Of a stretch of 64,000 bases of DNA, positions 1 through 64,000 are shown piece by piece; positions within the stretch are counted from its first letter, which is position 1, and every line of letters begins with the position of its first letter. The translations under genes were made by a program, and so were the position numbers. This DNA comes from Halobacteriovorax marinus SJ (GTDB lineage: Bacteria; Bdellovibrionota; Bacteriovoracia; Bacteriovoracales; Bacteriovoracaceae). Under the pieces are notes generated by a model. That model saw nothing but the letters and a program-made list of their open reading frames with translations, ran no database searches and was not told the origin of the DNA. The stretch covers positions 3,100,001-3,164,000 of the forward strand of contig NC_016620.1 of the NCBI RefSeq assembly GCF_000210915.2. Reading direction: 5' to 3'.

Positions 1-731
1 TTGACCGTTTTATAGATCAAAAAATCACCTACTATATGACATCAATAGACGGCATGGAAGTTTTCCACGATAAGCTTCGTGGAAAAGAAGGAACATTCAA
101 GCGCGCCACAGATATGCTTCGCTACATGCAAAATAGAAAAAAGCAAAGAGGTGCAACATACCCTATAACTTGTATAAAGACAGTTATTACTCCAGATAAT
201 TATAAAGATATTCCAGCTCTCTTAGATTTTGCAGAGAATGATCTTGGTGTTGAGAATATACAGTTCTGCCTAGTTTATAATAATAAGAATAGAATGGTTT
301 TTGATACCTTTAGTGACTATAACTTGATTTCAGGATTTGAAGGAAATACTTTTGAGTATCCAGAAGAGTCTAAAGCAGGCGTCAAAGAAACACTTAAATA
401 TATTATTGAATATAAGAAGAAATCTAAGATGTTCATCGGTCTAGATCCACGACTTCCAAAAGACGAAATGATTCTCGACTATTTAGATAATCAAAATAAT
501 TTTGGAGTAAAAAACTGCAATAGACACTGGAGTGAATACTTTCTCCACTACGATGGACAACTTACTTCATGTATCACCTATAATCTTGGAAATATCAGAG
601 ACGTCAATTACGACGTTAGAAAGGTTTTAGGACAGAAGAAAGTGAAGAGTTTTTTGAAATATATGGATTCTCAAATGCCTTTCATAGAAGAATGTAGAAG
701 TTGTTGTAAGGGCGATCACCATCCCAAATAA
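1..731 (+). CDS. Radical SAM/SPASM-type protein, 5' end cut by window edge
   Basis: The reading frame is open to the left edge with no start codon, so this is the C-terminal part of a longer protein. Near its left end it has a S-I-D-G stretch typical of a strand inside radical SAM barrels. The C-terminal half holds a SPASM-like auxiliary-cluster region: a lone Cys (NCNRHW), a second in LTSCITYN, and a final ECRSCC cluster. The CxxxCxxC SAM-cluster motif must lie outside the window. The next radical SAM gene starts 8 bases downstream, so the two are probably cotranscribed. The substrate is unknown; the glycan setting suggests a sugar, lipid or peptide. Confidence 0.75.
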   Translation, partial: DRFIDQKITYYMTSIDGMEVFHDKLRGKEGTFKRATDMLRYMQNRKKQRGATYPITCIKTVITPDNYKDIPALLDFAENDLGVENIQFCLVYNNKNRMVFDTFSDYNLISGFEGNTFEYPEESKAGVKETLKYIIEYKKKSKMFIGLDPRLPKDEMILDYLDNQNNFGVKNCNRHWSEYFLHYDGQLTSCITYNLGNIRDVNYDVRKVLGQKKVKSFLKYMDSQMPFIEECRSCCKGDHHPK

Positions 732-739
732 GGAAGTCA

Positions 740-1801
740 ATGTACTTAAGAACTTTAGCTGAGAGCTTTAAAGTATTTTCATTTTCTAGAATTTTGCTTC
801 ACCCAAAGTACATGCTCAACCGTTTTCTTTTAAACTTAAGCTTCGCCTTAAATTTAAAAAAGTCACTTGGCAAACCAGCTTATGTTGTAATTGAACTTAC
901 CAATCACTGTAATTTAAAATGTGTAATGTGCCCTCAACCAAGACAGACGCGTGAAGCAGGGTATATGAGCTTCGAGTTATTTAAATCCATTATTGATCAA
1001 GTAAAGAACTACGCCGAAGTCATCGATCTTGATCTATTTGGTGAAATTCTTCTACATCCTAGGTTTGATGAATTTATAAAATACGGAAAGACCCAAGGTC
1101 TTAAAATGATGGTCAGTACCAACATTACAAGACTAAATGAGAAATACTCAAAAAGGCTTATAGACTCTGGACTAGATTTTATAACACTCTCACTCGATGG
1201 AGCTAAGAAAGAGACCTTTGAGTCCGTTAGGGTTGGCGGTAATTATGAAAAGTGTGTAGAAAATGTTGAGACATTTCTTCGCTTGAATAAGAGAAAAATT
1301 TTTTCAACTATTCAAATCATTAACATGAAGCAAACTCAAAGAGAGTTGATAGACTTTGTAGAAAAATTTAAAAATCACGATGCAGACATTGTTCGAATTA
1401 TTCCCTACACTTCTCACGATCCAAAAAAGAAAGATTTAAATTGTGACTATAACTACACTCCATCAGAGAATCATTGTGCTTTTCTCTGGAGAACAATGGT
1501 CATAACCTGGAATGGCAAGGTTGTTCCGTGCTGCCAAGACTGGGATAATAATATTGTCCTTGGTGATATGACAAAGAATAATCTTAATGAAATTTGGAAT
1601 GGAGAAGAGTTCACAAAGATGAGAAGAGATCATATCGACAATAATAGAATTGATTATGAAATCTGCCAGGGCTGCGATGCCTTCAATCCATCCAAACTAA
1701 CAATGCTAGGTAGCTCCGTGCTTGACGACTACAATGCAAATAAGATTCTGCCTGTTATACAAAAGAACTATATTCTCTCTAATCTTAAAAAGAAGAATTA
1801 A
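740..1801 (+). CDS. Radical SAM/SPASM domain protein
   Basis: Complete 353-residue protein. The SAM-binding 4Fe-4S motif is C57-NLK-C61-VM-C64, followed by radical SAM core elements (DLFGEILLHP; SLDGAKKETFE). The C-terminal SPASM region has CAFLW, VVPCCQDW, a GDM...L.EIWN stretch and a final CQGC near residue 315, which would bind one or two auxiliary clusters. The first 45 residues are hydrophobic and basic, suggesting loose membrane association. It lies 8 bases after the preceding radical SAM gene. Its stop overlaps the convergent nitrilase fusion gene by 4 bases. The enzyme class is clear; the substrate cannot be read from the sequence. Confidence 0.88.
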   Translation: MYLRTLAESFKVFSFSRILLHPKYMLNRFLLNLSFALNLKKSLGKPAYVVIELTNHCNLKCVMCPQPRQTREAGYMSFELFKSIIDQVKNYAEVIDLDLFGEILLHPRFDEFIKYGKTQGLKMMVSTNITRLNEKYSKRLIDSGLDFITLSLDGAKKETFESVRVGGNYEKCVENVETFLRLNKRKIFSTIQIINMKQTQRELIDFVEKFKNHDADIVRIIPYTSHDPKKKDLNCDYNYTPSENHCAFLWRTMVITWNGKVVPCCQDWDNNIVLGDMTKNNLNEIWNGEEFTKMRRDHIDNNRIDYEICQGCDAFNPSKLTMLGSSVLDDYNANKILPVIQKNYILSNLKKKN

Positions 1802-3333
1802 TCCTTATTGTGCCAAACAACTGAATATAAATCATGTCTTCTATCCTTAAGATTTCGAACAGCACCTGACTGTCTTGCCTCTCTTAGAATATCTAACCTC
1901 AAGTCTGCAATAGCAACCATCTCCACATTTGGAGTCGTATCCGCTGCAACACCGTCCTTAGCAAAAGGAAAATCGCAAGGAGTTAGAATACAACTTTGAG
2001 CATATTGAATATCGACATTATTTACTCGAGGAAGGTTTCCTACATTTCCGGCCATAGCAACATACATTTGATTTTCAATCGCTCTCGCCTGACAGCAATA
2101 CTTAACCCTACAGTAGGCCTGACGGTTATCCGTTAAAAAAGGTACAAAGAGAATATTAACCCCTTGATTGGCCAGGTGCCTTGAAAGCTCAGGAAATTCC
2201 GAGTCGTAACAAATTAAAACACCAATTGGGCCGCAATCAGTGTCAATGACTTTAACACTCTCACCACCTTCTATATTCCACCAATATTTTTCATCGGGAG
2301 TTGGATGTATTTTCGCTTGTTCATGTATTTGGCCATCTCTAAGACAAATATAGCTAATATTTTTAACTTTATCCCCAACCTTAGTTGGATGAGACCCTGC
2401 AATTATATTTACATTATACTTAACGGCCAATCTTCTAAAGAGATCTTTTACTTGCTCTGTATAGCTTGTCATATGCTCGATAGCTACATCAGCGGCAATC
2501 TCCTCATTCTTAATCGAAAGAAGTTGCATCGTGAAGAGTTCAGGAAAGAGAACAAAATCTGCTCTATAATCAGCAGTAACATCTACGTAGTATTCAACTA
2601 AGCTCTCAAATTCTTCGAAGCTTTTAATCCCTCTTTGTTGATACTGTACACATACAACTCTAACCACATTTTGCTCGACAGTGGCACTCTTCTTTTTTGA
2701 AACTTCTTGGAACTCAGGGTTCTTCCACATTAAGTGAATTCCATAGCCAAGTGACGCATCATCAGAAGGAAGATAATCTTTTAGAGAACCAATGACTTCG
2801 AATCCATTGCGAAGTTGAAACCCTAGAGATGAATCTCTGATTTCTTTATTCTTAACCATCTCAATATAAGTTTCTATATTCTTAACTTGTTTTAACTTCT
2901 TCTTAAAATTGGGCGCTCTTCCAGCAAAGACGATTCCTTTTAATCGGTAGAATTTTACTAGTCTTTTTCTAGCATTATAAAACCTCTGCCCTATTCTATG
3001 TCCTCTAATATCGGGATCGACACAGACTTCATAGCCATATAAGTAATCTCCATCTTCATCGTGAGTAGAACCATAACCACCCCCCGTAATACTCTTCCAA
3101 GTATGGGCAGCAAGAACAACTTTCTCCGGTAGGATAATACTCGCTGAATAACCTACAATCTCATCGTTAAGCGTTGCGACTAAGTGTCCCTCAGGAAAGT
3201 TCGTAATTTGGCCTCTAATTATATCTCTTGAATAATCTTCAAGGTCTTTATAGGCTTTTTTGATCAGATGCATTATCCCTTTAATATCAGATATTTTGGC
3301 TGACCTAACATCTAGTTTCATCTCATTTTTCAT
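1798..3333 (-). CDS. GNAT acetyltransferase-nitrilase superfamily fusion
   Basis: 511-residue two-domain protein. Residues about 5-205 form a GNAT N-acetyltransferase fold (VCVDPDIRGHRIGQRFYNARK is the acetyl-CoA loop region). Residues about 225-500 form a carbon-nitrogen hydrolase with the expected triad: Glu265 in FPELF, Lys341 in AKIHP and Cys375 in ICYDSEFPE. The architecture matches the RimI-fused branch of the nitrilase superfamily. That branch is known as a family but its substrate is unsettled; an amide or acylated amine is likely. A GAGAG ribosome site precedes the ATG. It is a single-gene unit, divergent from the START-domain gene and convergent with the radical SAM pair. Confidence 0.9.
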   Translation of the reverse strand: MKNEMKLDVRSAKISDIKGIMHLIKKAYKDLEDYSRDIIRGQITNFPEGHLVATLNDEIVGYSASIILPEKVVLAAHTWKSITGGGYGSTHDEDGDYLYGYEVCVDPDIRGHRIGQRFYNARKRLVKFYRLKGIVFAGRAPNFKKKLKQVKNIETYIEMVKNKEIRDSSLGFQLRNGFEVIGSLKDYLPSDDASLGYGIHLMWKNPEFQEVSKKKSATVEQNVVRVVCVQYQQRGIKSFEEFESLVEYYVDVTADYRADFVLFPELFTMQLLSIKNEEIAADVAIEHMTSYTEQVKDLFRRLAVKYNVNIIAGSHPTKVGDKVKNISYICLRDGQIHEQAKIHPTPDEKYWWNIEGGESVKVIDTDCGPIGVLICYDSEFPELSRHLANQGVNILFVPFLTDNRQAYCRVKYCCQARAIENQMYVAMAGNVGNLPRVNNVDIQYAQSCILTPCDFPFAKDGVAADTTPNVEMVAIADLRLDILREARQSGAVRNLKDRRHDLYSVVWHNKD

Positions 3334-3405
3334 GTTTCTCTCACAAATTCGATTTTTCTACTTAACTATGACAAATTTTAGCACGAAATATTTTATAAAA
3401 TCGAT

Positions 3406-4014
3406 ATGAATAAATTAGTATTAGCTTTTTCTATTGTTTTTTCTCTGAGTCTATCTGCAAAGGTTAATTGGAAGCCTATCCACTCAGAAAGTAATATTAA
3501 TATTTATACAAGAGATGCGGGGGATGGCATTCTTCCTTTCAGGGCCACCGGAGTAATCAAGGCTCCTCTTAAAGTTGTTCTTGAAACATTGATGGACCTT
3601 AGTAATAAGAATAAATGGTCCCCAAAACTAAAGAATGTGAATGTTCATAAAACGCTTAATGAAAATCACATGATTATTTCTGAGTACTATAAAACTCCTT
3701 GGCCTGCTACAGACAGAGAGTTTCTTCTAGAAGGTATCAAAGAAAAAATCTCTGATACTAAGTATATTATTAAGGCAAAATCCCTTCATAATGAAAAATA
3801 CGCCTCTGACGAACATGTTCAGGCCGACGTTAAATACTTAGATGTTACACTAGAGAAGATCTCGGATAATGAAACTTCCATTGATTTTAGATTCCACGGT
3901 GACCTCAAAGGGTGGATGCCAGTGTGGCTTACAAACTTAATTCAAAAGAAGTGGCCACTGCGCTTTATTCAATCACTCGATAGCTACATCGTAACTAAGA
4001 ATAAGGCTATATAA
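3406..4014 (+). CDS. Secreted START-domain protein
   Basis: 202 residues with an N-terminal Sec signal (MNKLVLAFSIVFSLSLSAK) and no lipobox, so periplasmic or extracellular. The rest reads as a START/SRPBCC lipid-binding domain: early IYTRDAGDG, a central WSP...YYKTPWPATDRE stretch and a C-terminal helix after GWMPVWLTNLIQKKWPLRF. This pattern is typical of bacterial proteins related to lipid-transfer START domains. No clear Shine-Dalgarno precedes the ATG. An AT-rich -10-like run ends only a few bases upstream, so the mRNA may be nearly leaderless. The 3' end overlaps the convergent gene by 8 bases. The ligand is unknown. Confidence 0.8.
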   Translation: MNKLVLAFSIVFSLSLSAKVNWKPIHSESNINIYTRDAGDGILPFRATGVIKAPLKVVLETLMDLSNKNKWSPKLKNVNVHKTLNENHMIISEYYKTPWPATDREFLLEGIKEKISDTKYIIKAKSLHNEKYASDEHVQADVKYLDVTLEKISDNETSIDFRFHGDLKGWMPVWLTNLIQKKWPLRFIQSLDSYIVTKNKAI

Positions 4015-5158
4015 GATCCCAGCTCTTCTTCCAATCAGGGCTACTATAAAATTTTTTATAGTAGTCAAAACTCAGCAAATTCTCTTCGCTATAAGGAGCA
4101 ACGACTCCTCTTTCTTTTAATTTATAAATATCTAAAGGTGCTGTATCTAGAGATGGCTCAAAAGCAACAAAAACTCCCTTTTTAAGCATCTTAATAATAT
4201 GGCCACTATTGCCACTTATGATGATTGTGCATTCATCTAAGTTATCTACAATCTCATACTGCCCACTCCATTTTGTGACACCAATGACATTTGGATGTAA
4301 CTTCACACAAGGAATAATTCCTAGAGCATTCATACGTGCTATAAGCTGATTAATTCCTTTCTTTGATGGAATAATAGAGATAATGATACCAACTCTGGCC
4401 TTACTAGGGACCTTGAATTCAACTTCGCAGGAGTTTCCAATATAGCGATTCTCACCACTGCAATATCTCCCCATCTCAAGATAATTATATTTAGTAGTAT
4501 AGTAGTTTACATCGAAGTAAATAAGGTGTTCAGAGTTTGGAACAATTCCATGGGGCGTGTGAATAATCTGCGCTCTCCCCTTAAACCCGAGTAAAATCGA
4601 AAGTGCGAGAGGTGAAGCATCGCTACTTACGATAATCCTCTTTGCCCTAACAGCTTCACTGGAATTAAGAAAAGATTTACAGATAACCTCTCCACTTCTA
4701 AGAGCTGAGAGAAGTCCATATCTTCTTGCTATGGTATCTAAGACCTGCCAATACCTCTTTATATCCCTAAGACTTATTTTTTTTATTGAACTAAGGATTT
4801 CTTTAAAACTAAACTCAGGTTGATACTCTATTCTCTTTCCCTGTATTGGAATCATTGAAATATGATTTCTTTCTGGAAATCGCTCCCAAACTGCAACTTC
4901 ATCACAGTCAAGGTCTGAGAGCTTAATCACTTCCCCCATAAACTTGATAGAAAAAACAAAGAGCAATATTCTTTGAAAGAAAATAGGTAACACTTCATAA
5001 AATTTTAAAATTTTAGATAGGGCCGAGAACTCTACATATTGGTGGTAAATTGCCTGCCTCATTGGTGCAGAGTCTTTTTTATGCAATGACTTTATCAATA
5101 AGAGTAAGCGGTACTTCTCTTTAAACTCAATTCTTTCTAATCTTTGTACTTTATTCAT
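4007..5158 (-). CDS. GT-B-like surface-carbohydrate biosynthesis protein
   Basis: 383 residues, no signal peptide. The second half looks like a GT-B glycosyltransferase: IIHTPHGIVP, VKLHPN and ISGNSGHIIKMLKKGVFVAFEP occupy the places of donor-site loops in CDP-glycerol or sialyltransferase-like polysaccharide enzymes. Leptospira-type 'surface carbohydrate biosynthesis' proteins have similar loops, but I cannot assign a family by eye. It is third in a leftward run with two polytopic GT-C-like proteins (9-base gap to the upstream gene). The likely role is assembly or elongation of a cell-surface glycan. A non-catalytic relative cannot be excluded. Confidence 0.5.
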   Translation of the reverse strand: MNKVQRLERIEFKEKYRLLLLIKSLHKKDSAPMRQAIYHQYVEFSALSKILKFYEVLPIFFQRILLFVFSIKFMGEVIKLSDLDCDEVAVWERFPERNHISMIPIQGKRIEYQPEFSFKEILSSIKKISLRDIKRYWQVLDTIARRYGLLSALRSGEVICKSFLNSSEAVRAKRIIVSSDASPLALSILLGFKGRAQIIHTPHGIVPNSEHLIYFDVNYYTTKYNYLEMGRYCSGENRYIGNSCEVEFKVPSKARVGIIISIIPSKKGINQLIARMNALGIIPCVKLHPNVIGVTKWSGQYEIVDNLDECTIIISGNSGHIIKMLKKGVFVAFEPSLDTAPLDIYKLKERGVVAPYSEENLLSFDYYKKFYSSPDWKKSWDLI

Positions 5159-5167
5159 CTATAGGCC

Positions 5168-6880
5168 CTAAAAGTCTATGAAATCAAAATCTCTTTCTTT
5201 AATTTTCTTCTTCAACCCAATTGGGTCTACAACAATTTCATTTATCGCTTTATCACTATACTCATTCAAAGCTTTCTCTGTAATTTCAATATACTTCTGA
5301 TCTCCACGCAACTTTGAGTATCTATTATGCATTAAAATATTTCCGACATTATCGTTTAGCCCGTACATTAGAGATCCATTCGTTATGACTTTATCATCAT
5401 AGAAGTTCTTACTTTGGAGGTTTTCAACGTTCTTTGAATTAGAACTTATATTGAATATTGAAATAACTAAATATGAAGAAGTAAAAAAGGCAATGAAGTA
5501 TAATAAAATACGGCTCTTCAGTAAGTCAGCTTTTGCAAGTTTATACAAAGCATATGAACAAAGAAGCATGAGTGGATAGAATAGAATTAAATCTCCAATA
5601 TCATCACCCTTTAACCCATTTAGAACATTTGATAAAAAGTACCTATACTTAGGTAATTGATCTGATATTGCACTAAAATCCTTTTCATAGAAAATTCCCC
5701 ATTCAAACTTTCCACTAATATCTCTCATGTACACAAAAGACATAAAAAGAGATTGAAGAACACATAGTGCAGAGATAATGTAAATCAGAGTCTTCTTGAT
5801 CCCATTTGTATAAAAAGCCGGAAACAACAATAAAAGTACAAAGACATCCGTTAATAAATGTCTTGCTCCATACTCAGCATTACCTGCATAGGTAAAGGAT
5901 TCAACAAGCACTTTTAATACTGGAGCCAACATAAAGAGAGTAAGTAAACCCTTCTCTTCAATACTCTTATTTTTTCGAATAGCTAAATATAGTCCAAGAA
6001 ATGCAAGTATATAAATAGGATTAACAACTAAATACCCAGCTGGAGCTAGTACTGTTTCATAAAGTAGGTAATAATTTGCAACGATTTGGGAGTATGTATA
6101 CATGAGCACACCTGTCTCCAAGTACTCATTAACCATATAAGGTATAAGAATTGTAAAGACACCCAAAGCAAGAGAGGGAAGAAATTTTATAATACTCTCT
6201 TTTAAGTTACTTCTAAACTTAATAAGAAAGTAAATAGGTAAGAAGACATAAAAGAGCAAGCTAACTTTCAAAATAATTCCGAAAGTTAGAGATAACCCAA
6301 AGAGAAAGAACTCGAGCCTTCTAGGTGCGCCGGTACATCTGTATAGCTGAATAAAATAAATAAAAGGAAAGATTCCGGAGACTAAGTCTGTTGAACTTGG
6401 ATGAACAAAAGAATACCAATAAATCGAGGTACCAAAAAGAATGCTGATAAGTTCAATAGGGTTTGCTTTTCTATTAAATAAAATGGGGACAAATTTATAA
6501 ATTAAAATAATTAGAGCCAGAGCATAGAATAGATTAGATAAAACCATTGCAACTCTATAGTTATCACTAATAAAGTATCCATCGGAATTTGAATAATTAG
6601 AAACCCCCTTTGTATACAAGTAAATAGGTATCCAAAGAGCTGCAACACCGTGATCATGTAAGTTAGGATAATTATATGTTTTAGATACAATAACTCCTCT
6701 ATCAGGGGACATTTGGTTGATAATATTCAAATCTCCATCTTCGACAATAGAAGTTAGTAAACTGCGATAAACTCCATCCTCTAAATCGCGAACCTCTGGA
6801 TCAAAGCGAAGAGTAAAGATAGATAGTGCTAAAAAGAGAATAGAAATTAAAAATGTTACAAAAAAAGATTTTAATTTCAT
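5168..6880 (-). CDS. Polytopic GT-C-like membrane protein
   Basis: 570 residues with about ten hydrophobic helices. The first periplasmic loop carries an acidic pair (RDLEDG, residues 31-36) followed by NLHDHGVAALWIP. This is the position and style of the catalytic acidic loop in GT-C polyprenyl-phosphate-sugar transferases (PMT/ArnT/GT39 type). The C-terminal 90 residues form a soluble periplasmic tail. It lies 3 bases downstream of another GT-C-like gene. The likely job is transfer of a sugar from undecaprenyl phosphate to a periplasmic acceptor. The family is inferred from topology and loop motif only. Confidence 0.55.
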   Translation of the reverse strand: MKLKSFFVTFLISILFLALSIFTLRFDPEVRDLEDGVYRSLLTSIVEDGDLNIINQMSPDRGVIVSKTYNYPNLHDHGVAALWIPIYLYTKGVSNYSNSDGYFISDNYRVAMVLSNLFYALALIILIYKFVPILFNRKANPIELISILFGTSIYWYSFVHPSSTDLVSGIFPFIYFIQLYRCTGAPRRLEFFLFGLSLTFGIILKVSLLFYVFLPIYFLIKFRSNLKESIIKFLPSLALGVFTILIPYMVNEYLETGVLMYTYSQIVANYYLLYETVLAPAGYLVVNPIYILAFLGLYLAIRKNKSIEEKGLLTLFMLAPVLKVLVESFTYAGNAEYGARHLLTDVFVLLLLFPAFYTNGIKKTLIYIISALCVLQSLFMSFVYMRDISGKFEWGIFYEKDFSAISDQLPKYRYFLSNVLNGLKGDDIGDLILFYPLMLLCSYALYKLAKADLLKSRILLYFIAFFTSSYLVISIFNISSNSKNVENLQSKNFYDDKVITNGSLMYGLNDNVGNILMHNRYSKLRGDQKYIEITEKALNEYSDKAINEIVVDPIGLKKKIKERDFDFIDF

Positions 6881-6883
6881 CGA

Positions 6884-8629
6884 TTACCTATAGATTTTTT
6901 TATATTTTATACTGCTCAACTTGTTATCCTCAGCAGTACTTAACCCAGGTAGCTTAACTTTCCTTTCAAAGTAAATTAGAACATATACAGAACTCTTTGA
7001 TGTCTTAAATTCTTTAATGACTTTATATTCTATATTCTCTCTATCAAGAATTCCCTTGGTTCTTTCAATCGAATGATTTACTACTATATTATCTCCACCC
7101 TCATTTCTGTATGTCTCTCTCTCCAATGAATACAGAATATATGCAGAATTAAAGCTATTCACGATCCGACTTAAGCTAACAAAGTCATCTAAATTTTGCA
7201 TGTAGATAGGTCTGATTGAGCCACTAGAATGAAGCTCCAAAACGCCCCACTCACTCTCATCTCTACTAAGAATAGGATTATAAATTTTATTCTCAATGAG
7301 ATAATTTGAAATTTTTTTATTTAACCTAATGCTTAATGATCCGTTTTCGACACTATCAACATAATAAATTGATACGAAGAAAACAAGAAAGTATAGTTTT
7401 GATAATATAATTATTGAGATAAGTCCCCTATTAAAAATCTTACTTTGCTTTAGTAAATAAACGATAGACAGAGAAACAGTTAAAACCATTAATGTCGCTA
7501 CTTCAGAAAATCGTGCTGTATATGTAACGTCAAGATGCCCTACAAAGAAGGCCGCAAGTGCCCATAAGAAACATGAAAGGAATGATAATCTAACGTCATC
7601 ATCTTTAAACGCACAATAAATATAAATTAGAAAAAGAGTTACAAATGGACCCGTTAATATAATAGTTAAATATGAAATATCATTAGTATATGTAGGCATT
7701 AGATCGAAAATGCCAAGTTGCTCGTTAAGAAAGATACTTGGACGACTAAATAGGCTTACAAATTCCTGAAACCATAACACGATATGCATCAACGGTTTGC
7801 GATATCCTTCCCCTCCCCTTGTTATTAGCTCCGAAATACTATCCCCCATAGAGAAAATTATGCAAAGGTAAACAAGTAATACAGCTGCAACAACACAACA
7901 GAATCTATAATACTTAAGGAATTTATCCTTATTAAATAAGAATAAAGGAATAACTGAGATGATAAAATTGAGTTTAAAGTATGTACTTACTATAAAGACA
8001 ACGCCTGAAAGTATACGACTTGTTTTTGTATCTCTTTGTATTAAATAAAACAAAATCCAAAACGAAAGGGCAATTAGCTGCTCAGTGATATAATAACTAT
8101 AGCTCAAGATAAAAATAGGTGAGATACTAGCTATTAAGACACTTATACTTGCAAGTCTATTATCAAAGCGCTTCCTGATAGCTAAGAACATAAATAATAG
8201 CGTAGAAATCCCCACAAATAGATTGAAGATATTCATTGCGCTTTCAAGAGGATTTTTTTTAAGCAATAGCTTAAAAAACGCGTAGGGAGCGCCGCCCATC
8301 CTTCGGCTTTTAAATACCGGGTACCTATCTCCATTTATATCAATAGATAGAATAGGTTGGATTGGCTTAAGAAAAGACTTATCGTTAGTTAATCTCTCAT
8401 CATAGAAGCAACTCGTACAGGTGGAGAGGTCATAATTCCCTTCAACGAGGGTTCCTCTTTCAGAGATATAGAGAGGAACCGATTGATTAAGGAGTGCAAG
8501 ATGTATGTCATCTCCTAATAGAGGATTCGTTCCTAAAGTTAAAAAATAGACTGACACATAAAGTAGGCAACTTCCTAACAAGTACTTTATTTTAAATAAA
8601 TATTGAAATGGAGACTGCCCATCGCTCAC
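6884..8629 (-). CDS. Polytopic GT-C-like membrane protein
   Basis: 581 residues beginning at GTG; about ten transmembrane helices. After helix 1 comes NPLLGDDIHLALL, an acidic pair at D40-D41 where GT-C enzymes place the catalytic residues, then a Cys-containing loop (STCTSCFYDER). The tail from about residue 430 is soluble and probably periplasmic. It is the first gene of a leftward three-gene unit with the next GT-C-like gene and a GT-B-like gene. It diverges from the DUF1501-like operon across 136 bases. No recognisable Shine-Dalgarno precedes the GTG. Donor and acceptor are unknown. Confidence 0.5.
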   Translation of the reverse strand: MSDGQSPFQYLFKIKYLLGSCLLYVSVYFLTLGTNPLLGDDIHLALLNQSVPLYISERGTLVEGNYDLSTCTSCFYDERLTNDKSFLKPIQPILSIDINGDRYPVFKSRRMGGAPYAFFKLLLKKNPLESAMNIFNLFVGISTLLFMFLAIRKRFDNRLASISVLIASISPIFILSYSYYITEQLIALSFWILFYLIQRDTKTSRILSGVVFIVSTYFKLNFIISVIPLFLFNKDKFLKYYRFCCVVAAVLLVYLCIIFSMGDSISELITRGGEGYRKPLMHIVLWFQEFVSLFSRPSIFLNEQLGIFDLMPTYTNDISYLTIILTGPFVTLFLIYIYCAFKDDDVRLSFLSCFLWALAAFFVGHLDVTYTARFSEVATLMVLTVSLSIVYLLKQSKIFNRGLISIIILSKLYFLVFFVSIYYVDSVENGSLSIRLNKKISNYLIENKIYNPILSRDESEWGVLELHSSGSIRPIYMQNLDDFVSLSRIVNSFNSAYILYSLERETYRNEGGDNIVVNHSIERTKGILDRENIEYKVIKEFKTSKSSVYVLIYFERKVKLPGLSTAEDNKLSSIKYKKIYR

Positions 8630-8704
8630 TTGAAATTAACACCCCAAATTACTCAGATAATCTTATTATGTACAATCAAGTATAACATAAAGCTTCGTAC
8701 CAGA

Positions 8705-8734
8705 TTGCTTTAAATTGGGGTTATTTGTTATAAT
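8705..8734 (+). promoter_or_regulatory. Probable sigma-70 promoter for the 8766 operon
   Basis: TTGCTT at 8705-8710 and TATAAT at 8729-8734 are separated by 18 bases. The predicted start near 8741 would give a leader of about 25 bases before the ATG at 8766. The gap also holds a CCCCAA/TTGGGG pair (about 8643 and 8716) that could form a distant inverted repeat. Confidence 0.5.
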
Positions 8735-8765
8735 TTTACTGTATTTAAAATAAGTTACAGGTCAA

Positions 8766-10541
8766 TTGATGAAGATAAAAAGAAGACATTTCTTAACTTT
8801 CACTTCACTCCTTGCGCTCTACCCTCTTAGTAAATTCTTTCAAAGAAGTAATCATAAAGGCGGGAGAGAAAAGAGGACTGAATATAAGAAGTATATTCTT
8901 CTCAATGTCGTTGAGTCTCCCTCTCGTTGGATGTTCGACACCATTCTAAGGCCTACAAATAATGACAAATTTATAGAGAATCAATTCATAGCGACTGGTT
9001 TTGCTCACATTGGACAAGAACCACTCGATTTTTCCTATGAGTATAAAACTTTTCCTCATAGGGGTATGAATTTTCCCGTTATGTGGAACCAAAGTCTTCC
9101 TGACTCAAAAGGAGGATCATTCGTTCTCAAAGAACTTGCTGAAAATATGCTCATAGTTCGCGGCTGCAATATGATATTTGATGGTCATGAAATAAATAGC
9201 AAGAGGTTAGATGCTCCCTCGATCGGAGACTACAGCATAGCTGGCCTGCACGATCACACCTCTCCAGGTTTATTTCCATGTCTTTCACTAGAAGGAGTTA
9301 AAGAAAGTGGTACTGCAGCACAAGCTTATCACTCCCCTTCAAAAAATAGAATCCCCATCAAACATAGTCATAACCACTATGTTGATTACCTCCTCGATTC
9401 ATTTCTTAATTCAAAAGAAGACGATAGTTCTGATGCACTACTAGAAGAGATACTAGCGCAAAAGTTTAGAAGAGATCATATCGGAGATTTTATAAAGAAC
9501 CTCAGACAGAAAAAGAAAATAAGAAACTTCGTAAAAGAAAATTACTCCCTTATAAAAAAGGACTACGAGAGTGCTATTTCTAAATATCAAAGCCTCATAG
9601 ACAGAAGTATTAGAGAGACACGAATTTCAAATCTCACAGATAAGAGAATCCCAGGCATCAAATTTCCATTAACACTTAAAAAGAGAGTTCATAAAGATAA
9701 AACTCCCTTTGATATTGTTGACTACATTGGAGCCTATAAGCAAGGGGACAGAATCATTATTGAAGATGATATAAGAGATATTTTTAAAACAGCAGAAATA
9801 AAAGAATTAGCAAAGCAAATGTCCTTAACAGAAATTGCTCTTAAATATGATCTTACAAATAATATTGTAATGAATATATCTGCGATTACTGAGATGACTA
9901 CAAAAACAATATCTTTGGATGATCTAGAAATTAAATCTTCTGGAGATACAGTTATTATTTCAAAGAAAAAAGAAGCTAAAGAAGAAGTACTTAAAATAAG
10001 TCATGAAGCGGATTCCCATGAAACGGGGTCAATATCAACTCTTGTTTGCGATTACCTAATGTGGAGAGCTGTTGCAAGTTGTACTCATGAGCTCATTAAT
10101 AGAATAAAAGAGCACGGTAAGTCTCAATGGGAAAATACCCTCATTCACCTAACAACTGAGTTTGAGAGAGAACCTGGAGAGATAGATAAAGGTTCACATC
10201 ATGGATTCACTGGCCACACATCTACATTTTTTAGTGGAAGCATAAAAGAAACATCTCTTATCGGAAATATTTATTCAATATCCCACGACCAAACAGATGT
10301 AAGTCCAGGTTGCGGAACGTGGGGAAAGGGTGCCCCTATTGATAAGCTTGGTAACCGAGAAATGGTATATGGAAATATCGCAACTTCAATTGCAGACTTC
10401 TTAGGATGCCCATCTCCAATGCCTCACGAACCTAGGGTATTTAAGCTCGAAAATGGAAGAATTCACTCACTTGTAGAAGCTCCTACAAACAAAGAATTTA
10501 TCAAGCAATCATTAAAATTTGAGAAGCCGGCTGCGACATGA
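8766..10541 (+). CDS. Tat-exported DUF1501/DUF1552-like protein
   Basis: 591 residues. The N-terminus KIKRRHFLTFTSLLALYPLS looks like a Tat signal (paired basic residues before a weak hydrophobic core), typical of DUF1501 and DUF1552 proteins. The end of the protein has LTTEFEREPGEIDKGSHHGFTGH and a final NREMVYGNIATSIADFLG segment, like the DUF1501 C-terminus (alkaline-phosphatase-like fold). Such proteins usually pair with multi-domain 'planctomycete cytochrome' proteins, and here a CxxCH protein lies two genes downstream. A 4-base ATGA overlap joins it to the next gene. The function of this pair is unknown in every organism I know of. Confidence 0.6.
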   Translation: MMKIKRRHFLTFTSLLALYPLSKFFQRSNHKGGREKRTEYKKYILLNVVESPSRWMFDTILRPTNNDKFIENQFIATGFAHIGQEPLDFSYEYKTFPHRGMNFPVMWNQSLPDSKGGSFVLKELAENMLIVRGCNMIFDGHEINSKRLDAPSIGDYSIAGLHDHTSPGLFPCLSLEGVKESGTAAQAYHSPSKNRIPIKHSHNHYVDYLLDSFLNSKEDDSSDALLEEILAQKFRRDHIGDFIKNLRQKKKIRNFVKENYSLIKKDYESAISKYQSLIDRSIRETRISNLTDKRIPGIKFPLTLKKRVHKDKTPFDIVDYIGAYKQGDRIIIEDDIRDIFKTAEIKELAKQMSLTEIALKYDLTNNIVMNISAITEMTTKTISLDDLEIKSSGDTVIISKKKEAKEEVLKISHEADSHETGSISTLVCDYLMWRAVASCTHELINRIKEHGKSQWENTLIHLTTEFEREPGEIDKGSHHGFTGHTSTFFSGSIKETSLIGNIYSISHDQTDVSPGCGTWGKGAPIDKLGNREMVYGNIATSIADFLGCPSPMPHEPRVFKLENGRIHSLVEAPTNKEFIKQSLKFEKPAAT

Positions 10542-11104
10542 AAGTAATAATACTTTTTCTAATTAATATTCAACTTATCTATGGATCGTCTTCTTATAAG
10601 GTAGACTACAGAACTCTTGATAAATTCTATGTTTACAATTTTTTATTATCAACCTTTGGACCTCACAATAAAGACATCTTAAAGAAGAATATTCTAAGTA
10701 GACCTGAGGTTTTCGCCGGAGGGTGCCTTCCCTACAAGGTTTCAATTTATAGGAAAGAAAATAGTGAAGAGGTTGAAAATGATGAGGATAGATGTATTAA
10801 CCACCCTGATGAAATTGGAGATCCTTCATTTGCACCAATTACATCTATTCGACAATCTTTAGTTGAGTCGGCATGTATCGAATTATTAGGTAATAAAGAA
10901 AGCATCACATACTTTGAAAAAAAGATCGGGTTCAAACTAAAGCAGCCCCCTTCAATTGAAAATTTGAATAAAGTTGTAGATATTTTCTTTTACAAGAGAT
11001 CTGTAGCGAATAGATATCAAACTACGTTTATGAATATTGATAAGATATCATGGAAAACGATACTACTTACTTTGTGTAAGTCACCCGAGTGGCAGCTATT
11101 ATGA
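10538..11104 (+). CDS. Small secreted protein of unknown function
   Basis: 188 residues with a Sec-type signal (MKVIILFLINIQLIYGS). Four Cys are scattered through the mature part (GGCLPYK, DRCINHPDE, ESACIELLG, TLCKSPEW). The last residues, LLTLCKSPEW, resemble the final helix of DUF1592/DUF1800-type proteins, which share neighbourhoods with DUF1501/1552. It could be a split-off domain of that system. It is coupled to both neighbours by ATGA overlaps. No family is recognised. Confidence 0.6.
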   Translation: MKVIILFLINIQLIYGSSSYKVDYRTLDKFYVYNFLLSTFGPHNKDILKKNILSRPEVFAGGCLPYKVSIYRKENSEEVENDEDRCINHPDEIGDPSFAPITSIRQSLVESACIELLGNKESITYFEKKIGFKLKQPPSIENLNKVVDIFFYKRSVANRYQTTFMNIDKISWKTILLTLCKSPEWQLL

Positions 11105-12867
11105 AGTCCAAACTCATGGTATTTACTTCTATTTTCATAGCTCTATTGCTCATTTATTTATTGAGCCCAACACAGAAGTTCACTAAGAAAAATATTGAAG
11201 TTAACAGTATCACGTTCAGAGAATATAGAGACGTCATCAAAAGAAATTGCTCCTCTTGTCACGATTATTATCTCGAGATGAGTGAGGAACAATGGGTAGA
11301 ATCAAATCTTGTCACTCCCTCCTCTCCTGCTCAATCAAGAGTATACTCTGCTATACGAGGAAGTAATGTTGGAGGGGACGAAGATATGCCCCCTAAGAAA
11401 AGTATTTCAAAAGATGATCTTGAGACAGTGAAGACGTGGATTCATGATTTGAAAAAGTATAGCAACAAATTTTCAATTTCTAAAAAAGAACATCTAGAAA
11501 TTAAATTTTCTAAAAATAAAGAGCTAACACCAATTGAAGTCTTCGAGCGATGCTTTATACAAATAGCAGGAAAAAGGCCCTCAAGACGAGATCCTCTCTA
11601 TAAGAAAGTAAAGCAAGACCAATTAAAACCAAGCAAGGCATGCTTACTAGCGCTACAAGAATCATCTTTCCTAGCTGAGAATAGAAATATTTCAAAAGAT
11701 ACTAGTCAAAGTATTCGTGATAACTTCCATAGATTTTTTACATCTTGGTATTCAAATTATTCATATTACAGAGCAGGCGCAACATTCCTTACCCATGATA
11801 TTCATCCAAGAGATAGTTCTGCTCTTCTCATGTCCTATGTACTTTGGAAGAATAAACCATTTAAAGACATCCTATTAACAGAAGGAACTCTACAGGCCAT
11901 TAGAAAATCGAACTCTAAAAATAATACTCACCTTTTTTTCGAGTCACCTTTAGAGATCCGAGAGTTTGAGCAATATAGATATGGAGATACCAAGAAAAAA
12001 GGACTCTCTAGAAACTGGAGCCCAAAGTGGCTTCCTAGAGGTGAGATTGTAGATATTGTAAAAAAAGAGAGCTTTCAAAAAACGCCATGGTATGTAAATA
12101 GAGATATGAATGTATTCTTATTTAAATCTCCCCTTACTCTAGATAAGGACCTTGTTGGTGCGAATACAACTCAAGCCTATATCTTGAATAATATGGGTCG
12201 TGATCCAGGAGAGATTAACAACGGTGGACTTGTTATCCCAAGAACTTGGTCAAGAAAAGTTCTCAATGACTTTCTTTGTAGAGATCTTCCAGCCGTTAGA
12301 ATTGAAGACACTGTAAAATATGTTCAAAGAGACTCTAAAATTAAATTTCGCTCAAAGTCCTCATGTATGCAATGCCACACGACTATTGACCCTATGGCCG
12401 GAGTAATCAGAAACTCTCAAGCAGTCTATACAAGTTCTGCTGGTGATTCATCAATTCATATCCGCTACTTCAAAGTCAGTGAGCCAAAGTCTAACAATCT
12501 CCTAACAGATGTTGATAGAAAATTTCATCTAAGGCCTCCTACTGGTCGATTTATATATAGAAATAACAATGGAAATTTAATAGATCAAGAGTTTAACAAT
12601 ATTCATGAATTAAATAAGATTATTATTAGCAGCGATGACTTCTATCAATGTGCCACAAAGAAGGTACTATACTATATGACAGGTATCGACATTAATCTTG
12701 AGGATAATATTTTCAATAAAGATTTGGATAAGAGATCAACGTATTTGCTTAGTGTTTTAAAAGATCTCTCTGAAAAATTCAAGAAAAGTGGTGACATGAA
12801 ACTTTTAATATATGATATCATCAACACTGATCTCTATCAGCAAGAAGACTTTGGTGGACTAAGGTAA
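11101..12867 (+). CDS. Planctomycete-type cytochrome c / DUF1588-like secreted protein
   Basis: The ATG at 11101 overlaps the previous stop (ATGA) and is preferred to an in-frame GTG at 11089. This gives 588 residues with an N-terminal hydrophobic anchor or signal. Residues about 40-115 are a PSCyt1-like cytochrome domain: C50-SS-C53-H54, then the MPPKKSISKDDLETVKTWI ending typical of the family. A second heme motif, C422-MQ-C425-H426 followed by TTIDPMAG, matches the DUF1588 signature (CxxCHxxxDPxG). It is therefore a periplasmic or surface di-heme protein. It sits with the DUF1501-like gene in one operon. The redox role is inferred from motifs only. Confidence 0.75.
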   Translation: MKSKLMVFTSIFIALLLIYLLSPTQKFTKKNIEVNSITFREYRDVIKRNCSSCHDYYLEMSEEQWVESNLVTPSSPAQSRVYSAIRGSNVGGDEDMPPKKSISKDDLETVKTWIHDLKKYSNKFSISKKEHLEIKFSKNKELTPIEVFERCFIQIAGKRPSRRDPLYKKVKQDQLKPSKACLLALQESSFLAENRNISKDTSQSIRDNFHRFFTSWYSNYSYYRAGATFLTHDIHPRDSSALLMSYVLWKNKPFKDILLTEGTLQAIRKSNSKNNTHLFFESPLEIREFEQYRYGDTKKKGLSRNWSPKWLPRGEIVDIVKKESFQKTPWYVNRDMNVFLFKSPLTLDKDLVGANTTQAYILNNMGRDPGEINNGGLVIPRTWSRKVLNDFLCRDLPAVRIEDTVKYVQRDSKIKFRSKSSCMQCHTTIDPMAGVIRNSQAVYTSSAGDSSIHIRYFKVSEPKSNNLLTDVDRKFHLRPPTGRFIYRNNNGNLIDQEFNNIHELNKIIISSDDFYQCATKKVLYYMTGIDINLEDNIFNKDLDKRSTYLLSVLKDLSEKFKKSGDMKLLIYDIINTDLYQQEDFGGLR

Positions 12868-14234
12868 TGAGCAAACTTGAAAATAATATTTTCGCAAAGA
12901 TATCTCTCTCGATAATAAGTTTAATTATAACTCTCTTCATTGTAGAGATTGGACTCAAGACTGTAGGACATTTTTACAACATGAAATTTCAAGCAGAGTA
13001 TATTCCGTCTAAAGAAGGCACTGACTATATCAGAGATGAAATGTATGAATCTTATTCATTCAAAGAGAGTAGCAAAGATGTAATTCTTTCTATTGGGGAC
13101 TCATTTACAAACGCTGGCAACGTAGAGAGTAAATATAGTTACCCTCATCAATTATTCAACATCTTTATAGATAACAAAAGACCAACTACTGTATTAAACA
13201 TGGGCCTTTGTGAAGATAGTACTTTCGGTGTTAATAAACGACTTAAAGATTATCTATCTAAAAGCACTAATACAGACAAGAAACCGACAAAAGTTCTTAT
13301 TCTCATAGGAGCAGCTGATAATTTTGAACGATTTCAAAAAGAAGCTATTACTGAAGTAAAGCCTTGGTATAGCGTATCATCACATAGCTGGTATAAATCT
13401 CTAAGTATATATAAGGTTATTCGACATATTAAATATCATTATATTCAAAAAGAGCTAACTTCAAATATAAGTGAAGCATCCTTAGTTAACACTAATGAAC
13501 TTCAAGTTATTCTCAGTGAGTATAAAAAGTTAAAAGACAACATTCACAATTCTACAAAAATTTCTTTAAATGAAATTGTCTCAAATCTACCGATAGGCTT
13601 TACAAAGTACTGTAACAATCTTCACATAAGCTTCAATACAAAGTATGAACTTCTTCATTCTTTAAATGTATATATGAGTAAGATTCTCGCCTCTCAATTT
13701 AAACATGACGAAGCCCTAAAATGGCTTTTAGACCTAGCAAGCTTTAAGCCTCTCAAGTTCTGGGGTGGTGAATTTGATGATGCATACTTTAGAATTGTTC
13801 AAACATTTCAATTTCAAAGTGAATACAGTGCTTCTGAAATTCTTAAAAGCTTAGATTCAATGCTTGCAAACTCACCAAAAATTAAAGAGTTTACTCACTT
13901 TAATGAGTTTTATACTTTGGTCAAAGAAAATGAAGAAGTAATGAAACAGACAAATATAAATAGACAGCAAGCTTGGAAAGAAATGATCTCTCTTAGTAAG
14001 GAGTATAACTTTGAATTATATATGCTCAACTATCCGTCTAACTATGTAAGTGCAAATAATATGATTAGAAAAGTTTCAGAGGAAAATAATATTCCTCTGA
14101 TAGATTTAAACCTATATTTTAATGAATTAATCGGCCAAAGTAAGAGAGATGTTTATCTAGAAGATGATGATCATCTTACTCCACTTGGTTACAAGTTAAT
14201 GGCCCAAGAAATTTATAGGGCCATTAATAAGTAA
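12867..14234 (+). CDS. Membrane-anchored SGNH/GDSL hydrolase (paralogue 1)
   Basis: 455 residues. One N-terminal transmembrane helix (residues about 10-33) is followed by a periplasmic SGNH domain. Block I is SIGDSFTNAGN with nucleophile Ser79. GLCEDSTFG and LIGAADNF sit at blocks II-III, and EDDDHLTP supplies Asp433/His436. It resembles AlgX/DltD-like or O-acyl-handling hydrolases of surface polymers. A large helical insert (about 200-380) separates the blocks. It shares its overall plan and anchor with the gene at 16241. The start overlaps the previous stop by one base, so it belongs to the 8766 operon. The acceptor is unknown. Confidence 0.8.
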   Translation: MSKLENNIFAKISLSIISLIITLFIVEIGLKTVGHFYNMKFQAEYIPSKEGTDYIRDEMYESYSFKESSKDVILSIGDSFTNAGNVESKYSYPHQLFNIFIDNKRPTTVLNMGLCEDSTFGVNKRLKDYLSKSTNTDKKPTKVLILIGAADNFERFQKEAITEVKPWYSVSSHSWYKSLSIYKVIRHIKYHYIQKELTSNISEASLVNTNELQVILSEYKKLKDNIHNSTKISLNEIVSNLPIGFTKYCNNLHISFNTKYELLHSLNVYMSKILASQFKHDEALKWLLDLASFKPLKFWGGEFDDAYFRIVQTFQFQSEYSASEILKSLDSMLANSPKIKEFTHFNEFYTLVKENEEVMKQTNINRQQAWKEMISLSKEYNFELYMLNYPSNYVSANNMIRKVSEENNIPLIDLNLYFNELIGQSKRDVYLEDDDHLTPLGYKLMAQEIYRAINK

Positions 14235-14239
14235 GGTAA

Positions 14240-14590
14240 TTAAAGACCTTTAGGATCAACAGCTTTTAGATTTAATTCTATTTCTATTTTTGCACCTGTT
14301 ACTTTCATATCTTTAAGTTCTTCTTCAATTAACTCTGTATAGTAATTTCTTACTTCTTGCTTTTCACCTTCTGTAAGATCGACACTATAGAAAGCCTCCG
14401 CAACCATTGTATTTGGAGCTCTAAAATCAAAATAAACTTCTTCAAGCTTTGCTACAGGTTTCCCCAATTTTAGACCAGCAATACTTAAGTGGATTTCAGC
14501 TAAGTCTCCATTTCTAAATGGCGCCGTATCCGATAGACCTGCTCCAAATGAAGTTAGGGAAAAAAGAAATAATGTTAGAAATAATTTCAT
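14240..14590 (-). CDS. Small secreted protein of unknown function
   Basis: 116 residues with a clear Sec signal peptide (MKLFLTLFLFSLTSFGAG). The mature 98-residue domain alternates strands and acidic helices and has no Cys. AGAGG lies 7 bases upstream of the ATG, so the start is secure. The gene is monocistronic and its stop is 5 bases from the convergent SGNH gene. I recognise no family. Confidence 0.65.
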   Translation of the reverse strand: MKLFLTLFLFSLTSFGAGLSDTAPFRNGDLAEIHLSIAGLKLGKPVAKLEEVYFDFRAPNTMVAEAFYSVDLTEGEKQEVRNYYTELIEEELKDMKVTGAKIEIELNLKAVDPKGL

Positions 14591-14688
14591 CGTAAACCTC
14601 TTTAAAAAATGGATAATTGCTATTATAGCACTAAATATCTGGCCATAAATAAAATAATGGCGAACGAAACCACTGTAATTACAATACC

Positions 14689-16122
14689 TTACTCAATATA
14701 AATAAAGAGGGACGGACTAGCACTCAGGGAAACCTTCTCCTTTTTCTCCTTACTTGCTTCCCAATCAAGCTGAGCATACTTAGAAAAGTCCTTCTCAAGA
14801 CTTTCCCCAATCACCTTGTAATAAGCTTCACCAACTCGAGCTTTAGACGAAACTGAAACAGGATCTCCCCACTTTGGAAGTTTACCCAAAAGCACTTCCA
14901 TCATAAAGCTACCATCAAAGCCATATTTGCCAGAAGTATTACGTTGATAGACTTCAACCAAATCTCCTTCCTTAAGAACTATATTCTCAATATCTCGTAC
15001 AAAGACTCCAACTTCAGAATGTCGAAAATTTAACTCAGTTATCTTCTTCTTGTTTATAAAAATTTCTAGATTCACTTCATTATCTTTCTCAAGTGAGACA
15101 TAACCTATTTTTGAAATATGACCATTAGTACTCGAATCGAAAACACTTCTTATATACTCAATCTTACCAGTTGTATTATATCTCCAGCCATGGAGAGAGT
15201 GCGTAAGAACCTCTTTGAAAGTATTCTCTTTGGTATTTGAAAAAGCAATTGCGCCCATATACTTATCTTTTGCAGCATGAAGATCATCATACATTATATA
15301 AAAAATCCCAATATGCTTTCCTGTTTTTTCATCTTTGTGATCACTATCTTTTACTATCCAGGCACCTTTATGACCCTTGTAAACTAGTGAATCGTCCCAG
15401 CCTACAAGTGATACTGCATGATTCAACTTTTCTTCGTTTAAATTCATATGAATTTCTAGTCCATCACTTGCAATTGCAAGGGGCTCATCTCTCATATTCT
15501 GTGCAGATGCGACAGCGCCATACTTCATAATTGCTTTTTTTACTTTTTCTCTTTTTTGTTCGTCCGTGCCAGAAAAGCTGAGCCATTCCATATCTCTTGG
15601 AAGGAAGTACTTATAATTATTCTTCAAAAGAACTCCATCGCTAGATGTATTTCCAAAAGAGTTAAAGTCTCTATTATTAACTGCTGGAGTTAAGCGCTCT
15701 TGGACTGCCCCTCCTACTGATAATAGGTACGCACTAGAGACTTGGTAATCGCCGCCAAGATGAACAACGAGTCCATCCTCAGGCTCATCAAGATTACTGC
15801 CAACAAACTTCTCTCCTTGACCAGAATACCAACCTTCTTGCCTATCTCCTTTTCTTCCGTGTCGATTAAAGCCATTAAATTTATCCAAATGATACTCTGC
15901 TAAATCCGCATGGCCCTTTTCGCCGCTCTTACTCCACTCACTACTTCTAAGAAGATTACTTTCAAGAGTACTCATCGTAGCAAAGGCCCAACAAGTCCCC
16001 CATGATTGTTCTTTAAAAGAGCTTACGGCACCAACAACACGAGAGTCATATCTTGTCGGAAGAGTGCTCTCTTTCATGCATGAAGATAAAAAAAGAATTA
16101 TAAAGAAAATAATAGGTCTCAT
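14689..16122 (-). CDS. Papain-like (C1A) peptidase lipoprotein with altered Asn
   Basis: 477 residues. The N-terminus has a lipoprotein signal (FLSSC, Cys15). The papain fold follows at once: oxyanion Gln39 and nucleophile Cys44 in QSWGTCWAFAT, and catalytic His235 in LNHAVSLVGW. The usual Asn of KNSWG is Asp259 here (IVKDSDHKD) and the following Trp is missing. Residues about 300-450 look like the beta-rich lectin-like domain that follows bacterial C1 peptidases. There is almost no propeptide. It is probably an outer-membrane or periplasmic surface protein, active only if Asp can replace Asn. It is monocistronic. Confidence 0.8.
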   Translation of the reverse strand: MRPIIFFIILFLSSCMKESTLPTRYDSRVVGAVSSFKEQSWGTCWAFATMSTLESNLLRSSEWSKSGEKGHADLAEYHLDKFNGFNRHGRKGDRQEGWYSGQGEKFVGSNLDEPEDGLVVHLGGDYQVSSAYLLSVGGAVQERLTPAVNNRDFNSFGNTSSDGVLLKNNYKYFLPRDMEWLSFSGTDEQKREKVKKAIMKYGAVASAQNMRDEPLAIASDGLEIHMNLNEEKLNHAVSLVGWDDSLVYKGHKGAWIVKDSDHKDEKTGKHIGIFYIMYDDLHAAKDKYMGAIAFSNTKENTFKEVLTHSLHGWRYNTTGKIEYIRSVFDSSTNGHISKIGYVSLEKDNEVNLEIFINKKKITELNFRHSEVGVFVRDIENIVLKEGDLVEVYQRNTSGKYGFDGSFMMEVLLGKLPKWGDPVSVSSKARVGEAYYKVIGESLEKDFSKYAQLDWEASKEKKEKVSLSASPSLFIYIE

Positions 16123-16130
16123 AGAGATCT

Positions 16131-16159
16131 ATTATACCTGAAAAAATGCAGCGGCTAAA
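16131..16159 (-). promoter_or_regulatory. Promoter of the C1 peptidase gene, apparently leaderless
   Basis: On the minus strand TTTAGC (16154-16159), a 17-base spacer and a perfect TATAAT (16131-16136) end 8 bases before the ATG at 16122. The expected transcript start lies 0-2 bases before that ATG. No Shine-Dalgarno is present. Confidence 0.5.
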
Positions 16160-16240
16160 CCTTTAGAAACACATAAAGCTATACAAAAAAATCTCTAAAC
16201 TATGTTAATATTATCAATGAAAACAACTGAGAACCAAATA

Positions 16241-17656
16241 ATGGCGAACGACAATCCAACATCTTTAAAGGTGAAAATCCTAATTGCTACGACTTCACTT
16301 GTACTTACGTTATTCTTTGTTGAAGTAACTCTTAGACTCTTAGGTGAAGCTGTTCTTGAAGCAACTCAAAGGGAGTATATTCCACCCTTCGATGAGAAAA
16401 ATAGCGACAACCATGACCTTACCTACGAAGTCTACAATTCAAAGAAAACTAAGGATATTAAAGTAGATCCAGACTCAGCTCTTTGCGTAGGTGACTCCTT
16501 TACAAATGGTGGAAATGTTCAGTCTTACGATACATATCCGTACTTTCTCTACAATCAATTTGAGAAAAAAGGAAAGTCCTTCTCTGTTTTCAACTTTGGT
16601 AAGTGCGAAAGCTCTACCTTTGATTCATATACAAGAATAAGAGATTTTATACAGAAAAAGAAAAACGCTAACGAACCACTACCAGGAAAAATTATATTAC
16701 TTACAGGCTCTGCAGACCTCTTTGGTGTAAACTATGGCTCGGTAAATGATTCAAAGCTTGAGCCTTTTATAGTTCCTATTGAAACCGGTGTTAAGAAGCT
16801 TAGAATTTATAAAATCTATCGTTTCTTTAAGTACGAACTCTTTAAGAGATTTTCTTTGACTAATCCACTTCGCATTCCCTACCAAGCAACATCTCCAGAA
16901 GAGCAGGTTGCACTAAAGAAAATAATTACAAACTCACTAACCATTTTCAAAGATAATAAGAGCGACTACAGCTATTCTAAAGAGATAGAAAAGAAAATTT
17001 TAAAAGATGTAAACTTACAATTATCAAAAGGATTCAGAAAGGAAGTACTCCCTCTAGAGAGTTTCTCTGGAAATATATATATCGAAAGAGTTCTTATCTA
17101 CTATGTAGGAATGCTCTCAAGAAGAGATATGCACAAAGAGGCCATTGATTACTTACTTGGTTTCATCAAAGATCACTCTAATTTTTACTGGAGAGATAAT
17201 ACTATCACTGCAGTTAAGTATTACTTTACTCAAGCAATACTCTTACAAAGTAAATATTCATCAAATGATATACATCAAATGCTAATTGAAACAGCTCCTA
17301 AAGAGGAAACGAAGTCCTATAAGAAAATCCTCAACCTAGTAAATTCGTGGGATGAGAATATAAAGTTATTAAATGCGAAAAGAGAAGAAACATGGAAAGA
17401 CTTATACGAGATGACAAAAAAAGAAGGTATCGAATTAATACTAATGAATTATCCATCAAATTATCAAAGTGCGAACAGTATGCTCGAAAGGACTGCAAAA
17501 AAATACAACCTTCGTTTTGTAGATAATAACTCACTTTTCCAAAAGTTGATTAAAAGAGATGGTAAAGAAAAGTATCTCTATGATGATGACCACTGTACCC
17601 CAGAAGGTTATAAAATTATGGCACAAAATATTTTCAACACTATAGGAAGAGAGTAA
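16241..17656 (+). CDS. Membrane-anchored SGNH/GDSL hydrolase (paralogue 2)
   Basis: 471 residues from ATG 16241. Earlier in-frame ATGs exist at 16202 and 16217, but the paralogue at 12867 aligns from MANDNP, and TGAGAA precedes this ATG. One N-terminal helix is followed by block I CVGDSFTNGG (Ser86), GKCESSTFD, LTGSADLFG and the DDDHCTP block with His451. The helical insert between blocks matches paralogue 1. It is probably a periplasmic esterase or acyltransferase-like enzyme acting on a surface polymer. The next gene, a radical SAM protein, starts one base after its stop, so the two functions are likely linked. Confidence 0.8.
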   Translation: MANDNPTSLKVKILIATTSLVLTLFFVEVTLRLLGEAVLEATQREYIPPFDEKNSDNHDLTYEVYNSKKTKDIKVDPDSALCVGDSFTNGGNVQSYDTYPYFLYNQFEKKGKSFSVFNFGKCESSTFDSYTRIRDFIQKKKNANEPLPGKIILLTGSADLFGVNYGSVNDSKLEPFIVPIETGVKKLRIYKIYRFFKYELFKRFSLTNPLRIPYQATSPEEQVALKKIITNSLTIFKDNKSDYSYSKEIEKKILKDVNLQLSKGFRKEVLPLESFSGNIYIERVLIYYVGMLSRRDMHKEAIDYLLGFIKDHSNFYWRDNTITAVKYYFTQAILLQSKYSSNDIHQMLIETAPKEETKSYKKILNLVNSWDENIKLLNAKREETWKDLYEMTKKEGIELILMNYPSNYQSANSMLERTAKKYNLRFVDNNSLFQKLIKRDGKEKYLYDDDHCTPEGYKIMAQNIFNTIGRE

Positions 17657-17657
17657 C

Positions 17658-18887
17658 TTGAAGAATAAAGTTATTTGCACATTATTGTGGAATCATCTCT
17701 ACCTAAATAATGAAGGTTACTTTCTCCCATGCTGTAACTCTAACGAAAAAATAGAAGAGTTAAAGAAGAGATCTACTACTATTCTTGAAAATAAATCTCT
17801 CGATAACATTCACACTCTCGATTTTATCAAAGAGATTAGAACGGATATGTTAAATGGTAAGAAGAATATATTCTGCAACCAATGCTACGAAGCAGAAGAA
17901 AAGGGAATATTATCTTATAGAGAAATTAACAATGACCTTTTTAGTGATACGTACAAAGAACTCATCAGTGGTTTAGGAGATTTGAACGACAAGCTAAAGT
18001 TTGAGTACGTAGATCTTCGCCTTGGAAATACTTGTAACCTATCCTGTAGAATGTGTCCCGCAGAATCCAGCTCCAACTTAATTAAGGACCTAGAGGTACT
18101 TGAAGGAAGAACTTTTACAAGCGACTTCTTTAAAAATACAAATTGGTATAAAGAAGAGAATTTTTGGAATAATTTATTAACTCACAGTGATAGCTTTAAG
18201 AAAATTTATCTAGCTGGTGGCGAGCCACTATTAATAAATGAAACGTGGGACTTTCTTTTAAAGCTCATAGAGAAAGGTGTCTCTAAAAACATTACACTTT
18301 ACTATAGTACAAACTTAACAATTCTTCCTAAGAAGGCATATGAGATATGGCCACATTTCAAGAAGGTCAACCTCTCTCTTTCAATAGATGCAACAGAAGA
18401 GACATATGAATACATTAGATTTCCCGCGAAATGGTCAAAGGTAGATTTAAACCTTAAAGAATTAGATAAGAAATTCCATGAGCTAAATATAGAATCTGCA
18501 GTAGTCTACACTACAATACAAGCATATAATTACGCATCAATACCAAAACTAGTAGCCTACCTTAGTGAATTTTCTTTTATTGATCACTACCCGATTTTGA
18601 ATATACTCAGAAGCCCTGATTCACTGGCCATTGATAAAATCCCAAAAGAAATTAGACATAGAGAAGTGAGAGAACTTAAGAAAGTTCTATTTAAGGCAAG
18701 TACAGCTGATTATAAATCAAAGAAGTGGAAGCTTAATTTTGTCAACGAGCTCATTAGTTACATCGAGGAATTAAAAAGTGAAAGTACTTCTAATATAGAA
18801 GATTTCAAGAAATATACAGTTCACTTTGATAAGAGCCGTAAGCAATCAATTTTCAATATCATCCCTGAACTTAAGAATTATTTCTAA
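17658..18887 (+). CDS. Radical SAM protein with N-terminal twitch domain
   Basis: 409 residues from TTG, with GGAAGAGAG directly upstream supporting this start. An N-terminal Cys set (C7, C25-C26, C73, C76) precedes the SAM-cluster motif C126-NLS-C130-RM-C133. The auxiliary-cluster 'twitch' therefore comes first and the barrel second, as in N-terminal-twitch radical SAM proteins. LAGGEPLL is the GGE motif. It is cotranscribed with the SGNH hydrolase. Its 3' end overlaps the convergent DegT gene by 17 bases. The substrate is unknown. Confidence 0.85.
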   Translation: MKNKVICTLLWNHLYLNNEGYFLPCCNSNEKIEELKKRSTTILENKSLDNIHTLDFIKEIRTDMLNGKKNIFCNQCYEAEEKGILSYREINNDLFSDTYKELISGLGDLNDKLKFEYVDLRLGNTCNLSCRMCPAESSSNLIKDLEVLEGRTFTSDFFKNTNWYKEENFWNNLLTHSDSFKKIYLAGGEPLLINETWDFLLKLIEKGVSKNITLYYSTNLTILPKKAYEIWPHFKKVNLSLSIDATEETYEYIRFPAKWSKVDLNLKELDKKFHELNIESAVVYTTIQAYNYASIPKLVAYLSEFSFIDHYPILNILRSPDSLAIDKIPKEIRHREVRELKKVLFKASTADYKSKKWKLNFVNELISYIEELKSESTSNIEDFKKYTVHFDKSRKQSIFNIIPELKNYF

Positions 18888-20166
18888 AGAAGTCATTTAT
18901 ATATTTAGATATTCTAAGCATATCTTTTTCTTCAAGGTAAGGATGAGCTGGTATATATAAAGTATTTCTCGATAATTCAGATGCTACAGGTGTGGTGTCT
19001 TTAATATGAAACTCTTTTATCTCGTTAAAACATTTTAAGTTTGATCTAGCACTATCAACACCTCTTTGTGAAAGATAACGCTGTAACTCTTCCAAGTGTT
19101 CCGTAAGAAATGGAAACTTCCAAAACACACAACTTCCACTACTATTCAAACTAGGTAAGGAGCTTTGATGTTTAGCTAAACTCTTATATAAGATTTTTGA
19201 GTTTCTAATCCTCCTCCTCTCAAGATCCTTGAAGAGTGAGAGTCGCTTTAAGCCAATCGAAGCTTGTAGATTAGAAAATGAAAATAACATTCCCTTTGGT
19301 ACGCTCTTCTTTAAAACATTTCCACCGCCGCCAAACAAACCTTTAAAAAGATAAAATGGACCAATCTTAAGACCCTTTCCCTTAGTAAAATTCTCAACTC
19401 CATCTATACCAATAAGCTTCGTCACCATAGATAAAGTTGGGTGAATAAAGAAAGTAAAAAACACTCTATTAAGCAATATGACAGCGACCATATCTTCAAC
19501 AAGAAATCTAAAGAAGTAGGAGGCACTCATTGTAGAACACTCTCTTTCAATAATTTGATCCACTTTCTCTTTTAGAGCAGATGACGAATATGTAATGACG
19601 CCACCGATATGAGTATGTATGACTTTTAAGTCGCAAAGGGAGCTAATCGTATAGTCACTATATTCTTCAAGATTACGACCTTTATACTTTGCATTTACAA
19701 TCTGAGTACAATCTTGAATTAGAATTAAGTCATTCTCTTTACAAAAGTGTACAATATCATCCATATTGGGAACAATTCCATTTAAATGAGTGAGAAAGAG
19801 AATCCTTGTCTTGGGCGATAACTTCTTTTGTGCATCTGCCAGATCAATAGAATAGGTCTCCTTTTTCAAGTCAACTAAACATTCTTTTAATCCACAAATG
19901 CGGGCCATATTCAACATATCTGGAATATTAATTGGGGTCATAAGAATCTCATCCCCCTCTTCCAAACCCAAAGACTTCAAACAGAAGTAAAATCCTGTCC
20001 TAGCGTGAGAGACCAGAGAAATATATCTATTCCCAAAAACTTCTTTATAGCGCTCTTCAAACTCCTGGACTTTAGAAAACCTTTTATGCTGAAGGCTCAC
20101 AAGTCTAAGACAAGTCTTCAGTGGTTCAAAGAAGTTCATATAGTAATACGCTCTAGGTATTTTCAT
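18871..20166 (-). CDS. DegT/DnrJ/EryC1 family aminotransferase (paralogue A)
   Basis: 431 residues of the fold-type I PLP family that aminates nucleotide-linked keto-sugars. LVSHARTGFYFCLKSLGL is the N-terminal cofactor region. LILIQDCTQ holds the Asp that contacts the pyridine ring. SSLCDLKVIHTHIGG carries the candidate Schiff-base Lys, though the usual SFH..K motif is degenerate. A hydrophobic insert (about 210-240) is unusual for the family. It is the last of a three-gene leftward unit after paralogue B and a radical SAM gene, with a 14-base overlap upstream. Likely role: amino-sugar formation; an atypical substrate is possible. Confidence 0.75.
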   Translation of the reverse strand: MKIPRAYYYMNFFEPLKTCLRLVSLQHKRFSKVQEFEERYKEVFGNRYISLVSHARTGFYFCLKSLGLEEGDEILMTPINIPDMLNMARICGLKECLVDLKKETYSIDLADAQKKLSPKTRILFLTHLNGIVPNMDDIVHFCKENDLILIQDCTQIVNAKYKGRNLEEYSDYTISSLCDLKVIHTHIGGVITYSSSALKEKVDQIIERECSTMSASYFFRFLVEDMVAVILLNRVFFTFFIHPTLSMVTKLIGIDGVENFTKGKGLKIGPFYLFKGLFGGGGNVLKKSVPKGMLFSFSNLQASIGLKRLSLFKDLERRRIRNSKILYKSLAKHQSSLPSLNSSGSCVFWKFPFLTEHLEELQRYLSQRGVDSARSNLKCFNEIKEFHIKDTTPVASELSRNTLYIPAHPYLEEKDMLRISKYINDFFRNNS

Positions 20167-21430
20167 TGCTATAGGCCTCGAAATATTTATTCAAAATCTC
20201 TATTGAAGTCACTAAATCATATTCATTATTCTTTTCACTTAAGTTAAGAAAAAGACAATTTTCTTTTATAAATCGCCCACTAGGAAGATTTTTTGAAAAG
20301 TGAGAAAAAACCTTCTCTTCCGAACACAAATTAAGTCCATATCTTCCCATATCTAATCCCTTGGAGATTACAAATAGTGAAAACCTTTCAACATTTGTAA
20401 TATAGAGTGGAACTCTTGTAGGGAAGTAGGCTTCTCTTAAGAAGTTCTGGGCGACACATCTCTTTGTGGCCTCACTACTATACTCAATAAAGATATCTCT
20501 GTTTCTTCTTCTCTTTTCATCTACATTTTTCCATTTATTCAGAGTTCTCATTCCAAGATCTGCCATCCAATCATTAAATGGAAAATAAAGTTCTTCAGGG
20601 AAAGTTTCTCTTAGAACGGGAATATCATCAAAGAAAATATCTTCTTCATTAAACTTAGTAATGGTATTTGTTTGATGAATATTCATATATTTACTAGGGC
20701 TAATCTTTGCCAAAACGGCTAAGCTAAATCTTGTAAAGTACTTATAAAAAAGAGGAGAAGTTAGAATATCTATTTTTATATTCTCTAGTAATTGCCTCAG
20801 AAAATATGCTCTCTTTGCAATACCTATTATTTTAAACTGTCCTTCAATTAATTCACCTTTACTTGCAATTGCTCCCCCGACTAATGTTGTAATCGTTTTA
20901 CCTATTGAGAGAGAAATAAAAGTAAAGTCAGCGGCGCCACGACTTTGAAAGTAATTTCTTACTGGTGCCTGTGAAATATCATCGACTAAGATTAATTCAT
21001 TCTCAGCAGCAAGTTCATTAATTTTTGTATTTAAATTATTTAATCCAGATAAGTTAGTATTAAGAATCAAACAACTTTTTTCTGTAATCTTATTTTCTAA
21101 GTCTTCTATGTCAAAAGAGTGATTTGATAGATTCATATCTACGAAAACAGGCTTGAGCCCATTTATGATAATTGCATTTACCATATCTGGAATAGTAATT
21201 GGGCAAAGTAGAACTTCTGATCCTTGTTCAAAGTTCTGGTTCCTTAAAAACTCAGAGAATGCAATTCGACAAGAAGAAAAGACTTTTACATCTTTTGCAC
21301 CCAGATGGTTTTTCAGTTGATCACTGAACTTGAAAACATTCTTATGACTATTAAGCTTTGAAGTAAATAAGTTCAAAAAGGAGCAGAATAAATCTTTGAG
21401 TTGAATGTGAAATTGGCCCCTTGCAATCAT
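20153..21430 (-). CDS. DegT/DnrJ/EryC1 family aminotransferase (paralogue B)
   Basis: 425 residues. SSCRIAFSEFLRN, LLCPITIPDMVNAI, LILVDDISQAP (PLP-ring Asp) and ISLSIGKTITTLVGG (Schiff-base Lys) follow the family order. It shares the IPDM.N motif and overall length with the gene immediately downstream, so the pair looks like an old tandem duplication. The ATG overlaps the stop of the upstream radical SAM gene by 4 bases. Two aminotransferases beside one radical SAM enzyme suggest a multi-step amino-sugar or related modification. Confidence 0.75.
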   Translation of the reverse strand: MIARGQFHIQLKDLFCSFLNLFTSKLNSHKNVFKFSDQLKNHLGAKDVKVFSSCRIAFSEFLRNQNFEQGSEVLLCPITIPDMVNAIIINGLKPVFVDMNLSNHSFDIEDLENKITEKSCLILNTNLSGLNNLNTKINELAAENELILVDDISQAPVRNYFQSRGAADFTFISLSIGKTITTLVGGAIASKGELIEGQFKIIGIAKRAYFLRQLLENIKIDILTSPLFYKYFTRFSLAVLAKISPSKYMNIHQTNTITKFNEEDIFFDDIPVLRETFPEELYFPFNDWMADLGMRTLNKWKNVDEKRRRNRDIFIEYSSEATKRCVAQNFLREAYFPTRVPLYITNVERFSLFVISKGLDMGRYGLNLCSEEKVFSHFSKNLPSGRFIKENCLFLNLSEKNNEYDLVTSIEILNKYFEAYSNENT

Positions 21431-22434
21431 ATTTTATATAAATCTTCAGTGAGATTTTCACAATACCTACAAGTAGGATCGCAATTCTCACTTGGTTCAT
21501 TCATAACTGTTCGAAGTCCAATATTTGCTTCATTATTCCAAGCATTGTCTTCAAAGATACTACCGTAAACTTCTTTCTTTGGAGGTCTCATAAAACAGGC
21601 GCCTATTCCACCTTGATTATCTAGATGAACATAATTTATGGGCTGTAGGCAGGACTTTGAGGAAACCTTCCTTGCCACAGGAGCTGCCCAGTCGATATTA
21701 AGTATTTTACCAAATTTCTTCTCAACATTAGTTCTTAAAATTTTATAGTCTTCGTTATCATCAAAAATAACTTTTTCCATAGATTGATTATAAGTAGGAT
21801 AGTAATTTGAGAATCGAATATTCTTACACCCAATTGCAATACAAAATTCAAGAACATCATAAACGTAACTTAAACTCGTTGCCTCAATAATCGTTTGAAT
21901 CCAGATAATACTCTTATCTTTCATTTCTGCATATACACGCCTTACGTCCTCTCTATTAGTATCATAGAGACTTAGACCTAGAATATCAGGAGCAAGTTCT
22001 TTAAATCTATTTAACCTCTCACCTTTTAAGAGAGTTGAATTTGTTACTACAGTTGAAACCTTTCTTCTTTTTCTTAAATCTTCCAGGATTCTAAAAATAT
22101 CCTTAGCGATAAAAGGCTCGCCTCCAAGAAGACCAACCCGAAGAGAGTTCTTAAAAAATTTATTCTCCACTATTTTCAAGTAATCTTCATAACTAAGTTC
22201 ATATTCCTTAGCATTACTTGGATTTAAGTCATCTCCAATAAAACAGAAACTACAATTCAAATTACAATTCTTTGTTGTATAAATAACGATATTTGGAGGA
22301 GTATATGAAAGTTCAATATTTCTTCTATAGCGAGCAATTAAATACTTCCCGTAATTCAAAACAACTCTCAAATGTGGAGGTGATTTGCAAAGGCGTATAA
22401 ACGCTCGAATATATATATTTAATAATAACTTCAT
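21427..22434 (-). CDS. Radical SAM/SPASM domain protein
   Basis: 335 residues. The SAM-cluster motif is C57-NLN-C61-SF-C64, then LLGGEPF. The SPASM region contains SCLQPINYVHLD, GIGACFMRPP and a final CDPTCRYC. The first 45 residues are basic and amphipathic, a feature shared with the radical SAM proteins at 740 and 23230. It is the first gene of the leftward unit with two DegT aminotransferases and diverges from the GT2/radical SAM pair. In pathways where both occur, such enzymes dehydrogenate or epimerise a sugar that is then aminated. That link is inference. Confidence 0.87.
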   Translation of the reverse strand: MKLLLNIYIRAFIRLCKSPPHLRVVLNYGKYLIARYRRNIELSYTPPNIVIYTTKNCNLNCSFCFIGDDLNPSNAKEYELSYEDYLKIVENKFFKNSLRVGLLGGEPFIAKDIFRILEDLRKRRKVSTVVTNSTLLKGERLNRFKELAPDILGLSLYDTNREDVRRVYAEMKDKSIIWIQTIIEATSLSYVYDVLEFCIAIGCKNIRFSNYYPTYNQSMEKVIFDDNEDYKILRTNVEKKFGKILNIDWAAPVARKVSSKSCLQPINYVHLDNQGGIGACFMRPPKKEVYGSIFEDNAWNNEANIGLRTVMNEPSENCDPTCRYCENLTEDLYKI

Positions 22435-22487
22435 TCCTAATCATTTTAGTAAATTATGAGTTTTTATACAATATTAGGCATTTACTT

Positions 22488-22496
22488 TGCTATAAT
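22488..22496 (+). promoter_or_regulatory. Extended -10 promoter for the GT2/radical SAM pair
   Basis: TGC followed directly by TATAAT (22491-22496) forms an extended -10 box. The TTG start codon is at 22526, which leaves a leader of about 23 bases containing AGAGAG. No strong -35 is visible, as is common with extended -10 promoters. Confidence 0.5.
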
Positions 22497-22525
22497 AGAG
22501 AGAATTTAACAGAGAGTGCTATATT

Positions 22526-23233
22526 TTGGAGTCAATCCCACATAAGTTATCAATAATTATTCCCGCCTTGAATGAAGAGAAAAATCTCTCTAAAACTCTC
22601 CACATGCTTATTGAATCCACCCCTATGTGGAAAGATGTAGAATATGTCATTATTGATGACGGGAGTTCAGATCACACTTATGAAGTTGCAAAGGGATTCT
22701 CCAACCAAATTAATACATTACTCATTAGACATTCAAAACCTATGGGAAGAGGCTATAGCATTAATGAAGGTTACAAGAGGGCCAGTGGCGAATATCTTAT
22801 TGTTTTCAATGGTAAAAAGGACACAAAATCTTCTGAAGTCAAAAAAATATTCTCCAACTTCGAAAAGGCAGACATTATCATCTCCTACCAAGCCAATACT
22901 CACGAAAGGCCTTTAATTAGAAGAGTTCTCTCAAGATTATTCACAACTATTATTAACTTCTTATTCTCAAAGAGAATTAAGTATTACAATGGTTCTATTC
23001 TTTTAAAAAAAGAGCACTTTAATTTAATTAGCCCTAAAACAAGTTCATATGCCTTTGATTGTGAACTAATACTTCAACTCTTAAATCTAAAACTTAGCTA
23101 TATTGAAGTCCCTGTTAATGATATATTTGAAGATGGTAGAAAGACGAGATCACTGAATATAAGAAATATTTGCGGAGTTCTTAGCACAGTCCTAAGAATA
23201 TTCTGGCAACTAAGAATACTAAGGTCAAAATGA
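22526..23233 (+). CDS. Family 2 glycosyltransferase (DPM-like)
   Basis: 235 residues from a TTG start behind an AGAGAG ribosome site. KLSIIIPALNEEKNLSKTL opens the GT-A fold. VIIDDGSSDHT is the nucleotide-binding motif, and MGRGYSINEG follows as in polyprenyl-phosphate mannose or glucose synthases. The usual donor-site DAD is replaced by VFNGKKD, which may weaken metal binding. It lacks C-terminal transmembrane helices. Probable role: making a polyprenyl-phosphate sugar for the GT-C enzymes encoded nearby. Its stop overlaps the next radical SAM gene by 4 bases. Confidence 0.82.
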   Translation: MESIPHKLSIIIPALNEEKNLSKTLHMLIESTPMWKDVEYVIIDDGSSDHTYEVAKGFSNQINTLLIRHSKPMGRGYSINEGYKRASGEYLIVFNGKKDTKSSEVKKIFSNFEKADIIISYQANTHERPLIRRVLSRLFTTIINFLFSKRIKYYNGSILLKKEHFNLISPKTSSYAFDCELILQLLNLKLSYIEVPVNDIFEDGRKTRSLNIRNICGVLSTVLRIFWQLRILRSK

Positions 23234-24246
23234 ATTTAAAGAACCTTTGGAGATATTTTCATTTATCTATTAGAGTTGGTATCTACAAGACACCTTTTAC
23301 AAGCTTTATGATCTTTCTATATTTCATAGTAAATAGAGTTCAGATAAAGCTAAAAATGGTAAAGCTAATCCTCCCCCCACCAAATTTAGTTATCTCTCTT
23401 ACATCTAGATGCAATAAGACCTGTTCCTTCTGTCACTATGTCACTGAGCTCAACTCTCCCACTTATAAAGAGGATGAACTCACACTAGAGGGCTTCAAGA
23501 CACTTCTTCGCTCAAAGTCAGTACCTAATTATGGAAGAGTCTGTCTCTATGGAGGAGAGCCACTTTTAAATAAAGACTTCTTCTCTATTTTAAAATTGGC
23601 CAATAACAAAAAGTACTTAACGACGATTGTCACTAATGGACTGCTTGTTGGAAAGTACCTTGAAGAGCTCAAGAATTCAAAACTCAACCTAATGACTTTA
23701 AGTTATTACAAAGAGGATATTGAAAAGATTAGAGACTCTATAAAGAAAATATCGAGCTATATACCTATTAATGTAAGTTATGTTGTGTCGAATAATCGAC
23801 TAGATGAACTTAAAAATATGCTCGAATTCTCAAAAGATATAAATGCCGAGATGGTGACCATAGAGAATCTAAGAGAAAATGGCGTCACAAATGAAAAGAC
23901 GCTCTTTGAATCAAAAGAATTGAGGGCGATTCAGAAGTCCTTAAATGCTCAATATTCTGACCACTTTATTTTAAGGTGGTCAGGTTTTAACACTGCCCCA
24001 AAAGAGAATGAAAAGATTAGATGTATTGATTTCTGGGACACTATCTTCCTCAATGCTAAAGGTGAGGTTTCACCATGTTGCCAGTACCCACTCTCTTCCT
24101 ACAAGGGTAGCATTGAAAGTTCATGCTCCTCTATAAACTCTAAAGAAATGATCTCTCTTAGAAAAAGCTTTATTAACAATATTGCACCTGATGCCTGCAA
24201 GGGATGTCACTACCTCTATAAGTCAGACCCACTTTATAAGTCTTGA
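23230..24246 (+). CDS. Radical SAM/SPASM domain protein
   Basis: 338 residues. SAM motif C61-NKT-C65-SF-C68, then LYGGEPLL. The SPASM part has RCIDFWD, VSPCCQYP and CKGCHYLY near the end. The basic, hydrophobic first 45 residues resemble those of the gene at 21427 across the divergent promoter. It is translationally coupled to the GT2 gene by an ATGA overlap. It overlaps the convergent unknown gene by 13 bases. A role on a lipid-linked or membrane-bound sugar is plausible from the company it keeps. Confidence 0.87.
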   Translation: MNLKNLWRYFHLSIRVGIYKTPFTSFMIFLYFIVNRVQIKLKMVKLILPPPNLVISLTSRCNKTCSFCHYVTELNSPTYKEDELTLEGFKTLLRSKSVPNYGRVCLYGGEPLLNKDFFSILKLANNKKYLTTIVTNGLLVGKYLEELKNSKLNLMTLSYYKEDIEKIRDSIKKISSYIPINVSYVVSNNRLDELKNMLEFSKDINAEMVTIENLRENGVTNEKTLFESKELRAIQKSLNAQYSDHFILRWSGFNTAPKENEKIRCIDFWDTIFLNAKGEVSPCCQYPLSSYKGSIESSCSSINSKEMISLRKSFINNIAPDACKGCHYLYKSDPLYKS

Positions 24247-24848
24247 GACATTCTCTTTAGCTTCCACACAATAACATCACAAGAAATATACTTACGTCTC
24301 TCATTTAGAAAGCTTAAAAAATAAGTGTCACTTTTATTCACTATAGAGGCGCTCACTATTCTATCCCCTTCTAGTGGCCAATACTCAGTTAAAAACTCAC
24401 TACGGCTATAGAAGTCTCCCTCTTCATTAAATCTTCTCAGCTTCCCATGAGTGGTCTTCAAAAAAACACACTGCTTATCTCTTTCATAAGCAACCTCTTT
24501 TCCAAAGTCCAATCGAATAAATCCATCTTGATTACTGAGAAGAGGTAGAGAAACACTTGATGAGCAATCCACTGTATTCAAAGTTAGAAGTGCTCTTCTT
24601 GAATCAATCTCTATTTTTTTGGAAACAACATTATCAAAATCGAAAGAATAAGACGCAATTAACTCAACATCATCATTTTTATCATATCTCTCGAGAAGAG
24701 TTTTATTGTTATCAGTATCTGAAGCACAGTAAATCCTCTCTATACTGTAAGATCCACTAGGCAATTGACTACTAATATTCTTCACCTTCAACACATATAA
24801 AGTGAATAAAAGTAAAATTGAAATTGAGAAAATAACTCTCTTATTCAT
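24234..24848 (-). CDS. Membrane-anchored protein of unknown function
   Basis: The ATG at 24848 lies inside the end of the upstream gene (8-base overlap) and begins MNKRVIFSISILLLFTLYVL, one hydrophobic anchor. An in-frame start at 24878 would prepend ten unlikely residues. The 204-residue product has a periplasmic domain rich in beta strands with Cys in IYCASD, VDCSSS and KQCVFL. It is last in the run that contains the GT39-like and TMTC-like transferases, so it may assist glycan transfer. No family is recognised. Confidence 0.6.
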   Translation of the reverse strand: MNKRVIFSISILLLFTLYVLKVKNISSQLPSGSYSIERIYCASDTDNNKTLLERYDKNDDVELIASYSFDFDNVVSKKIEIDSRRALLTLNTVDCSSSVSLPLLSNQDGFIRLDFGKEVAYERDKQCVFLKTTHGKLRRFNEEGDFYSRSEFLTEYWPLEGDRIVSASIVNKSDTYFLSFLNERRKYISCDVIVWKLKRMSQDL

Positions 24849-26226
24849 ATCGCTCAAACGCCACAATATTATCTTCAACTACTAATGGCCTATACTTTAC
24901 GTTATCAGCTAAATTTAGATCACTCATCAAAATCTTCGCCTTACTGATATCATTAACTAAAATAATATCAGCATCTAATTTTGCCTCGTTAGATATATAA
25001 TTACATACATCACGTCCTAAATACATTTTAGAATATGGGCTCAAGACTGCTTCATACGAATCAATAACGACACACTGAACACTAGTACGATTATTAATAA
25101 CCTCTCTATCTTTAAGGTTTTTAAAGAAGTGCTTATAGTCTATTTTATATTCATAAAAGTCTCTATAAGGAGTAATGCGATAGGAACCAAATTGAACTGA
25201 TACAATTAAGAGAATAATCACTTTCCCAACATTAACATTCATTAAGCTTCTTATAAACTCAGCAATTACGAGTGTCATCAACGGATAGAAAACGACAAAA
25301 TATCTTTGAACAAAAATCGACATCAAAAATGTATCAACAAAGAGATAGAGGAAATAGCCGACCAAGGGAACACTTGAAAATACAATCAGCTTTCTGTTTG
25401 TAGTTTTATACTTAAAAAAGACAAAAATTAGGCTTATCAAATAAGTTATTAAGATTGGGTCTAAATAAGTGAAGTCCCAAGAGCTCTTTCCTATCCAAGA
25501 GACCTTTGATCTATAATTTATAAATTGAAAATATATTACGACGAGATAGACAAGAAGAGATACCAAGAAAAGTATATTGATTTTCTTCTCTAATAACTTC
25601 TTCCAGTGTCCACTAAATATCAACAATAAGAAACATGACGAAATATAGAAAATTGAAGTATTGTGAGTAAAGAGAATTGCTATTGAGAGAAAAGTAAAGG
25701 CATTGTAATCTCTACTCGATGAAGTACCTGCTATAACTTTTTTAAAAAAGTAAACATGAATCGAGCTTAGAAAAAGAAGTAATGGGTATGAACGAGACAT
25801 AGTCGAAGTCATGACTACCCAATCCAAATTACTAAAGAGAATGAAAATAATAGTAGCAATGAGCCAATCACTTACTTTTCGAACTTGTAGCGCCACAAGA
25901 ATACTGGCCAAACAACTTAGAATAATACTAGGAACCCTTATCCAGTAGTCATTATTTTCTGGTGATATAAACATCCACAGTTTAAGAATTGTATAATATA
26001 GTGGCTGCATAACTGCGCGATACACTTCAGCCCACATACCAGTGAAACTTTTCTCTATAAGTAACCAACTGAGTAGCTCATCACCATCAAGGGTATATTC
26101 GGTAATTATTTTAATTCTTGGGAAGATAAATAATGCACTAGATAGAATAATAAAAAATAGAGTTGTTACCTTTTCATTTGAAAAGAGTTCTCTGTTTTTT
26201 AAAAAGAATAATCTCACTCTTTCCAT
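24841..26226 (-). CDS. GT39/ArnT-like membrane glycosyltransferase
   Basis: 461 residues with about ten transmembrane helices. After helix 1 comes EYTLDGDELLSW; Asp49-Glu50 is the catalytic acidic pair of PMT/ArnT-type GT-C enzymes. MQPLYYTILKLW follows as the re-entrant segment. The last 80 residues are a small periplasmic tail. It would use a polyprenyl-phosphate sugar and act on the periplasmic side. It follows the TMTC-like gene by 18 bases. The acceptor could be lipid A, a glycan or a protein; the operon, with a pilin-like fibre nearby, makes protein worth testing. Confidence 0.75.
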   Translation of the reverse strand: MERVRLFFLKNRELFSNEKVTTLFFIILSSALFIFPRIKIITEYTLDGDELLSWLLIEKSFTGMWAEVYRAVMQPLYYTILKLWMFISPENNDYWIRVPSIILSCLASILVALQVRKVSDWLIATIIFILFSNLDWVVMTSTMSRSYPLLLFLSSIHVYFFKKVIAGTSSSRDYNAFTFLSIAILFTHNTSIFYISSCFLLLIFSGHWKKLLEKKINILFLVSLLVYLVVIYFQFINYRSKVSWIGKSSWDFTYLDPILITYLISLIFVFFKYKTTNRKLIVFSSVPLVGYFLYLFVDTFLMSIFVQRYFVVFYPLMTLVIAEFIRSLMNVNVGKVIILLIVSVQFGSYRITPYRDFYEYKIDYKHFFKNLKDREVINNRTSVQCVVIDSYEAVLSPYSKMYLGRDVCNYISNEAKLDADIILVNDISKAKILMSDLNLADNVKYRPLVVEDNIVAFERYE

Positions 26227-26244
26227 TTAAATATCCCACTTTCA

Positions 26245-27906
26245 TTAGTAGAGTTCTTCTAATTCTTTAATCTTAGTATCTATCTCTAAAATTCTTACTC
26301 TATTTCTTTCTTCTAACTCAGGGTTTTTGGAAACACTTGATTTTAGTACTTGTAAAATAAAGCGTCTCTCTGACTCAAGAAGGTCTCTATATATAACTAT
26401 AAATTGTCTACTATAGAGGTAGCGGCTAAAGTTTGTACTCATTAAAGAATTTGCTTTGCTGAAAATTCTATTTTCCACCAAAATTGAAATATAGTCAGAG
26501 AGGAGCGTCCAATCTTCAAAAAGTAACTCTCCAATCTCCTCTTTTAACAGTTCCGCTTTCTCAAGACTCCCCTGTCTTAAATAGACAGACATAAGTCCAA
26601 CATTACTACCAATAAAACTAGGGTCATTCTTCTTTGCCCTTAAGAAACTCTTCTCGGCCCCTTCAAGTCTTCCCTCTTTAACTTGTTGTTTACCTAAGAG
26701 AATATTGTAGAAGAATGAGCTCTCAGAACCATTATGATTAAAAACAGAAAACGAGTCCCACTTACCGACCTGAGAAAAGCTAGCCAAAATTAAAGTAACT
26801 GCCATTAAAGTAGATATATAACCCCTTATAGAAGGTTTAAATTTGTGGATGAGTATTTCAATAAGCCAACCAAGACCAATTAATGGCAAGTAGAAGTATC
26901 TCTCGGCCACCACTGATACAATTTGGTAGTGGAAATTAAGAACCCCAGAAATAGGTACATAGAATGAAAGAAAAATAACTAGTGCGATTCCAAGCTGTTT
27001 TGAAAATCTCTTTCTAAAAATAAAACTTAAACAAAGAGTTGTTAAAGTTCCTATTCCAATAAGGTAATCCCAAATTGATAACTTAAAATTGTATACATCT
27101 TTTAAGCCTGACATTTCATAACCAAAGTCTGAAAGAAAGAATATTCTTTTAAAATAGAAGATAGAATTAAAGGTTATTAACTTTAAATAGCTTCCAATTC
27201 CACCACCAGTCATTTTGATAATAAGGTCATTATAGAAGTAAATAACACCGATGATTAGGCAGAGAATTAAGAAGCCATTCTCTTTTAAAACCTCTTTAAA
27301 ATTTTTCTTGTGATGGTAATAATCGATTCCCATGACAATTATTGGCAGAAGAAAAATAGTGGGCTTTGAAAGTAGCCCTAAAATAAAGAGAATAAGTATG
27401 GCGACAGACTTCTTATAATCAAACTTTATATTAATAGAAGTCCAAATACCGAGTAGTACAAAGAATCCCGCGAGTAAGCCCCTTAGAGATGATATCCAAA
27501 CGACACTCTCTACTTGAATCGGGTGAAATGCAAAAATCATCGCAGTAATAATTCCCGCCTTACAACTTCTCTCACGCTCAGAAGAGAGTTGAGAGATTAT
27601 GAAATAGACCAGAATACTATTAATAGAGTGAAATACAATATTTGCTATTCTAAAGAGCTCTGTATTATGAACACCACCAACTGCACCTATCACTTGCCAG
27701 ATATTATAGGCCAGTGGTGTTTTTGAATTTGTCCAAAACCATAGAATATTTGATAAGTTTAATTGAATATGATCGTTCTCATAGATATGAAAAGCATCAT
27801 CTAAAATGAAGTAAGAAAAATGTATGGCCTGAGAATAGACGGCCATACAGATAGTAAATGTTATTAGAAAAAATTTTAAGAATTTATGACTTAATAAATT
27901 TTTCAC
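26245..27906 (-). CDS. TMTC-like protein O-mannosyltransferase with TPR tail
   Basis: 553 residues. The membrane part (1-385) follows bacterial and eukaryotic TMTC proteins: an acidic pair in FILDDAFHIYEN (Asp36-Asp37) after helix 1, then NTELFRIANIVFHSINSILVY, and AFHPIQVESVVWISSLRGLLA matching the family's HP.H.E.V.W...R.D.L motif. Residues about 395-480 look like TPR helices (GKQQVKEGRLEGAEKSFLRAK). TMTC enzymes O-mannosylate secreted proteins in animals; bacterial members are little studied. It starts 6 bases after the S74 gene, so it shares that transcript. The protein acceptor is inferred, not shown. Confidence 0.75.
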   Translation of the reverse strand: MKNLLSHKFLKFFLITFTICMAVYSQAIHFSYFILDDAFHIYENDHIQLNLSNILWFWTNSKTPLAYNIWQVIGAVGGVHNTELFRIANIVFHSINSILVYFIISQLSSERERSCKAGIITAMIFAFHPIQVESVVWISSLRGLLAGFFVLLGIWTSINIKFDYKKSVAILILFILGLLSKPTIFLLPIIVMGIDYYHHKKNFKEVLKENGFLILCLIIGVIYFYNDLIIKMTGGGIGSYLKLITFNSIFYFKRIFFLSDFGYEMSGLKDVYNFKLSIWDYLIGIGTLTTLCLSFIFRKRFSKQLGIALVIFLSFYVPISGVLNFHYQIVSVVAERYFYLPLIGLGWLIEILIHKFKPSIRGYISTLMAVTLILASFSQVGKWDSFSVFNHNGSESSFFYNILLGKQQVKEGRLEGAEKSFLRAKKNDPSFIGSNVGLMSVYLRQGSLEKAELLKEEIGELLFEDWTLLSDYISILVENRIFSKANSLMSTNFSRYLYSRQFIVIYRDLLESERRFILQVLKSSVSKNPELEERNRVRILEIDTKIKELEELY

Positions 27907-27912
27907 TCAAGC

Positions 27913-28350
27913 TTATTTTACCTTCTTCAGTAAAACTTCAATCTGAGCTTGCTGGTCTTCAACCTTCTTATTCAGTTCTTTTACAGCTTCTAGGAGAATT
28001 GGAGTTAGCATTGAGTAATTCACGTACTTCATTCCCTTCTCGTCTTCAGCAACGGCTTGTGGAAATACACTCTCCAACTCTTGGGCCATTACACCAATCT
28101 GCTCTCTTTGCGAGAATTTATTTTCAGGAAATTCTTCTGTCTTATAATTATAAGTATATGCATTTAACGATGCGATTCCCTTCATTGCGTCACTAAGAGG
28201 ATTGATATTCTCTTTGAATCTAACATCAGAGCCTGCGAAAACATCAATATAAATACTTTCATTGAGAACTTCTTCTTCAATTTCTTGAAGGTTGAACTCC
28301 TTAAGCTCTCCAAAATCGTATTCTTTTTTCTTATCGTTATCAGTGCTCAT
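27913..28350 (-). CDS. Free-standing S74 intramolecular-chaperone domain protein
   Basis: 145 residues. The C-terminal 100 match the peptidase S74 / tail-fibre chaperone domain: S41-D-V-R-F-K46-ENI, NAYTYNYK, REQIGVMAQELESVFPQAV and a C-terminal coiled coil (LLEAVKELNKKVEDQQ). Family members normally end phage tail spikes and cut themselves off at the conserved Ser. Here only 40 acidic residues precede that Ser and there is no fibre or signal peptide. GAGG precedes the ATG. It has its own promoter just downstream of the PqqD-like gene and is followed by the TMTC-like gene. It may act in trans or release its N-terminal peptide. Confidence 0.85.
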   Translation of the reverse strand: MSTDNDKKKEYDFGELKEFNLQEIEEEVLNESIYIDVFAGSDVRFKENINPLSDAMKGIASLNAYTYNYKTEEFPENKFSQREQIGVMAQELESVFPQAVAEDEKGMKYVNYSMLTPILLEAVKELNKKVEDQQAQIEVLLKKVK

Positions 28351-28381
28351 ATAACCTCATCATATTTAAGTTATTTTCTAA

Positions 28382-28409
28382 AGTATAACATAACTCTTTG
28401 CCCTCACAA
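28382..28409 (-). promoter_or_regulatory. Promoter upstream of the S74 gene
   Basis: On the minus strand TTGTGA (28404-28409) and TATACT (28382-28387) are 16 bases apart. The predicted start near 28375 leaves a leader of about 25 bases containing GAGG before the ATG at 28350. The S74/TMTC/GT39 genes can therefore be transcribed separately from radical SAM-PqqD. Confidence 0.42.
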
Positions 28410-28449
28410 CGGGTAAAAATCAAGAGTTTTTATATAAGTTATCGTATTT

Positions 28450-28743
28450 TTAAGCAGTTACAGCTAAATTCTTATCAACTAATTGAGTAATAAGCTTACT
28501 CACATCACCCAAGAGAACTTCTCTAGTGACATTATATTCGCCTTCTAATTGGTCAAGAACCTCTTTTACGCTCTTCCCATCGCTCAAAAGATCCCACACC
28601 TCAGCGGCCACTCCATTAATTTTAAAGAAAGAAGATGAATCATCCATTTTCATCAAAACAATAATATCATTTGCATTCTTTCTAGAAACAACGTCATCAC
28701 ATTTTTGTAGCTTTAAGCCTTCATTGATTTGAAGCTCAGACAT
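28450..28743 (-). CDS. PqqD-like peptide-carrier (RRE) protein
   Basis: 97 residues from ATG 28743, chosen over an in-frame TTG at 28755 because GGAGAGG lies 5 bases upstream of the ATG. The domain follows the PqqD pattern: three strands (LQKCDDVVSRK, DIIVLMKM, SSSFFKIN) then GVAAEVWDLLSDGKSVKEVLDQL and a C-terminal helix. PqqD-type RRE domains hand precursor peptides to radical SAM enzymes. Its start overlaps the upstream radical SAM stop by 8 bases, as expected for such a pair. No short precursor-peptide ORF was found beside it, so the client is unknown. Confidence 0.8.
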   Translation of the reverse strand: MSELQINEGLKLQKCDDVVSRKNANDIIVLMKMDDSSSFFKINGVAAEVWDLLSDGKSVKEVLDQLEGEYNVTREVLLGDVSKLITQLVDKNLAVTA

Positions 28744-30115
28744 AGTCCTCTCCAATAGTTAATTTTTTTACAAAGTAGTAAGATTTCTTACAGTTTAACA
28801 TAAAATCTTTGTACTCTGGAAATGCTGTTAAAAAGTCTTTATTGTATCTTTTATCAAACTGAGTCACAAAAGTATATAAGTCAGCCCTATTCTGGTTCTT
28901 CTGATCCATTCTCTCTTTTGAGACAATCCAATGATATACTCTTTTAAATTTCTCAAGCTCATATTCGGAGAACTCGTTTCCACCAAACTCTGATACTCGC
29001 CCCCCCATAAACTCGAGACTTTCTTTAATATAAGAATGTAAATCTTCAGTGACCATATTGGCCCTTAAGTATCGCGGGTGATTTAAATAGGATATATCTA
29101 AAATAACTCGACCATAGTCTTTTTTTAGTTCGAGTATATCTTGAAGAAATAATTTAAATTTTGGAATAGAGTAAACTCCAAAAGTACAATTTATAATGAC
29201 ATCAACACCGAGCTCTTCTTTAAACTTTCTAATATTTGAGAGCATCTTATCGTAATCAAGTCCCTCCCTAATGTATTCTGCTTGTTCCTTATATGCATCT
29301 ACACTAGTAAAGAGTTCAAATTTCTTAATATTTCCCTTCTGTAAAACTGGCTTTAACTTCTTTATAAATCTATCAATGACAACATCCTTAACGGAGAGAT
29401 TTGTATTGATTGCCAAGGTCAAATCCTTAGATTCATTCTCAAGTAAGTAATCTAAAACTTTAAAAGTATTCACAGATAAAAGAGGCTCTCCACCGGTAAT
29501 TCTCAGAGTGTGAAGTCCTTCGATTATAGTTGGTAACCATTTCCAAAAAGCGATGACGTAGGGATTAGTAGTTTCATCATCAGATATTTTCTCATTACGA
29601 GGCAGTCGATGATCAATCAATTCCTCATAAGGGCCAAACTTTTTTATTTCTTGCTCGATACGACTTGAGACATCTGCAATACAATAGCCACAAGCTAAGT
29701 TGCACCCCTTATCAAACATCACCTCAACATATGTAGGAGCAACATCATCTTCGTAGTGAGAGTTCGCTATTCTATCTTTGTGAGGGTAAGCCCAATGGTC
29801 TAGAGATTTAATCAGTCGATCTGATTTCTCTGGGCCAGAGCTATCTTCAATTTGCCAACAATATTCACACTCTGAAGGCCTGCGACCTTCAAGCATTTCT
29901 TTTCGCTTCTCTTTCTTAAATTTCGTATTGTGTAGAGCCGAAGGATTTTGCTCAAGTTCTTCTAAGGGGATTAAATGTCTTCGAGGATGGTGGCAACTAT
30001 GGTTCGTTCCGTGAACGAGATCAATAGTCACTTGAAGCCACTTTGCAAGACAAAAGCTTTCAGACACCTCATTTATTGAGTCAATACGCTTTTTTCTGTC
30101 CTTCAATGATTCCAA
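28736..30115 (-). CDS. Radical SAM protein with N-terminal twitch, paired with PqqD
   Basis: 459 residues from TTG 30115, supported by GAGGG 8 bases upstream. N-terminal cluster Cys (C22, C41, C83, C86) precede the SAM motif C138-NLA-C142-GY-C145. RITGGEPLL is the GGE motif and FELFTSVDAYKE a later barrel strand. The order twitch-then-barrel matches the genes at 17658 and 32721. It is translationally coupled to the PqqD-like gene. It is divergent from the prepilin-fibre gene across 194 bases. Likely role: modification of a protein or peptide delivered by PqqD; the client is inferred only. Confidence 0.85.
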   Translation of the reverse strand: MESLKDRKKRIDSINEVSESFCLAKWLQVTIDLVHGTNHSCHHPRRHLIPLEELEQNPSALHNTKFKKEKRKEMLEGRRPSECEYCWQIEDSSGPEKSDRLIKSLDHWAYPHKDRIANSHYEDDVAPTYVEVMFDKGCNLACGYCIADVSSRIEQEIKKFGPYEELIDHRLPRNEKISDDETTNPYVIAFWKWLPTIIEGLHTLRITGGEPLLSVNTFKVLDYLLENESKDLTLAINTNLSVKDVVIDRFIKKLKPVLQKGNIKKFELFTSVDAYKEQAEYIREGLDYDKMLSNIRKFKEELGVDVIINCTFGVYSIPKFKLFLQDILELKKDYGRVILDISYLNHPRYLRANMVTEDLHSYIKESLEFMGGRVSEFGGNEFSEYELEKFKRVYHWIVSKERMDQKNQNRADLYTFVTQFDKRYNKDFLTAFPEYKDFMLNCKKSYYFVKKLTIGEDYV

Positions 30116-30132
30116 TTCTTTAACCCTCTAGA

Positions 30133-30165
30133 TGCCTTAAATTTAAGGCATATTCAAAATATGCC
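30133..30165. repeat. Two overlapping inverted repeats in the divergent intergenic region
   Basis: A perfect 18-base palindrome (30133-30150, TGCC...GGCA) shares its last four bases with a second hairpin, GGCATATT/AATATGCC with a 3-base loop (30147-30165). Only one of the two can form at a time. In the leftward radical SAM transcript the pair ends about 6 bases before the Shine-Dalgarno. It could be an operator for both divergent genes or a translational switch. Confidence 0.55.
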
Positions 30166-30252
30166 GATATTGTTTATGAAACTAACTAATCAGTAATTTT
30201 AAATAATTAGAAGGATTTTTTTTCCTTAAGTATTAAAAATTTAGTTAGTCCA

Positions 30253-30258
30253 TATAAT
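30253..30258 (+). promoter_or_regulatory. -10 box for the prepilin-fibre gene
   Basis: A perfect TATAAT preceded by a very AT-rich tract with an 8-T run. A start near 30265 would leave a leader of about 45 bases. No good -35 stands out, so an activator or another sigma factor may be involved. Confidence 0.4.
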
Positions 30259-30309
30259 GTAACACATAGATATTTATTATACAGGCTAATCTACCGGTGG
30301 CGAAAGATT

Positions 30310-32724
30310 ATGAAAAAGAATTTTAGATTTTTAAATTCAAAAGGTTTTACTCTCGCAGAGATTATGGTGGCAACAGGTATGCTTGCTGTTATCTCTCTAG
30401 GCGTTATGCAATTGATGTCCAATATGAATAGAGGACAGAAAGAGTTTGAGCAAAACGCGGAGATTAGATCAATCCTGAATAATATTGAAGTCTCTCTTCA
30501 AGATACTAATACCTGTAACTACAGTTTAGTTGTCAATAAATACATAGACAGTGGTAACACCGGTTTTTATAAAATTGACGACATTGCAGCTGCAAATATA
30601 AATACTTATTCTCAGGATGTTCTTGTAGATAGAATTATAAATCCAAATAAAAGTTTCTTTACGGTTCCTGCAGATGAAGGCAATATTTTAGGTCTTAATT
30701 TGGCAGATGATATTACAGTCGCCAGAATGTGTAATGAAGACTACACAGGGGGAATGAGTGCTGATGAACTAAGAGAATATGGATGTATGATTGGTAACGA
30801 TAAAGGCAGAATTCTTATAAGAAGAATGTGGCTCGGTACAGACTCAGGTGGAAACACTTCACTCTTTATAACATTTATCTCTGGTGGATTAATTAATGTC
30901 TTTACAAGTGACCCATCAACAGACCTACAAGTCTACTATAATGCTCTTAGAGCTAGTGACCCTGAAGCTGCTGCAAAACTCTCAGGTTCGTTTGGCTCAC
31001 CTATTGTGACTAAATTTATAAGAATAAGCTTAAGTAGTGTATCTGCTGATCAAGTTGCTCCAATGAATAATATGACAGCTGTATCAAGAATCACTGACCC
31101 TGCCGGATCGCTAGCAGAAGGTGATGTTACAAATTGTTTTACAAACTTAACAGATACTATTCAAGCAGCCTGTGAGAACTTTGGTGGTAATTACCATGAC
31201 ATAGATGGTTCATGTAGAGCTCTTAGAATTAGAAGTGATAATTCTAGTAATGACGGTGAAGCTGGATACGACGCTTCTTTTATTCCAAGTATCCCAACAA
31301 ATGCTGTATCACCAGGTGGTCCAAGATCAACGGCCATTGCAACAGAAGGACACGTCTATGTTGGACCTCTTAATAACACCGGCGCAGCAGAATCAGTTGG
31401 TGGTAACTTATGGGCTTCAGGTGTAGGTATTATTGGTTCTCCAAGTTTTAATGTCGAACCTGATGATGGAGGAGATAACCAAGGTGAGCTTTGGACTCAG
31501 TCTCATATTAGAGTAGGCTCCAAGGCTTCTGGAACAGCGGGTGATCACGGAAATATTTACGCCGATGGTGGGCTCGTTCTCGGTACAGCAACTACGGACC
31601 CTGCTGATAATTCAGGTCATATTTACTCAAATGGTGGTATCGCACTTGGTACAACTTCGGGAACTGCGCTTACTGGACCTCATATGAAAACAAGTGGTGG
31701 CCTCTCTCTAGGTACCGCTAACCAAAGTCCAGACGATGGACACGCCATGATTTCCGGTGGTGCTAAAATTGGTTCACTAGCAGCAGGTGCAGCTATGTCT
31801 GATGATGACCTTGCTGTTACTGGAGGTATTTCTGTTGGTGCAAGTGGATCAAATCCATACTCTGCCGACCCAGATGATGGTTCAGTTTATGCGCAAAACT
31901 CATACTACGGTGCGGGCTCTCTACACCTTGGAAGCCAAGCAGTTAATCCTAGTGCAGGAGCTGGACATATAAGAATTTCAGGGGCACTGAATGTAGGAGC
32001 GACTCAGACTCAGACAGACGCAGGGACTGCTCATATTCAAGGAATAGCCTACTCATACGGTCTCGATCCACTAGAAGATAATATCAATGCCCTTACCACT
32101 ATTGAATGGGTGAAAGAGAGAATCGCAAGAACACTCGCACCAACAGGATCATCAGCAGCACAAATCGCTGAAGATATTCTGAGCAATGCGGTTAAGGATA
32201 CAAAGTCTGGTATTGTCGCGATCCAAAAAGATGCTTGTGAGAACTTCTATGTGAAAAATAATAATCAAAACTATGTAGCAGGCTCGTGGAAATCTGGAAC
32301 AAAGAGATGCGAATTCAACAATAACGCCAGAGACTGTAGTATTGATGGGCAGTGTACAAACGTCTATGCTAACAATGCTGTTATCTCCGACAATTACATG
32401 AGAGCGACTGGCTATATAAGAGCGGGAAGTTATGTACGTGCAGATACGTATCTTGTAACTGGTACATATGCACAGATTGGTTCTTATTTAAATGTTGGTG
32501 GAAATGTAACAGCAACTGGTAGAGTCCATTCGAGTAACTATGTCTTTGCGACTAATTACTTACAAACGAATGGATATGCTAGAGCTGCAAGATTCTGTAT
32601 AAACGGTACATCAGGTGCATCTTGTATCACAAAAGTTAAATCAAATGTTTGTGGGAACACGCAGAAAGTAGTCAGTTGGCAAAATGGTCACGTTATTTGT
32701 ATTAACGAAGCAAGACACTATTAA
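30310..32724 (+). CDS. Prepilin fused to a repeat-rich, tail-fibre-like shaft
   Basis: 804 residues. The N-terminus is a classic type IV prepilin: short basic leader, cleavage Gly12/Phe13, Glu at mature position 5 and a hydrophobic helix (FTLAEIMVATGMLAVISL). A globular Cys-containing region follows to about residue 330. Residues 347-578 hold about eight imperfect repeats of 20-30 residues around G-H-I-x-x-x-G-G-L-x-L-G-T. Residues 696-761 are eleven consecutive hexapeptides, most starting with Tyr, as in beta-helical phage fibres. The end is Cys-rich (FCINGTSGASC, VCGN, VICINE). It is probably a minor pilin carrying a long fibre or adhesin. It is flanked by radical SAM genes on both sides. 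Confidence 0.85.
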   Translation: MKKNFRFLNSKGFTLAEIMVATGMLAVISLGVMQLMSNMNRGQKEFEQNAEIRSILNNIEVSLQDTNTCNYSLVVNKYIDSGNTGFYKIDDIAAANINTYSQDVLVDRIINPNKSFFTVPADEGNILGLNLADDITVARMCNEDYTGGMSADELREYGCMIGNDKGRILIRRMWLGTDSGGNTSLFITFISGGLINVFTSDPSTDLQVYYNALRASDPEAAAKLSGSFGSPIVTKFIRISLSSVSADQVAPMNNMTAVSRITDPAGSLAEGDVTNCFTNLTDTIQAACENFGGNYHDIDGSCRALRIRSDNSSNDGEAGYDASFIPSIPTNAVSPGGPRSTAIATEGHVYVGPLNNTGAAESVGGNLWASGVGIIGSPSFNVEPDDGGDNQGELWTQSHIRVGSKASGTAGDHGNIYADGGLVLGTATTDPADNSGHIYSNGGIALGTTSGTALTGPHMKTSGGLSLGTANQSPDDGHAMISGGAKIGSLAAGAAMSDDDLAVTGGISVGASGSNPYSADPDDGSVYAQNSYYGAGSLHLGSQAVNPSAGAGHIRISGALNVGATQTQTDAGTAHIQGIAYSYGLDPLEDNINALTTIEWVKERIARTLAPTGSSAAQIAEDILSNAVKDTKSGIVAIQKDACENFYVKNNNQNYVAGSWKSGTKRCEFNNNARDCSIDGQCTNVYANNAVISDNYMRATGYIRAGSYVRADTYLVTGTYAQIGSYLNVGGNVTATGRVHSSNYVFATNYLQTNGYARAARFCINGTSGASCITKVKSNVCGNTQKVVSWQNGHVICINEARHY
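31348..32043 (+). repeat. In-frame shaft repeats of the prepilin-fibre gene
   Basis: About eight degenerate coding repeats (residues 347-578) built on G-[NH]-[IVM]-x-[SA]-x-G-G-[LIA]-x-[LIV]-G-[TSA], with Asp/Pro/Gly-rich linkers of variable length. The linkers contain DPxD or PDDG turns. Such a regular pattern suggests stacked beta hairpins forming an extended stalk. Confidence 0.7.
32395..32592 (+). repeat. Eleven in-frame hexapeptide repeats
   Basis: Residues 696-761 read as uninterrupted six-residue units such as YMRATG, YIRAGS, YVRADT, YLVTGT, YAQIGS, YLNVGG, NVTATG. Tyr opens eight or more units and small residues (Gly, Ser, Thr, Ala) close them. The exact period and lack of gaps indicate a beta-helix or triple-stranded beta-prism shaft. 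Confidence 0.75.
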
Positions 32725-33842
32725 AATCTTAGAAATGGCACTCTCTTTTGAAGAGAGTGCTTTATTGCATTAAATAATCTAAATCTTCTCTTGGGTCTTC
32801 CTATAAAAGAGCTTAAGTTTCCTCCATCTACAATGGTATCCCTCATTCTCTTATCTTTACACACCTCTACAAATTCATCATACAAAGGGTGTTCACTTAA
32901 ATAAACAGCTCTCTTTAAAAACTCTTCATTTGAAAATGTTCCCCAGTTAATAATTCTCTGAAAGAAAACAAAGTCTGCCTCAAACCTTTTTCCAAGATCG
33001 ACAAATTGTGGCATCTCTCTAAAGTTATGATCTTGAACAACAAAATCATATTTTACATAGGGTATTTGACCACTTTTTCGAAGCTTCTTAATAAACTCTA
33101 AATTCCTAAGCAATCGATCCCAGTCACCTCCCCTACGAACAATTTCATAAGTAGCAGAACTTGCAGCATCAATTGAGACACAGAAGCCTTCAATTCTTCC
33201 GTGAATATTAGAGAGTTCGCTCCAAACTCTTTCACTAAAGAGTAGCCCATTCGTCACAATTTGAATCTTTAAGTTTGGATTCTTAGAAAAGTTTAAATTC
33301 TTTAAAAGATTTTTAAAGTGTTGACTCGCAAAAGGGTCTCCTGAAGAGCAAAAAAGAAGTCTTTCTGTATGTGTTCCACTTACTTCGACAATCTCATCCC
33401 CGATTTTACTAAATAGCTCTTGAGCGTCTTGACCATTATGAGAAATATAATCAACGCGACAACTTGGACAAGATAAATTACAAGTCTGATCATAAGATAG
33501 ATTTATAATCTTCGGGCTTCTATCTAAAACAACTTGCTGATCTTGAATAATCTTCTTTAAGTATTTATCACTGACCGTATATTTATCAGGAAGCTCCCCT
33601 GCTTGAATAATCGGACACTGCTCTTTTACACAATACTCAAATGTACCCTCATGAATGGAGCGGCGAATGTCTTGAATAGACTGTGAATTCCATGTTTCTA
33701 AAAGTGTATCGTTTTTTAGATTACCAATCTCTTTTGGTAATTGATTAGGACAACAAGCATGACACAAAACTCCCCTTTCCTGAGGATACCCTATCTCAAG
33801 AAACTCAAAAGGCTTTGCACAAAACTTATTCTTTAGATCCAT
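32721..33842 (-). CDS. Radical SAM protein with N-terminal SPASM/twitch region
   Basis: 373 residues. N-terminal Cys C8, C27, C30-C31, C71 and C76, with the SPASM-like phrase IGNLKNDTLLETWNS, precede the SAM motif C121-NLS-C125-PS-C128. FCSSGDPF replaces the usual GGEP. It is monocistronic, with a leaderless-type promoter. Its stop overlaps the convergent prepilin-fibre gene by 4 bases, and a terminator hairpin lies within its last codons. Its position on the far side of the fibre gene from the other twitch-type radical SAM gene makes the fibre or its glycan a candidate substrate. Confidence 0.83.
   Translation of the reverse strand: MDLKNKFCAKPFEFLEIGYPQERGVLCHACCPNQLPKEIGNLKNDTLLETWNSQSIQDIRRSIHEGTFEYCVKEQCPIIQAGELPDKYTVSDKYLKKIIQDQQVVLDRSPKIINLSYDQTCNLSCPSCRVDYISHNGQDAQELFSKIGDEIVEVSGTHTERLLFCSSGDPFASQHFKNLLKNLNFSKNPNLKIQIVTNGLLFSERVWSELSNIHGRIEGFCVSIDAASSATYEIVRRGGDWDRLLRNLEFIKKLRKSGQIPYVKYDFVVQDHNFREMPQFVDLGKRFEADFVFFQRIINWGTFSNEEFLKRAVYLSEHPLYDEFVEVCKDKRMRDTIVDGGNLSSFIGRPKRRFRLFNAIKHSLQKRVPFLRF
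32738..32764 (+). terminator. Intrinsic terminator of the prepilin-fibre gene
   Basis: GCACTCTCTT (32738-32747) pairs perfectly with AAGAGAGTGC (32751-32760) across a 3-base loop, and TTTATT follows. It lies inside the last codons of the convergent radical SAM gene. It is one of the few clear stem-loop terminators in the window. Confidence 0.75.
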
Positions 33843-33848
33843 TGAAGT

Positions 33849-33876
33849 ATTTTACATTATTTTAAATCTATGTAAA
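33849..33876 (-). promoter_or_regulatory. Leaderless-type promoter of the 33842 radical SAM gene
   Basis: On the minus strand TTTACA (33871-33876), 16 bases, TAAAAT (33849-33854), then 6 bases to the ATG at 33842. The predicted start falls on or beside the A of the ATG. No Shine-Dalgarno is visible. Confidence 0.48.
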
Positions 33877-33882
33877 CTCGCT

Positions 33883-33888
33883 TATAAT
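33883..33888 (+). promoter_or_regulatory. -10 box for the WbuC/epimerase pair
   Basis: TATAAT with a predicted start near 33895, giving an 18-base leader that contains GGGAG 5 bases before the ATG at 33913. It is divergent from the radical SAM promoter in the same 70-base gap. Confidence 0.45.
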
Positions 33889-33912
33889 TACAGTAACTAA
33901 GTGGGAGTCACG

Positions 33913-34407
33913 ATGAGCCAAGCGATTTTCAAAAGAGGAGACTTTGTCTCTCTATCTGTTGAGGATATTAACACCTTAAAAGAAGAAGTAACTAAATCTC
34001 CGACGAAGAGGTATCGCTATTGTCTTCATCAAGCCCACCAAGACTCCATTCAAGAGATGGTTATAGCAATGATGGAAGACTCATACTGTAGACCGCACTC
34101 TCACCCGCAAGCATCTTCAGAGTCATACCATATAATTGAAGGAGAACTTCTCGTTCTAATATTTAATGACAAAGGAAAGGTTATTGACTCAGTTAGATTA
34201 AACTCTAGAGAGAACCTTATTCTAAGAATGAATAATGGAACGATACATATGCCAATTGCTCTTAGTGAAATTGTAATTTATCACGAAACAATTTCGGGTC
34301 CTTTTGAAAAAGACCTAATGGTTCACTATGTAGATTGGGCACCGAGGGAAGATGACATAGAAGAATCAAAACTCTTTTTAAATCAAGTGAAGAGTCAATA
34401 TGAGTAA
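33913..34407 (+). CDS. WbuC-family cupin metalloprotein
   Basis: 164 residues from ATG 33913; GGGAG upstream favours it over the in-frame GTG at 33901. The cupin motif is RPHSHPQASSESYHIIEGELLVLIF (metal ligands His-x-His, Glu, His) and the protein follows the WbuC pattern, including RYCLHQAHQDSIQEMVI near the start. WbuC proteins occur in O-antigen and capsule clusters; their reaction is not firmly known, and a sugar isomerase-like role is suspected. It overlaps the next gene by 8 bases. Confidence 0.85.
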   Translation: MSQAIFKRGDFVSLSVEDINTLKEEVTKSPTKRYRYCLHQAHQDSIQEMVIAMMEDSYCRPHSHPQASSESYHIIEGELLVLIFNDKGKVIDSVRLNSRENLILRMNNGTIHMPIALSEIVIYHETISGPFEKDLMVHYVDWAPREDDIEESKLFLNQVKSQYE

Positions 34408-35212
34408 AGTTATTTTTGGCTCCAAAGGCCTTATTGGGAAGCGAATTTCTGAATTATCAACGACTAAAGAAGATGATTGCTGGTTAAGTCGAAGTGATTA
34501 CAACCTAGAAAATGAATTCAAAATTCACCATCAAAATAAGGATATTATCTTTAGTGCAGGAATACCTAGATCAAAAGAAGACACAAGAGAGAGTCAAAAA
34601 AGAAACCTAAAAATGATTCAAAACACTATTCTTTCATTAGATAGGCCAAAGAGTTTCACTTTTCTTAGCTCTGTTGAAGTCTATGGAAATCAAGTTAATG
34701 AAAAGATTTCAGAAGAGACTCCACTCAATCCACACAACTACTACGCCGAAGGAAAAGTACTGGCCGAAGAATCCATTAAAGACTTTTTTAAAAACACCAA
34801 TGTCAATGTCAACATTTTACGTCTACCAGGAGTCTATAGTCAGGAATCTATGTTTGGACTTTTTGGTGCCATAAGAAGAAGTATTAGTCGTAATGAAATA
34901 CTTAAAATACAAAATAATGGAGAAGATCTACGGGATTTTATATTCTGTGATGATATCTCTATTATTATTGATGAATTACTAAAGAAGAACCGCTCTCACC
35001 TACTAAATATTGCTACTGGAGAATCTACTTCTGTCGCAAATATCTGTAAGTATATACAGAGAAGGAATTCAGACTTTAACTTCAAATTAGAGAGCTCAGG
35101 CCCTCAATCGTTTAACTTAATTTTTGAAACGAAGATGCTCAACAAAAGTCTTCCAAATCTAAATCTAACTTCTATTTACGATGGAATCACCAAGTGTGAT
35201 TACTTCTCTTGA
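34400..35212 (+). CDS. NAD-dependent sugar epimerase/dehydratase-like protein
   Basis: 270 residues of the extended SDR fold. The N-terminal dinucleotide site is VIFGSKGLIGK, a shortened version of GxxGxxG. Active-site Tyr and Lys are in NYYAEGK, and FLSSVEVYG precedes them. At 270 residues it is shorter than most sugar epimerases (about 310-340), mainly through a short N-terminal half. It is coupled to the WbuC gene, a common pairing in O-antigen clusters. It would reduce, epimerise or dehydrate a nucleotide-linked sugar. The 3' end overlaps the convergent lipoprotein gene by 13 bases. Confidence 0.78.
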   Translation: MSKVIFGSKGLIGKRISELSTTKEDDCWLSRSDYNLENEFKIHHQNKDIIFSAGIPRSKEDTRESQKRNLKMIQNTILSLDRPKSFTFLSSVEVYGNQVNEKISEETPLNPHNYYAEGKVLAEESIKDFFKNTNVNVNILRLPGVYSQESMFGLFGAIRRSISRNEILKIQNNGEDLRDFIFCDDISIIIDELLKKNRSHLLNIATGESTSVANICKYIQRRNSDFNFKLESSGPQSFNLIFETKMLNKSLPNLNLTSIYDGITKCDYFS

Positions 35213-36291
35213 GACTCAAGCTTCTTTCTCATTAATTCAAAAGCTGACTTAAGACTTTTTAAATCAAGATAATTCAACTCTCTTCCGTTTAGGAAAAATA
35301 CTGGTGCTCTGGAAACGTTCAGTTTTTGAAAGAACTTCAAAGAATCGCTGGCACTATAACGTATATCTTTATCTAGCATACATTCGAAGAACTTCTTCTT
35401 ATCTAAACCGATTTTTGCAATGGACTTCTCAAGGCTTTTTCTAAGCTTAACATTATCAAATATTCTTATGTCACTATAAGCTGGGTTTGTGAACATTTCA
35501 TCTTGAAACTTCCAATAAAGGCTAGAGTCTACTTTATGCACACAATTTCCTGCGATAATTGAATCCATCCCAACATCGTTTACATTGAATGTATGCCCAA
35601 TATGAACATAATTTAGCTCTTTTCCATATATCTTGAATAAATCTGTAAGCTCGGCATTAGCTTTTCTGCAATCTGGACAAAAGTAATTTGTTACTCCAAA
35701 GAGTTGATACTTTCCATCTTTTGATCCCACCTGTGGATACTTACTAAAATCTATTCCAGTCTTTCTCACATCAGGTGGAAGGAGATTTACTATTAACTCG
35801 CCCCTATCTGAAAGCTCCTTCAATTTTCTCATATAATTAACAGTTATATGATCCACTAATTGAAAATACTTTACCTTATTTAACCAATCGGGGTCATTTT
35901 TAGGGTCGAGATTATTGAATTTGTCTTTATTCTTCTCGTAATACTTTTTGGTCGACTTCTCATCGAAATCCTCCTTTAAAATATCTGTAATCTCAGCGAC
36001 GATTCCCTCTCGCCCATAAAAGTCACTCATTCCCCTATCTTTCATCAAATCTTTTCTCACATAATACGAGTGTATAGAGTTGACGAGTTCATTATATTTC
36101 ATAACCTCCGCTCTATATTCTGCGATTCTTAAATCTAGGGGCATATCTTTTTCGTAAATAGAGACATTTTTATAGCTATAAATAGGTCTAGCTACACCTT
36201 TCTTATCGTCTTTTAGATACGGATTGTAATCCTCAGTCTTATTACAGGCATAAAGAAATACCATCGACAAAAGAAGAAGGGCTCGTCTCAT
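35200..36291 (-). CDS. DsbA-like thioredoxin-fold lipoprotein
   Basis: Start at ATG 36291, with GGAG 8 bases upstream; an in-frame start at 36339 would bury the signal. MRRALLLLSMVFLYAC gives a lipobox with Cys16. The first 170 residues of the mature protein are helical and highly charged. Then comes a thioredoxin-like domain with C205-P-D-C208 (NYFCPDC) and the cis-Pro region SRAPVFFLNG. It fits the DsbA/Thioredoxin_4 family, so a periplasmic thiol oxidase or isomerase tethered to a membrane. Cys-rich secreted clients are encoded nearby, including the pilin-fibre. It is monocistronic. Confidence 0.82.
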   Translation of the reverse strand: MRRALLLLSMVFLYACNKTEDYNPYLKDDKKGVARPIYSYKNVSIYEKDMPLDLRIAEYRAEVMKYNELVNSIHSYYVRKDLMKDRGMSDFYGREGIVAEITDILKEDFDEKSTKKYYEKNKDKFNNLDPKNDPDWLNKVKYFQLVDHITVNYMRKLKELSDRGELIVNLLPPDVRKTGIDFSKYPQVGSKDGKYQLFGVTNYFCPDCRKANAELTDLFKIYGKELNYVHIGHTFNVNDVGMDSIIAGNCVHKVDSSLYWKFQDEMFTNPAYSDIRIFDNVKLRKSLEKSIAKIGLDKKKFFECMLDKDIRYSASDSLKFFQKLNVSRAPVFFLNGRELNYLDLKSLKSAFELMRKKLESQEK

Positions 36292-36358
36292 ATTCACTCC
36301 ATTAGGTAGTACTTTTTTGATACTTTTATGTGACATCATTATATATTATACTTAGTTT

Positions 36359-37627
36359 ATGAGCAAAGTAGTATTAATTAGACGAAAAAATGAGTCCGAC
36401 TGGATAAGCTGTCAAAGCATTACCTCAAACCTTGAGGCTAGTTACAAATCATTTATAAAAGATATTATTATTATCGATATAGAGAGTGATTTTAATAAAT
36501 ATGACTATTATAAAAAAGCAGAGGAAATACTCTCTCACAATCCAGCTAATATTATTTTTATAGATCACACTCCTCATCCACATCAATTGATAAAGTCTTT
36601 ATTTTATCTTAGTAAGGTTGAGCTTAACTTCACATTTCATATTTTCGGTGATTTTACTTTGCAAAGTTCTCATTGGATCGGTTTAGAAGATATTCTCAAA
36701 CAAACAAATAATAAGTTCATTTGTGCCTCTCATAAACAAACCAATCTTTTGAAGAATTTGGTTGATGGTTTAGAGGAAAATCTTTTTACTGTTCCATTTC
36801 CTGTCGATACCAACATATTTAATTACAAAGAAAAAGAAATCTCTAATGAGAAATTCAGATTTTTATATACTGGACGACTTTCTGATCAGAAAAATATAAT
36901 TGAATTAATTACTCTCTTTAATCACTTTAATCTCAATATAAATTCAAATACTGAATTAATTATATCTGGGCCATATGATGATCTAGGAATCCCATTTCTT
37001 GGCAAGAAAATGAAAAGTGGTGCATATGGGCTCACAGTTGAGAGTTTAGTTGAAAGACTTAATAATCCAAATATTCAAATTATTGGAAACTTGAATCACG
37101 ATGATTTAGTCAACTACTACCAAAGTTCAGATGCCTTTATAAGCATTAGTACCCATAATGACGAAGACTATGGAATGTCTCCAGCCGAAGCCCTTTGCTC
37201 AGGTCTTCCGTGCTTACTTACAAACTGGGCAGGATATACGAGCTTTAAACTATATTGCCCAAGCTCGGTCTATTTAAGTCCTGTTGATATACAAAATCAT
37301 AAAAATCTGCCTAATAAGAGTGATATTATAAAGAAGATGACGTTCCTGGCTTCATCTAAGCTTAGCTCAAAACAACGCTTTGATTTATCCACGACTGCTC
37401 AAAGTACCTTAGGCATTAGCTCTGTAACCGAATCTCTTAGTGAAATCGCTGAGAAGGACTTTACTTTAGGAAAAAACCTTTCTTTCACTGAGCGCTTTAA
37501 GGCTCTTTCAAGCTCACATATTTATTCTCCAGATACTCCCTTTTTAAAGGCCAGTAATGGTGAATATAATTCACTTTATAAAGATGTCTACTGGCCATAC
37601 TATGAAGAGGAAATAAATGAAAAATAG
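36359..37627 (+). CDS. Family 4 (GT-B) glycosyltransferase
   Basis: 422 residues. The second half has the GT4 donor site: FLYTGRLSDQKNI, ELIISGPYDDLG, IIGNLNHDDLVNYYQSSDAFIS and EDYGMSPAEALCSGLP with the conserved Glu pair. It resembles each half of the tandem enzyme at 43262 (same GPYDDLG/GKEDDLG insert), so they are relatives. The start codon lies just after an AT-rich -10-like region with no Shine-Dalgarno. It is the first of three rightward genes, overlapping the next by 11 bases. Role: adding a sugar to a surface glycan in the cytoplasm. Confidence 0.85.
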   Translation: MSKVVLIRRKNESDWISCQSITSNLEASYKSFIKDIIIIDIESDFNKYDYYKKAEEILSHNPANIIFIDHTPHPHQLIKSLFYLSKVELNFTFHIFGDFTLQSSHWIGLEDILKQTNNKFICASHKQTNLLKNLVDGLEENLFTVPFPVDTNIFNYKEKEISNEKFRFLYTGRLSDQKNIIELITLFNHFNLNINSNTELIISGPYDDLGIPFLGKKMKSGAYGLTVESLVERLNNPNIQIIGNLNHDDLVNYYQSSDAFISISTHNDEDYGMSPAEALCSGLPCLLTNWAGYTSFKLYCPSSVYLSPVDIQNHKNLPNKSDIIKKMTFLASSKLSSKQRFDLSTTAQSTLGISSVTESLSEIAEKDFTLGKNLSFTERFKALSSSHIYSPDTPFLKASNGEYNSLYKDVYWPYYEEEINEK

Positions 37628-38612
37628 AATTGAACTCATTCATAGAGATTACCAAGAATATACAGAGTTAATTAATAATAAGAAGAAGTGGCTTGAGCCT
37701 GATTATTTAGATAAGCAATACACTCACTATAGCCAACCTCATACTCAAGAGTATCATAATCCAATAGGTGCTCCCCTCTTCTTAGTTACGATTAAAAAAC
37801 TTGAGTGGCTCAATATGTTTCCGCTCATATTTGTGAGGGATGGTATTACATCAATTGCTCATTTCTTTTACAGGCATCCTACTCCAAAGAATATAATTTC
37901 AACACTTGCAATTCCAAAAGAAGCTGAATCAGTTATACCAGAAGCTTGGATCGATCATTGCATTACATATTCTACAAAGAGATTTAAAAGAAATGAAAAG
38001 GCTCATAAAGAAAATATTGTCCTAGTATCTTCAATTAGTGAAAACCTCTATTGTCTAAAAGAGCTAAAGGAAAAACTTTCAGATTTAAAGAATAAGTTCA
38101 CTCTTCCTGTCTCCGCAATTGTATTTGATAATATCAAGCTAGGTGAAGAATTTAGAATGGACTATAATCTTCATAATGCAGATTTTTACAGAACCCTTTT
38201 TGAAATATTTGGTAGTGAACTCACTATTAAAAATTGGTTCTCTGCAAAAGACATAGACTATTCAAATTCATATTTCTTTGAAACACATAGAAACAATTTA
38301 AACTTCTCAGATAGTTTTGTTACTCACCTTCTATTATCTCAAGGGGCTCACCCTTTGAATAACCGCTACCAAGAAGATGATTTCAAAGACAATTGCAAGA
38401 GAATATCTCGGTATCATTTTTTAAAATTTGAAGTGGCAACTTTAAACAAAGAATCGAATAAGCTTTGGTCATTTATTAAAAACTCAGAAGAGTTACTTCT
38501 CTCTGGAGAGAAACTTTTAAACAGATCAATGCAAGATTTTGAAGAGATTAACCTATGTACTCCTGAGTTTGAAAATATAATTAAAGACTATATTGATGAC
38601 AAGACTTTATAA
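37617..38612 (+). CDS. Unknown protein in glycosyltransferase operon
   Basis: 331 residues, no signal or membrane helix. GAGGA precedes the ATG. It is rich in aromatic residues and contains VRDGITSIAHFFYRHP, WIDHCITYSTKRF and NIVLVSSISENLYCLKELK. The alternating strands and helices could form an alpha/beta enzyme. It overlaps both neighbours (11 and 17 bases), so it is surely expressed with the GT4 gene. I recognise no family. Confidence 0.6.
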   Translation: MKNRIELIHRDYQEYTELINNKKKWLEPDYLDKQYTHYSQPHTQEYHNPIGAPLFLVTIKKLEWLNMFPLIFVRDGITSIAHFFYRHPTPKNIISTLAIPKEAESVIPEAWIDHCITYSTKRFKRNEKAHKENIVLVSSISENLYCLKELKEKLSDLKNKFTLPVSAIVFDNIKLGEEFRMDYNLHNADFYRTLFEIFGSELTIKNWFSAKDIDYSNSYFFETHRNNLNFSDSFVTHLLLSQGAHPLNNRYQEDDFKDNCKRISRYHFLKFEVATLNKESNKLWSFIKNSEELLLSGEKLLNRSMQDFEEINLCTPEFENIIKDYIDDKTL

Positions 38613-39573
38613 AATTCTCTCTAAACTTCCCTATCCATTACAAGAACTTCCATACTCATTATGTTGGATAGTAACAAAGACTTATTTAAAAAATAATCAA
38701 GTAGAATTGTGGCCAAGAAATAGTTATGTATCTAAACGTATTGTCGCTGCCCTAAGTGATTTAGACCTAACTATAATTGTTAGTAAAGGTGGATTAGAAG
38801 AGAAAGTTATAAGAAAATATAATCATTTAAAGATAATCTTTCCATTTCTTGGTGAAATCAATATGTATCCGGCCAAGGAAGTTCAAGACTTTATCCCTAT
38901 AGCAAATAAGTATGAACTTGAAAGAGATCCCCGTCTATGTAAAGACTATGGCATTTCAAAAGAAGAAAATATTTATGAAAAAATTGTTTTCTTGTGCAAA
39001 TTAATAGAATCAGATCAAGAGAATTTAAAAAACAACCCATTATATAGAAAGAAGAAATGGGAAAAACATCTAACAGACCTAGGATTAAGTTCAGAAATAG
39101 ATTTCGAAAGTCTTATTCAATTACTTAATTCACAATGTAGTGAAATAGGTATTGATGCATCAAACTTCCTCAACCACTATTACCAAGAGAATAGAACTCA
39201 AAAAACTAGTTGTGATAACTTCTATAGAGAATGTAAGAATATAAAAGAGTATATACTGCTCTATCCATTTCGCTGGATAGGAAGTTCATTAACGTGTGAG
39301 AGCTTCTTTCACGATATTGAATTAATTAAAAGCTTCACAAAACACGAACTCTCACTACTTGAAGCTCAGCTCAATTGGGAAATCTGGGGACTCTTCTCAC
39401 AGTATTTACATAATTTACATAAAGCAACACTACATACGCACCTAGAAAATATAAGACAAGTAATGGATACAAATGAAGCTCTACAAAACTCATCTGTATA
39501 TAATAAGCTAAATGAACTTAGAGCTCTCCACGAAAACTCGCTACTCCAGTATCTAGAAAACGATAGGCTTTAA
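38596..39573 (+). CDS. Possible nucleotidyltransferase-fold protein
   Basis: 325 residues from ATG 38596 (an in-frame TTG lies one codon earlier). SKRIVAALSDLDLTIIVSKGG looks like the DxD site of polymerase-beta-like nucleotidyltransferases (S-D-x-D-x with strands either side), followed by a third acidic strand in GEINMYPAKE. The rest is helical. No GSxx motif is clear, so the assignment is tentative. It is last in the GT4 operon. Its end overlaps the convergent ABC ATPase gene by 56 bases, the longest such overlap in the window. Confidence 0.5.
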   Translation: MTRLYKILSKLPYPLQELPYSLCWIVTKTYLKNNQVELWPRNSYVSKRIVAALSDLDLTIIVSKGGLEEKVIRKYNHLKIIFPFLGEINMYPAKEVQDFIPIANKYELERDPRLCKDYGISKEENIYEKIVFLCKLIESDQENLKNNPLYRKKKWEKHLTDLGLSSEIDFESLIQLLNSQCSEIGIDASNFLNHYYQENRTQKTSCDNFYRECKNIKEYILLYPFRWIGSSLTCESFFHDIELIKSFTKHELSLLEAQLNWEIWGLFSQYLHNLHKATLHTHLENIRQVMDTNEALQNSSVYNKLNELRALHENSLLQYLENDRL

Positions 39574-40297
39574 TTCCTTTTTCAACATCACCAAAGAACT
39601 GAATCTTCCCTTTATCTAACAGCATCACTTTATTACAAACGTCTCTTATTTGATCCAGAGTATGTGAAACTAGTATCGTGGCTCCTGAAGACTTTATAAC
39701 TTCAGTTATTCTCTTTCTAATTTTTTCTTGAAAGAATAAATCAGCTCCATCAAATACTTCATCTAATATAATGAGATCACTTGGCCTCGCTGAAATTACA
39801 GACAAGCAAAGTCTTGCCTGCATTCCTTTTGAGTATTTTTGAAATGGTGTATCCAAGAACTCGCCTAATTCACTAAATTCAAGAGCATCTTCTAAAATCT
39901 CTCTTTGTTCTTTGACTGAAACTTTTGGATAAATAAACTTAACCAATAAGGAAGCATTCTCTCTTCCCGTAAGCTCAGGAAGGACTCCGACTGTGGTATT
40001 GAAAATAGAGCGACATTCACCCTTTAACTTTACCTCTCCACTAGAAGGTTCCAGTATTCCAGAAATAATTCTGCACAATGTAGTCTTTCCAGTTCCATTG
40101 ACACCTAGAATCCCTATGATATCACCCTTATGGACTTTAAAATCTAATCCTCTTAGCACATGAATTGTATTCTTTGTTGTAGATTGAAGCGTAAGCCTTT
40201 TGATGAATACTTCTCTTAGCGAAGAGTTATGAAAAGACTGAGTATCATATGTCATATTTAGACCAGAGACCTCTAAAATCTCATCAGAGTTTAACAT
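39518..40297 (-). CDS. ABC exporter ATPase (Wzt/KpsT/TagH type)
   Basis: 259 residues. Walker A is GVNGTGKTTL, the signature YSKGMQARL, Walker B LIILDEVFDG and the switch His in VSHTLDQI. The sequence matches polysaccharide-export ATPases of the Wzt/KpsT group, here without a C-terminal carbohydrate-binding domain, so the substrate is selected elsewhere. It partners the permease gene, which it overlaps by 14 bases. It is the last gene of a seven-gene leftward operon and likely exports the glycan or glycoconjugate made by that operon. Confidence 0.9.
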   Translation of the reverse strand: MLNSDEILEVSGLNMTYDTQSFHNSSLREVFIKRLTLQSTTKNTIHVLRGLDFKVHKGDIIGILGVNGTGKTTLCRIISGILEPSSGEVKLKGECRSIFNTTVGVLPELTGRENASLLVKFIYPKVSVKEQREILEDALEFSELGEFLDTPFQKYSKGMQARLCLSVISARPSDLIILDEVFDGADLFFQEKIRKRITEVIKSSGATILVSHTLDQIRDVCNKVMLLDKGKIQFFGDVEKGIKAYRFLDTGVASFRGEL

Positions 40298-41060
40298 AAA
40301 ACTCCCCCCTCTTTCTCTTCCAAATCATGAAAGCAGAAATAGAAAATAACATACTAAAGAAAATACTCTTAAGTATCTTTTGAAGTAAAATATCCATTGA
40401 AAAGTCATAAATTGCAAAACGAAATGGTTCTATAAAGCTATAAATAGGATTCAATTCTACAAAAATTCTATATTCAGTTGGTATAAACTCTATTGGATAA
40501 AAAATAGGCGTTAAAAAGAAGAGAACACTTGTAACGAAGGAGACTATAAACCTAATATCTCTAAAGAATAGCTGCATAACTGATAAAATAAAACACATAC
40601 TAAATACACCAATAACAAGAGATAAAAGAATTATAGGAATGAAGAATATTCCCGTTAAAGAAAGATCAGAAAGAAACCAAAAGGGTAACAAAATCACTGT
40701 AAAGGCCACAAGGAAATTAATAAAGTTATCAATGACTTGAGAAAGAACTAGGACAGAGGGCTTCAAACTAAAGCTCTTTAAAAGTTCTCTTGATCCTTCT
40801 AAAATAGGTGTGATCATTTCGATATTCATTGTAATAAATATCCACGGAAGTAGTCCGCACAATAGAAAGAGAGAGTAGTCTGGAACCTCTAATTTTAAAA
40901 TCTTCTTAAAAACGAATGACTGTACGCTATACATGATAATAGGATTTAAAATCACCCATAGAAAGCCAGCAATAGTCTTTCTATAACGTGCCTTCATATT
41001 GGCCGATGTTAAGGCAAGTACCTGTCTAGAGTATTCCTTTATCGATAATTTAGATTCCAT
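40284..41060 (-). CDS. ABC-2 type polysaccharide exporter permease
   Basis: 258 residues with six transmembrane helices in the ABC-2 arrangement (Wzm/KpsM/TagG type). The amphipathic N-terminal SANMKARYRKTIAGFLWVILNPI is the typical coupling-helix start, and a FYPIEFIPTEYR loop lies between helices 5 and 6. It overlaps the ATPase gene by 14 bases and the peptidase gene by 11. It forms the inner-membrane channel for a lipid-linked glycan or similar product. Confidence 0.9.
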   Translation of the reverse strand: MESKLSIKEYSRQVLALTSANMKARYRKTIAGFLWVILNPIIMYSVQSFVFKKILKLEVPDYSLFLLCGLLPWIFITMNIEMITPILEGSRELLKSFSLKPSVLVLSQVIDNFINFLVAFTVILLPFWFLSDLSLTGIFFIPIILLSLVIGVFSMCFILSVMQLFFRDIRFIVSFVTSVLFFLTPIFYPIEFIPTEYRIFVELNPIYSFIEPFRFAIYDFSMDILLQKILKSIFFSMLFSISAFMIWKRKRGEFYVKL

Positions 41061-41424
41061 AACGTAAACTCAAATATATTTTCTTTGACATAGAAAGTTG
41101 TACGTCTTTCAGTATTCCGAGAACTTCGCTTTTTTGAACTGGTAACTCATCCTCGTGAGGATTCTCTAGTGAGCGAGTGATAAAACTCTTTTTGCTCACA
41201 CCATTTATTCTCCAAATATAGTGAACTACAAACTTACCGTCTCTTAAGAAAACAATTATATCATATCTTTTTAAATCTTCTTTAACTTCTATGATTTTTA
41301 GGCGATCACCCTTTTTAAAGAGAGGAGACATGGAATTTGAAAGAATATTAATTTCGAACTCCCCCTTAGAAGACAGCAGCTTCTTGGCCATCCCTAGGTC
41401 AATTTCATTATTTTGAATGTTCAT
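41050..41424 (-). CDS. Small S24/S26-like peptidase with Ser-His motif
   Basis: 124 residues. ILSNSMSPLFKKGD carries the nucleophile Ser31 of the LexA/signal-peptidase family. DIIVFLRDGKFVVHYIWRI follows, with His68 where Sec11/SipW-type peptidases have a catalytic His rather than Lys. There is no membrane anchor. Such short soluble S24/S26 proteins are often found beside radical SAM and PqqD genes. It lies between a radical SAM gene and the exporter permease, overlapping both. Peptide cleavage coupled to export is plausible. A non-proteolytic role remains possible. Confidence 0.7.
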   Translation of the reverse strand: MNIQNNEIDLGMAKKLLSSKGEFEINILSNSMSPLFKKGDRLKIIEVKEDLKRYDIIVFLRDGKFVVHYIWRINGVSKKSFITRSLENPHEDELPVQKSEVLGILKDVQLSMSKKIYLSLRYGI

Positions 41425-42523
41425 TCTTCTTCTCTTGGAATTTTAACAAATAGGAGACTTTATCAATGCCATTCAATTTATCAAAGCTTGGAGTTAGAGC
41501 TCTTATTCCCATCTCTATTTGCTCCCAAGTAAGATTTTCTAAGTACCAATCTAAAATTTCCTTGTGCTTATCATCAGGAAAATCAACTAGTGAACACTCA
41601 ATTGGTTCGTAAGCATATTGTATATGTGGTCTAAAATTCATTTTCCTACAATATTCAAGAGCATCACCGACCTCTTTCCAATTATCTTTTTGAACTAAAA
41701 AGCCTAATAAGATTGGAAAATCATTTAAACCTTTTTCCTCTCTAGAGTCCCTATACTCCTTAAATTTTTGAGCCGTCTCAAGAACTGTCGACAGCTTCCC
41801 TTTTTTTCTAATTTCAGAAAATGTTTCATCGTCAAAGCTATCAATACTAATCATAATACTTTTAATTTGGATTTTATCTAAGTAGGACTCAAGTCTTTGA
41901 CCAAATTTATAATGAGCGTTAGTTGTGAATACCCACTTACAGTCAGGATTAATAGGCGAAACCATATCAATTAATTTAAAAGTATCTTTTTGTATAAATG
42001 GTTCTCCAGAGAGGAGGTCCATTTCTAATACATATGGAAATATTTCTTTCTCCGCTCTATTCCAAAAATCAATTTCATCATAAAGTCCATTAGGCTTCTG
42101 CCATATATGACACATTTTACACTCTAGATTACATTGCCCATTGAAATTCGCAGTAAACTTAAGAATTTTACTTTGCTCAACATTCAAGTCGATATCATCT
42201 AACAAAATATTATTGTCGCTACAAAGATTACAGCCCCTATGACGGATTTCACGCTCACAAATCTTTACATTTCCAGTTAGAAACTCATTTCTCCACTGCT
42301 TTATAAAGTCAGAATTCCAAACTTCCATAATATCTCCATCTTTTAAGATATTACCAATTTCGAATTCTGCACCTTTTAATCTACATGAGCCTATTCTTCC
42401 ATCTGGCTCAGCTATAATTGTAGAAAAAGGAACAGGACAAAAGTTTTCAGGCAGCCCCATTTTCTTGAGCTTTTCTTTTATAATATCTGCCTCTAACTTT
42501 TGCTCTAATTTATATTTATTCAA
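41408..42523 (-). CDS. Radical SAM protein with N-terminal SPASM/twitch region
   Basis: Start taken as TTG 42523, with GAGGTGG 5 bases upstream and just after the previous stop; an ATG at 42556 in frame lacks a ribosome site. This gives 371 residues. N-terminal cluster Cys are C29, C47, C89, C98 and C101 with EIGNILKDGDIMEVWNS between them. The SAM motif is C131-NLE-C135-KM-C138. DLLSGEPFI replaces GGEP. The C-terminal tail is helical. It follows another radical SAM gene and precedes the S26-like peptidase. Confidence 0.8.
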   Translation of the reverse strand: MNKYKLEQKLEADIIKEKLKKMGLPENFCPVPFSTIIAEPDGRIGSCRLKGAEFEIGNILKDGDIMEVWNSDFIKQWRNEFLTGNVKICEREIRHRGCNLCSDNNILLDDIDLNVEQSKILKFTANFNGQCNLECKMCHIWQKPNGLYDEIDFWNRAEKEIFPYVLEMDLLSGEPFIQKDTFKLIDMVSPINPDCKWVFTTNAHYKFGQRLESYLDKIQIKSIMISIDSFDDETFSEIRKKGKLSTVLETAQKFKEYRDSREEKGLNDFPILLGFLVQKDNWKEVGDALEYCRKMNFRPHIQYAYEPIECSLVDFPDDKHKEILDWYLENLTWEQIEMGIRALTPSFDKLNGIDKVSYLLKFQEKKNEHSK

Positions 42524-42525
42524 AG

Positions 42526-43275
42526 TTACCACCTCACACAAGTACACTTTTCGCATACTGGATTAGATTTTCTTCCATTCTTTTCTCTAAGTAACTTTCT
42601 GAAATTATTATATTTTTCACTATTCCATATTTCTTCAATATGCTGATCGTGAATATTGCCCATTGAATGATTCTGATAAAAGTCATCATAGCAAGGCAAT
42701 ACATTTCCGTTTAAAGTAATTACAACTAAATACAAAGGTATATAGCAAGGTACCGAAGAAATATCTTGAGTACTCAAGTGTTCTAAGAGACCACCTCTAT
42801 TACTTAGATCTAATTTTTCATGACCTTGAAAATGTACTTTCTTTTTTTGAGCTTCATCTAGATCTTTATAGACTTTCTTAAAGATATAACCTGGTTTAGT
42901 TCCTTCATGCTCTGTAATCGTAAATTTATCAACACCGAGCTCGAATAATTTCTCAAGTCTTTTCTTCGTAAGTAAAGTTCCATTAGAATAAATATCTATA
43001 ATACAACTAGGTAGAAACTCTTTTGTTAAAACAACGAATTCATCTAGTTTCTTACATAAAAGAGGTTCATTATAGAAATGATAAGATACTCTTCCCTTAA
43101 ACTCTATCTCCTTCAACTGCTGCATAATTCGAATAAAGGTTTCAGTACTCATCTCACCTTTTTCCAACCTCTCATGCTCCGAATTAGGACAGTATGAGCA
43201 GGCCATATTACAATGGCTATTTATTTCTATCTCTACAACTGAGAACATTCCTCTAGAGAGTTTAAACATGCTCAT
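42526..43275 (-). CDS. Compact radical SAM/SPASM protein
   Basis: 249 residues, short for the family. SAM motif C22-NMA-C26-SY-C29; SYHFYNEPLL takes the GGEP place. The SPASM tail has PCYIPLYLVV, NVLPCYDD, GNIHDQHIEEIWNS and CEKCTC at the end. The barrel is reduced by about 60 residues compared with the gene at 740. It overlaps the upstream tandem glycosyltransferase gene by 14 bases. Two adjacent radical SAM proteins of different architecture suggest two successive radical steps on one product. Confidence 0.83.
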   Translation of the reverse strand: MSMFKLSRGMFSVVEIEINSHCNMACSYCPNSEHERLEKGEMSTETFIRIMQQLKEIEFKGRVSYHFYNEPLLCKKLDEFVVLTKEFLPSCIIDIYSNGTLLTKKRLEKLFELGVDKFTITEHEGTKPGYIFKKVYKDLDEAQKKKVHFQGHEKLDLSNRGGLLEHLSTQDISSVPCYIPLYLVVITLNGNVLPCYDDFYQNHSMGNIHDQHIEEIWNSEKYNNFRKLLREKNGRKSNPVCEKCTCVRW

Positions 43276-46042
43276 CCTTTAAGAAAAATATCTTATCTTC
43301 TCCTTCCACTAAAGAGCTTACAAATTGAAATAACTCTACACCATCTTCTTTTGGAAATGAAAAAGCTATAGATTCAGCTTGCATCACTTTAATTAAGTTT
43401 CTCTTTTTAACAACCTCAGAGGCAGTTAATATTTCGTATTTAGAAATTTCTGAGATAGAAGATAGGTCGTTTGTAGCCTTATTCTCTAAGAAGCCTACTT
43501 CATTTACTCCATCTTTAACAATAAGTATCGAATTTCTCAAGCTATATCCACCAAGTCTCTTCGTAAGATCTTCATAAAAAGATTCTCCGATTGACTGCTG
43601 AGCAAAGCGCTCTCCAGCTCCTCTTAGAATAAGCATTATATTTCGCGAGTACTTTTTAACTAAGTGACTTCTAGCTAAATCCATCTCTTTGGGTGTTACA
43701 ACTAATCGGTTAAATGTTTCAAGATCATTGCCTAAACATATTGTCTTAGAAGAAATGATTTCTTTTGCGATATTTTCACCGTAAGCTTTGATAAATATAT
43801 TTCTCTTTAAGTAGGGAAGTATATTATTGACTGAAACGAGAGTTGCACCTTTAACATCTTGATGAGCTCCCCAGTTAGATAAAATACAAGGCCATCCCTT
43901 CTCTTGAGCTTGCGCGACACTTACAGCAAAGTCCTCCGACAAATAACTAGAGAGACTGATATAATGAGGAGAGGTGAAGTTTTTTAAAGCCCATTTATCA
44001 TGATTAACTTTTCTTAGAAATACGGGTTTTGAAAACGGCCACTCCAAGGAGTTCACTAACTCATTAAGCTCCTCTTCATAATTCTTAGAGGAAGAGAAGT
44101 AACCCCAATAGTCATGATAGTTCTCATCAAAATCGCCTATTAAATTTAACTTAATATCCTTCTTTAGAAGTACTTGTAGGTAATAATTTGTATAGATGAG
44201 AAGCTCAATATTTTTTACTCTGGATATTCTTCCAGCATATACGAGGTCTACATTTTTCTCTAAGCTTACTTTCTTTACTTTAGAAATAGAGAATAATTCT
44301 TCTCTTGGAATAACTGAGATTGAATCAGCCTCGAGCCCGCAAATTTCAACGAGAACTTTTTTTACACTTGGAGAAAGAACCCAAAAATGAAACTTACTAA
44401 AATTCCAACAACCCGATTCCAAGATTCTTTGAAGGTAGCCTCCAAATAAGACGATATTAACAATCTTTGACTCATCAACATTCTGTTCTTCACAGTCGGC
44501 GAAATAAGGATTTTCAATATTATTAACTTCAAAAAAATTTAAAACTCTCTCTCTTAGAATCTCTATTGAAACGGAACAGTGATCCTGCAAATATCGACTA
44601 GTAGAGAGATCTAGATTAGATATTCTACAAAAACCTCCACTATAGAGTTTATCAATAATAGATTTTGAAACGTATCTTGTATTTCTTGCAAGATCACGAA
44701 GTGGATAGTCCCCATTTTCAATTTCTAATGAATAACAACTCTTATGAGGATCTGTAATCTCTATCCTATTACCTTTAATCTCACTCCAAGGAGATAGATC
44801 ATAGAAATTTCTATCAAACTCTACTTTTCTCTCCACTGCCTTCATTCCGTAGGCACTAAAGAATGTGTGCGATAACTTGTCACTATAATCATTAAAAATA
44901 CCAGTTGAGAAATTATTCTCAAGGCCTTTCTGTCTATTTACTACTTCTCTTGCTTCTACTGTTAGAATTAATTCACTTTGTGCTTCTGACTCTCTACTCA
45001 ACTCAGCAGTTATAATTCTTATTAAATTTGATTTTTCATAATAGCTAGGGCAATGAGAAGGAAGGGATTCTTTACTCGAAATATTTAACATAGACTCAAG
45101 AATAGCTTCGCTAGAGACGACAGGTCCAAAAGAAGATTGCTCAACCGCTATAAGTTCTAATTGTTTTTCAAAATAATTTCTATAATCACTATGGCCACCC
45201 CAATCAGACAATACGGCACGTCTACCAGATATGAGGGAGCGAAAAGCAGCTATCCCAAAGTTTTCATCGGAATGAAGAGAGGGTGAAATAAAGACGTAGT
45301 CTCTATGTTCCAATTCTCGCTCAATTTCATCTCTATTAACAAATCCTCTAAATATTACATTCTTTTCTATACTTAAATCTTCACTAAATGAGCGCAGCTT
45401 CTCCATATAATTCTCACAGCTCCACCCCATATTTGGACTACCTAAATCATCCTCTTTACCATAGAAAATTAACTTAGCGTCACTCTTCTTTACACTTAAA
45501 TATTTAGAAAATGCCCAAATTAAATTATGTAAATTCTTTTGTGCCGATATTCTCCCAATAAAAATAAAGTCTACATCCTCTTCCTTACAAACAGTCTCTC
45601 GTGTGACTTGATTCTCAATAAAGAAGGGGTGCTTAAAATATCTAGCATTCTCATAACATAATTTCATCGAACGAATATCGTTTTCGCATGTAACGATAAA
45701 TCGATCATTCGTATTTAGAAGTTTATTCAATCCCCATGCTTCTAGCGGCCATGCTCCTATCGTTTGCATATTATGCATATAAAAGAATATTCGCCCGGGG
45801 TGCTTAATTGACTTCCTAATAACTTCAAGAGCTGAAACAATTTTTAAATTAAAGGCCGTTACTACGAAGTTCTCCGCCCAAAGAACCTTTGGTAAAAGAT
45901 CTTTGATACTAATTTCATCAACATTAATAATCTGACTTTCTATCCCTTCAAGACTCGACCATAAATTCTCAAGAGAGGGAATGATTTCCTGCATGCTTGT
46001 CCATACATGATTCTGCCTAGTCGTTAAGATTAATACTTTCAT
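43262..46042 (-). CDS. Tandem-domain GT4 glycosyltransferase
   Basis: 926 residues with two GT-B catalytic regions. The first has FIFIGRISAQKNL, KLIFYGKEDDLGSPN, GFVNRDEIERELEHRDYVFISPSLHSDENFGIAAFRSL (about 165-290). The second has LVYAGRISRVKNI, NLIGDFDENYHDYWG and YISLSSYLSEDFAVSVAQAQEKG (about 600-745). Each half resembles the single-domain enzyme at 36359. In the second half EDFAVSVAQAQE keeps the Glu pair only partly, so it may be weaker or regulatory. It probably adds two linkages in alternation. It overlaps the carbamoyltransferase gene by 4 bases. Confidence 0.82.
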   Translation of the reverse strand: MKVLILTTRQNHVWTSMQEIIPSLENLWSSLEGIESQIINVDEISIKDLLPKVLWAENFVVTAFNLKIVSALEVIRKSIKHPGRIFFYMHNMQTIGAWPLEAWGLNKLLNTNDRFIVTCENDIRSMKLCYENARYFKHPFFIENQVTRETVCKEEDVDFIFIGRISAQKNLHNLIWAFSKYLSVKKSDAKLIFYGKEDDLGSPNMGWSCENYMEKLRSFSEDLSIEKNVIFRGFVNRDEIERELEHRDYVFISPSLHSDENFGIAAFRSLISGRRAVLSDWGGHSDYRNYFEKQLELIAVEQSSFGPVVSSEAILESMLNISSKESLPSHCPSYYEKSNLIRIITAELSRESEAQSELILTVEAREVVNRQKGLENNFSTGIFNDYSDKLSHTFFSAYGMKAVERKVEFDRNFYDLSPWSEIKGNRIEITDPHKSCYSLEIENGDYPLRDLARNTRYVSKSIIDKLYSGGFCRISNLDLSTSRYLQDHCSVSIEILRERVLNFFEVNNIENPYFADCEEQNVDESKIVNIVLFGGYLQRILESGCWNFSKFHFWVLSPSVKKVLVEICGLEADSISVIPREELFSISKVKKVSLEKNVDLVYAGRISRVKNIELLIYTNYYLQVLLKKDIKLNLIGDFDENYHDYWGYFSSSKNYEEELNELVNSLEWPFSKPVFLRKVNHDKWALKNFTSPHYISLSSYLSEDFAVSVAQAQEKGWPCILSNWGAHQDVKGATLVSVNNILPYLKRNIFIKAYGENIAKEIISSKTICLGNDLETFNRLVVTPKEMDLARSHLVKKYSRNIMLILRGAGERFAQQSIGESFYEDLTKRLGGYSLRNSILIVKDGVNEVGFLENKATNDLSSISEISKYEILTASEVVKKRNLIKVMQAESIAFSFPKEDGVELFQFVSSLVEGEDKIFFLKDEHV

Positions 46043-47754
46043 ACTTCTCTCTCCTTAAGTATAAAAGCATCTCCTACTGCTAATCCGTAAACATTACTCT
46101 TATCAAGAAAATTTCTAAGATCATCAATAGTTTCTACAATTGGCTCCCCCATGACATTTAGACTTGTATTTAAAACGGCGCCAACCCCTGTAAGAGTCTC
46201 AACTTCTCTTATAAGATCATAGTAGCGAGGATTTTGTTCTCTTCGAACAAGTTGCATTCTTGATGTTTGATCAATATGTGTTGCCTCTTTAAAGATATCT
46301 AAGTACTTATCTCTTAGCTTTACGGCAAAAGACATATAAGGATTATTAAAGTCTTTAGATATATGAAAGTACTCCTCTCCTCTTTCAAAGAGAACACTTG
46401 CACCATAGGGCCTAAAAGACTCTCTAAATTTTACAGACTCATTAAGATAATTCTTTCTTCCAGGTATATCCATGCGACTTAAGATAGATCTATTTCCAAG
46501 CGCTCTTGGTCCACTCTCACTTCTTCCCTGATACCATCCAATAATGTGACCATCACTGATAAGCTCTGCACTAAGCTTAGCTATAGATGCTGGCCAAATA
46601 ATTTGATAGCTCTCAAATTTTTTCTCAATATCACTCTTTGCGTACTCTCTCTTTTCTCCAAGATAGCCGTGCTGATCAGAATGTTTCTTGATACTCCACT
46701 TATGACCTTCATAATATTTAGCAAGGCTACATCCCAGTCCAATTGATTCATCCCCTGGAAAAGGAGGTATATATATTTGCTCTAACCCACTCTTTTCAAT
46801 TAATTTCATATTGCTTGTACAATTGAGCGCGCAGCCTCCTGTTATAATCAATTTATCTATATTAGGGAGTCTTTCTTTTATTTGATTAATGATAGAGAAC
46901 ATTCTCTCTTCAAAAATTCTCTGAACAGTACATGCTAAGTCTTTAAAGTGATCCATTTCTCCAGAAGCTTCCCAGTCCTCTTTAGATCCTCCTTTAAAGG
47001 ACCTACCCCAATCCAGCGAATAAAGAAGCTCTCTACTTGTTTCAAATCCAAGATCTTTTCCAAAAGGAGCAAGGCCCATGACTTTTCCTGAAGCCCTCTT
47101 TGAATTAAAAATAAATTCTGCGATCTTTTCATAGCATGTACCAAGTCCATCACTGTAAGAATGCTCAGAAAACTTTTCGCTCTTTTTAAACTCCTGCCAG
47201 TTCTTCAGTATCGGAGTTAGTTCACCTTGCTCAAAGAGATATAGCGAAGACTCTTCATGGAGGTGTGACTCTACTTTTGATGCAAACTCATAGTCTAGAT
47301 AATTACTAGGTATGTCTGCCGCCTTTGAGCCCGCACCGTCTATAACTAAGATGGCACACTTTTTAAATGGAGACATATACTTTGCAACCTGAGCATGAGC
47401 AAAGTGGTGAGGAATATATTCAATTTGCTTATTGAAGTGAGAAGAGAAATTGTGAAGCCCCTTCTTTTCTAAATAATTAAAAAATGGAAACCCTTTATCT
47501 AGTGCAGCTTCAAAATCATAGGGAGAAATGACGTCTCTATTCTCTGATAACACCAAGTCTCTATCAGAGTACTTCTCTTTTAGCGAAGAAAGAATATCTG
47601 CTGGCCAAGAACCGTCGGCCTTCTTGCGGCTATATCTCTCTAAGAGATAGGTCTCGACGAGCTCATGACTCAACGGGTCAACAACTGAGACTGAAGAGCA
47701 AAAGAGGGTCTTTCCCATGCCTATAAATATAGGTGATTTCTTTTTTATTTCCAT
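46039..47754 (-). CDS. NodU/CmcH-family carbamoyltransferase
   Basis: 571 residues. The N-terminal Kae1-like domain has GMGKTLFCSSVSVV, the metal-binding PHHFAHA, LVIDGAGS and GGCALNCTSN. The C-terminal domain has GWYQGRSESGPRALGNRSI and RESFRPYGAS, the family's carbamoyl-phosphate/ATP site. Such enzymes add a carbamoyl group to a sugar hydroxyl in antibiotics, Nod factors and O-antigens. It opens the seven-gene operon with the tandem GT4, radical SAM pair, peptidase and exporter, so the exported product is probably carbamoylated. The start codon is leaderless-type. Confidence 0.9.
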   Translation of the reverse strand: MEIKKKSPIFIGMGKTLFCSSVSVVDPLSHELVETYLLERYSRKKADGSWPADILSSLKEKYSDRDLVLSENRDVISPYDFEAALDKGFPFFNYLEKKGLHNFSSHFNKQIEYIPHHFAHAQVAKYMSPFKKCAILVIDGAGSKAADIPSNYLDYEFASKVESHLHEESSLYLFEQGELTPILKNWQEFKKSEKFSEHSYSDGLGTCYEKIAEFIFNSKRASGKVMGLAPFGKDLGFETSRELLYSLDWGRSFKGGSKEDWEASGEMDHFKDLACTVQRIFEERMFSIINQIKERLPNIDKLIITGGCALNCTSNMKLIEKSGLEQIYIPPFPGDESIGLGCSLAKYYEGHKWSIKKHSDQHGYLGEKREYAKSDIEKKFESYQIIWPASIAKLSAELISDGHIIGWYQGRSESGPRALGNRSILSRMDIPGRKNYLNESVKFRESFRPYGASVLFERGEEYFHISKDFNNPYMSFAVKLRDKYLDIFKEATHIDQTSRMQLVRREQNPRYYDLIREVETLTGVGAVLNTSLNVMGEPIVETIDDLRNFLDKSNVYGLAVGDAFILKEREV

Positions 47755-47761
47755 TAGTTAT

Positions 47762-47790
47762 ATTATCTACTTGAGGTAAATAAATGTAAA
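47762..47790 (-). promoter_or_regulatory. Leaderless-type promoter of the carbamoyltransferase operon
   Basis: On the minus strand TTTACA (47785-47790), exactly 17 bases, GATAAT (47762-47767), then 7 bases to the ATG at 47754. Transcription should begin at or within a base or two of the start codon. No Shine-Dalgarno exists. Confidence 0.55.
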
Positions 47791-47884
47791 CGAAAGCCTC
47801 GATTTTAGCCTAAGTATCTAATATCTTATTTAAATATTTCAAAAGGTATCTTATAACTGCATAGAATTATTGCCACAGTTAGCT

Positions 47885-48907
47885 CTATTCAAAGAAAAGG
47901 AATTCAAAATCTCCTATATAACCAGACTGTTTAAAGATATGCTCCCAACTTCGAGGAGAAAAGAAGGCCTCGCAACTAAGGGCCCAACACTGTAGATTCG
48001 TTAGCTCTCTTTCATTTCGATAGGACTCAACACTGATATAGGAATTTTTCGAAACTCTAGAAATTTCAGCTAGAGCTAATTCTAATTCAGGTAATTCCAA
48101 GTTGTGTAATGTCATTAGAGAGAGAGTTAAATCAAAGGACTTATCAGAATATGGAAGTTCTTCCCTAATGTCGTGAACACTTAGATAACTTCTCACTTCC
48201 TCCTTGCAGTTATCAACTGCATACTTCGATATATCGACTCCAGCAATCGTTGCTCCTGGCAAGAGTTCCTTTATTTCGTAGAGTAAGTAACCTTTCCCAC
48301 AACCAATATCTAATATCTTTGATTCATTACATAAGTTGTAATGAGCAATTAACTTTTTAGCAACACTGTTCCAACGCCCATCATACTCATATCCACCATA
48401 TCCAAAAGACCTATCTCCATCCCAATAGTCATACGAGAATTTTTTTGAGACGATCATCTTTTCAAATTTTTCTGCATTCATTCTTTGAAAATAATCTCTC
48501 TTAGTTGAAGTATGATTATCTTTAAAGAGACTTAGTATCTTTTCTTTAGATAACTCTAAGTACTCTACCAACTCTTCTATCGTTAAGCTGTAATCTTCAC
48601 GGCAAAAAGTAAATTGAATATCCTTATTAAGATTTTCTTTTAAAAGAGATAAAATCATTTCTGAATTTTTCTCAAAAAGAGTTTTCGATGAAATTAAAAT
48701 TTTCGAGGCATTCTTGACTTCATCAAGGAGAGAATTTAATACGAAGAATGAATCCTCTGTAACAAACTCAGTATTAGCAAGAGGAAATTCTAGATTATGT
48801 CGTGAGCAATACTCCCTAATTAACCTATTCTGCTCGCGATGAGAGTCTAATTCGAGTTCAAATGCTCTAGAAAATATATAAGAATAAATTTTATAATCGA
48901 CTTTCAT
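47885..48907 (-). CDS. Methyltransferase fused to a sporadic-carbohydrate-cluster domain
   Basis: 340 residues. Residues about 190-340 are a class I SAM methyltransferase: ILDIGCGKGYLL (motif I), IAGVDIS, and SFDLTLSLMTLHNL. The first 130 residues (YSYIFSRAFELELDSHREQNRLIREYC, then NTEFVTEDSFFVLNSLL) resemble, from memory, the small 'sporadic carbohydrate cluster' LIC12192-type protein. This would be a fusion of the two. It is the last gene of the 11-gene operon and overlaps the oxygenase gene by 17 bases. Likely role: O- or N-methylation of a nucleotide sugar or glycan. Confidence 0.72.
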   Translation of the reverse strand: MKVDYKIYSYIFSRAFELELDSHREQNRLIREYCSRHNLEFPLANTEFVTEDSFFVLNSLLDEVKNASKILISSKTLFEKNSEMILSLLKENLNKDIQFTFCREDYSLTIEELVEYLELSKEKILSLFKDNHTSTKRDYFQRMNAEKFEKMIVSKKFSYDYWDGDRSFGYGGYEYDGRWNSVAKKLIAHYNLCNESKILDIGCGKGYLLYEIKELLPGATIAGVDISKYAVDNCKEEVRSYLSVHDIREELPYSDKSFDLTLSLMTLHNLELPELELALAEISRVSKNSYISVESYRNERELTNLQCWALSCEAFFSPRSWEHIFKQSGYIGDFEFLFFE

Positions 48908-49610
48908 ACTCTTCGGCCATAATTGTTTGAGGAAGTTTTCTAATCTCTACAAAGTAATCATTTAATTTCTTCAAATGAAATGGACTATGTAGACTTTTAA
49001 ATCGTAAATTTAAACTAATTCTAGATATATCTTCACTATTGATAGAGCTTCCATGAATTAGTGTTGGAGAAAAAATTAGGATATCTCCAACATTTAACTC
49101 TAAATAGTGTTTCCTATCCTTGAATTCTTCAAGAACTTTTCTTCTGCATTTTAATTTATTAAAAGATGATAAAATCTCAAAGGTCGTCTCTCTATCAAAG
49201 AGATACATTGATTGTGTCTTCTTCGTCTCACACAAAGGTATCCATACCACAACTTCATAAGGTGAGTTTCCACAGAGTACATCAGAATGTAGAGGTGTTA
49301 TATTATTATCAATCTGAGGAATGTGAAAGGTTACATTAATATTTTTTTGAACCGCAATTTCAGGACCTATGAGAGAGATCATTTGCTCTTCAACAAGAGT
49401 TAAGATCTTCTCTCTCACTTCACTCGTGGACAAAGATTTTGAAAGAGATAGTCGAACTTCATTTATCTCATCTCTGCCTACTTTCTTATGAATATTTGAT
49501 AAATCATTACAAGCTAAGAACTCTTGAACAGAGTTTACAATAGAGCTGGTATCGACACCTCGAATAATTCCAAATCCCTTCTCAGTGTAATTATTAACAA
49601 ATTGATTCAT
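48891..49610 (-). CDS. 2-oxoglutarate/Fe(II) oxygenase, PhyH-like
   Basis: 239 residues from ATG 49610, which overlaps the previous stop (ATGA) and has AGAGAG upstream; an in-frame GTG at 49628 is less likely. Iron ligands are His108 and Asp110 in PLHSDVLCG and His186 in TLIHGSS, with the 2-oxoglutarate-binding Arg197 in ISRISLNLRF. It matches the phytanoyl-CoA-dioxygenase-like group often found in sporadic carbohydrate clusters. It would hydroxylate or otherwise oxidise a sugar intermediate. It lies between the split transketolase and the methyltransferase fusion. Confidence 0.78.
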   Translation of the reverse strand: MNQFVNNYTEKGFGIIRGVDTSSIVNSVQEFLACNDLSNIHKKVGRDEINEVRLSLSKSLSTSEVREKILTLVEEQMISLIGPEIAVQKNINVTFHIPQIDNNITPLHSDVLCGNSPYEVVVWIPLCETKKTQSMYLFDRETTFEILSSFNKLKCRRKVLEEFKDRKHYLELNVGDILIFSPTLIHGSSINSEDISRISLNLRFKSLHSPFHLKKLNDYFVEIRKLPQTIMAEEYESRL

Positions 49611-50524
49611 GAAATAATCTCTCTGCACACACTTAAAATATTTTCAGTAGTCACGCCCATATAATCAAGTATCTCCTCCTGTCTTCCATAAACCATCGGA
49701 TAGCTCTCTCCTAAATGGAAGTGCTTATAGAAGTTAGGAGTTTTCTTATTTTCAAAGAGAACTCTACTTACGGTTGAGCCAAGCCCTCCGTTTTTCATAT
49801 GCTCTTCAACAACAATTACGGAATCAAAGTTATCGATATATGAAAGTAAGCTTCTATCATCAAAGGGTCTCATTGTAGCATAGTGCAGAACTGAAGAGTC
49901 ACAATCCCCTTTTAGAGATTCACTTACTTCGAGACATCTTTGAAGCATAACTCCCGTAGATATAAAGAGAATATCTCCCTTCTCTTTTCCATAGAGGTTT
50001 GCACGACCAATTCTTATATCTTGTTCTTGGCTAACAACTCGGTCACCGCCCTTAGCTAGTCTAATATAAATTGGTCCTTGGTGAGTTAGTGATTCTTTAA
50101 TAAAGGACTTCATTTCATTTTCATCGGCAGGGGCAAGAATTGTTAGATGAGGAAGTGATTGCAATATGGAGAAGTCATCGACACAAGTATGAGTATGTCC
50201 TAGAGGCCCATAAACTAAACCACCACCATTACTGTACAGCCTTACATTTAAGTTCTCAGCGCAAATATCTAGGGCCAATTGTTCTAATGCCCTTTTAACA
50301 AAGAAGGTTGCAATTGTATTCACATAAACAATGTAACCGTCCATTGCAAGCCCAGATGCCATTCCAAGGACGTGAGCCTCACTAATTCCTTCCATGAAGA
50401 ATTGATCTGGATAATTCTTTTTTGTATCACTTAAAACATCAGGACCCAGGTCGGAGCCAATGAATACGACATTCTTATTTTCAGAAATTAAGTTCTCAAT
50501 TTCTAGAAGACCTTTCTTTCTCAT
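49607..50524 (-). CDS. Transketolase C-terminal part (pyrimidine-binding and C domains)
   Basis: 305 residues. FMEGISEAHVLGMASGLAM includes the catalytic-cofactor Glu of the pyrimidine domain. VYGPLGHTHTCVDDFSILQSLP and the IYIRLAKGG ending are also typical, followed by the small C-terminal domain (VVEEHMKNGGLG). It pairs with the next upstream gene, which encodes the diphosphate-binding half. Their ATGA overlap favours equal production. Split transketolases in glycan clusters are thought to make unusual or branched sugars rather than serve central metabolism. Confidence 0.88.
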   Translation of the reverse strand: MRKKGLLEIENLISENKNVVFIGSDLGPDVLSDTKKNYPDQFFMEGISEAHVLGMASGLAMDGYIVYVNTIATFFVKRALEQLALDICAENLNVRLYSNGGGLVYGPLGHTHTCVDDFSILQSLPHLTILAPADENEMKSFIKESLTHQGPIYIRLAKGGDRVVSQEQDIRIGRANLYGKEKGDILFISTGVMLQRCLEVSESLKGDCDSSVLHYATMRPFDDRSLLSYIDNFDSVIVVEEHMKNGGLGSTVSRVLFENKKTPNFYKHFHLGESYPMVYGRQEEILDYMGVTTENILSVCREIIS

Positions 50525-51318
50525 TTCAGACCCTCGCGAAGAAGTTCTTGCTCTTGTGGACTCAACCTATTCTTATGGTGCCAAGAAAGATCCCCTTCCA
50601 TCAACTTATGACCTTGCCCTTTAATGGTGTGACAAATTATTGCTCTAGGGCGATTAGTGTTCTCAAGTAGTGGCAAGAGATTTTCAGGGGAGTTAATCAT
50701 ATCTACTTCGAATGTTTCAAAACCAAAGCTCTCCCATTTCCTAGAGAATGGATCAAGTGGACACACTTCAGTGTTAGGACCATATGACTGATACTTATTA
50801 TGATCAATTAGAACAATTAAGTTATTCAATTTATGCTTAGACGCTGAAAGAGCTGCTTCCCAAATAGAGCCTTCGTTACACTCACCGTCTCCTAAGATAA
50901 CGACGACCTTTCTCTCTTTTTGACTTAGTCTTAAAGAATGTGCCATCCCGATTCCTACAGACAGTCCATGGCCCAATGAACCAGTTGAAACATCAACACC
51001 TGGAACCTTCAAGCGAGAAGGATGTCCACCGAGAATCCCATCAATTTTACAAAACTTTAATAGCTCATCTTTTGAAAAAAAGCCTTTATCGGCCAAGATA
51101 CTATATAGAGCCAGGCAACCATGCCCCTTACTCAAAATAATTCTATCTCTATCGAGATTCCCCACACTATCCGAGTCGATTTCAAATCTCTGATAATAAA
51201 GAGTGACAAGAATTTCTACGAGAGAGAATGCTGAGGGAACGTGCCCTCGTGAGGCATGTATAAACGTTTCAATTATGGATTTTCTAATTTCTAAGCTCTT
51301 AGCTTTTAAGTCTATCAT
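50521..51318 (-). CDS. Transketolase N-terminal part (thiamine diphosphate domain)
   Basis: 265 residues. RIILSKGHGCLALYSIL, GHPSR, GSLGHGLSVGIGMA and the ThDP/Mg motif VILGDGECNEGSIWEAALSASKHKLNNL are all present, then IDHNKYQ. The protein stops after KGQGHKLMEG, before the pyrimidine domain that the next gene supplies. It overlaps the upstream HAD/kinase gene by 20 bases. In context it would transfer a two-carbon unit to or from a sugar phosphate, or possibly onto a nucleotide-keto-sugar. Confidence 0.88.
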   Translation of the reverse strand: MIDLKAKSLEIRKSIIETFIHASRGHVPSAFSLVEILVTLYYQRFEIDSDSVGNLDRDRIILSKGHGCLALYSILADKGFFSKDELLKFCKIDGILGGHPSRLKVPGVDVSTGSLGHGLSVGIGMAHSLRLSQKERKVVVILGDGECNEGSIWEAALSASKHKLNNLIVLIDHNKYQSYGPNTEVCPLDPFSRKWESFGFETFEVDMINSPENLLPLLENTNRPRAIICHTIKGQGHKLMEGDLSWHHKNRLSPQEQELLREGLK

Positions 51319-52690
51319 CTATAATCCACCAAATATCTTTTTTCCAAGATACAACTTCTTCATTTTTCTCAATATTACTACTCATAATGTTAGCAAGACT
51401 TCTCACTTTTGATAAGTTTTCTTCTCTACGATATGCAATGAGTAGCCATTCAAAGGCTACTAAATCAAAGTTTAACTTCACTCTCTTCCAGAAGGACGCA
51501 TCCCCAATGGAGAGATCTGTGAATAAATCTATGAGAACACTCTCTTCTCTATTATTAATATCATGGCCAAAGTGATGAATCGCATTCAAAAAAGTTCTCG
51601 AAAGATCGTCTCTTCCAAAAGATTCGAAGTCCATCAAAAGTAAGCTTCCATCTCGCTCATAGAAATTCTCCCTATAAAAATCGGGAAAACAAATATTGGT
51701 TCTGACATCTTCTATTTTACGATCACCCTTTTCCTTAGAGAGTATTTTTCCATATAGAGTCTCTAGTTCTTTAGAAATTGAGTTATCAAGATAGTTCATT
51801 CTTCGATCAATATTCTTCTTATAGTCTAATCTTTCAAGAGCTGAGTCGGTAGCGTTAAACGATATATTCTCCATATCTTCTTGTAAGACCTTATAGATCT
51901 CTATAAATCTATTCTTAAATTCAATATCAAAATATATTGGAGAAAGATTCTCCTCATATTTAAAAATTAAGAACTTCTTTCCTATGGCCTCAACATAGCG
52001 AGGATTAAAATCATACTTAAGAGAATATAACTCTCTTTCTAATCTAGAAGTCTCTCTAAATCCTTTTAAAATAAATTTTTTATGATTCTTACTATACTTT
52101 ATTAGATGAGTTGCTAATTTCTCTATTTTAGAATCTGTAATTTCATTAAAGATAAGAAGTACTTCTTCCCAATTCGAAACTTTTAAATAATTTGAATCCT
52201 CTCCCTCATAGTGAAGTAAAATAGCATTGCTCTTCACTCCATCTAAGACAGCCTCTAAATCATCTACAATAATATCAAAGGAGTTCTCACTTAAATATTT
52301 AATCTTTTCTTCTAAGGTATCTAAGAAGATCGTTTCGACCTCTCCTAATCCTCTAGATTGTAAGAAAACCTGTGCTTGTTCTCTGAGATTATATCTTCCA
52401 CAAAGACTCATTTCGCTTTTGTGACTCACAATTGTTACATCAAATTTCTCAGCAATATCTAATACTTCACTGGCGACGGCTGCATCTAAAATTGCTTCTC
52501 CATAAACGCGCCCTTGAACTTTGATCCAATCCATTGGCCACTCATAGTGATCATGGTTTCTAATGAAATTCTTTATCTCTTGCTTACTACATATGTTATT
52601 AGGAAGCTCAATACCTTCAAGAGAGCAGGCGCTCACAAAAGAATTGGCATAATTGATTATTGTATTATCTAAATCTAGAGCTATTTTCAT
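51299..52690 (-). CDS. HAD-like phosphatase fused to an APH-like kinase domain
   Basis: 463 residues. Residues 1-180 are HAD-like: DLDNTI (Asp6, Asp8), VTIVSHKSE and DIIVDDLEAVL. Residues about 190-460 look like an aminoglycoside/choline-kinase-type phosphotransferase: a Lys strand (KKFILKGF), NICFPDFYRENF in place of the HxDxxxxN catalytic loop, and LLMDFESFGRDD as the metal-binding Asp. A phosphatase and a kinase in one chain suggest phosphate moved between positions of a sugar, as in heptose pathways. It overlaps both neighbours (20 and 26 bases). Confidence 0.68.
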   Translation of the reverse strand: MKIALDLDNTIINYANSFVSACSLEGIELPNNICSKQEIKNFIRNHDHYEWPMDWIKVQGRVYGEAILDAAVASEVLDIAEKFDVTIVSHKSEMSLCGRYNLREQAQVFLQSRGLGEVETIFLDTLEEKIKYLSENSFDIIVDDLEAVLDGVKSNAILLHYEGEDSNYLKVSNWEEVLLIFNEITDSKIEKLATHLIKYSKNHKKFILKGFRETSRLERELYSLKYDFNPRYVEAIGKKFLIFKYEENLSPIYFDIEFKNRFIEIYKVLQEDMENISFNATDSALERLDYKKNIDRRMNYLDNSISKELETLYGKILSKEKGDRKIEDVRTNICFPDFYRENFYERDGSLLLMDFESFGRDDLSRTFLNAIHHFGHDINNREESVLIDLFTDLSIGDASFWKRVKLNFDLVAFEWLLIAYRREENLSKVRSLANIMSSNIEKNEEVVSWKKDIWWIIDDRLKS

Positions 52691-53672
52691 CTATTTTATT
52701 TTCTTGTAGATACTTAACATTGAAATATTTTATATCTTCAAATGAATTAGGGATCTTTCCATCTTTAAAATGTTTAACAAGCTCAGTGACGGCATCCTCT
52801 ACACCTAATTCCACTTGAAATCCGAGCTCATTCTTTATTTTCAATGAAGAGATATGATAAGAGCGATTGTCATCAGTAGGAGTGACTTTGATATTATTAA
52901 CATTAGTTGCCTTTGAAATTATTTTGGCTATATCTATAACCTTATAATTATCTGCCCCCACATTATAAGACTTCCCATTAATTTGTTCTCTTGGAGCCAT
53001 CAGTAATGTTAGGTAACACCTCACCATATCCTTAATGTGAATATTGGGTCTCAACTGCTCTCCACCAAAAACTTTAATCAAACCTCTATTTACAGCAAAA
53101 TTTGTTAGAATATTGACCACGACATCTAAACGCATCCTATCAGAATATCCGCAAACAGTTGCCGGTCTAAGAGAGACTGTCGTAAAACTCTCATCACTAT
53201 ATTCTTTCAGGATTTCCTCACAGAGCATTTTATACTTGGAGTAGTCAGTGAGTGGTCTTAACTCAAGGTCCTCAGTAACATTTGGCTCTTCACGAAGACC
53301 ATATACACTCGAAGATGATGCAAATATAAACCGACTTATTGATGAAGCCTTCGCATCTCTTACAATTTGTTCAAAGCAATCATAATTTATACTCTTTGCA
53401 AGTTCGGGATTTAAATCGCAAGATGGATCATTGGAAATACAGGCCAGATGAATTAAATCACTACATCCATCCATAGCACTTCTTAATTTTACGGTGTCTC
53501 GTATATCACCTTTAATAACTTTTAATGAGTCTCCAAATTTATTGAAATACTCTTCACTTAAAAACCAAAAAAGATCATAGACAACAACATCGAATCCACT
53601 ATCTAGTAGAGAGCTTACGAGCTCAACTCCAACGTAGCCCGCACCACCTGTAACTAAAACTTTTCTATTCAT
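52665..53672 (-). CDS. NAD-dependent sugar epimerase/dehydratase (SDR)
   Basis: 335 residues. TGGAGYVGVELVSSLL is the NAD site, and DIRDTVKLRSAMDG and LIHLACISNDPSCDLNP follow. Active-site FASSSSVYG and DYSKYKMLCEE hold the Ser-Tyr-Lys set. The LACISNDP and RPATVCGYSDRMRLDVVVN stretches resemble a subgroup seen in O-antigen clusters, often acting on NDP-keto sugars. It overlaps the next epimerase gene by 8 bases. The exact sugar is unknown. Confidence 0.85.
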   Translation of the reverse strand: MNRKVLVTGGAGYVGVELVSSLLDSGFDVVVYDLFWFLSEEYFNKFGDSLKVIKGDIRDTVKLRSAMDGCSDLIHLACISNDPSCDLNPELAKSINYDCFEQIVRDAKASSISRFIFASSSSVYGLREEPNVTEDLELRPLTDYSKYKMLCEEILKEYSDESFTTVSLRPATVCGYSDRMRLDVVVNILTNFAVNRGLIKVFGGEQLRPNIHIKDMVRCYLTLLMAPREQINGKSYNVGADNYKVIDIAKIISKATNVNNIKVTPTDDNRSYHISSLKIKNELGFQVELGVEDAVTELVKHFKDGKIPNSFEDIKYFNVKYLQENKIDENSSRFR

Positions 53673-54660
53673 TTTTACCTAGTAATTTAAACCAACTCTC
53701 AGTCTCTTTCTTAATCTCTGAAGATGACCAAACTCTTGCATCTTTCCAGTAATCAATATCATTGAGAATGAGCTGAACACCTTCTTCAAAAGTTGTTTCT
53801 GCACTCCAACCTAAAATCTCCTTTGCCTTGGTACTATCTCCCTGTGTGCGATCTGGCTCGCCTGGTCGTTTTGGTATAAACTCTACACCGTAACCATCTA
53901 GTAAGCTCACAAGATGATTTATAGACTGAGGATTATTAGTAGCAATATTAATGATCTCACCAAACTTCTTACACTTTCCAGCTTTCATAAAAGCCTTGGC
54001 CACATCGCCCACATAAACAAAGTCTCGAACCTGCTCACCACTTCCGACAACAGTAAATTTCTTGGAAGCCAACTTCTGGGCCAAAAAAACTCCCATTACA
54101 GAGCCGTAAGCGCCATTTGTTCTAGACCTAGGGCCATAAACATTAAATAGACGCAATGAATTTACTTCAATCCCATAGACTTTTCCCCAGTGAAGTAAAC
54201 AACTCTCACCCATTAACTTTGTTTGAGCATAGGGATACTCTGGAGATAGGGCACACGTCTCAGTCGTCGGGTACTCATCGACCAATCCATAACAGCTTGA
54301 TGATGCCGCATAAACGACACGTTTAATATTATTCGCTCTAGCCGCTTCAATAACATTAAATGAACCTGTTACATTTACATCAAAATATAATTTAGGGTTA
54401 TTAACAGAAGGTACAATATCTGCTTTTCCAGCCAGATGATAAATCACATCCACATCAACACTTGATTCAAGTAAAGCTTCAAAGTTTAAAATAGTTTCCT
54501 CTATAAACTTGAACTTCTCATTATTAATGAGATGTTGAATATTCTGAATCTGTCCATCTTCAAGGTTATCGTAACAAATGACTTCATCACCGCAATTAAT
54601 TAACTCTGAACATAGATGACTGCCTATAAAACCTGCGCCACCTGTTACTAATACTTTCAT
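53665..54660 (-). CDS. NAD-dependent sugar epimerase (GalE/UDP-glucuronate type)
   Basis: 331 residues. TGGAGFIGSHLCSELI is the NAD site, VIYHLAGKADIVPSVNNP the substrate loop, and AASSSCYG with PYAQTKLMGE the active-site Ser, Tyr and Lys. VRDFVYVGDVAKAF and the RPGEPDRTQGD end motif match UDP-hexose or UDP-uronic acid 4-epimerases. It is joined to the cytidylyltransferase-like gene by a 4-base overlap. It probably prepares the NDP-sugar made by that enzyme or a UDP-sugar for the same glycan. Confidence 0.87.
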   Translation of the reverse strand: MKVLVTGGAGFIGSHLCSELINCGDEVICYDNLEDGQIQNIQHLINNEKFKFIEETILNFEALLESSVDVDVIYHLAGKADIVPSVNNPKLYFDVNVTGSFNVIEAARANNIKRVVYAASSSCYGLVDEYPTTETCALSPEYPYAQTKLMGESCLLHWGKVYGIEVNSLRLFNVYGPRSRTNGAYGSVMGVFLAQKLASKKFTVVGSGEQVRDFVYVGDVAKAFMKAGKCKKFGEIINIATNNPQSINHLVSLLDGYGVEFIPKRPGEPDRTQGDSTKAKEILGWSAETTFEEGVQLILNDIDYWKDARVWSSSEIKKETESWFKLLGKNE

Positions 54661-55151
54661 AATAACTCTTTCTTAAAATATTTATTTAAAATCTCTGTTG
54701 AGCTTCGCTTAGAGGTCTCAGTATAGTGGACAACCCCTCCGACACTTTCAACAGACTCAACCTCAAACCCAATATTACCTGTTGGATCATCCTCATTATT
54801 TTTATAATCAATTCCCTTAAAATAAAAATTAGGTTTCAATTCCTTTATTAAATTTATAGACGTCTGCTCATTATTTACAAAGCAGTAATCGATCATTGTC
54901 AAATTTGATAAATACTCCAAGCGCTCAAGTTCGTTATAATAAGGTCTTCCATCGCCTTTAATAACAAGTTCATCTGCTGTAATAGAGCACATTAAAATAT
55001 CAACTTTAGAAGCAGCTTCATTAAAGTGTCTTAAATGACCCAGATGAATAAAATCAAAAGTTCCATGACAAAGCCCTACACTCTTACCTTGGCGTAAAAA
55101 CTCACCTCTCAACTCAATCGCTTTTTCTCTATCAATTAATTTACTATTCAT
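54657..55151 (-). CDS. Cytidylyltransferase-like nucleotidyltransferase (HldE C-domain type)
   Basis: 164 residues from ATG 55151, which overlaps the aroA stop by 8 bases; an upstream in-frame start at 55196 is less likely. LCHGTFDFIHLGHLRHF carries the HxGH motif (His36, His39), and SSTEILN matches the ISSTxI nucleotide-binding motif. KFNFYFKGIDYKNN-type text (PNFYFKGIDY) fits the HldE/RfaE C-terminal domain or glycerol-phosphate cytidylyltransferases. It would activate a sugar-1-phosphate with ATP or CTP. It marks the switch from shikimate to sugar genes in the operon. Confidence 0.8.
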   Translation of the reverse strand: MNSKLIDREKAIELRGEFLRQGKSVGLCHGTFDFIHLGHLRHFNEAASKVDILMCSITADELVIKGDGRPYYNELERLEYLSNLTMIDYCFVNNEQTSINLIKELKPNFYFKGIDYKNNEDDPTGNIGFEVESVESVGGVVHYTETSKRSSTEILNKYFKKELL

Positions 55152-56376
55152 TTTCTTCAACAACTTCAAAGAAGTTTCCAAAAGACTTAGAGACACTGTG
55201 GATACTATTTAATACCCCACCACCATGGGCCCTTAAAAATAAGTAAGAAACCATTACAATTCGGTGATCATCAGGAGGGTATATTTCTTTTGCTTTATCT
55301 ATTCTCTTCTTACTTCCCTTGATGTGTAATACATCTTCTTTTTCATTGTAAGTATTTTCAATAGAGTATAGATCTAGTAACTTCTGAACCTCTAGAAGCC
55401 TATCACTCTCTTTATATTTTAAAACAGAGAGATTACTAAGTTTACTTTCTCCATCTATTCGAGAGCAAGTAAATGCTAAGGTTGGTACGAGGTCAGGACA
55501 ATTCGAGCAATCCAAGTTAATAGGAGTTATTTCTTTTTCACTCGACTTAACTTCTAATCCCTTATCTGAAAGAGTTACGGAGTAGCCCATATTCTTTAAA
55601 ACTTCTACGAAGATAGAATCAGATTGAAATGTGTCTATATCTACGCAATTTTTTACAAGAACTTTTCCTCTATCTGCACCTAAGGCCAGAACATAGGACA
55701 TTGAGCTAAAATCGACAGGAACGTAGAACTTCTTTTGACCTTTTTTAAAGTCTTGTATTAATGACATTGTCATGTCCCAGTAGCTTTTAGAGTACTTCAT
55801 ATCAACAGGTTGAACTTCGATATTTTGAAATGCTAAACAAAGGGCCAATGCCGTTGCATGCTGAGTCGTCTTAGATGCATCAGCTTTTAGTTTATTTGTT
55901 TGAAAGCTCAATGGACCTCTAATAGTAAGCCATGTATCACATTGATTTATACTCGCCCCTAATTCTGCTAGAACTTCCAGTAAATCAGCAACGGGTCTCT
56001 CTCTCATTCTCCCCTCAGGCTCAATTTGATATGAGTTCTTTCCCATGGCCAAGAATGGTATGAGAAATCTTGTCGTTGTTCCTCCATCTCCGGGATAGAT
56101 TTTAATCTTCTCACTCGAAGGTCTTTCACATTCTGGAAATGAATTCTCAATAATGATTCCGTTCTCAACCTCTACGATTCTAAGTCCAACTTCTCTTAGG
56201 ACATTCAATAGATTTGTTACATCATGTGATAAAGGAAGATTTTCAATAGTGATCGCATCTTTAGATAGTGCCGCTAAGATGATTGCTCTATTTGCATAGG
56301 ACTTAGAACTTGGAACATTTACCTCAGCATCAAAGCTCTTCGCACTTACATTAAATTGTGAGTTTTCTAATGACAT
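55144..56376 (-). CDS. aroA: 3-phosphoshikimate 1-carboxyvinyltransferase (EPSP synthase)
   Basis: 410 residues. The shikimate-pathway motifs are in order: PSSKSYANRAIILAALS, the phosphate loop GDGGTTTRFL, the substrate-site GRMRERPVADLL, and KYKESDRLLEVQ near the C-terminus. DDHRIVMVS closes the enzyme. It adds phosphoenolpyruvate to shikimate 3-phosphate. The initial LNAGTA motif is replaced by GDGGTT, as in the divergent, often glyphosate-tolerant class. The start overlaps the aroB end by 26 bases. It appears fully functional. Confidence 0.92.
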   Translation of the reverse strand: MSLENSQFNVSAKSFDAEVNVPSSKSYANRAIILAALSKDAITIENLPLSHDVTNLLNVLREVGLRIVEVENGIIIENSFPECERPSSEKIKIYPGDGGTTTRFLIPFLAMGKNSYQIEPEGRMRERPVADLLEVLAELGASINQCDTWLTIRGPLSFQTNKLKADASKTTQHATALALCLAFQNIEVQPVDMKYSKSYWDMTMSLIQDFKKGQKKFYVPVDFSSMSYVLALGADRGKVLVKNCVDIDTFQSDSIFVEVLKNMGYSVTLSDKGLEVKSSEKEITPINLDCSNCPDLVPTLAFTCSRIDGESKLSNLSVLKYKESDRLLEVQKLLDLYSIENTYNEKEDVLHIKGSKKRIDKAKEIYPPDDHRIVMVSYLFLRAHGGGVLNSIHSVSKSFGNFFEVVEENE

Positions 56377-57376
56377 CTTTATTCTCTATTAGTTTATTTT
56401 CCACTTCATTAAAAGAAATAGAATGAAATTCTACATTACCAATATCTTTAACAACTACGAACTCTATGAGCTCAGACGAAGTTGTCTTCTTATCTTTTCT
56501 TAAATACTTCATGATTTTATCAACTGGAAATTCTTTATTTAACCAAGGGGAATCACCTAACTCAATTTTTAGATTTTCAATCAACTCTTTTGCCCTAGGA
56601 ATTAGCTTTCCTTCATTGAAAAGAATATCTACAAGAAGAATCCCCCAAACAACAGCAAGTCCATGGGGAATTTGATATTCAACTTCTATTGCATGCCCAA
56701 AGGTATGCCCAAAGTTCAATTTCTTTCTCTCACCACTTTCCTTAAAGTCATTCGCAACAACTTCTTCTTTATATAAGACACAACTCTTAATCAAAGTCTT
56801 TATATCCACGTCAGGTATGATTTTTTCTCCTATCTCTTTTGATAAGAATCCGTACTTAACAATTTCTCCAGCACCGCTTGACCATTCCCTCTCATCTAAA
56901 GTCTCTAAAAAGGAATCACAAATCCAAATATTTGTAGGGTGATAAAAGGCCCCGATTAAATTCTTACCTTGAGGTGAGTTGATGGCAACCTTCCCGCCAA
57001 TTCCCGCATCTACCATTGAAAGAAGAGTTGTAGGTATTGTAGACCACTCAATCCCTCTTAAAAGTAACGCTGCAACCATTCCAGAGAAGTCACTGGTCGC
57101 TCCCCCACCAAGAGAAACAAGGTGGGCTTTGCGGTGAACGTTTTTAGAGAGGAAGAATTCTATAGCAGAGGATAAGTTTTCAAAGTCTTTTACTTTTTCA
57201 CCATCTGGTGCTTTCCAGAAAACGACTTTCTTTCCCTCTATATTCATTAAAGGTAATAGCTTTGAATAGTGACTCCAAACATTGAGGTCAGCAATTACGA
57301 GGATAAGATCAGAATTTATAGATCTAATTTTCTCTTTAATATAATCCAGTTTACAAAATTCAATTTTACTACTCAT
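56351..57376 (-). CDS. aroB: 3-dehydroquinate synthase
   Basis: 341 residues from ATG 57376, with GGAG 6 bases upstream; a TTG one codon earlier is in frame. GGGATSDFSGMVAALLLRGI, PTTLLSMVDAGIGGK, NSPQGKNLIGAFYHP, GAGEIVKYG and ERKKLNFGHTFGHAIE give all the expected NAD, substrate and zinc ligands (Glu of GEIVK, both His regions). These residues match true dehydroquinate synthases rather than 2-epi-5-epi-valiolone synthases. It makes 3-dehydroquinate. It overlaps aroC by 8 bases and aroA by 26. Confidence 0.92.
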   Translation of the reverse strand: MSSKIEFCKLDYIKEKIRSINSDLILVIADLNVWSHYSKLLPLMNIEGKKVVFWKAPDGEKVKDFENLSSAIEFFLSKNVHRKAHLVSLGGGATSDFSGMVAALLLRGIEWSTIPTTLLSMVDAGIGGKVAINSPQGKNLIGAFYHPTNIWICDSFLETLDEREWSSGAGEIVKYGFLSKEIGEKIIPDVDIKTLIKSCVLYKEEVVANDFKESGERKKLNFGHTFGHAIEVEYQIPHGLAVVWGILLVDILFNEGKLIPRAKELIENLKIELGDSPWLNKEFPVDKIMKYLRKDKKTTSSELIEFVVVKDIGNVEFHSISFNEVENKLIENKDVIRKLTI

Positions 57377-58376
57377 CAATTACTCCATCTCCATAAGCGC
57401 GTTGTCTTAAGAGGTGATCAGCTAGAATACATTTAACCATTGCTTCAACTACCGGAACAGCTCTTGGAAGAATACATGGGTCATGTCTTCCCTCTTTAGC
57501 TTTTTCACCAATAGTTGATGTGGGCTTGAATGTGGTAGTTAGAAAAATATCTTCTCCATTTGAAATTCCACCTTCAATTCCACCAAAATTCTCTCTTTTT
57601 GAGGAAACTTCACTTCCTTTTAAGTTTGCCATTTCCTCTCCAAGTCCAAATGAAAAAGAAACACAGGCTCCAATAGAGAGAAGCCCCTTGGCAAAGTCAG
57701 CCTTAAGCTTATCAAATGCAGGTTCACCTAGCCCTTTAGGAACACCTGTAACGTGGATAGATATTCTACCGCCTACAGATTCCCCCTCGGCCTTAAGCTT
57801 GAGGAGATACTTCTTTATCTCTTCATTCTTCTCTGTTAATGGAAAGTTATATGGTGCTATATTCTTAGCGTTTTTCAAGTCATCAAGACTTGCTTCAAAA
57901 GGACCCATCTTTGATATATAAGCACTAATATTGATTTTAGGAATCATCAGCCCAGCGAAGTAGCCGGCAATAACACGAGATAAGGTTTCTCTTCCCGATG
58001 ATCTTCCTCCTCCTCTGTGATCTCTAATTCCATATTTACTCTGAGTTGTTTCATCTGCGTGACCAGGTCTATACTCAGTTTTCAATTTATCGTAATCGCC
58101 ACTTCGTTGATTTGTATTTCTAACAATTACGGCAATTGGTGTGCCTAAAGTTTTTCCTTCGAAAACCCCAGAGAGAACTTCTGCCCTATCGGCCTCTTTT
58201 CTATTAGTCGTTCCGGCCACTCTTCCGGGAGCCCTACGATCCAGCTCACGCTGCAAATCTTCCAAATCAAAATCAAGTCCTGCGCTCACACCATCTACTA
58301 CAACCCCTAAGGCCTCACCGTGTGATTCACCAAAGGTTACAAAAGAAAAAAGCTTACCGAATTTATTGCCACGCAT
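57369..58376 (-). CDS. aroC: Chorismate synthase
   Basis: 335 residues. GESHGEALGVVVDGVSAG is the N-terminal signature, RRAPGR and RPGHADETTQSKYGIRDHRGGGRSSGRET the FMN and substrate loops, and EGGISNGEDI plus the C-terminal GRHDPCILPRAVPVVEAM close the fold. It is slightly short (usual 350-390) because of compact loops, but all motifs are intact. It converts EPSP to chorismate with reduced flavin. It is first in the 11-gene leftward operon, so shikimate-pathway expression drives the sugar genes. Confidence 0.95.
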   Translation of the reverse strand: MRGNKFGKLFSFVTFGESHGEALGVVVDGVSAGLDFDLEDLQRELDRRAPGRVAGTTNRKEADRAEVLSGVFEGKTLGTPIAVIVRNTNQRSGDYDKLKTEYRPGHADETTQSKYGIRDHRGGGRSSGRETLSRVIAGYFAGLMIPKINISAYISKMGPFEASLDDLKNAKNIAPYNFPLTEKNEEIKKYLLKLKAEGESVGGRISIHVTGVPKGLGEPAFDKLKADFAKGLLSIGACVSFSFGLGEEMANLKGSEVSSKRENFGGIEGGISNGEDIFLTTTFKPTSTIGEKAKEGRHDPCILPRAVPVVEAMVKCILADHLLRQRAYGDGVIDE

Positions 58377-58460
58377 ATCTTATACTCTACATGAAAAGTG
58401 GGCAGTGAATTTTATAACTACCTGTAAATTTATAACAAACTCTATTATGCCAGAAGGACA

Positions 58461-58480
58461 AACATTTGTGGGAAAATGTT
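58461..58480 (+). repeat. Inverted repeat in the leader of the PilZ-like gene
   Basis: AACATTT and AAATGTT, separated by 6 bases, lie about 31 bases before the ATG at 58512 in the divergent gap with aroC. It could be an operator or a leader hairpin. It has no GC-rich stem or U tract, so it is not a terminator. Confidence 0.35.
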
Positions 58481-58511
58481 GGGAAAGTTAGGCTACTAAG
58501 AGAGGTGCAAA

Positions 58512-59210
58512 ATGGACAATCGCCAAGCACTACGAAATATCGACGAGATATCTCAAATACTTGAGAAGATTAGTAGTCATGGAAATTACCTTGAGTTCTG
58601 CCAAACAGTTAATGGCCTCACCTATCGCAGCCAGTCATTAATCAAGTTTATAAATAACTTCTCCTATGACATAGCCCTACGGCCCAAAGATAAACTCAAT
58701 CAATTTCAATTTATCCCCGATATCCCAATCTTTGCCAAAAACGAAATGAATAGCATCGTCTTCAAGTGCGAGATAAAGCAACTTAATCATCACAACCTCA
58801 TTGTTGCCAATTTCCCAGAACTTCTCTATTTACTCAATACAAGAGAAGGCCAGAGACTAAACTTTGAAAACTTATCCCTCCCACTTATATTCAAGAATCC
58901 AAGCCTTGACGATTATCAGCGCAGTAAACTCTTCTTCGGAGGAAACCTATCTGACTTCTCTAGAAATGGACTTTCATTCATCACCTACAATGACAATTGC
59001 CTAGAGTACAAAATAGGTGACAAGATTGTCTTCTCAACAATCAATGGCTACTCCTTAAAAGAGCCTATCACTGGCACACTTGTTTACATGCAAAAAGTAA
59101 ATAATACACAGATTGTCCCCTCAACCAAACTTGCGATTAGATTTGACAGAGCAATTCCATTGAAGCAAATTCTTAGATACATAGATAATCAAATCTACAT
59201 CAACGTCTAA
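58512..59210 (+). CDS. PilZ-like protein
   Basis: 232 residues, no signal peptide. AGAGAGG precedes the ATG. The second half reads like a PilZ domain: NTREGQRLNF, then GGNLSDFSRNGLSFITY (the DxSxxG motif), GDKIVF and a final LAIRFDRAI strand. The RxxxR c-di-GMP motif is degenerate at best. The N-terminal 90 residues could be a YcgR-N-like domain. If c-di-GMP binding is lost it may be structural. It is followed 5 bases later by the zinc-ribbon gene, so the pair is cotranscribed. Confidence 0.6.
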   Translation: MDNRQALRNIDEISQILEKISSHGNYLEFCQTVNGLTYRSQSLIKFINNFSYDIALRPKDKLNQFQFIPDIPIFAKNEMNSIVFKCEIKQLNHHNLIVANFPELLYLLNTREGQRLNFENLSLPLIFKNPSLDDYQRSKLFFGGNLSDFSRNGLSFITYNDNCLEYKIGDKIVFSTINGYSLKEPITGTLVYMQKVNNTQIVPSTKLAIRFDRAIPLKQILRYIDNQIYINV

Positions 59211-59215
59211 GAAGC

Positions 59216-59929
59216 ATGGAACATTTTAAAGTTTTTATTGAAGCCCAGTCTTTACTTAAGAAAATATCTGAGCATGAATTTAAGATTCAGGAACACCAAA
59301 AGAGAATTCAATTCGTTGAGCGCAATAGAGAATTAAGACAAGAGAAGAAAGATAGAGATAGTGAAGAACTAAAGTCTTTTGGCCATGAAATTGCGAACTT
59401 TGAAAAAGAGCTCTTCTCTAAAGAGAAAGACCTAGATAGAGCACAAGTAAACCTTCAAAGGGCGACTAGCGAAAATCAAGTTAGTGCACTAGAGAAAGAG
59501 ATCGAGAAGTTATCTCCAGCAATTGAATCCCTTCAAGAAACTATTCTTGAGAAGCTTGAGAAATGCGAAGAAATCGAAGGTGAAATAGAAAAAGCTCAAA
59601 CATTTCTAGAAGGCTCTCTTTCAACACTAAATGAACTAAAGGCCGAGGCTTTAGCAGATGTACAAGAAGAAGAAAAAGAAATTTCAAATTATACACAGAG
59701 AGTGGAGCTCCTACTCAACTCATTAGATTCAAATAATAAACAATCCTTTCTTGAAACAAAGAAGAACTCAAAAGATGGGCAAGTGATCGCTTTTTTAAAT
59801 AATAGAAAGTGTTCTAGATGTCGATTTGAAGCTTCTAGCTCTCAAGTCGCTGAAATAGAAAATGCGAGGAACTTAGAGTTCTGTCAAAGTTGCTCGAGGA
59901 TCTTAATTCCTGCGACGATCAATAGCTAA
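59216..59929 (+). CDS. C4-type zinc-ribbon coiled-coil protein (DUF164 family)
   Basis: 237 residues. Residues about 10-180 form a long antiparallel coiled coil (heptad-rich LEKEIEKLSPAIESLQETILEKLEKCEE). The C-terminus is a zinc ribbon with two Cys pairs, CSRC and CQSC (in NRKCSRCRF and LEFCQSCSR). The layout matches the DUF164/zf-RING_7 family, widespread but poorly understood and often linked to nucleic acid or secretion functions. The stop is 4 bases from the convergent TolC-family gene. Confidence 0.87.
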   Translation: MEHFKVFIEAQSLLKKISEHEFKIQEHQKRIQFVERNRELRQEKKDRDSEELKSFGHEIANFEKELFSKEKDLDRAQVNLQRATSENQVSALEKEIEKLSPAIESLQETILEKLEKCEEIEGEIEKAQTFLEGSLSTLNELKAEALADVQEEEKEISNYTQRVELLLNSLDSNNKQSFLETKKNSKDGQVIAFLNNRKCSRCRFEASSSQVAEIENARNLEFCQSCSRILIPATINS

Positions 59930-59933
59930 AGAC

Positions 59934-61355
59934 TTACTTTAAAACCGCCTCTCTTAACTTACCTCTATAGTAAGCGAGAGTACTAAAGTTTGAATCTTTT
60001 AGATAAAGGTAATTAATATAAGACTGCTGAGTACTAATCAGTTCTTCTTCGGCCCTAATCACCTGATCAAGAGTCGCGCGCCCTCTTGAGTAAAGCCTGT
60101 TGTACTCCTTAAGCGTTTTATTTGCAAGCTCAAGTCTCTCAGATGCAGAATTTAAAAGTATTTCAACTTCACTTTGTCTTTTTACTAAAGAAGACTCCTG
60201 CTCCTTTAAACTTAAGAGAACTTTACGTGATTGCATCTTCACTTTATTTAATTCAATTGAAGCGGCTTGCTTTGAGAGCCTCTCAGCATTTGATCCAATA
60301 TTCCAAGTAAGTGTTAGTCCTACAGAAACTTCATTATTGTCACTTCCAATAACTCCATCTGAGATGGGACTACTATCTCTTTCATAGTTATTCGTCGCAT
60401 AGCTCGCAGCGAATACTAGACTTGGGTAAATTCCCATATCGGCCTTCTTTGAAGAGTCGACTAAGTAATCAATTTGCTTTTGAGTCTGAAGATAATTTTT
60501 ATTATCTTCAATAGTTCCTTCAACTTGTTGAACCTCACTACTCTCTTTTAATTTATAGTCTAAGATATTACTTGCGCTAACTTTACGATGAATCTTCTTA
60601 GACAAACTCTCTAAACTGGACTGTAAAGAGATCATCTCTGACATATAACTCTCTCGAGAGGCTAGCTCTTGAGTTTGAGCACTATAGAGGTCTACCTTTT
60701 CGCTAAGACCATCTCTCACTCTTCTCTTAATTAAAGAAAGTCTCTTCTTTGCTCTATCTAGGGCCTCTTTCTTTAATTGAGTATTTGCTTTATCTAGCTT
60801 GGCCTTTAGATAATCAGCTACGAAAGTATAAAGGTTTGCCTCAACCTGAAACTCAGTACTTTGCTTCTTATAGTCTAAAGTTTTCTCAGAGATATCTAGA
60901 TCGAGAAAATCTCTTCTTCCCAAGAAGTTATTCCACAAGTCTTGCTCTAAGCTCAATGTTTGAGTAAAGCCTTTATTATTCTGTGTTGTATTTGCATTAT
61001 TAACATAATCAACTAGAGAGTTAGAGAGACTTAACTTAGTTCCGCTAAAGAACTCTTTTGAAAAAGTCAGATTATAAGATGTTGCTTCAGTATCATTTGG
61101 TTGAAGAGTTGCATTACTTATTAAAAGAGATGAACTTCTCTCTAATTGAGAGTTTACTTTCTGACCACTCGCTGAGAGTTGCCAAGCCTTAGACTCTGAA
61201 GTCATATCTCTTTCAAGCGTGTCCACCTCTAAGTCTAATTTCAAGCTCTCATTATCTGAACCCTTATCTAAGTATTCTAGAGATAGATTAGAGAGCGAAG
61301 CTTGGATAGAAGATGATAACAGAAGAGTACAACAAAGAAGTGAGAGTCTATTCAC
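59934..61355 (-). CDS. TolC-family outer-membrane efflux/export channel
   Basis: 473 residues from GTG 61355, with AGGA 7 bases upstream. A Sec signal (MNRLSLLCCTLLLSSSIQAS) precedes two long repeats of coiled-coil helices and beta strands, as in TolC/OMF proteins: EANLYTFVADYLKAKLD...KKRLSLIKRRVRDGLS in repeat one, and LVKRQSEVEILLNSASERLELANKTLKEYNRLYSRGRATLDQVI in repeat two. It forms the trimeric outer-membrane duct of type I secretion or efflux pumps. No partner pump is encoded adjacent. Confidence 0.88.
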   Translation of the reverse strand: MNRLSLLCCTLLLSSSIQASLSNLSLEYLDKGSDNESLKLDLEVDTLERDMTSESKAWQLSASGQKVNSQLERSSSLLISNATLQPNDTEATSYNLTFSKEFFSGTKLSLSNSLVDYVNNANTTQNNKGFTQTLSLEQDLWNNFLGRRDFLDLDISEKTLDYKKQSTEFQVEANLYTFVADYLKAKLDKANTQLKKEALDRAKKRLSLIKRRVRDGLSEKVDLYSAQTQELASRESYMSEMISLQSSLESLSKKIHRKVSASNILDYKLKESSEVQQVEGTIEDNKNYLQTQKQIDYLVDSSKKADMGIYPSLVFAASYATNNYERDSSPISDGVIGSDNNEVSVGLTLTWNIGSNAERLSKQAASIELNKVKMQSRKVLLSLKEQESSLVKRQSEVEILLNSASERLELANKTLKEYNRLYSRGRATLDQVIRAEEELISTQQSYINYLYLKDSNFSTLAYYRGKLREAVLK

Positions 61356-61423
61356 GATTATTCCTAATTTTAAATTAACAATAAAGTTTTACCATAGTGC
61401 GTAGAGCATGACTATACCATAGA

Positions 61424-61445
61424 GGGCTCGAGTCTAGCCCGAGAG
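61424..61445. other. Small hairpin in the TolC-rnpB intergenic region
   Basis: The 181-base gap between the TolC-family gene and rnpB holds GGGCT/AGCCC with a 7-base loop (61424-61440), followed at once by AGAG/CTCT. It lies in the presumed 5' leader of the leftward TolC transcript and upstream of the rnpB promoter. No ORF is visible in the gap. Confidence 0.35.
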
Positions 61446-61499
61446 TTTAAGCTCTTGCGGCTAAATATAGATCATAATAACAATCGTTTAATTAATGAT

Positions 61500-61528
61500 T
61501 TGACGAAGCAATTAACTTATTGCATAAA
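61500..61528 (+). promoter_or_regulatory. rnpB promoter
   Basis: TTGACG (61500-61505), 17 bases, CATAAA (61523-61528), with transcription expected at about 61535-61537. This agrees with the 5' end of the P1 stem of the RNA. Confidence 0.6.
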
Positions 61529-61536
61529 ACTATCTC

Positions 61537-61882
61537 GAGATGGGAAGACTATCGCTGGTGAAGGATTCTTCACGAGAGGAAAGTCCGGGCTCCACATGGC
61601 GATGTAGCGGGTAATGCCCGTCCACCGTGAGGTGAGGACAAGTGCAACAGAAAGGATGTACAGGGGTCTGAGAATGTGAGGGGTAGCTTCGGCCGGCCTC
61701 ACTTCGAATCTTTTAGATACCTGCTGTAGTGAAAACAGGTAAACTCTACGTGGTGCAAGCTTAAATAGGCCTGTGTTAAGGGCGGCCAGTCCGTGCAGGC
61801 GGGTAAAGCGCTTGAGTTATAGGGCAACTTATAACCTAGACGAATGATAGTTCACGACAAAACCCGGCTTATCTCCCATCTC
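61537..61882 (+). ncRNA. rnpB: RNase P RNA (type A)
   Basis: About 346 bases. The P1 stem pairs GAGATGGGA (61537-61545) with TCCCATCTC (61874-61882). Conserved regions follow the bacterial type A order: GAGGAAAGTCCGGGCTCCAC near the 5' end, ACAGAAAGGA, GGTAAACTC then GTGCAAGCTTAAATAGG, and near the 3' end GACGAATGATAG...CACGACAAAACCCGGCTTAT. It is the catalytic RNA of tRNA 5'-end processing. It is flanked by its own promoter and a T-tract, and it is convergent with mutY. Confidence 0.97.
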
Positions 61883-61889
61883 TTTTTTT
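61881..61889 (+). terminator. T-tract ending rnpB
   Basis: A run of seven T directly follows the 3' strand of the P1 stem. The same bases supply the TAA stop of the convergent mutY gene (61888-61890 on the minus strand). No separate GC-rich hairpin precedes the tract. Confidence 0.5.
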
Positions 61890-62934
61890 ACTTTATTTTA
61901 GACAGCGCTTTCAAAGAGACTGTCGAAAAATTCACTTTCTCTGAATCATTCTTAAAGAACTCAAAGTTTTTTATACTTTTAAAATATTTCTTAAACTCAC
62001 TTTCAGATATTTCATAAACTAAATTATCAATCTTATATTTAGTTATTGTGCTTTTAAAGCCTAGTGCATCTCTAAAGAGATCGTTTTTAAAATTCTTAGG
62101 CAGTGCTGGGTATTGAGTTAAAAGTTCGTCAGTAGATGAAATGACAAATGTTGGAACTTCAATTTGTCCCTGCAACCATTCCTTCTCTGATTTAATATAA
62201 CCAAGAATATTTCCTTTCTTTTTAACAATAATTCTTAATAATTTAAGTTCATGTTTTACTTTCTTTTTTTCTACAACTTTAGGAATGCTCTCAACTAATC
62301 CTTCTTTAAAAGAGAGACAACTTCTCTTCACAGGACAGAGAACACAATCAGCTTTTCGAGCCTGGCAGATAACTCTCCCTAGGTCCATGAAAGCTTCATT
62401 TAATTCACGGCTATTATTATCTGTTAACTCTTTTAATATTTCACCATTATAGAATCTCTTATAAATTTCTTTTTGTAACTTCACACCCTTTTCAATATCG
62501 ATGGCATAGATTCTTGCAATCACTCTTTCTAAGTTAGCATCAACAGCGAGTGCCCTCTTTCCAGCACCAATACCAATAATAGCATTGGCCGTATAATCAC
62601 CAATTCCTTTAATACTTTTTAAAGTATCTATATCTGTTGGAATTTTTCCACCATAATTTAATTGAATATCCTGAGCTGCACTTAAGAGATTTCTCGCTCT
62701 TCTATAGTAGCCAAGGCCTTTCCAAGCAATACAAACTTCTTCTTCATTACTTTGTGCTAAAGATTTTAAAGTCGGATACTTTTTTAGAAACCTATCAATA
62801 TGATTTACAACTGTTTGAACTGTTGTTTGCTGAAGCATGATCTCTGAAACGAGAGTTAAGTAAAGAGATCTATTCTCTCTCCACGGAAGGTGTGAGTGCT
62901 GCTCACTAGACCATTTAAGTAATTTTTTAAACAT
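61888..62934 (-). CDS. mutY: A/G-specific adenine DNA glycosylase
   Basis: 348 residues. The helix-hairpin-helix glycosylase core has catalytic Glu31 in SEIMLQQT, the HhH loop LKSIKGIGDYTANAI and catalytic Asp132 in VDANLERVIARI. The 4Fe-4S cluster is C189-x6-C196-x2-C199-x5-C205. The C-terminal 100 residues would be the NUDIX-like domain that reads 8-oxoguanine (ILGYIKSEKEWLQGQIEVP). It removes adenine paired with 8-oxoG. The stop lies within the T-tract of rnpB. It starts 25 bases after the MIDAS-protein gene. Confidence 0.95.
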   Translation of the reverse strand: MFKKLLKWSSEQHSHLPWRENRSLYLTLVSEIMLQQTTVQTVVNHIDRFLKKYPTLKSLAQSNEEEVCIAWKGLGYYRRARNLLSAAQDIQLNYGGKIPTDIDTLKSIKGIGDYTANAIIGIGAGKRALAVDANLERVIARIYAIDIEKGVKLQKEIYKRFYNGEILKELTDNNSRELNEAFMDLGRVICQARKADCVLCPVKRSCLSFKEGLVESIPKVVEKKKVKHELKLLRIIVKKKGNILGYIKSEKEWLQGQIEVPTFVISSTDELLTQYPALPKNFKNDLFRDALGFKSTITKYKIDNLVYEISESEFKKYFKSIKNFEFFKNDSEKVNFSTVSLKALSKIK

Positions 62935-62959
62935 GGATATCTTTTACTAGAGATGATGA

Positions 62960-63733
62960 TTATTTACAATACTTAGCGACTGCTTTATCGGTCATTTCGT
63001 GGACTTCTTTCATTGTGTAGGTATCTCTATCACCACCATAAATTGTGGCAGGAATAGTGTCCAAGTAATCTTTTAGCTCAAGAGAAAGCTCATCAATATC
63101 TGTAAAAACATAGAGATACTTGGCTGATGAATCATTAATCCATCTCATTAATCTCTTCTGATCATTTAAACCATAATTTACACAAGTAGAAGCGAGATCG
63201 CCCATTTGCTTTAAAGATGTATCAAAGAGTTGAATATTTACTTTTTCTCCACACCCATCTCTAAACTTTCTTGCAACGATTCTTCTTTCACAGTAGCTAG
63301 GGTCCTTACTATAGTCTACAGATCTCATACTTGAACTAGTATCAATCCATACTTCAACATTGGCCCTCACAACACTTTCTTTCTTTGCTTTTCCACAGAA
63401 AATATCGAAGTAATTTCCTTTTTCACAGTTAATCATATCAACTTCGGTAGCGTTAATTGTTCTATGTGGCCTTTCTTTTAGAGGTTTCTTATCTTCCATA
63501 TCCTCACCAACATAACCAATTTGAGGATTAAAACAGCCATCACCCATAGGAACGCAATCTAGCCCTCCTCCTCTAATATTCTTTGCAGTAAGCTTAGTGT
63601 ATTTAATTTTGCTGCTCTCAAATTCTTCAATAAAAGAAACGGCCTCTGGTGAAATAAAATAGAAGTGCACATGCTCAGGCAGAGCAAATGCCTTTAAAGA
63701 AAATAAGAAAAAAATCAAATAGGATTTTTTCAA
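62960..63733 (-). CDS. Secreted protein with vWA-like MIDAS motif
   Basis: 257 residues from TTG 63733, which overlaps the previous stop (TTGA). A Sec signal (MKKSYLIFFLFSLKAFA) is followed by a Cys-rich region (LDCVPMGDGCFNP, NCEKGN, IFCGK). A central VEVWIDTSSSMRSVD has the DxSxS metal site of von Willebrand A domains (Asp131, Ser133, Ser135). LYVFTDIDEL could supply the last metal ligand. The vWA domain appears truncated (about 120 residues instead of 180). It is probably periplasmic. The role is unknown; it lies between mutY and an edge-cut gene. Confidence 0.68.
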   Translation of the reverse strand: MKKSYLIFFLFSLKAFALPEHVHFYFISPEAVSFIEEFESSKIKYTKLTAKNIRGGGLDCVPMGDGCFNPQIGYVGEDMEDKKPLKERPHRTINATEVDMINCEKGNYFDIFCGKAKKESVVRANVEVWIDTSSSMRSVDYSKDPSYCERRIVARKFRDGCGEKVNIQLFDTSLKQMGDLASTCVNYGLNDQKRLMRWINDSSAKYLYVFTDIDELSLELKDYLDTIPATIYGGDRDTYTMKEVHEMTDKAVAKYCK

Positions 63734-64000
63734 ATAGTCATTCCTTTTTGCCTAAAGAATCTAAAGAGATCATTTCCTAAATCAACAATTAGATCTCTTC
63801 CTTCAATATCTAAGTTTAGAAAGTCACTCATATAAGCTTTTTGCCTAGGAGTTAAGCTCTCTAACTTCTCTTTAATTGTTAAGTCTCCCTCTCGTCTTCC
63901 TTCAAATGAAATACTTTGAGACTTACCACCCACTTTTATTTTTGCGGTGACATTCTTATTTGCAGTTCCACCACCGAGAGCATCTGCAAGAGTATCTTCA
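63730..64000 (-). CDS. Unknown protein, 5' end cut by window edge
   Basis: The frame stays open to the right edge (no stop between 63733 and 64000), so the start lies outside. The visible 89 residues end the protein. A Gly-rich segment (ALGGGTANKNVTAKIKVGG) leads into EGRREGDLTIKEKLESLTPRQKAYMSDFLNLDIEG, and the protein ends FRQKGMTI. An internal GTG at 63933 should not be taken as the start. Its stop overlaps the TTG of the next gene. No family is recognised. Confidence 0.55.
   Translation of the reverse strand, partial: EDTLADALGGGTANKNVTAKIKVGGKSQSISFEGRREGDLTIKEKLESLTPRQKAYMSDFLNLDIEGRDLIVDLGNDLFRFFRQKGMTI

Follow-up and report, generated by a model that had tools for sequence, protein, structure and literature searches.

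Genes of the locus

We analysed a stretch of 64,000 nucleotides from Halobacteriovorax marinus SJ, which is called the window here. The genome that holds it belongs to a marine predator and comprises 3.44 Mb in two pieces. A preliminary description had named eight genes between positions 24234 and 33842, and all eight are complete open reading frames. Six of them (rSAM1, PqqD, S74, TMTC-like, PMT-like and 214-aa genes) are tightly spaced on the minus strand and divergent from the prepilin-fibre gene. In the lists below, fractions of 30 refer to 30 loci at which the genes lying up to about 10 kb from the short S74 gene were counted; they are lower bounds because of contig ends.

24234..24878, minus strand: 214-aa protein at the operon end, not conserved (no Pfam match; 1/30 loci)
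24841..26226, minus strand: PMT_2-like membrane protein of the same operon, not conserved (PMT_2 E = 5e-4, 20.7 bits against a cut-off of 26.1; 0/30 loci)
26245..27906, minus strand: multi-pass "TMTC-like" protein of the same operon, an occasional member (no Pfam match; 8/30 loci)
27913..28230, minus strand: S74 domain with SDVRFK (the SDxxxK motif) and a C-terminal coiled-coil-like helix (PF13884 E = 5e-17, over the cut-off)
28231..28350, minus strand: leader-like N-terminal peptide of the short S74 protein, residues 1-40 (alignments, conservation and two AF2 models of natural fusions)
28450..28755, minus strand: PqqD-like RiPP recognition element (RRE), ATG start probably at 28743 (PF05402 E = 6e-15, over the cut-off)
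28736..30115, minus strand: rSAM1, an N-twitch radical SAM protein (NF033640 E = 6e-93, over the cut-off)
30310..32724, plus strand: prepilin with a repetitive fibre-like part, an accessory neighbour (GFTLAEIMVA motif, family alignment and distribution)
32721..33842, minus strand: N-twitch radical SAM gene beside the fibre gene, not a conserved member (Radical_SAM E = 7e-11; homologue in 2-3/30 loci)

The identities first given to these genes were borne out for S74, PqqD and the radical SAM proteins. The prepilin motif is canonical, but its matches to the curated models fell slightly short of their cut-offs (N_methyl E = 0.0012, TIGR02532 E = 0.017). The mannosyltransferase labels proved weak or unmatched, as neither gene reached the cut-off of a GT39 or TMTC family profile in Pfam. 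The two genes had also been counted as members of the system. As the TMTC-like gene is present at eight loci and the PMT_2-like gene at none, we rejected them as core components.

The short S74 protein

The short S74 protein (27913-28350, minus strand) is encoded by a complete reading frame. Alignment placed it in a distinct family of about 145 residues, in which a conserved N-terminal peptide is followed by an S74 domain with SDxxxK. Searching 95 genomes of the organism's family revealed 21 such proteins at about 128 bits or higher. The next match had 85 bits or less, and the S74 matches from there down were mostly the ends of long fibres. When one genome per species was scanned across 84,980 species, the short S74 family was found in at least 27 loci, a lower bound because the scan patterns were strict. 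Those loci with informative titles came from Bdellovibrionota-type organisms, and the named relatives were Halobacteriovorax and other Bacteriovoracaceae. On its own, the S74 domain has matches in many phage tail families. A search of viral contigs returned no member of the short S74 family, and we rejected a phage origin of the unit for this reason.

The peptide has the consensus YxFG(G/E)(I/L)xE(F/Y)(N/S)LxxIExE(V/I)LN(D/E)SxYLDVFAG and lies directly before SDxxxK. At residues 19-22 the window's protein has an FNLQ box, which reads FNLE in most relatives. The near-invariant YLDVFAG that closes the peptide is YIDVFAG in the window, and the YxFG motif is absent from the peptide of locus L089. 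Among 26 sequences, the mean pairwise identity was 73% for residues 11-40, 86% for residues 31-40 and 41-43% for the S74 domain. Identical residues were encoded by differing codons in 55-60% of cases, about equally in all parts of the protein. As the synonymous divergence is equal, the gap in conservation between the peptide and the S74 domain reflects selection at the protein level. The SDxxxK motif has its Ser in 25 and its Lys in all 26 of these sequences; the one variant, L083, carries a Ser-to-Cys change that retains a possible nucleophile.

We did not see the conserved peptide upstream of fibre-embedded S74 domains of the same phylum, which are preceded by other sequence. Therefore, the peptide is not merely a requirement of S74 cleavage. 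Inspection of the sequence revealed no signal peptide in the short S74 protein, so it should be cytosolic. Trimeric MAT fibres consist of a signal peptide, a beta domain of about 130 residues and the fibre, followed by the S74 domain (PMC10769870); in the short S74 protein, just about 40 residues stand ahead of the S74 domain. We rejected a role as a generic chaperone acting in trans because of the conservation pattern, the fusion with PqqD described below and the lack of a visible signal peptide. In the Bdellovibrio S74 protein Bd3182, trimerisation and self-cleavage before the Ser of SDxxxK have been demonstrated, and a Ser-to-Ala change blocks the cut (PMC10769870). By analogy, a cut before Ser41 is predicted in the short S74 protein, and it would release residues 1-40.

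Association of PqqD with the short S74 protein

Among 369 Bdellovibrionota genomes, the PqqD clade (scores of at least 85 bits) was present in 29 of the 31 genomes that have a short S74 protein and in two of the 338 others (Fisher P = 2e-38, kinship ignored). The exceptions were G067, with a short S74 protein and no detected PqqD, and G128 and G114, with PqqD and no detected short S74 protein. All 28 pairs on the same contig lay no more than 17.2 kb apart, 16 of them within 500 bp. PqqD is encoded upstream of S74 on the same strand at a distance of 32 bp in L086 and 15 bp in L087, and it adjoins S74 in L060, L080 and L081 despite their differing island content. In three divergent genomes (L085, L088 and L089), PqqD, a linker, the peptide and the S74 domain form a single fused protein. 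As in RiPP systems, a gene-encoded candidate precursor with a conserved leader is thus linked or fused to a recognition gene. When the genome was searched with the S74 leader, no other protein convincingly shared the N-terminal peptide (the second match had E = 0.35).

RRE domains are the peptide-presenting parts of RiPP pathways, and leader peptides bind their beta3 as a strand, with the motif FxLD in lanthipeptides (PMC12710340, a 2025 survey). AF2 models of two natural fusions were compared with such complexes. The model of L088 (pLDDT 88) contained a strand, IKEFN, at residues 122-126 and a helix, LEQIETEVLSE, at residues 127-137. In the alignment behind the L088 model, rows of stand-alone PqqD proteins were wrongly placed beneath the peptide, so L085 was modelled from an alignment without any such rows. 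Its model (pLDDT 87) again had a strand, LKSFN, at 122-126 and a helix at 127-137. The best matches of the PqqD part, assigned to PF05402, were RRE-leader complexes of TbiB1 (Z 11.4 and 10.6). For the S74 part, MyRF ICA was matched at Z 9.2 and 10.5 and the chaperone of endosialidase at Z 8.0 and 7.3. The L088 model also matched the NisB-NisA leader complex (Z 8.6, rmsd 4.1, 103 aligned) over residues 5-129, a range that includes part of the strand of the peptide; NisB was not among the matches listed for the L085 model, which counts neither for nor against the match. Both models predict a strand followed by a helix for the conserved peptide, the form that leader peptides adopt on RREs. The likely partner of the FN strand is the RRE, and the leader is accordingly modelled as docking there.

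Radical SAM genes

Besides rSAM1 and the gene at 32721-33842, the window contains two further radical SAM genes.

41408..42556, minus strand: second N-twitch radical SAM protein (PF13186, then PF04055)
42526..43275, minus strand: radical SAM/SPASM gene, recurrent in the cluster (PF04055 and PF13186; 12/30 loci)

The rSAM1 clade (over 600 bits, the next match having 552) occurred in 23 of the 31 short-S74 genomes and in one of the 338 others, making 24 of the 369 genomes in total. rSAM1 lies next to PqqD in the window and in L045-L048. In 11/30 loci, the S74 gene is followed immediately by an orthologue of 41408-42556 on the same strand, the two being separated by -8 to 63 bp; in the window this gene is 13 kb away from the S74 gene. 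What most often follows the S74 gene directly is a gene for a radical SAM protein rather than for a glycosyltransferase. In 32721-33842, a SPASM/twitch stretch lies N-terminal to the Radical_SAM domain. Two N-twitch genes do flank the fibre gene as originally described, but the one at 32721-33842 is not a conserved member.

None of the radical SAM proteins scored above any curated NCBIfam equivalog cut-off for peptide maturases, and the twitch part of the 41408-42556 family resembles BtrN, an aminocyclitol enzyme. For these two reasons, it is from context that we infer the peptide to be the substrate. A function in anti-phage defence was rejected, as the radical SAM enzymes matched proteins of the viperin type only weakly.

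PqqD, the short S74 protein and radical SAM genes recur together across the phylum, more than by chance. Our literature search, which covered few subscription journals, returned no paper joining S74 with RiPP or PqqD. The three form a conserved set of which a description was found nowhere, and on this point the preliminary description was right.

The surrounding cluster

The genes further along the window include the following.

36359..37627, plus strand: glycosyltransferase (Glycos_transf_1), recurrent (PF00534; 17/30 loci)
37617..38612, plus strand: conserved protein, no family assigned (no convincing Pfam, NCBIfam or PDB match; 18/30 loci)
38593..39573, plus strand: conserved protein with an invariant SDxD motif in the alignment (no convincing match in Pfam, NCBIfam or PDB; 21/30 loci), possibly nucleotidyltransferase-like
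39518..40297, minus strand: ABC exporter ATPase, Wzt/TagH-like (PF00005; NF050108 E = 1e-46, below the equivalog cut-off)
40284..41060, minus strand: ABC-2 permease, Wzm-like (PF01061; NF050109 E = 2e-15, below the cut-off; PDB matches to transport permeases including TarG)
41050..41424, minus strand: small S26 signal-peptidase-like protein with a conserved SMxP box (TIGR02228 E = 3e-13, just below the cut-off; 15/30 loci)
43262..46042, minus strand: large glycosyltransferase with two Glycos_transf_1 stretches (PF00534; 19/30 loci)
46039..47754, minus strand: NodU-like carbamoyltransferase (PF16861 and PF02543; 18/30 loci)

Half or more of the 30 loci had glycosyltransferases, the NodU-like carbamoyltransferase, the Wzm/Wzt-like exporter, the S26-like protein and the two conserved proteins at 37617 and 38593. 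DegT aminotransferases were also present in the cluster, and the ABC exporter is a polysaccharide-type (Wzm/Wzt) one. Among the cluster genes scanned, none matched the LanB or LanC family. Since glycosyltransferases, the carbamoyltransferase and the exporter recur near S74, one may speculate that the product is glycosylated or tied to a surface glycan.

A proposed RiPP-like maturation system

That PqqD and the short S74 protein are the recognition and precursor pair of a new form of RiPP-like maturation is well supported. It draws on what the computation established about the short S74 family, namely its conservation pattern, co-inheritance with PqqD, gene fusions and operons. We also consider it probable, with a good deal less assurance, that the whole is a RiPP-like system in which the PqqD and S74 genes supply the recognition element and its own substrate, the radical SAM enzymes alter that substrate and the S74 domain cleaves itself. 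The short S74 protein would be a cytosolic precursor with three parts: a leader whose FNLE/FNLQ box resembles that of lanthipeptides, the short near-invariant stretch SxYLDVFAG, where the peptide is likely to be altered, and S74 as the follower. Following the models, PqqD would bind the leader as an added strand and helix and present it to the twitch radical SAM enzyme or enzymes. By analogy with characterised relatives, those encoded at 28736-30115 and 41408-42556 may alter the peptide. We presume that YLDVF is a possible target, its aromatic-X-Asp spacing resembling known three-residue cyclophane sites. The S74 domain, probably as a trimer, would then cut between Gly40 and Ser41 as its relatives do, and an altered peptide of about 40 residues would be freed. 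More speculatively, the glycosyltransferases, the carbamoyltransferase, the signal-peptidase-like protein and the Wzm/Wzt exporter may glycosylate the product, export it, or both, or employ it for a surface glycan. As for the prepilin fibre, it would be an optional partner or client.

Alternative explanations

The S74 protein might instead be a trimeric carrier, with PqqD, peptide and S74 forming a scaffold that holds the acceptor or primer for a glycan made by the glycosyltransferases of the cluster, the Wzm/Wzt-like proteins exporting it and the radical SAM enzymes acting on sugars. The abundance of glycosyltransferases, the carbamoyltransferase, the DegT aminotransferases and the exporter would suit such a carrier, and so would the BtrN-like twitch part of the 41408-42556 family and a near-invariant peptide, which suggests one fixed role. 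However, RREs are known as peptide presenters in RiPP pathways (PMC12710340), and the gene most often found directly downstream of S74 encodes a radical SAM protein. We regard this explanation as unlikely.

The preliminary description had proposed that PqqD and the radical SAM enzymes modify the prepilin fibre and that the S74 protein folds it in trans. The linkage on which this idea depends is real. The fibre gene lay within 20 kb of short S74, PqqD or rSAM1 in 15 of the 31 short-S74 genomes, from several families and far above chance, at a match threshold of 83 bits or more and with a biased profile, made from cluster-side fibres, although 7 of the 15 linked fibres were outside the profile. 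In the 18 short-S74 genomes with a placeable fibre match, it was within 20 kb in 15, about 30 kb off in one and on other contigs in two. The fibre gene and rSAM1 point away from each other in the window, L045, L047 and L048, and GFTLAEIMVA is common to the fibre homologues. However, about 10 of 30 control genomes had the fibre family without the system, and many system-bearing genomes had no fibre. Because each occurs without the other, dependence of the fibre on the system does not hold, and the fibre is an optional neighbour.

The fibre part of a type IV prepilin folds outside the inner membrane, whereas the short S74 protein has no visible signal peptide and should stay in the cytosol. The fusion partner of PqqD, which is also co-inherited with it, is the S74 protein with its leader-like peptide, not the fibre, and the genome search with the S74 leader did not match the fibre. 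We rejected the fibre as the substrate of PqqD on account of this search and of the optional linkage. Folding in trans is further opposed by the finding that S74 domains in this phylum work in cis, each on the fibre that it terminates (PMC10769870). Modification and folding of the fibre by these proteins is thus quite improbable.

Equally improbable is that independent genes share a polysaccharide island and co-occur through block inheritance: other island genes do show similar frequencies, but three PqqD-S74 gene fusions, the adjacency of PqqD and S74 amid different island content and the peptide-specific conservation all speak against it.

Comparison with known systems

The RiPP-like system proposed here has its closest counterparts in RiPPs with a discrete PqqD-type RRE (lasso B1/E, e.g. 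TbiB1, and PqqD), where a stand-alone RRE likewise lies beside a small precursor with a leader box; radical SAM enzymes beside a stand-alone RRE are a feature shared with PQQ. Unlike in these pathways, the candidate precursor ends in an S74 domain of about 100 residues, the RRE is fused to it in three genomes, and the radical SAM proteins are of the N-twitch type and below the peptide-maturase cut-offs. Class I lanthipeptides (NisB-NisA, with an FNLD box) share the FNL(E/Q) box at the model strand, and NisB-NisA matches one of the models, but the tailoring enzymes differ, LanB and LanC being unmatched among the scanned cluster genes.

The S74 fold and the SDxxxK self-cleavage motif are shared with the S74 proteins of phage tail fibres, MyRF and Bdellovibrio MAT fibres. 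Here, however, a 40-residue peptide rather than a beta-helical fibre precedes the cut, a signal peptide is not visible, and S74 goes together with PqqD and radical SAM genes. NF033640 groups twitch radical SAM proteins under a family name without a function. rSAM1 scores far above the cut-off of this family, and it represents one clade tied to PqqD and S74.

Significance

We see about an even chance that these genes represent a new class of RiPP-like product in predators and related bacteria, in which a phage-type S74 domain would serve as a follower that cleaves itself, may bring the precursor together as a trimer and would free a peptide altered by radical SAM enzymes and possibly bearing sugars, the RRE being built into the precursor in some species. 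If so, S74 domains would gain a role away from fibres, and there would be a precursor equipped to cut itself and, in some species, also furnished with the element that recognises it. The YLDVFAG-SD junction would be a handle for finding further such systems. Twitch-type radical SAM proteins, so far named by domain only, would gain a testable substrate, and marine bacterial predators would possess a conserved altered peptide.

Linkage and variants of the short S74 protein

In one related genome, a PqqD gene, a radical SAM gene and a fibre-family prepilin gene adjoin on a single contig (G131:C45:4511-7053); the short S74 gene of that genome lies on a different contig. The short S74 family itself varied at two loci in related genomes. 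At L046:9740-10249, an N-terminal extension carries a second YxFGGI motif (MTDKKQAYYFGGIEK...YDFGGIEE), a duplication of the leader start. At L083:9995-10420, the catalytic Ser position is occupied by Cys (DVFAGCDPLFK). The genome that contains the window (G000:C1:2168950-2169132, locus L001) has a single long S74-ended protein of 1932 aa, in which fibre-like sequence precedes the S74 domain. It is probably a MAT-type fibre.

Other genes in the window

At least four radical SAM genes of N-twitch build were found in the window, including the first gene below.

17658-18887, additional N-twitch radical SAM gene (NF033640, 361 bits)
41050-41424, signal-peptidase-like protein

Four clustered proteins of 570-592 aa (5168-12867) had no Pfam match, and GDSL-like proteins adjoin them. 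Genes for chorismate synthase, 3-dehydroquinate synthase and EPSP synthase are grouped at 55144-58376, beside nucleotide-sugar genes.

Two conserved families, at 37617-38612 and 38593-39573, travel with the cluster around the short S74 gene. Neither protein gave a convincing match in Pfam, NCBIfam or PDB; an SDxD motif is invariant in the second family. In the alignment of the signal-peptidase-like protein, His apparently replaces the usual catalytic Lys, a feature that it would share with SipW/Sec11 enzymes.
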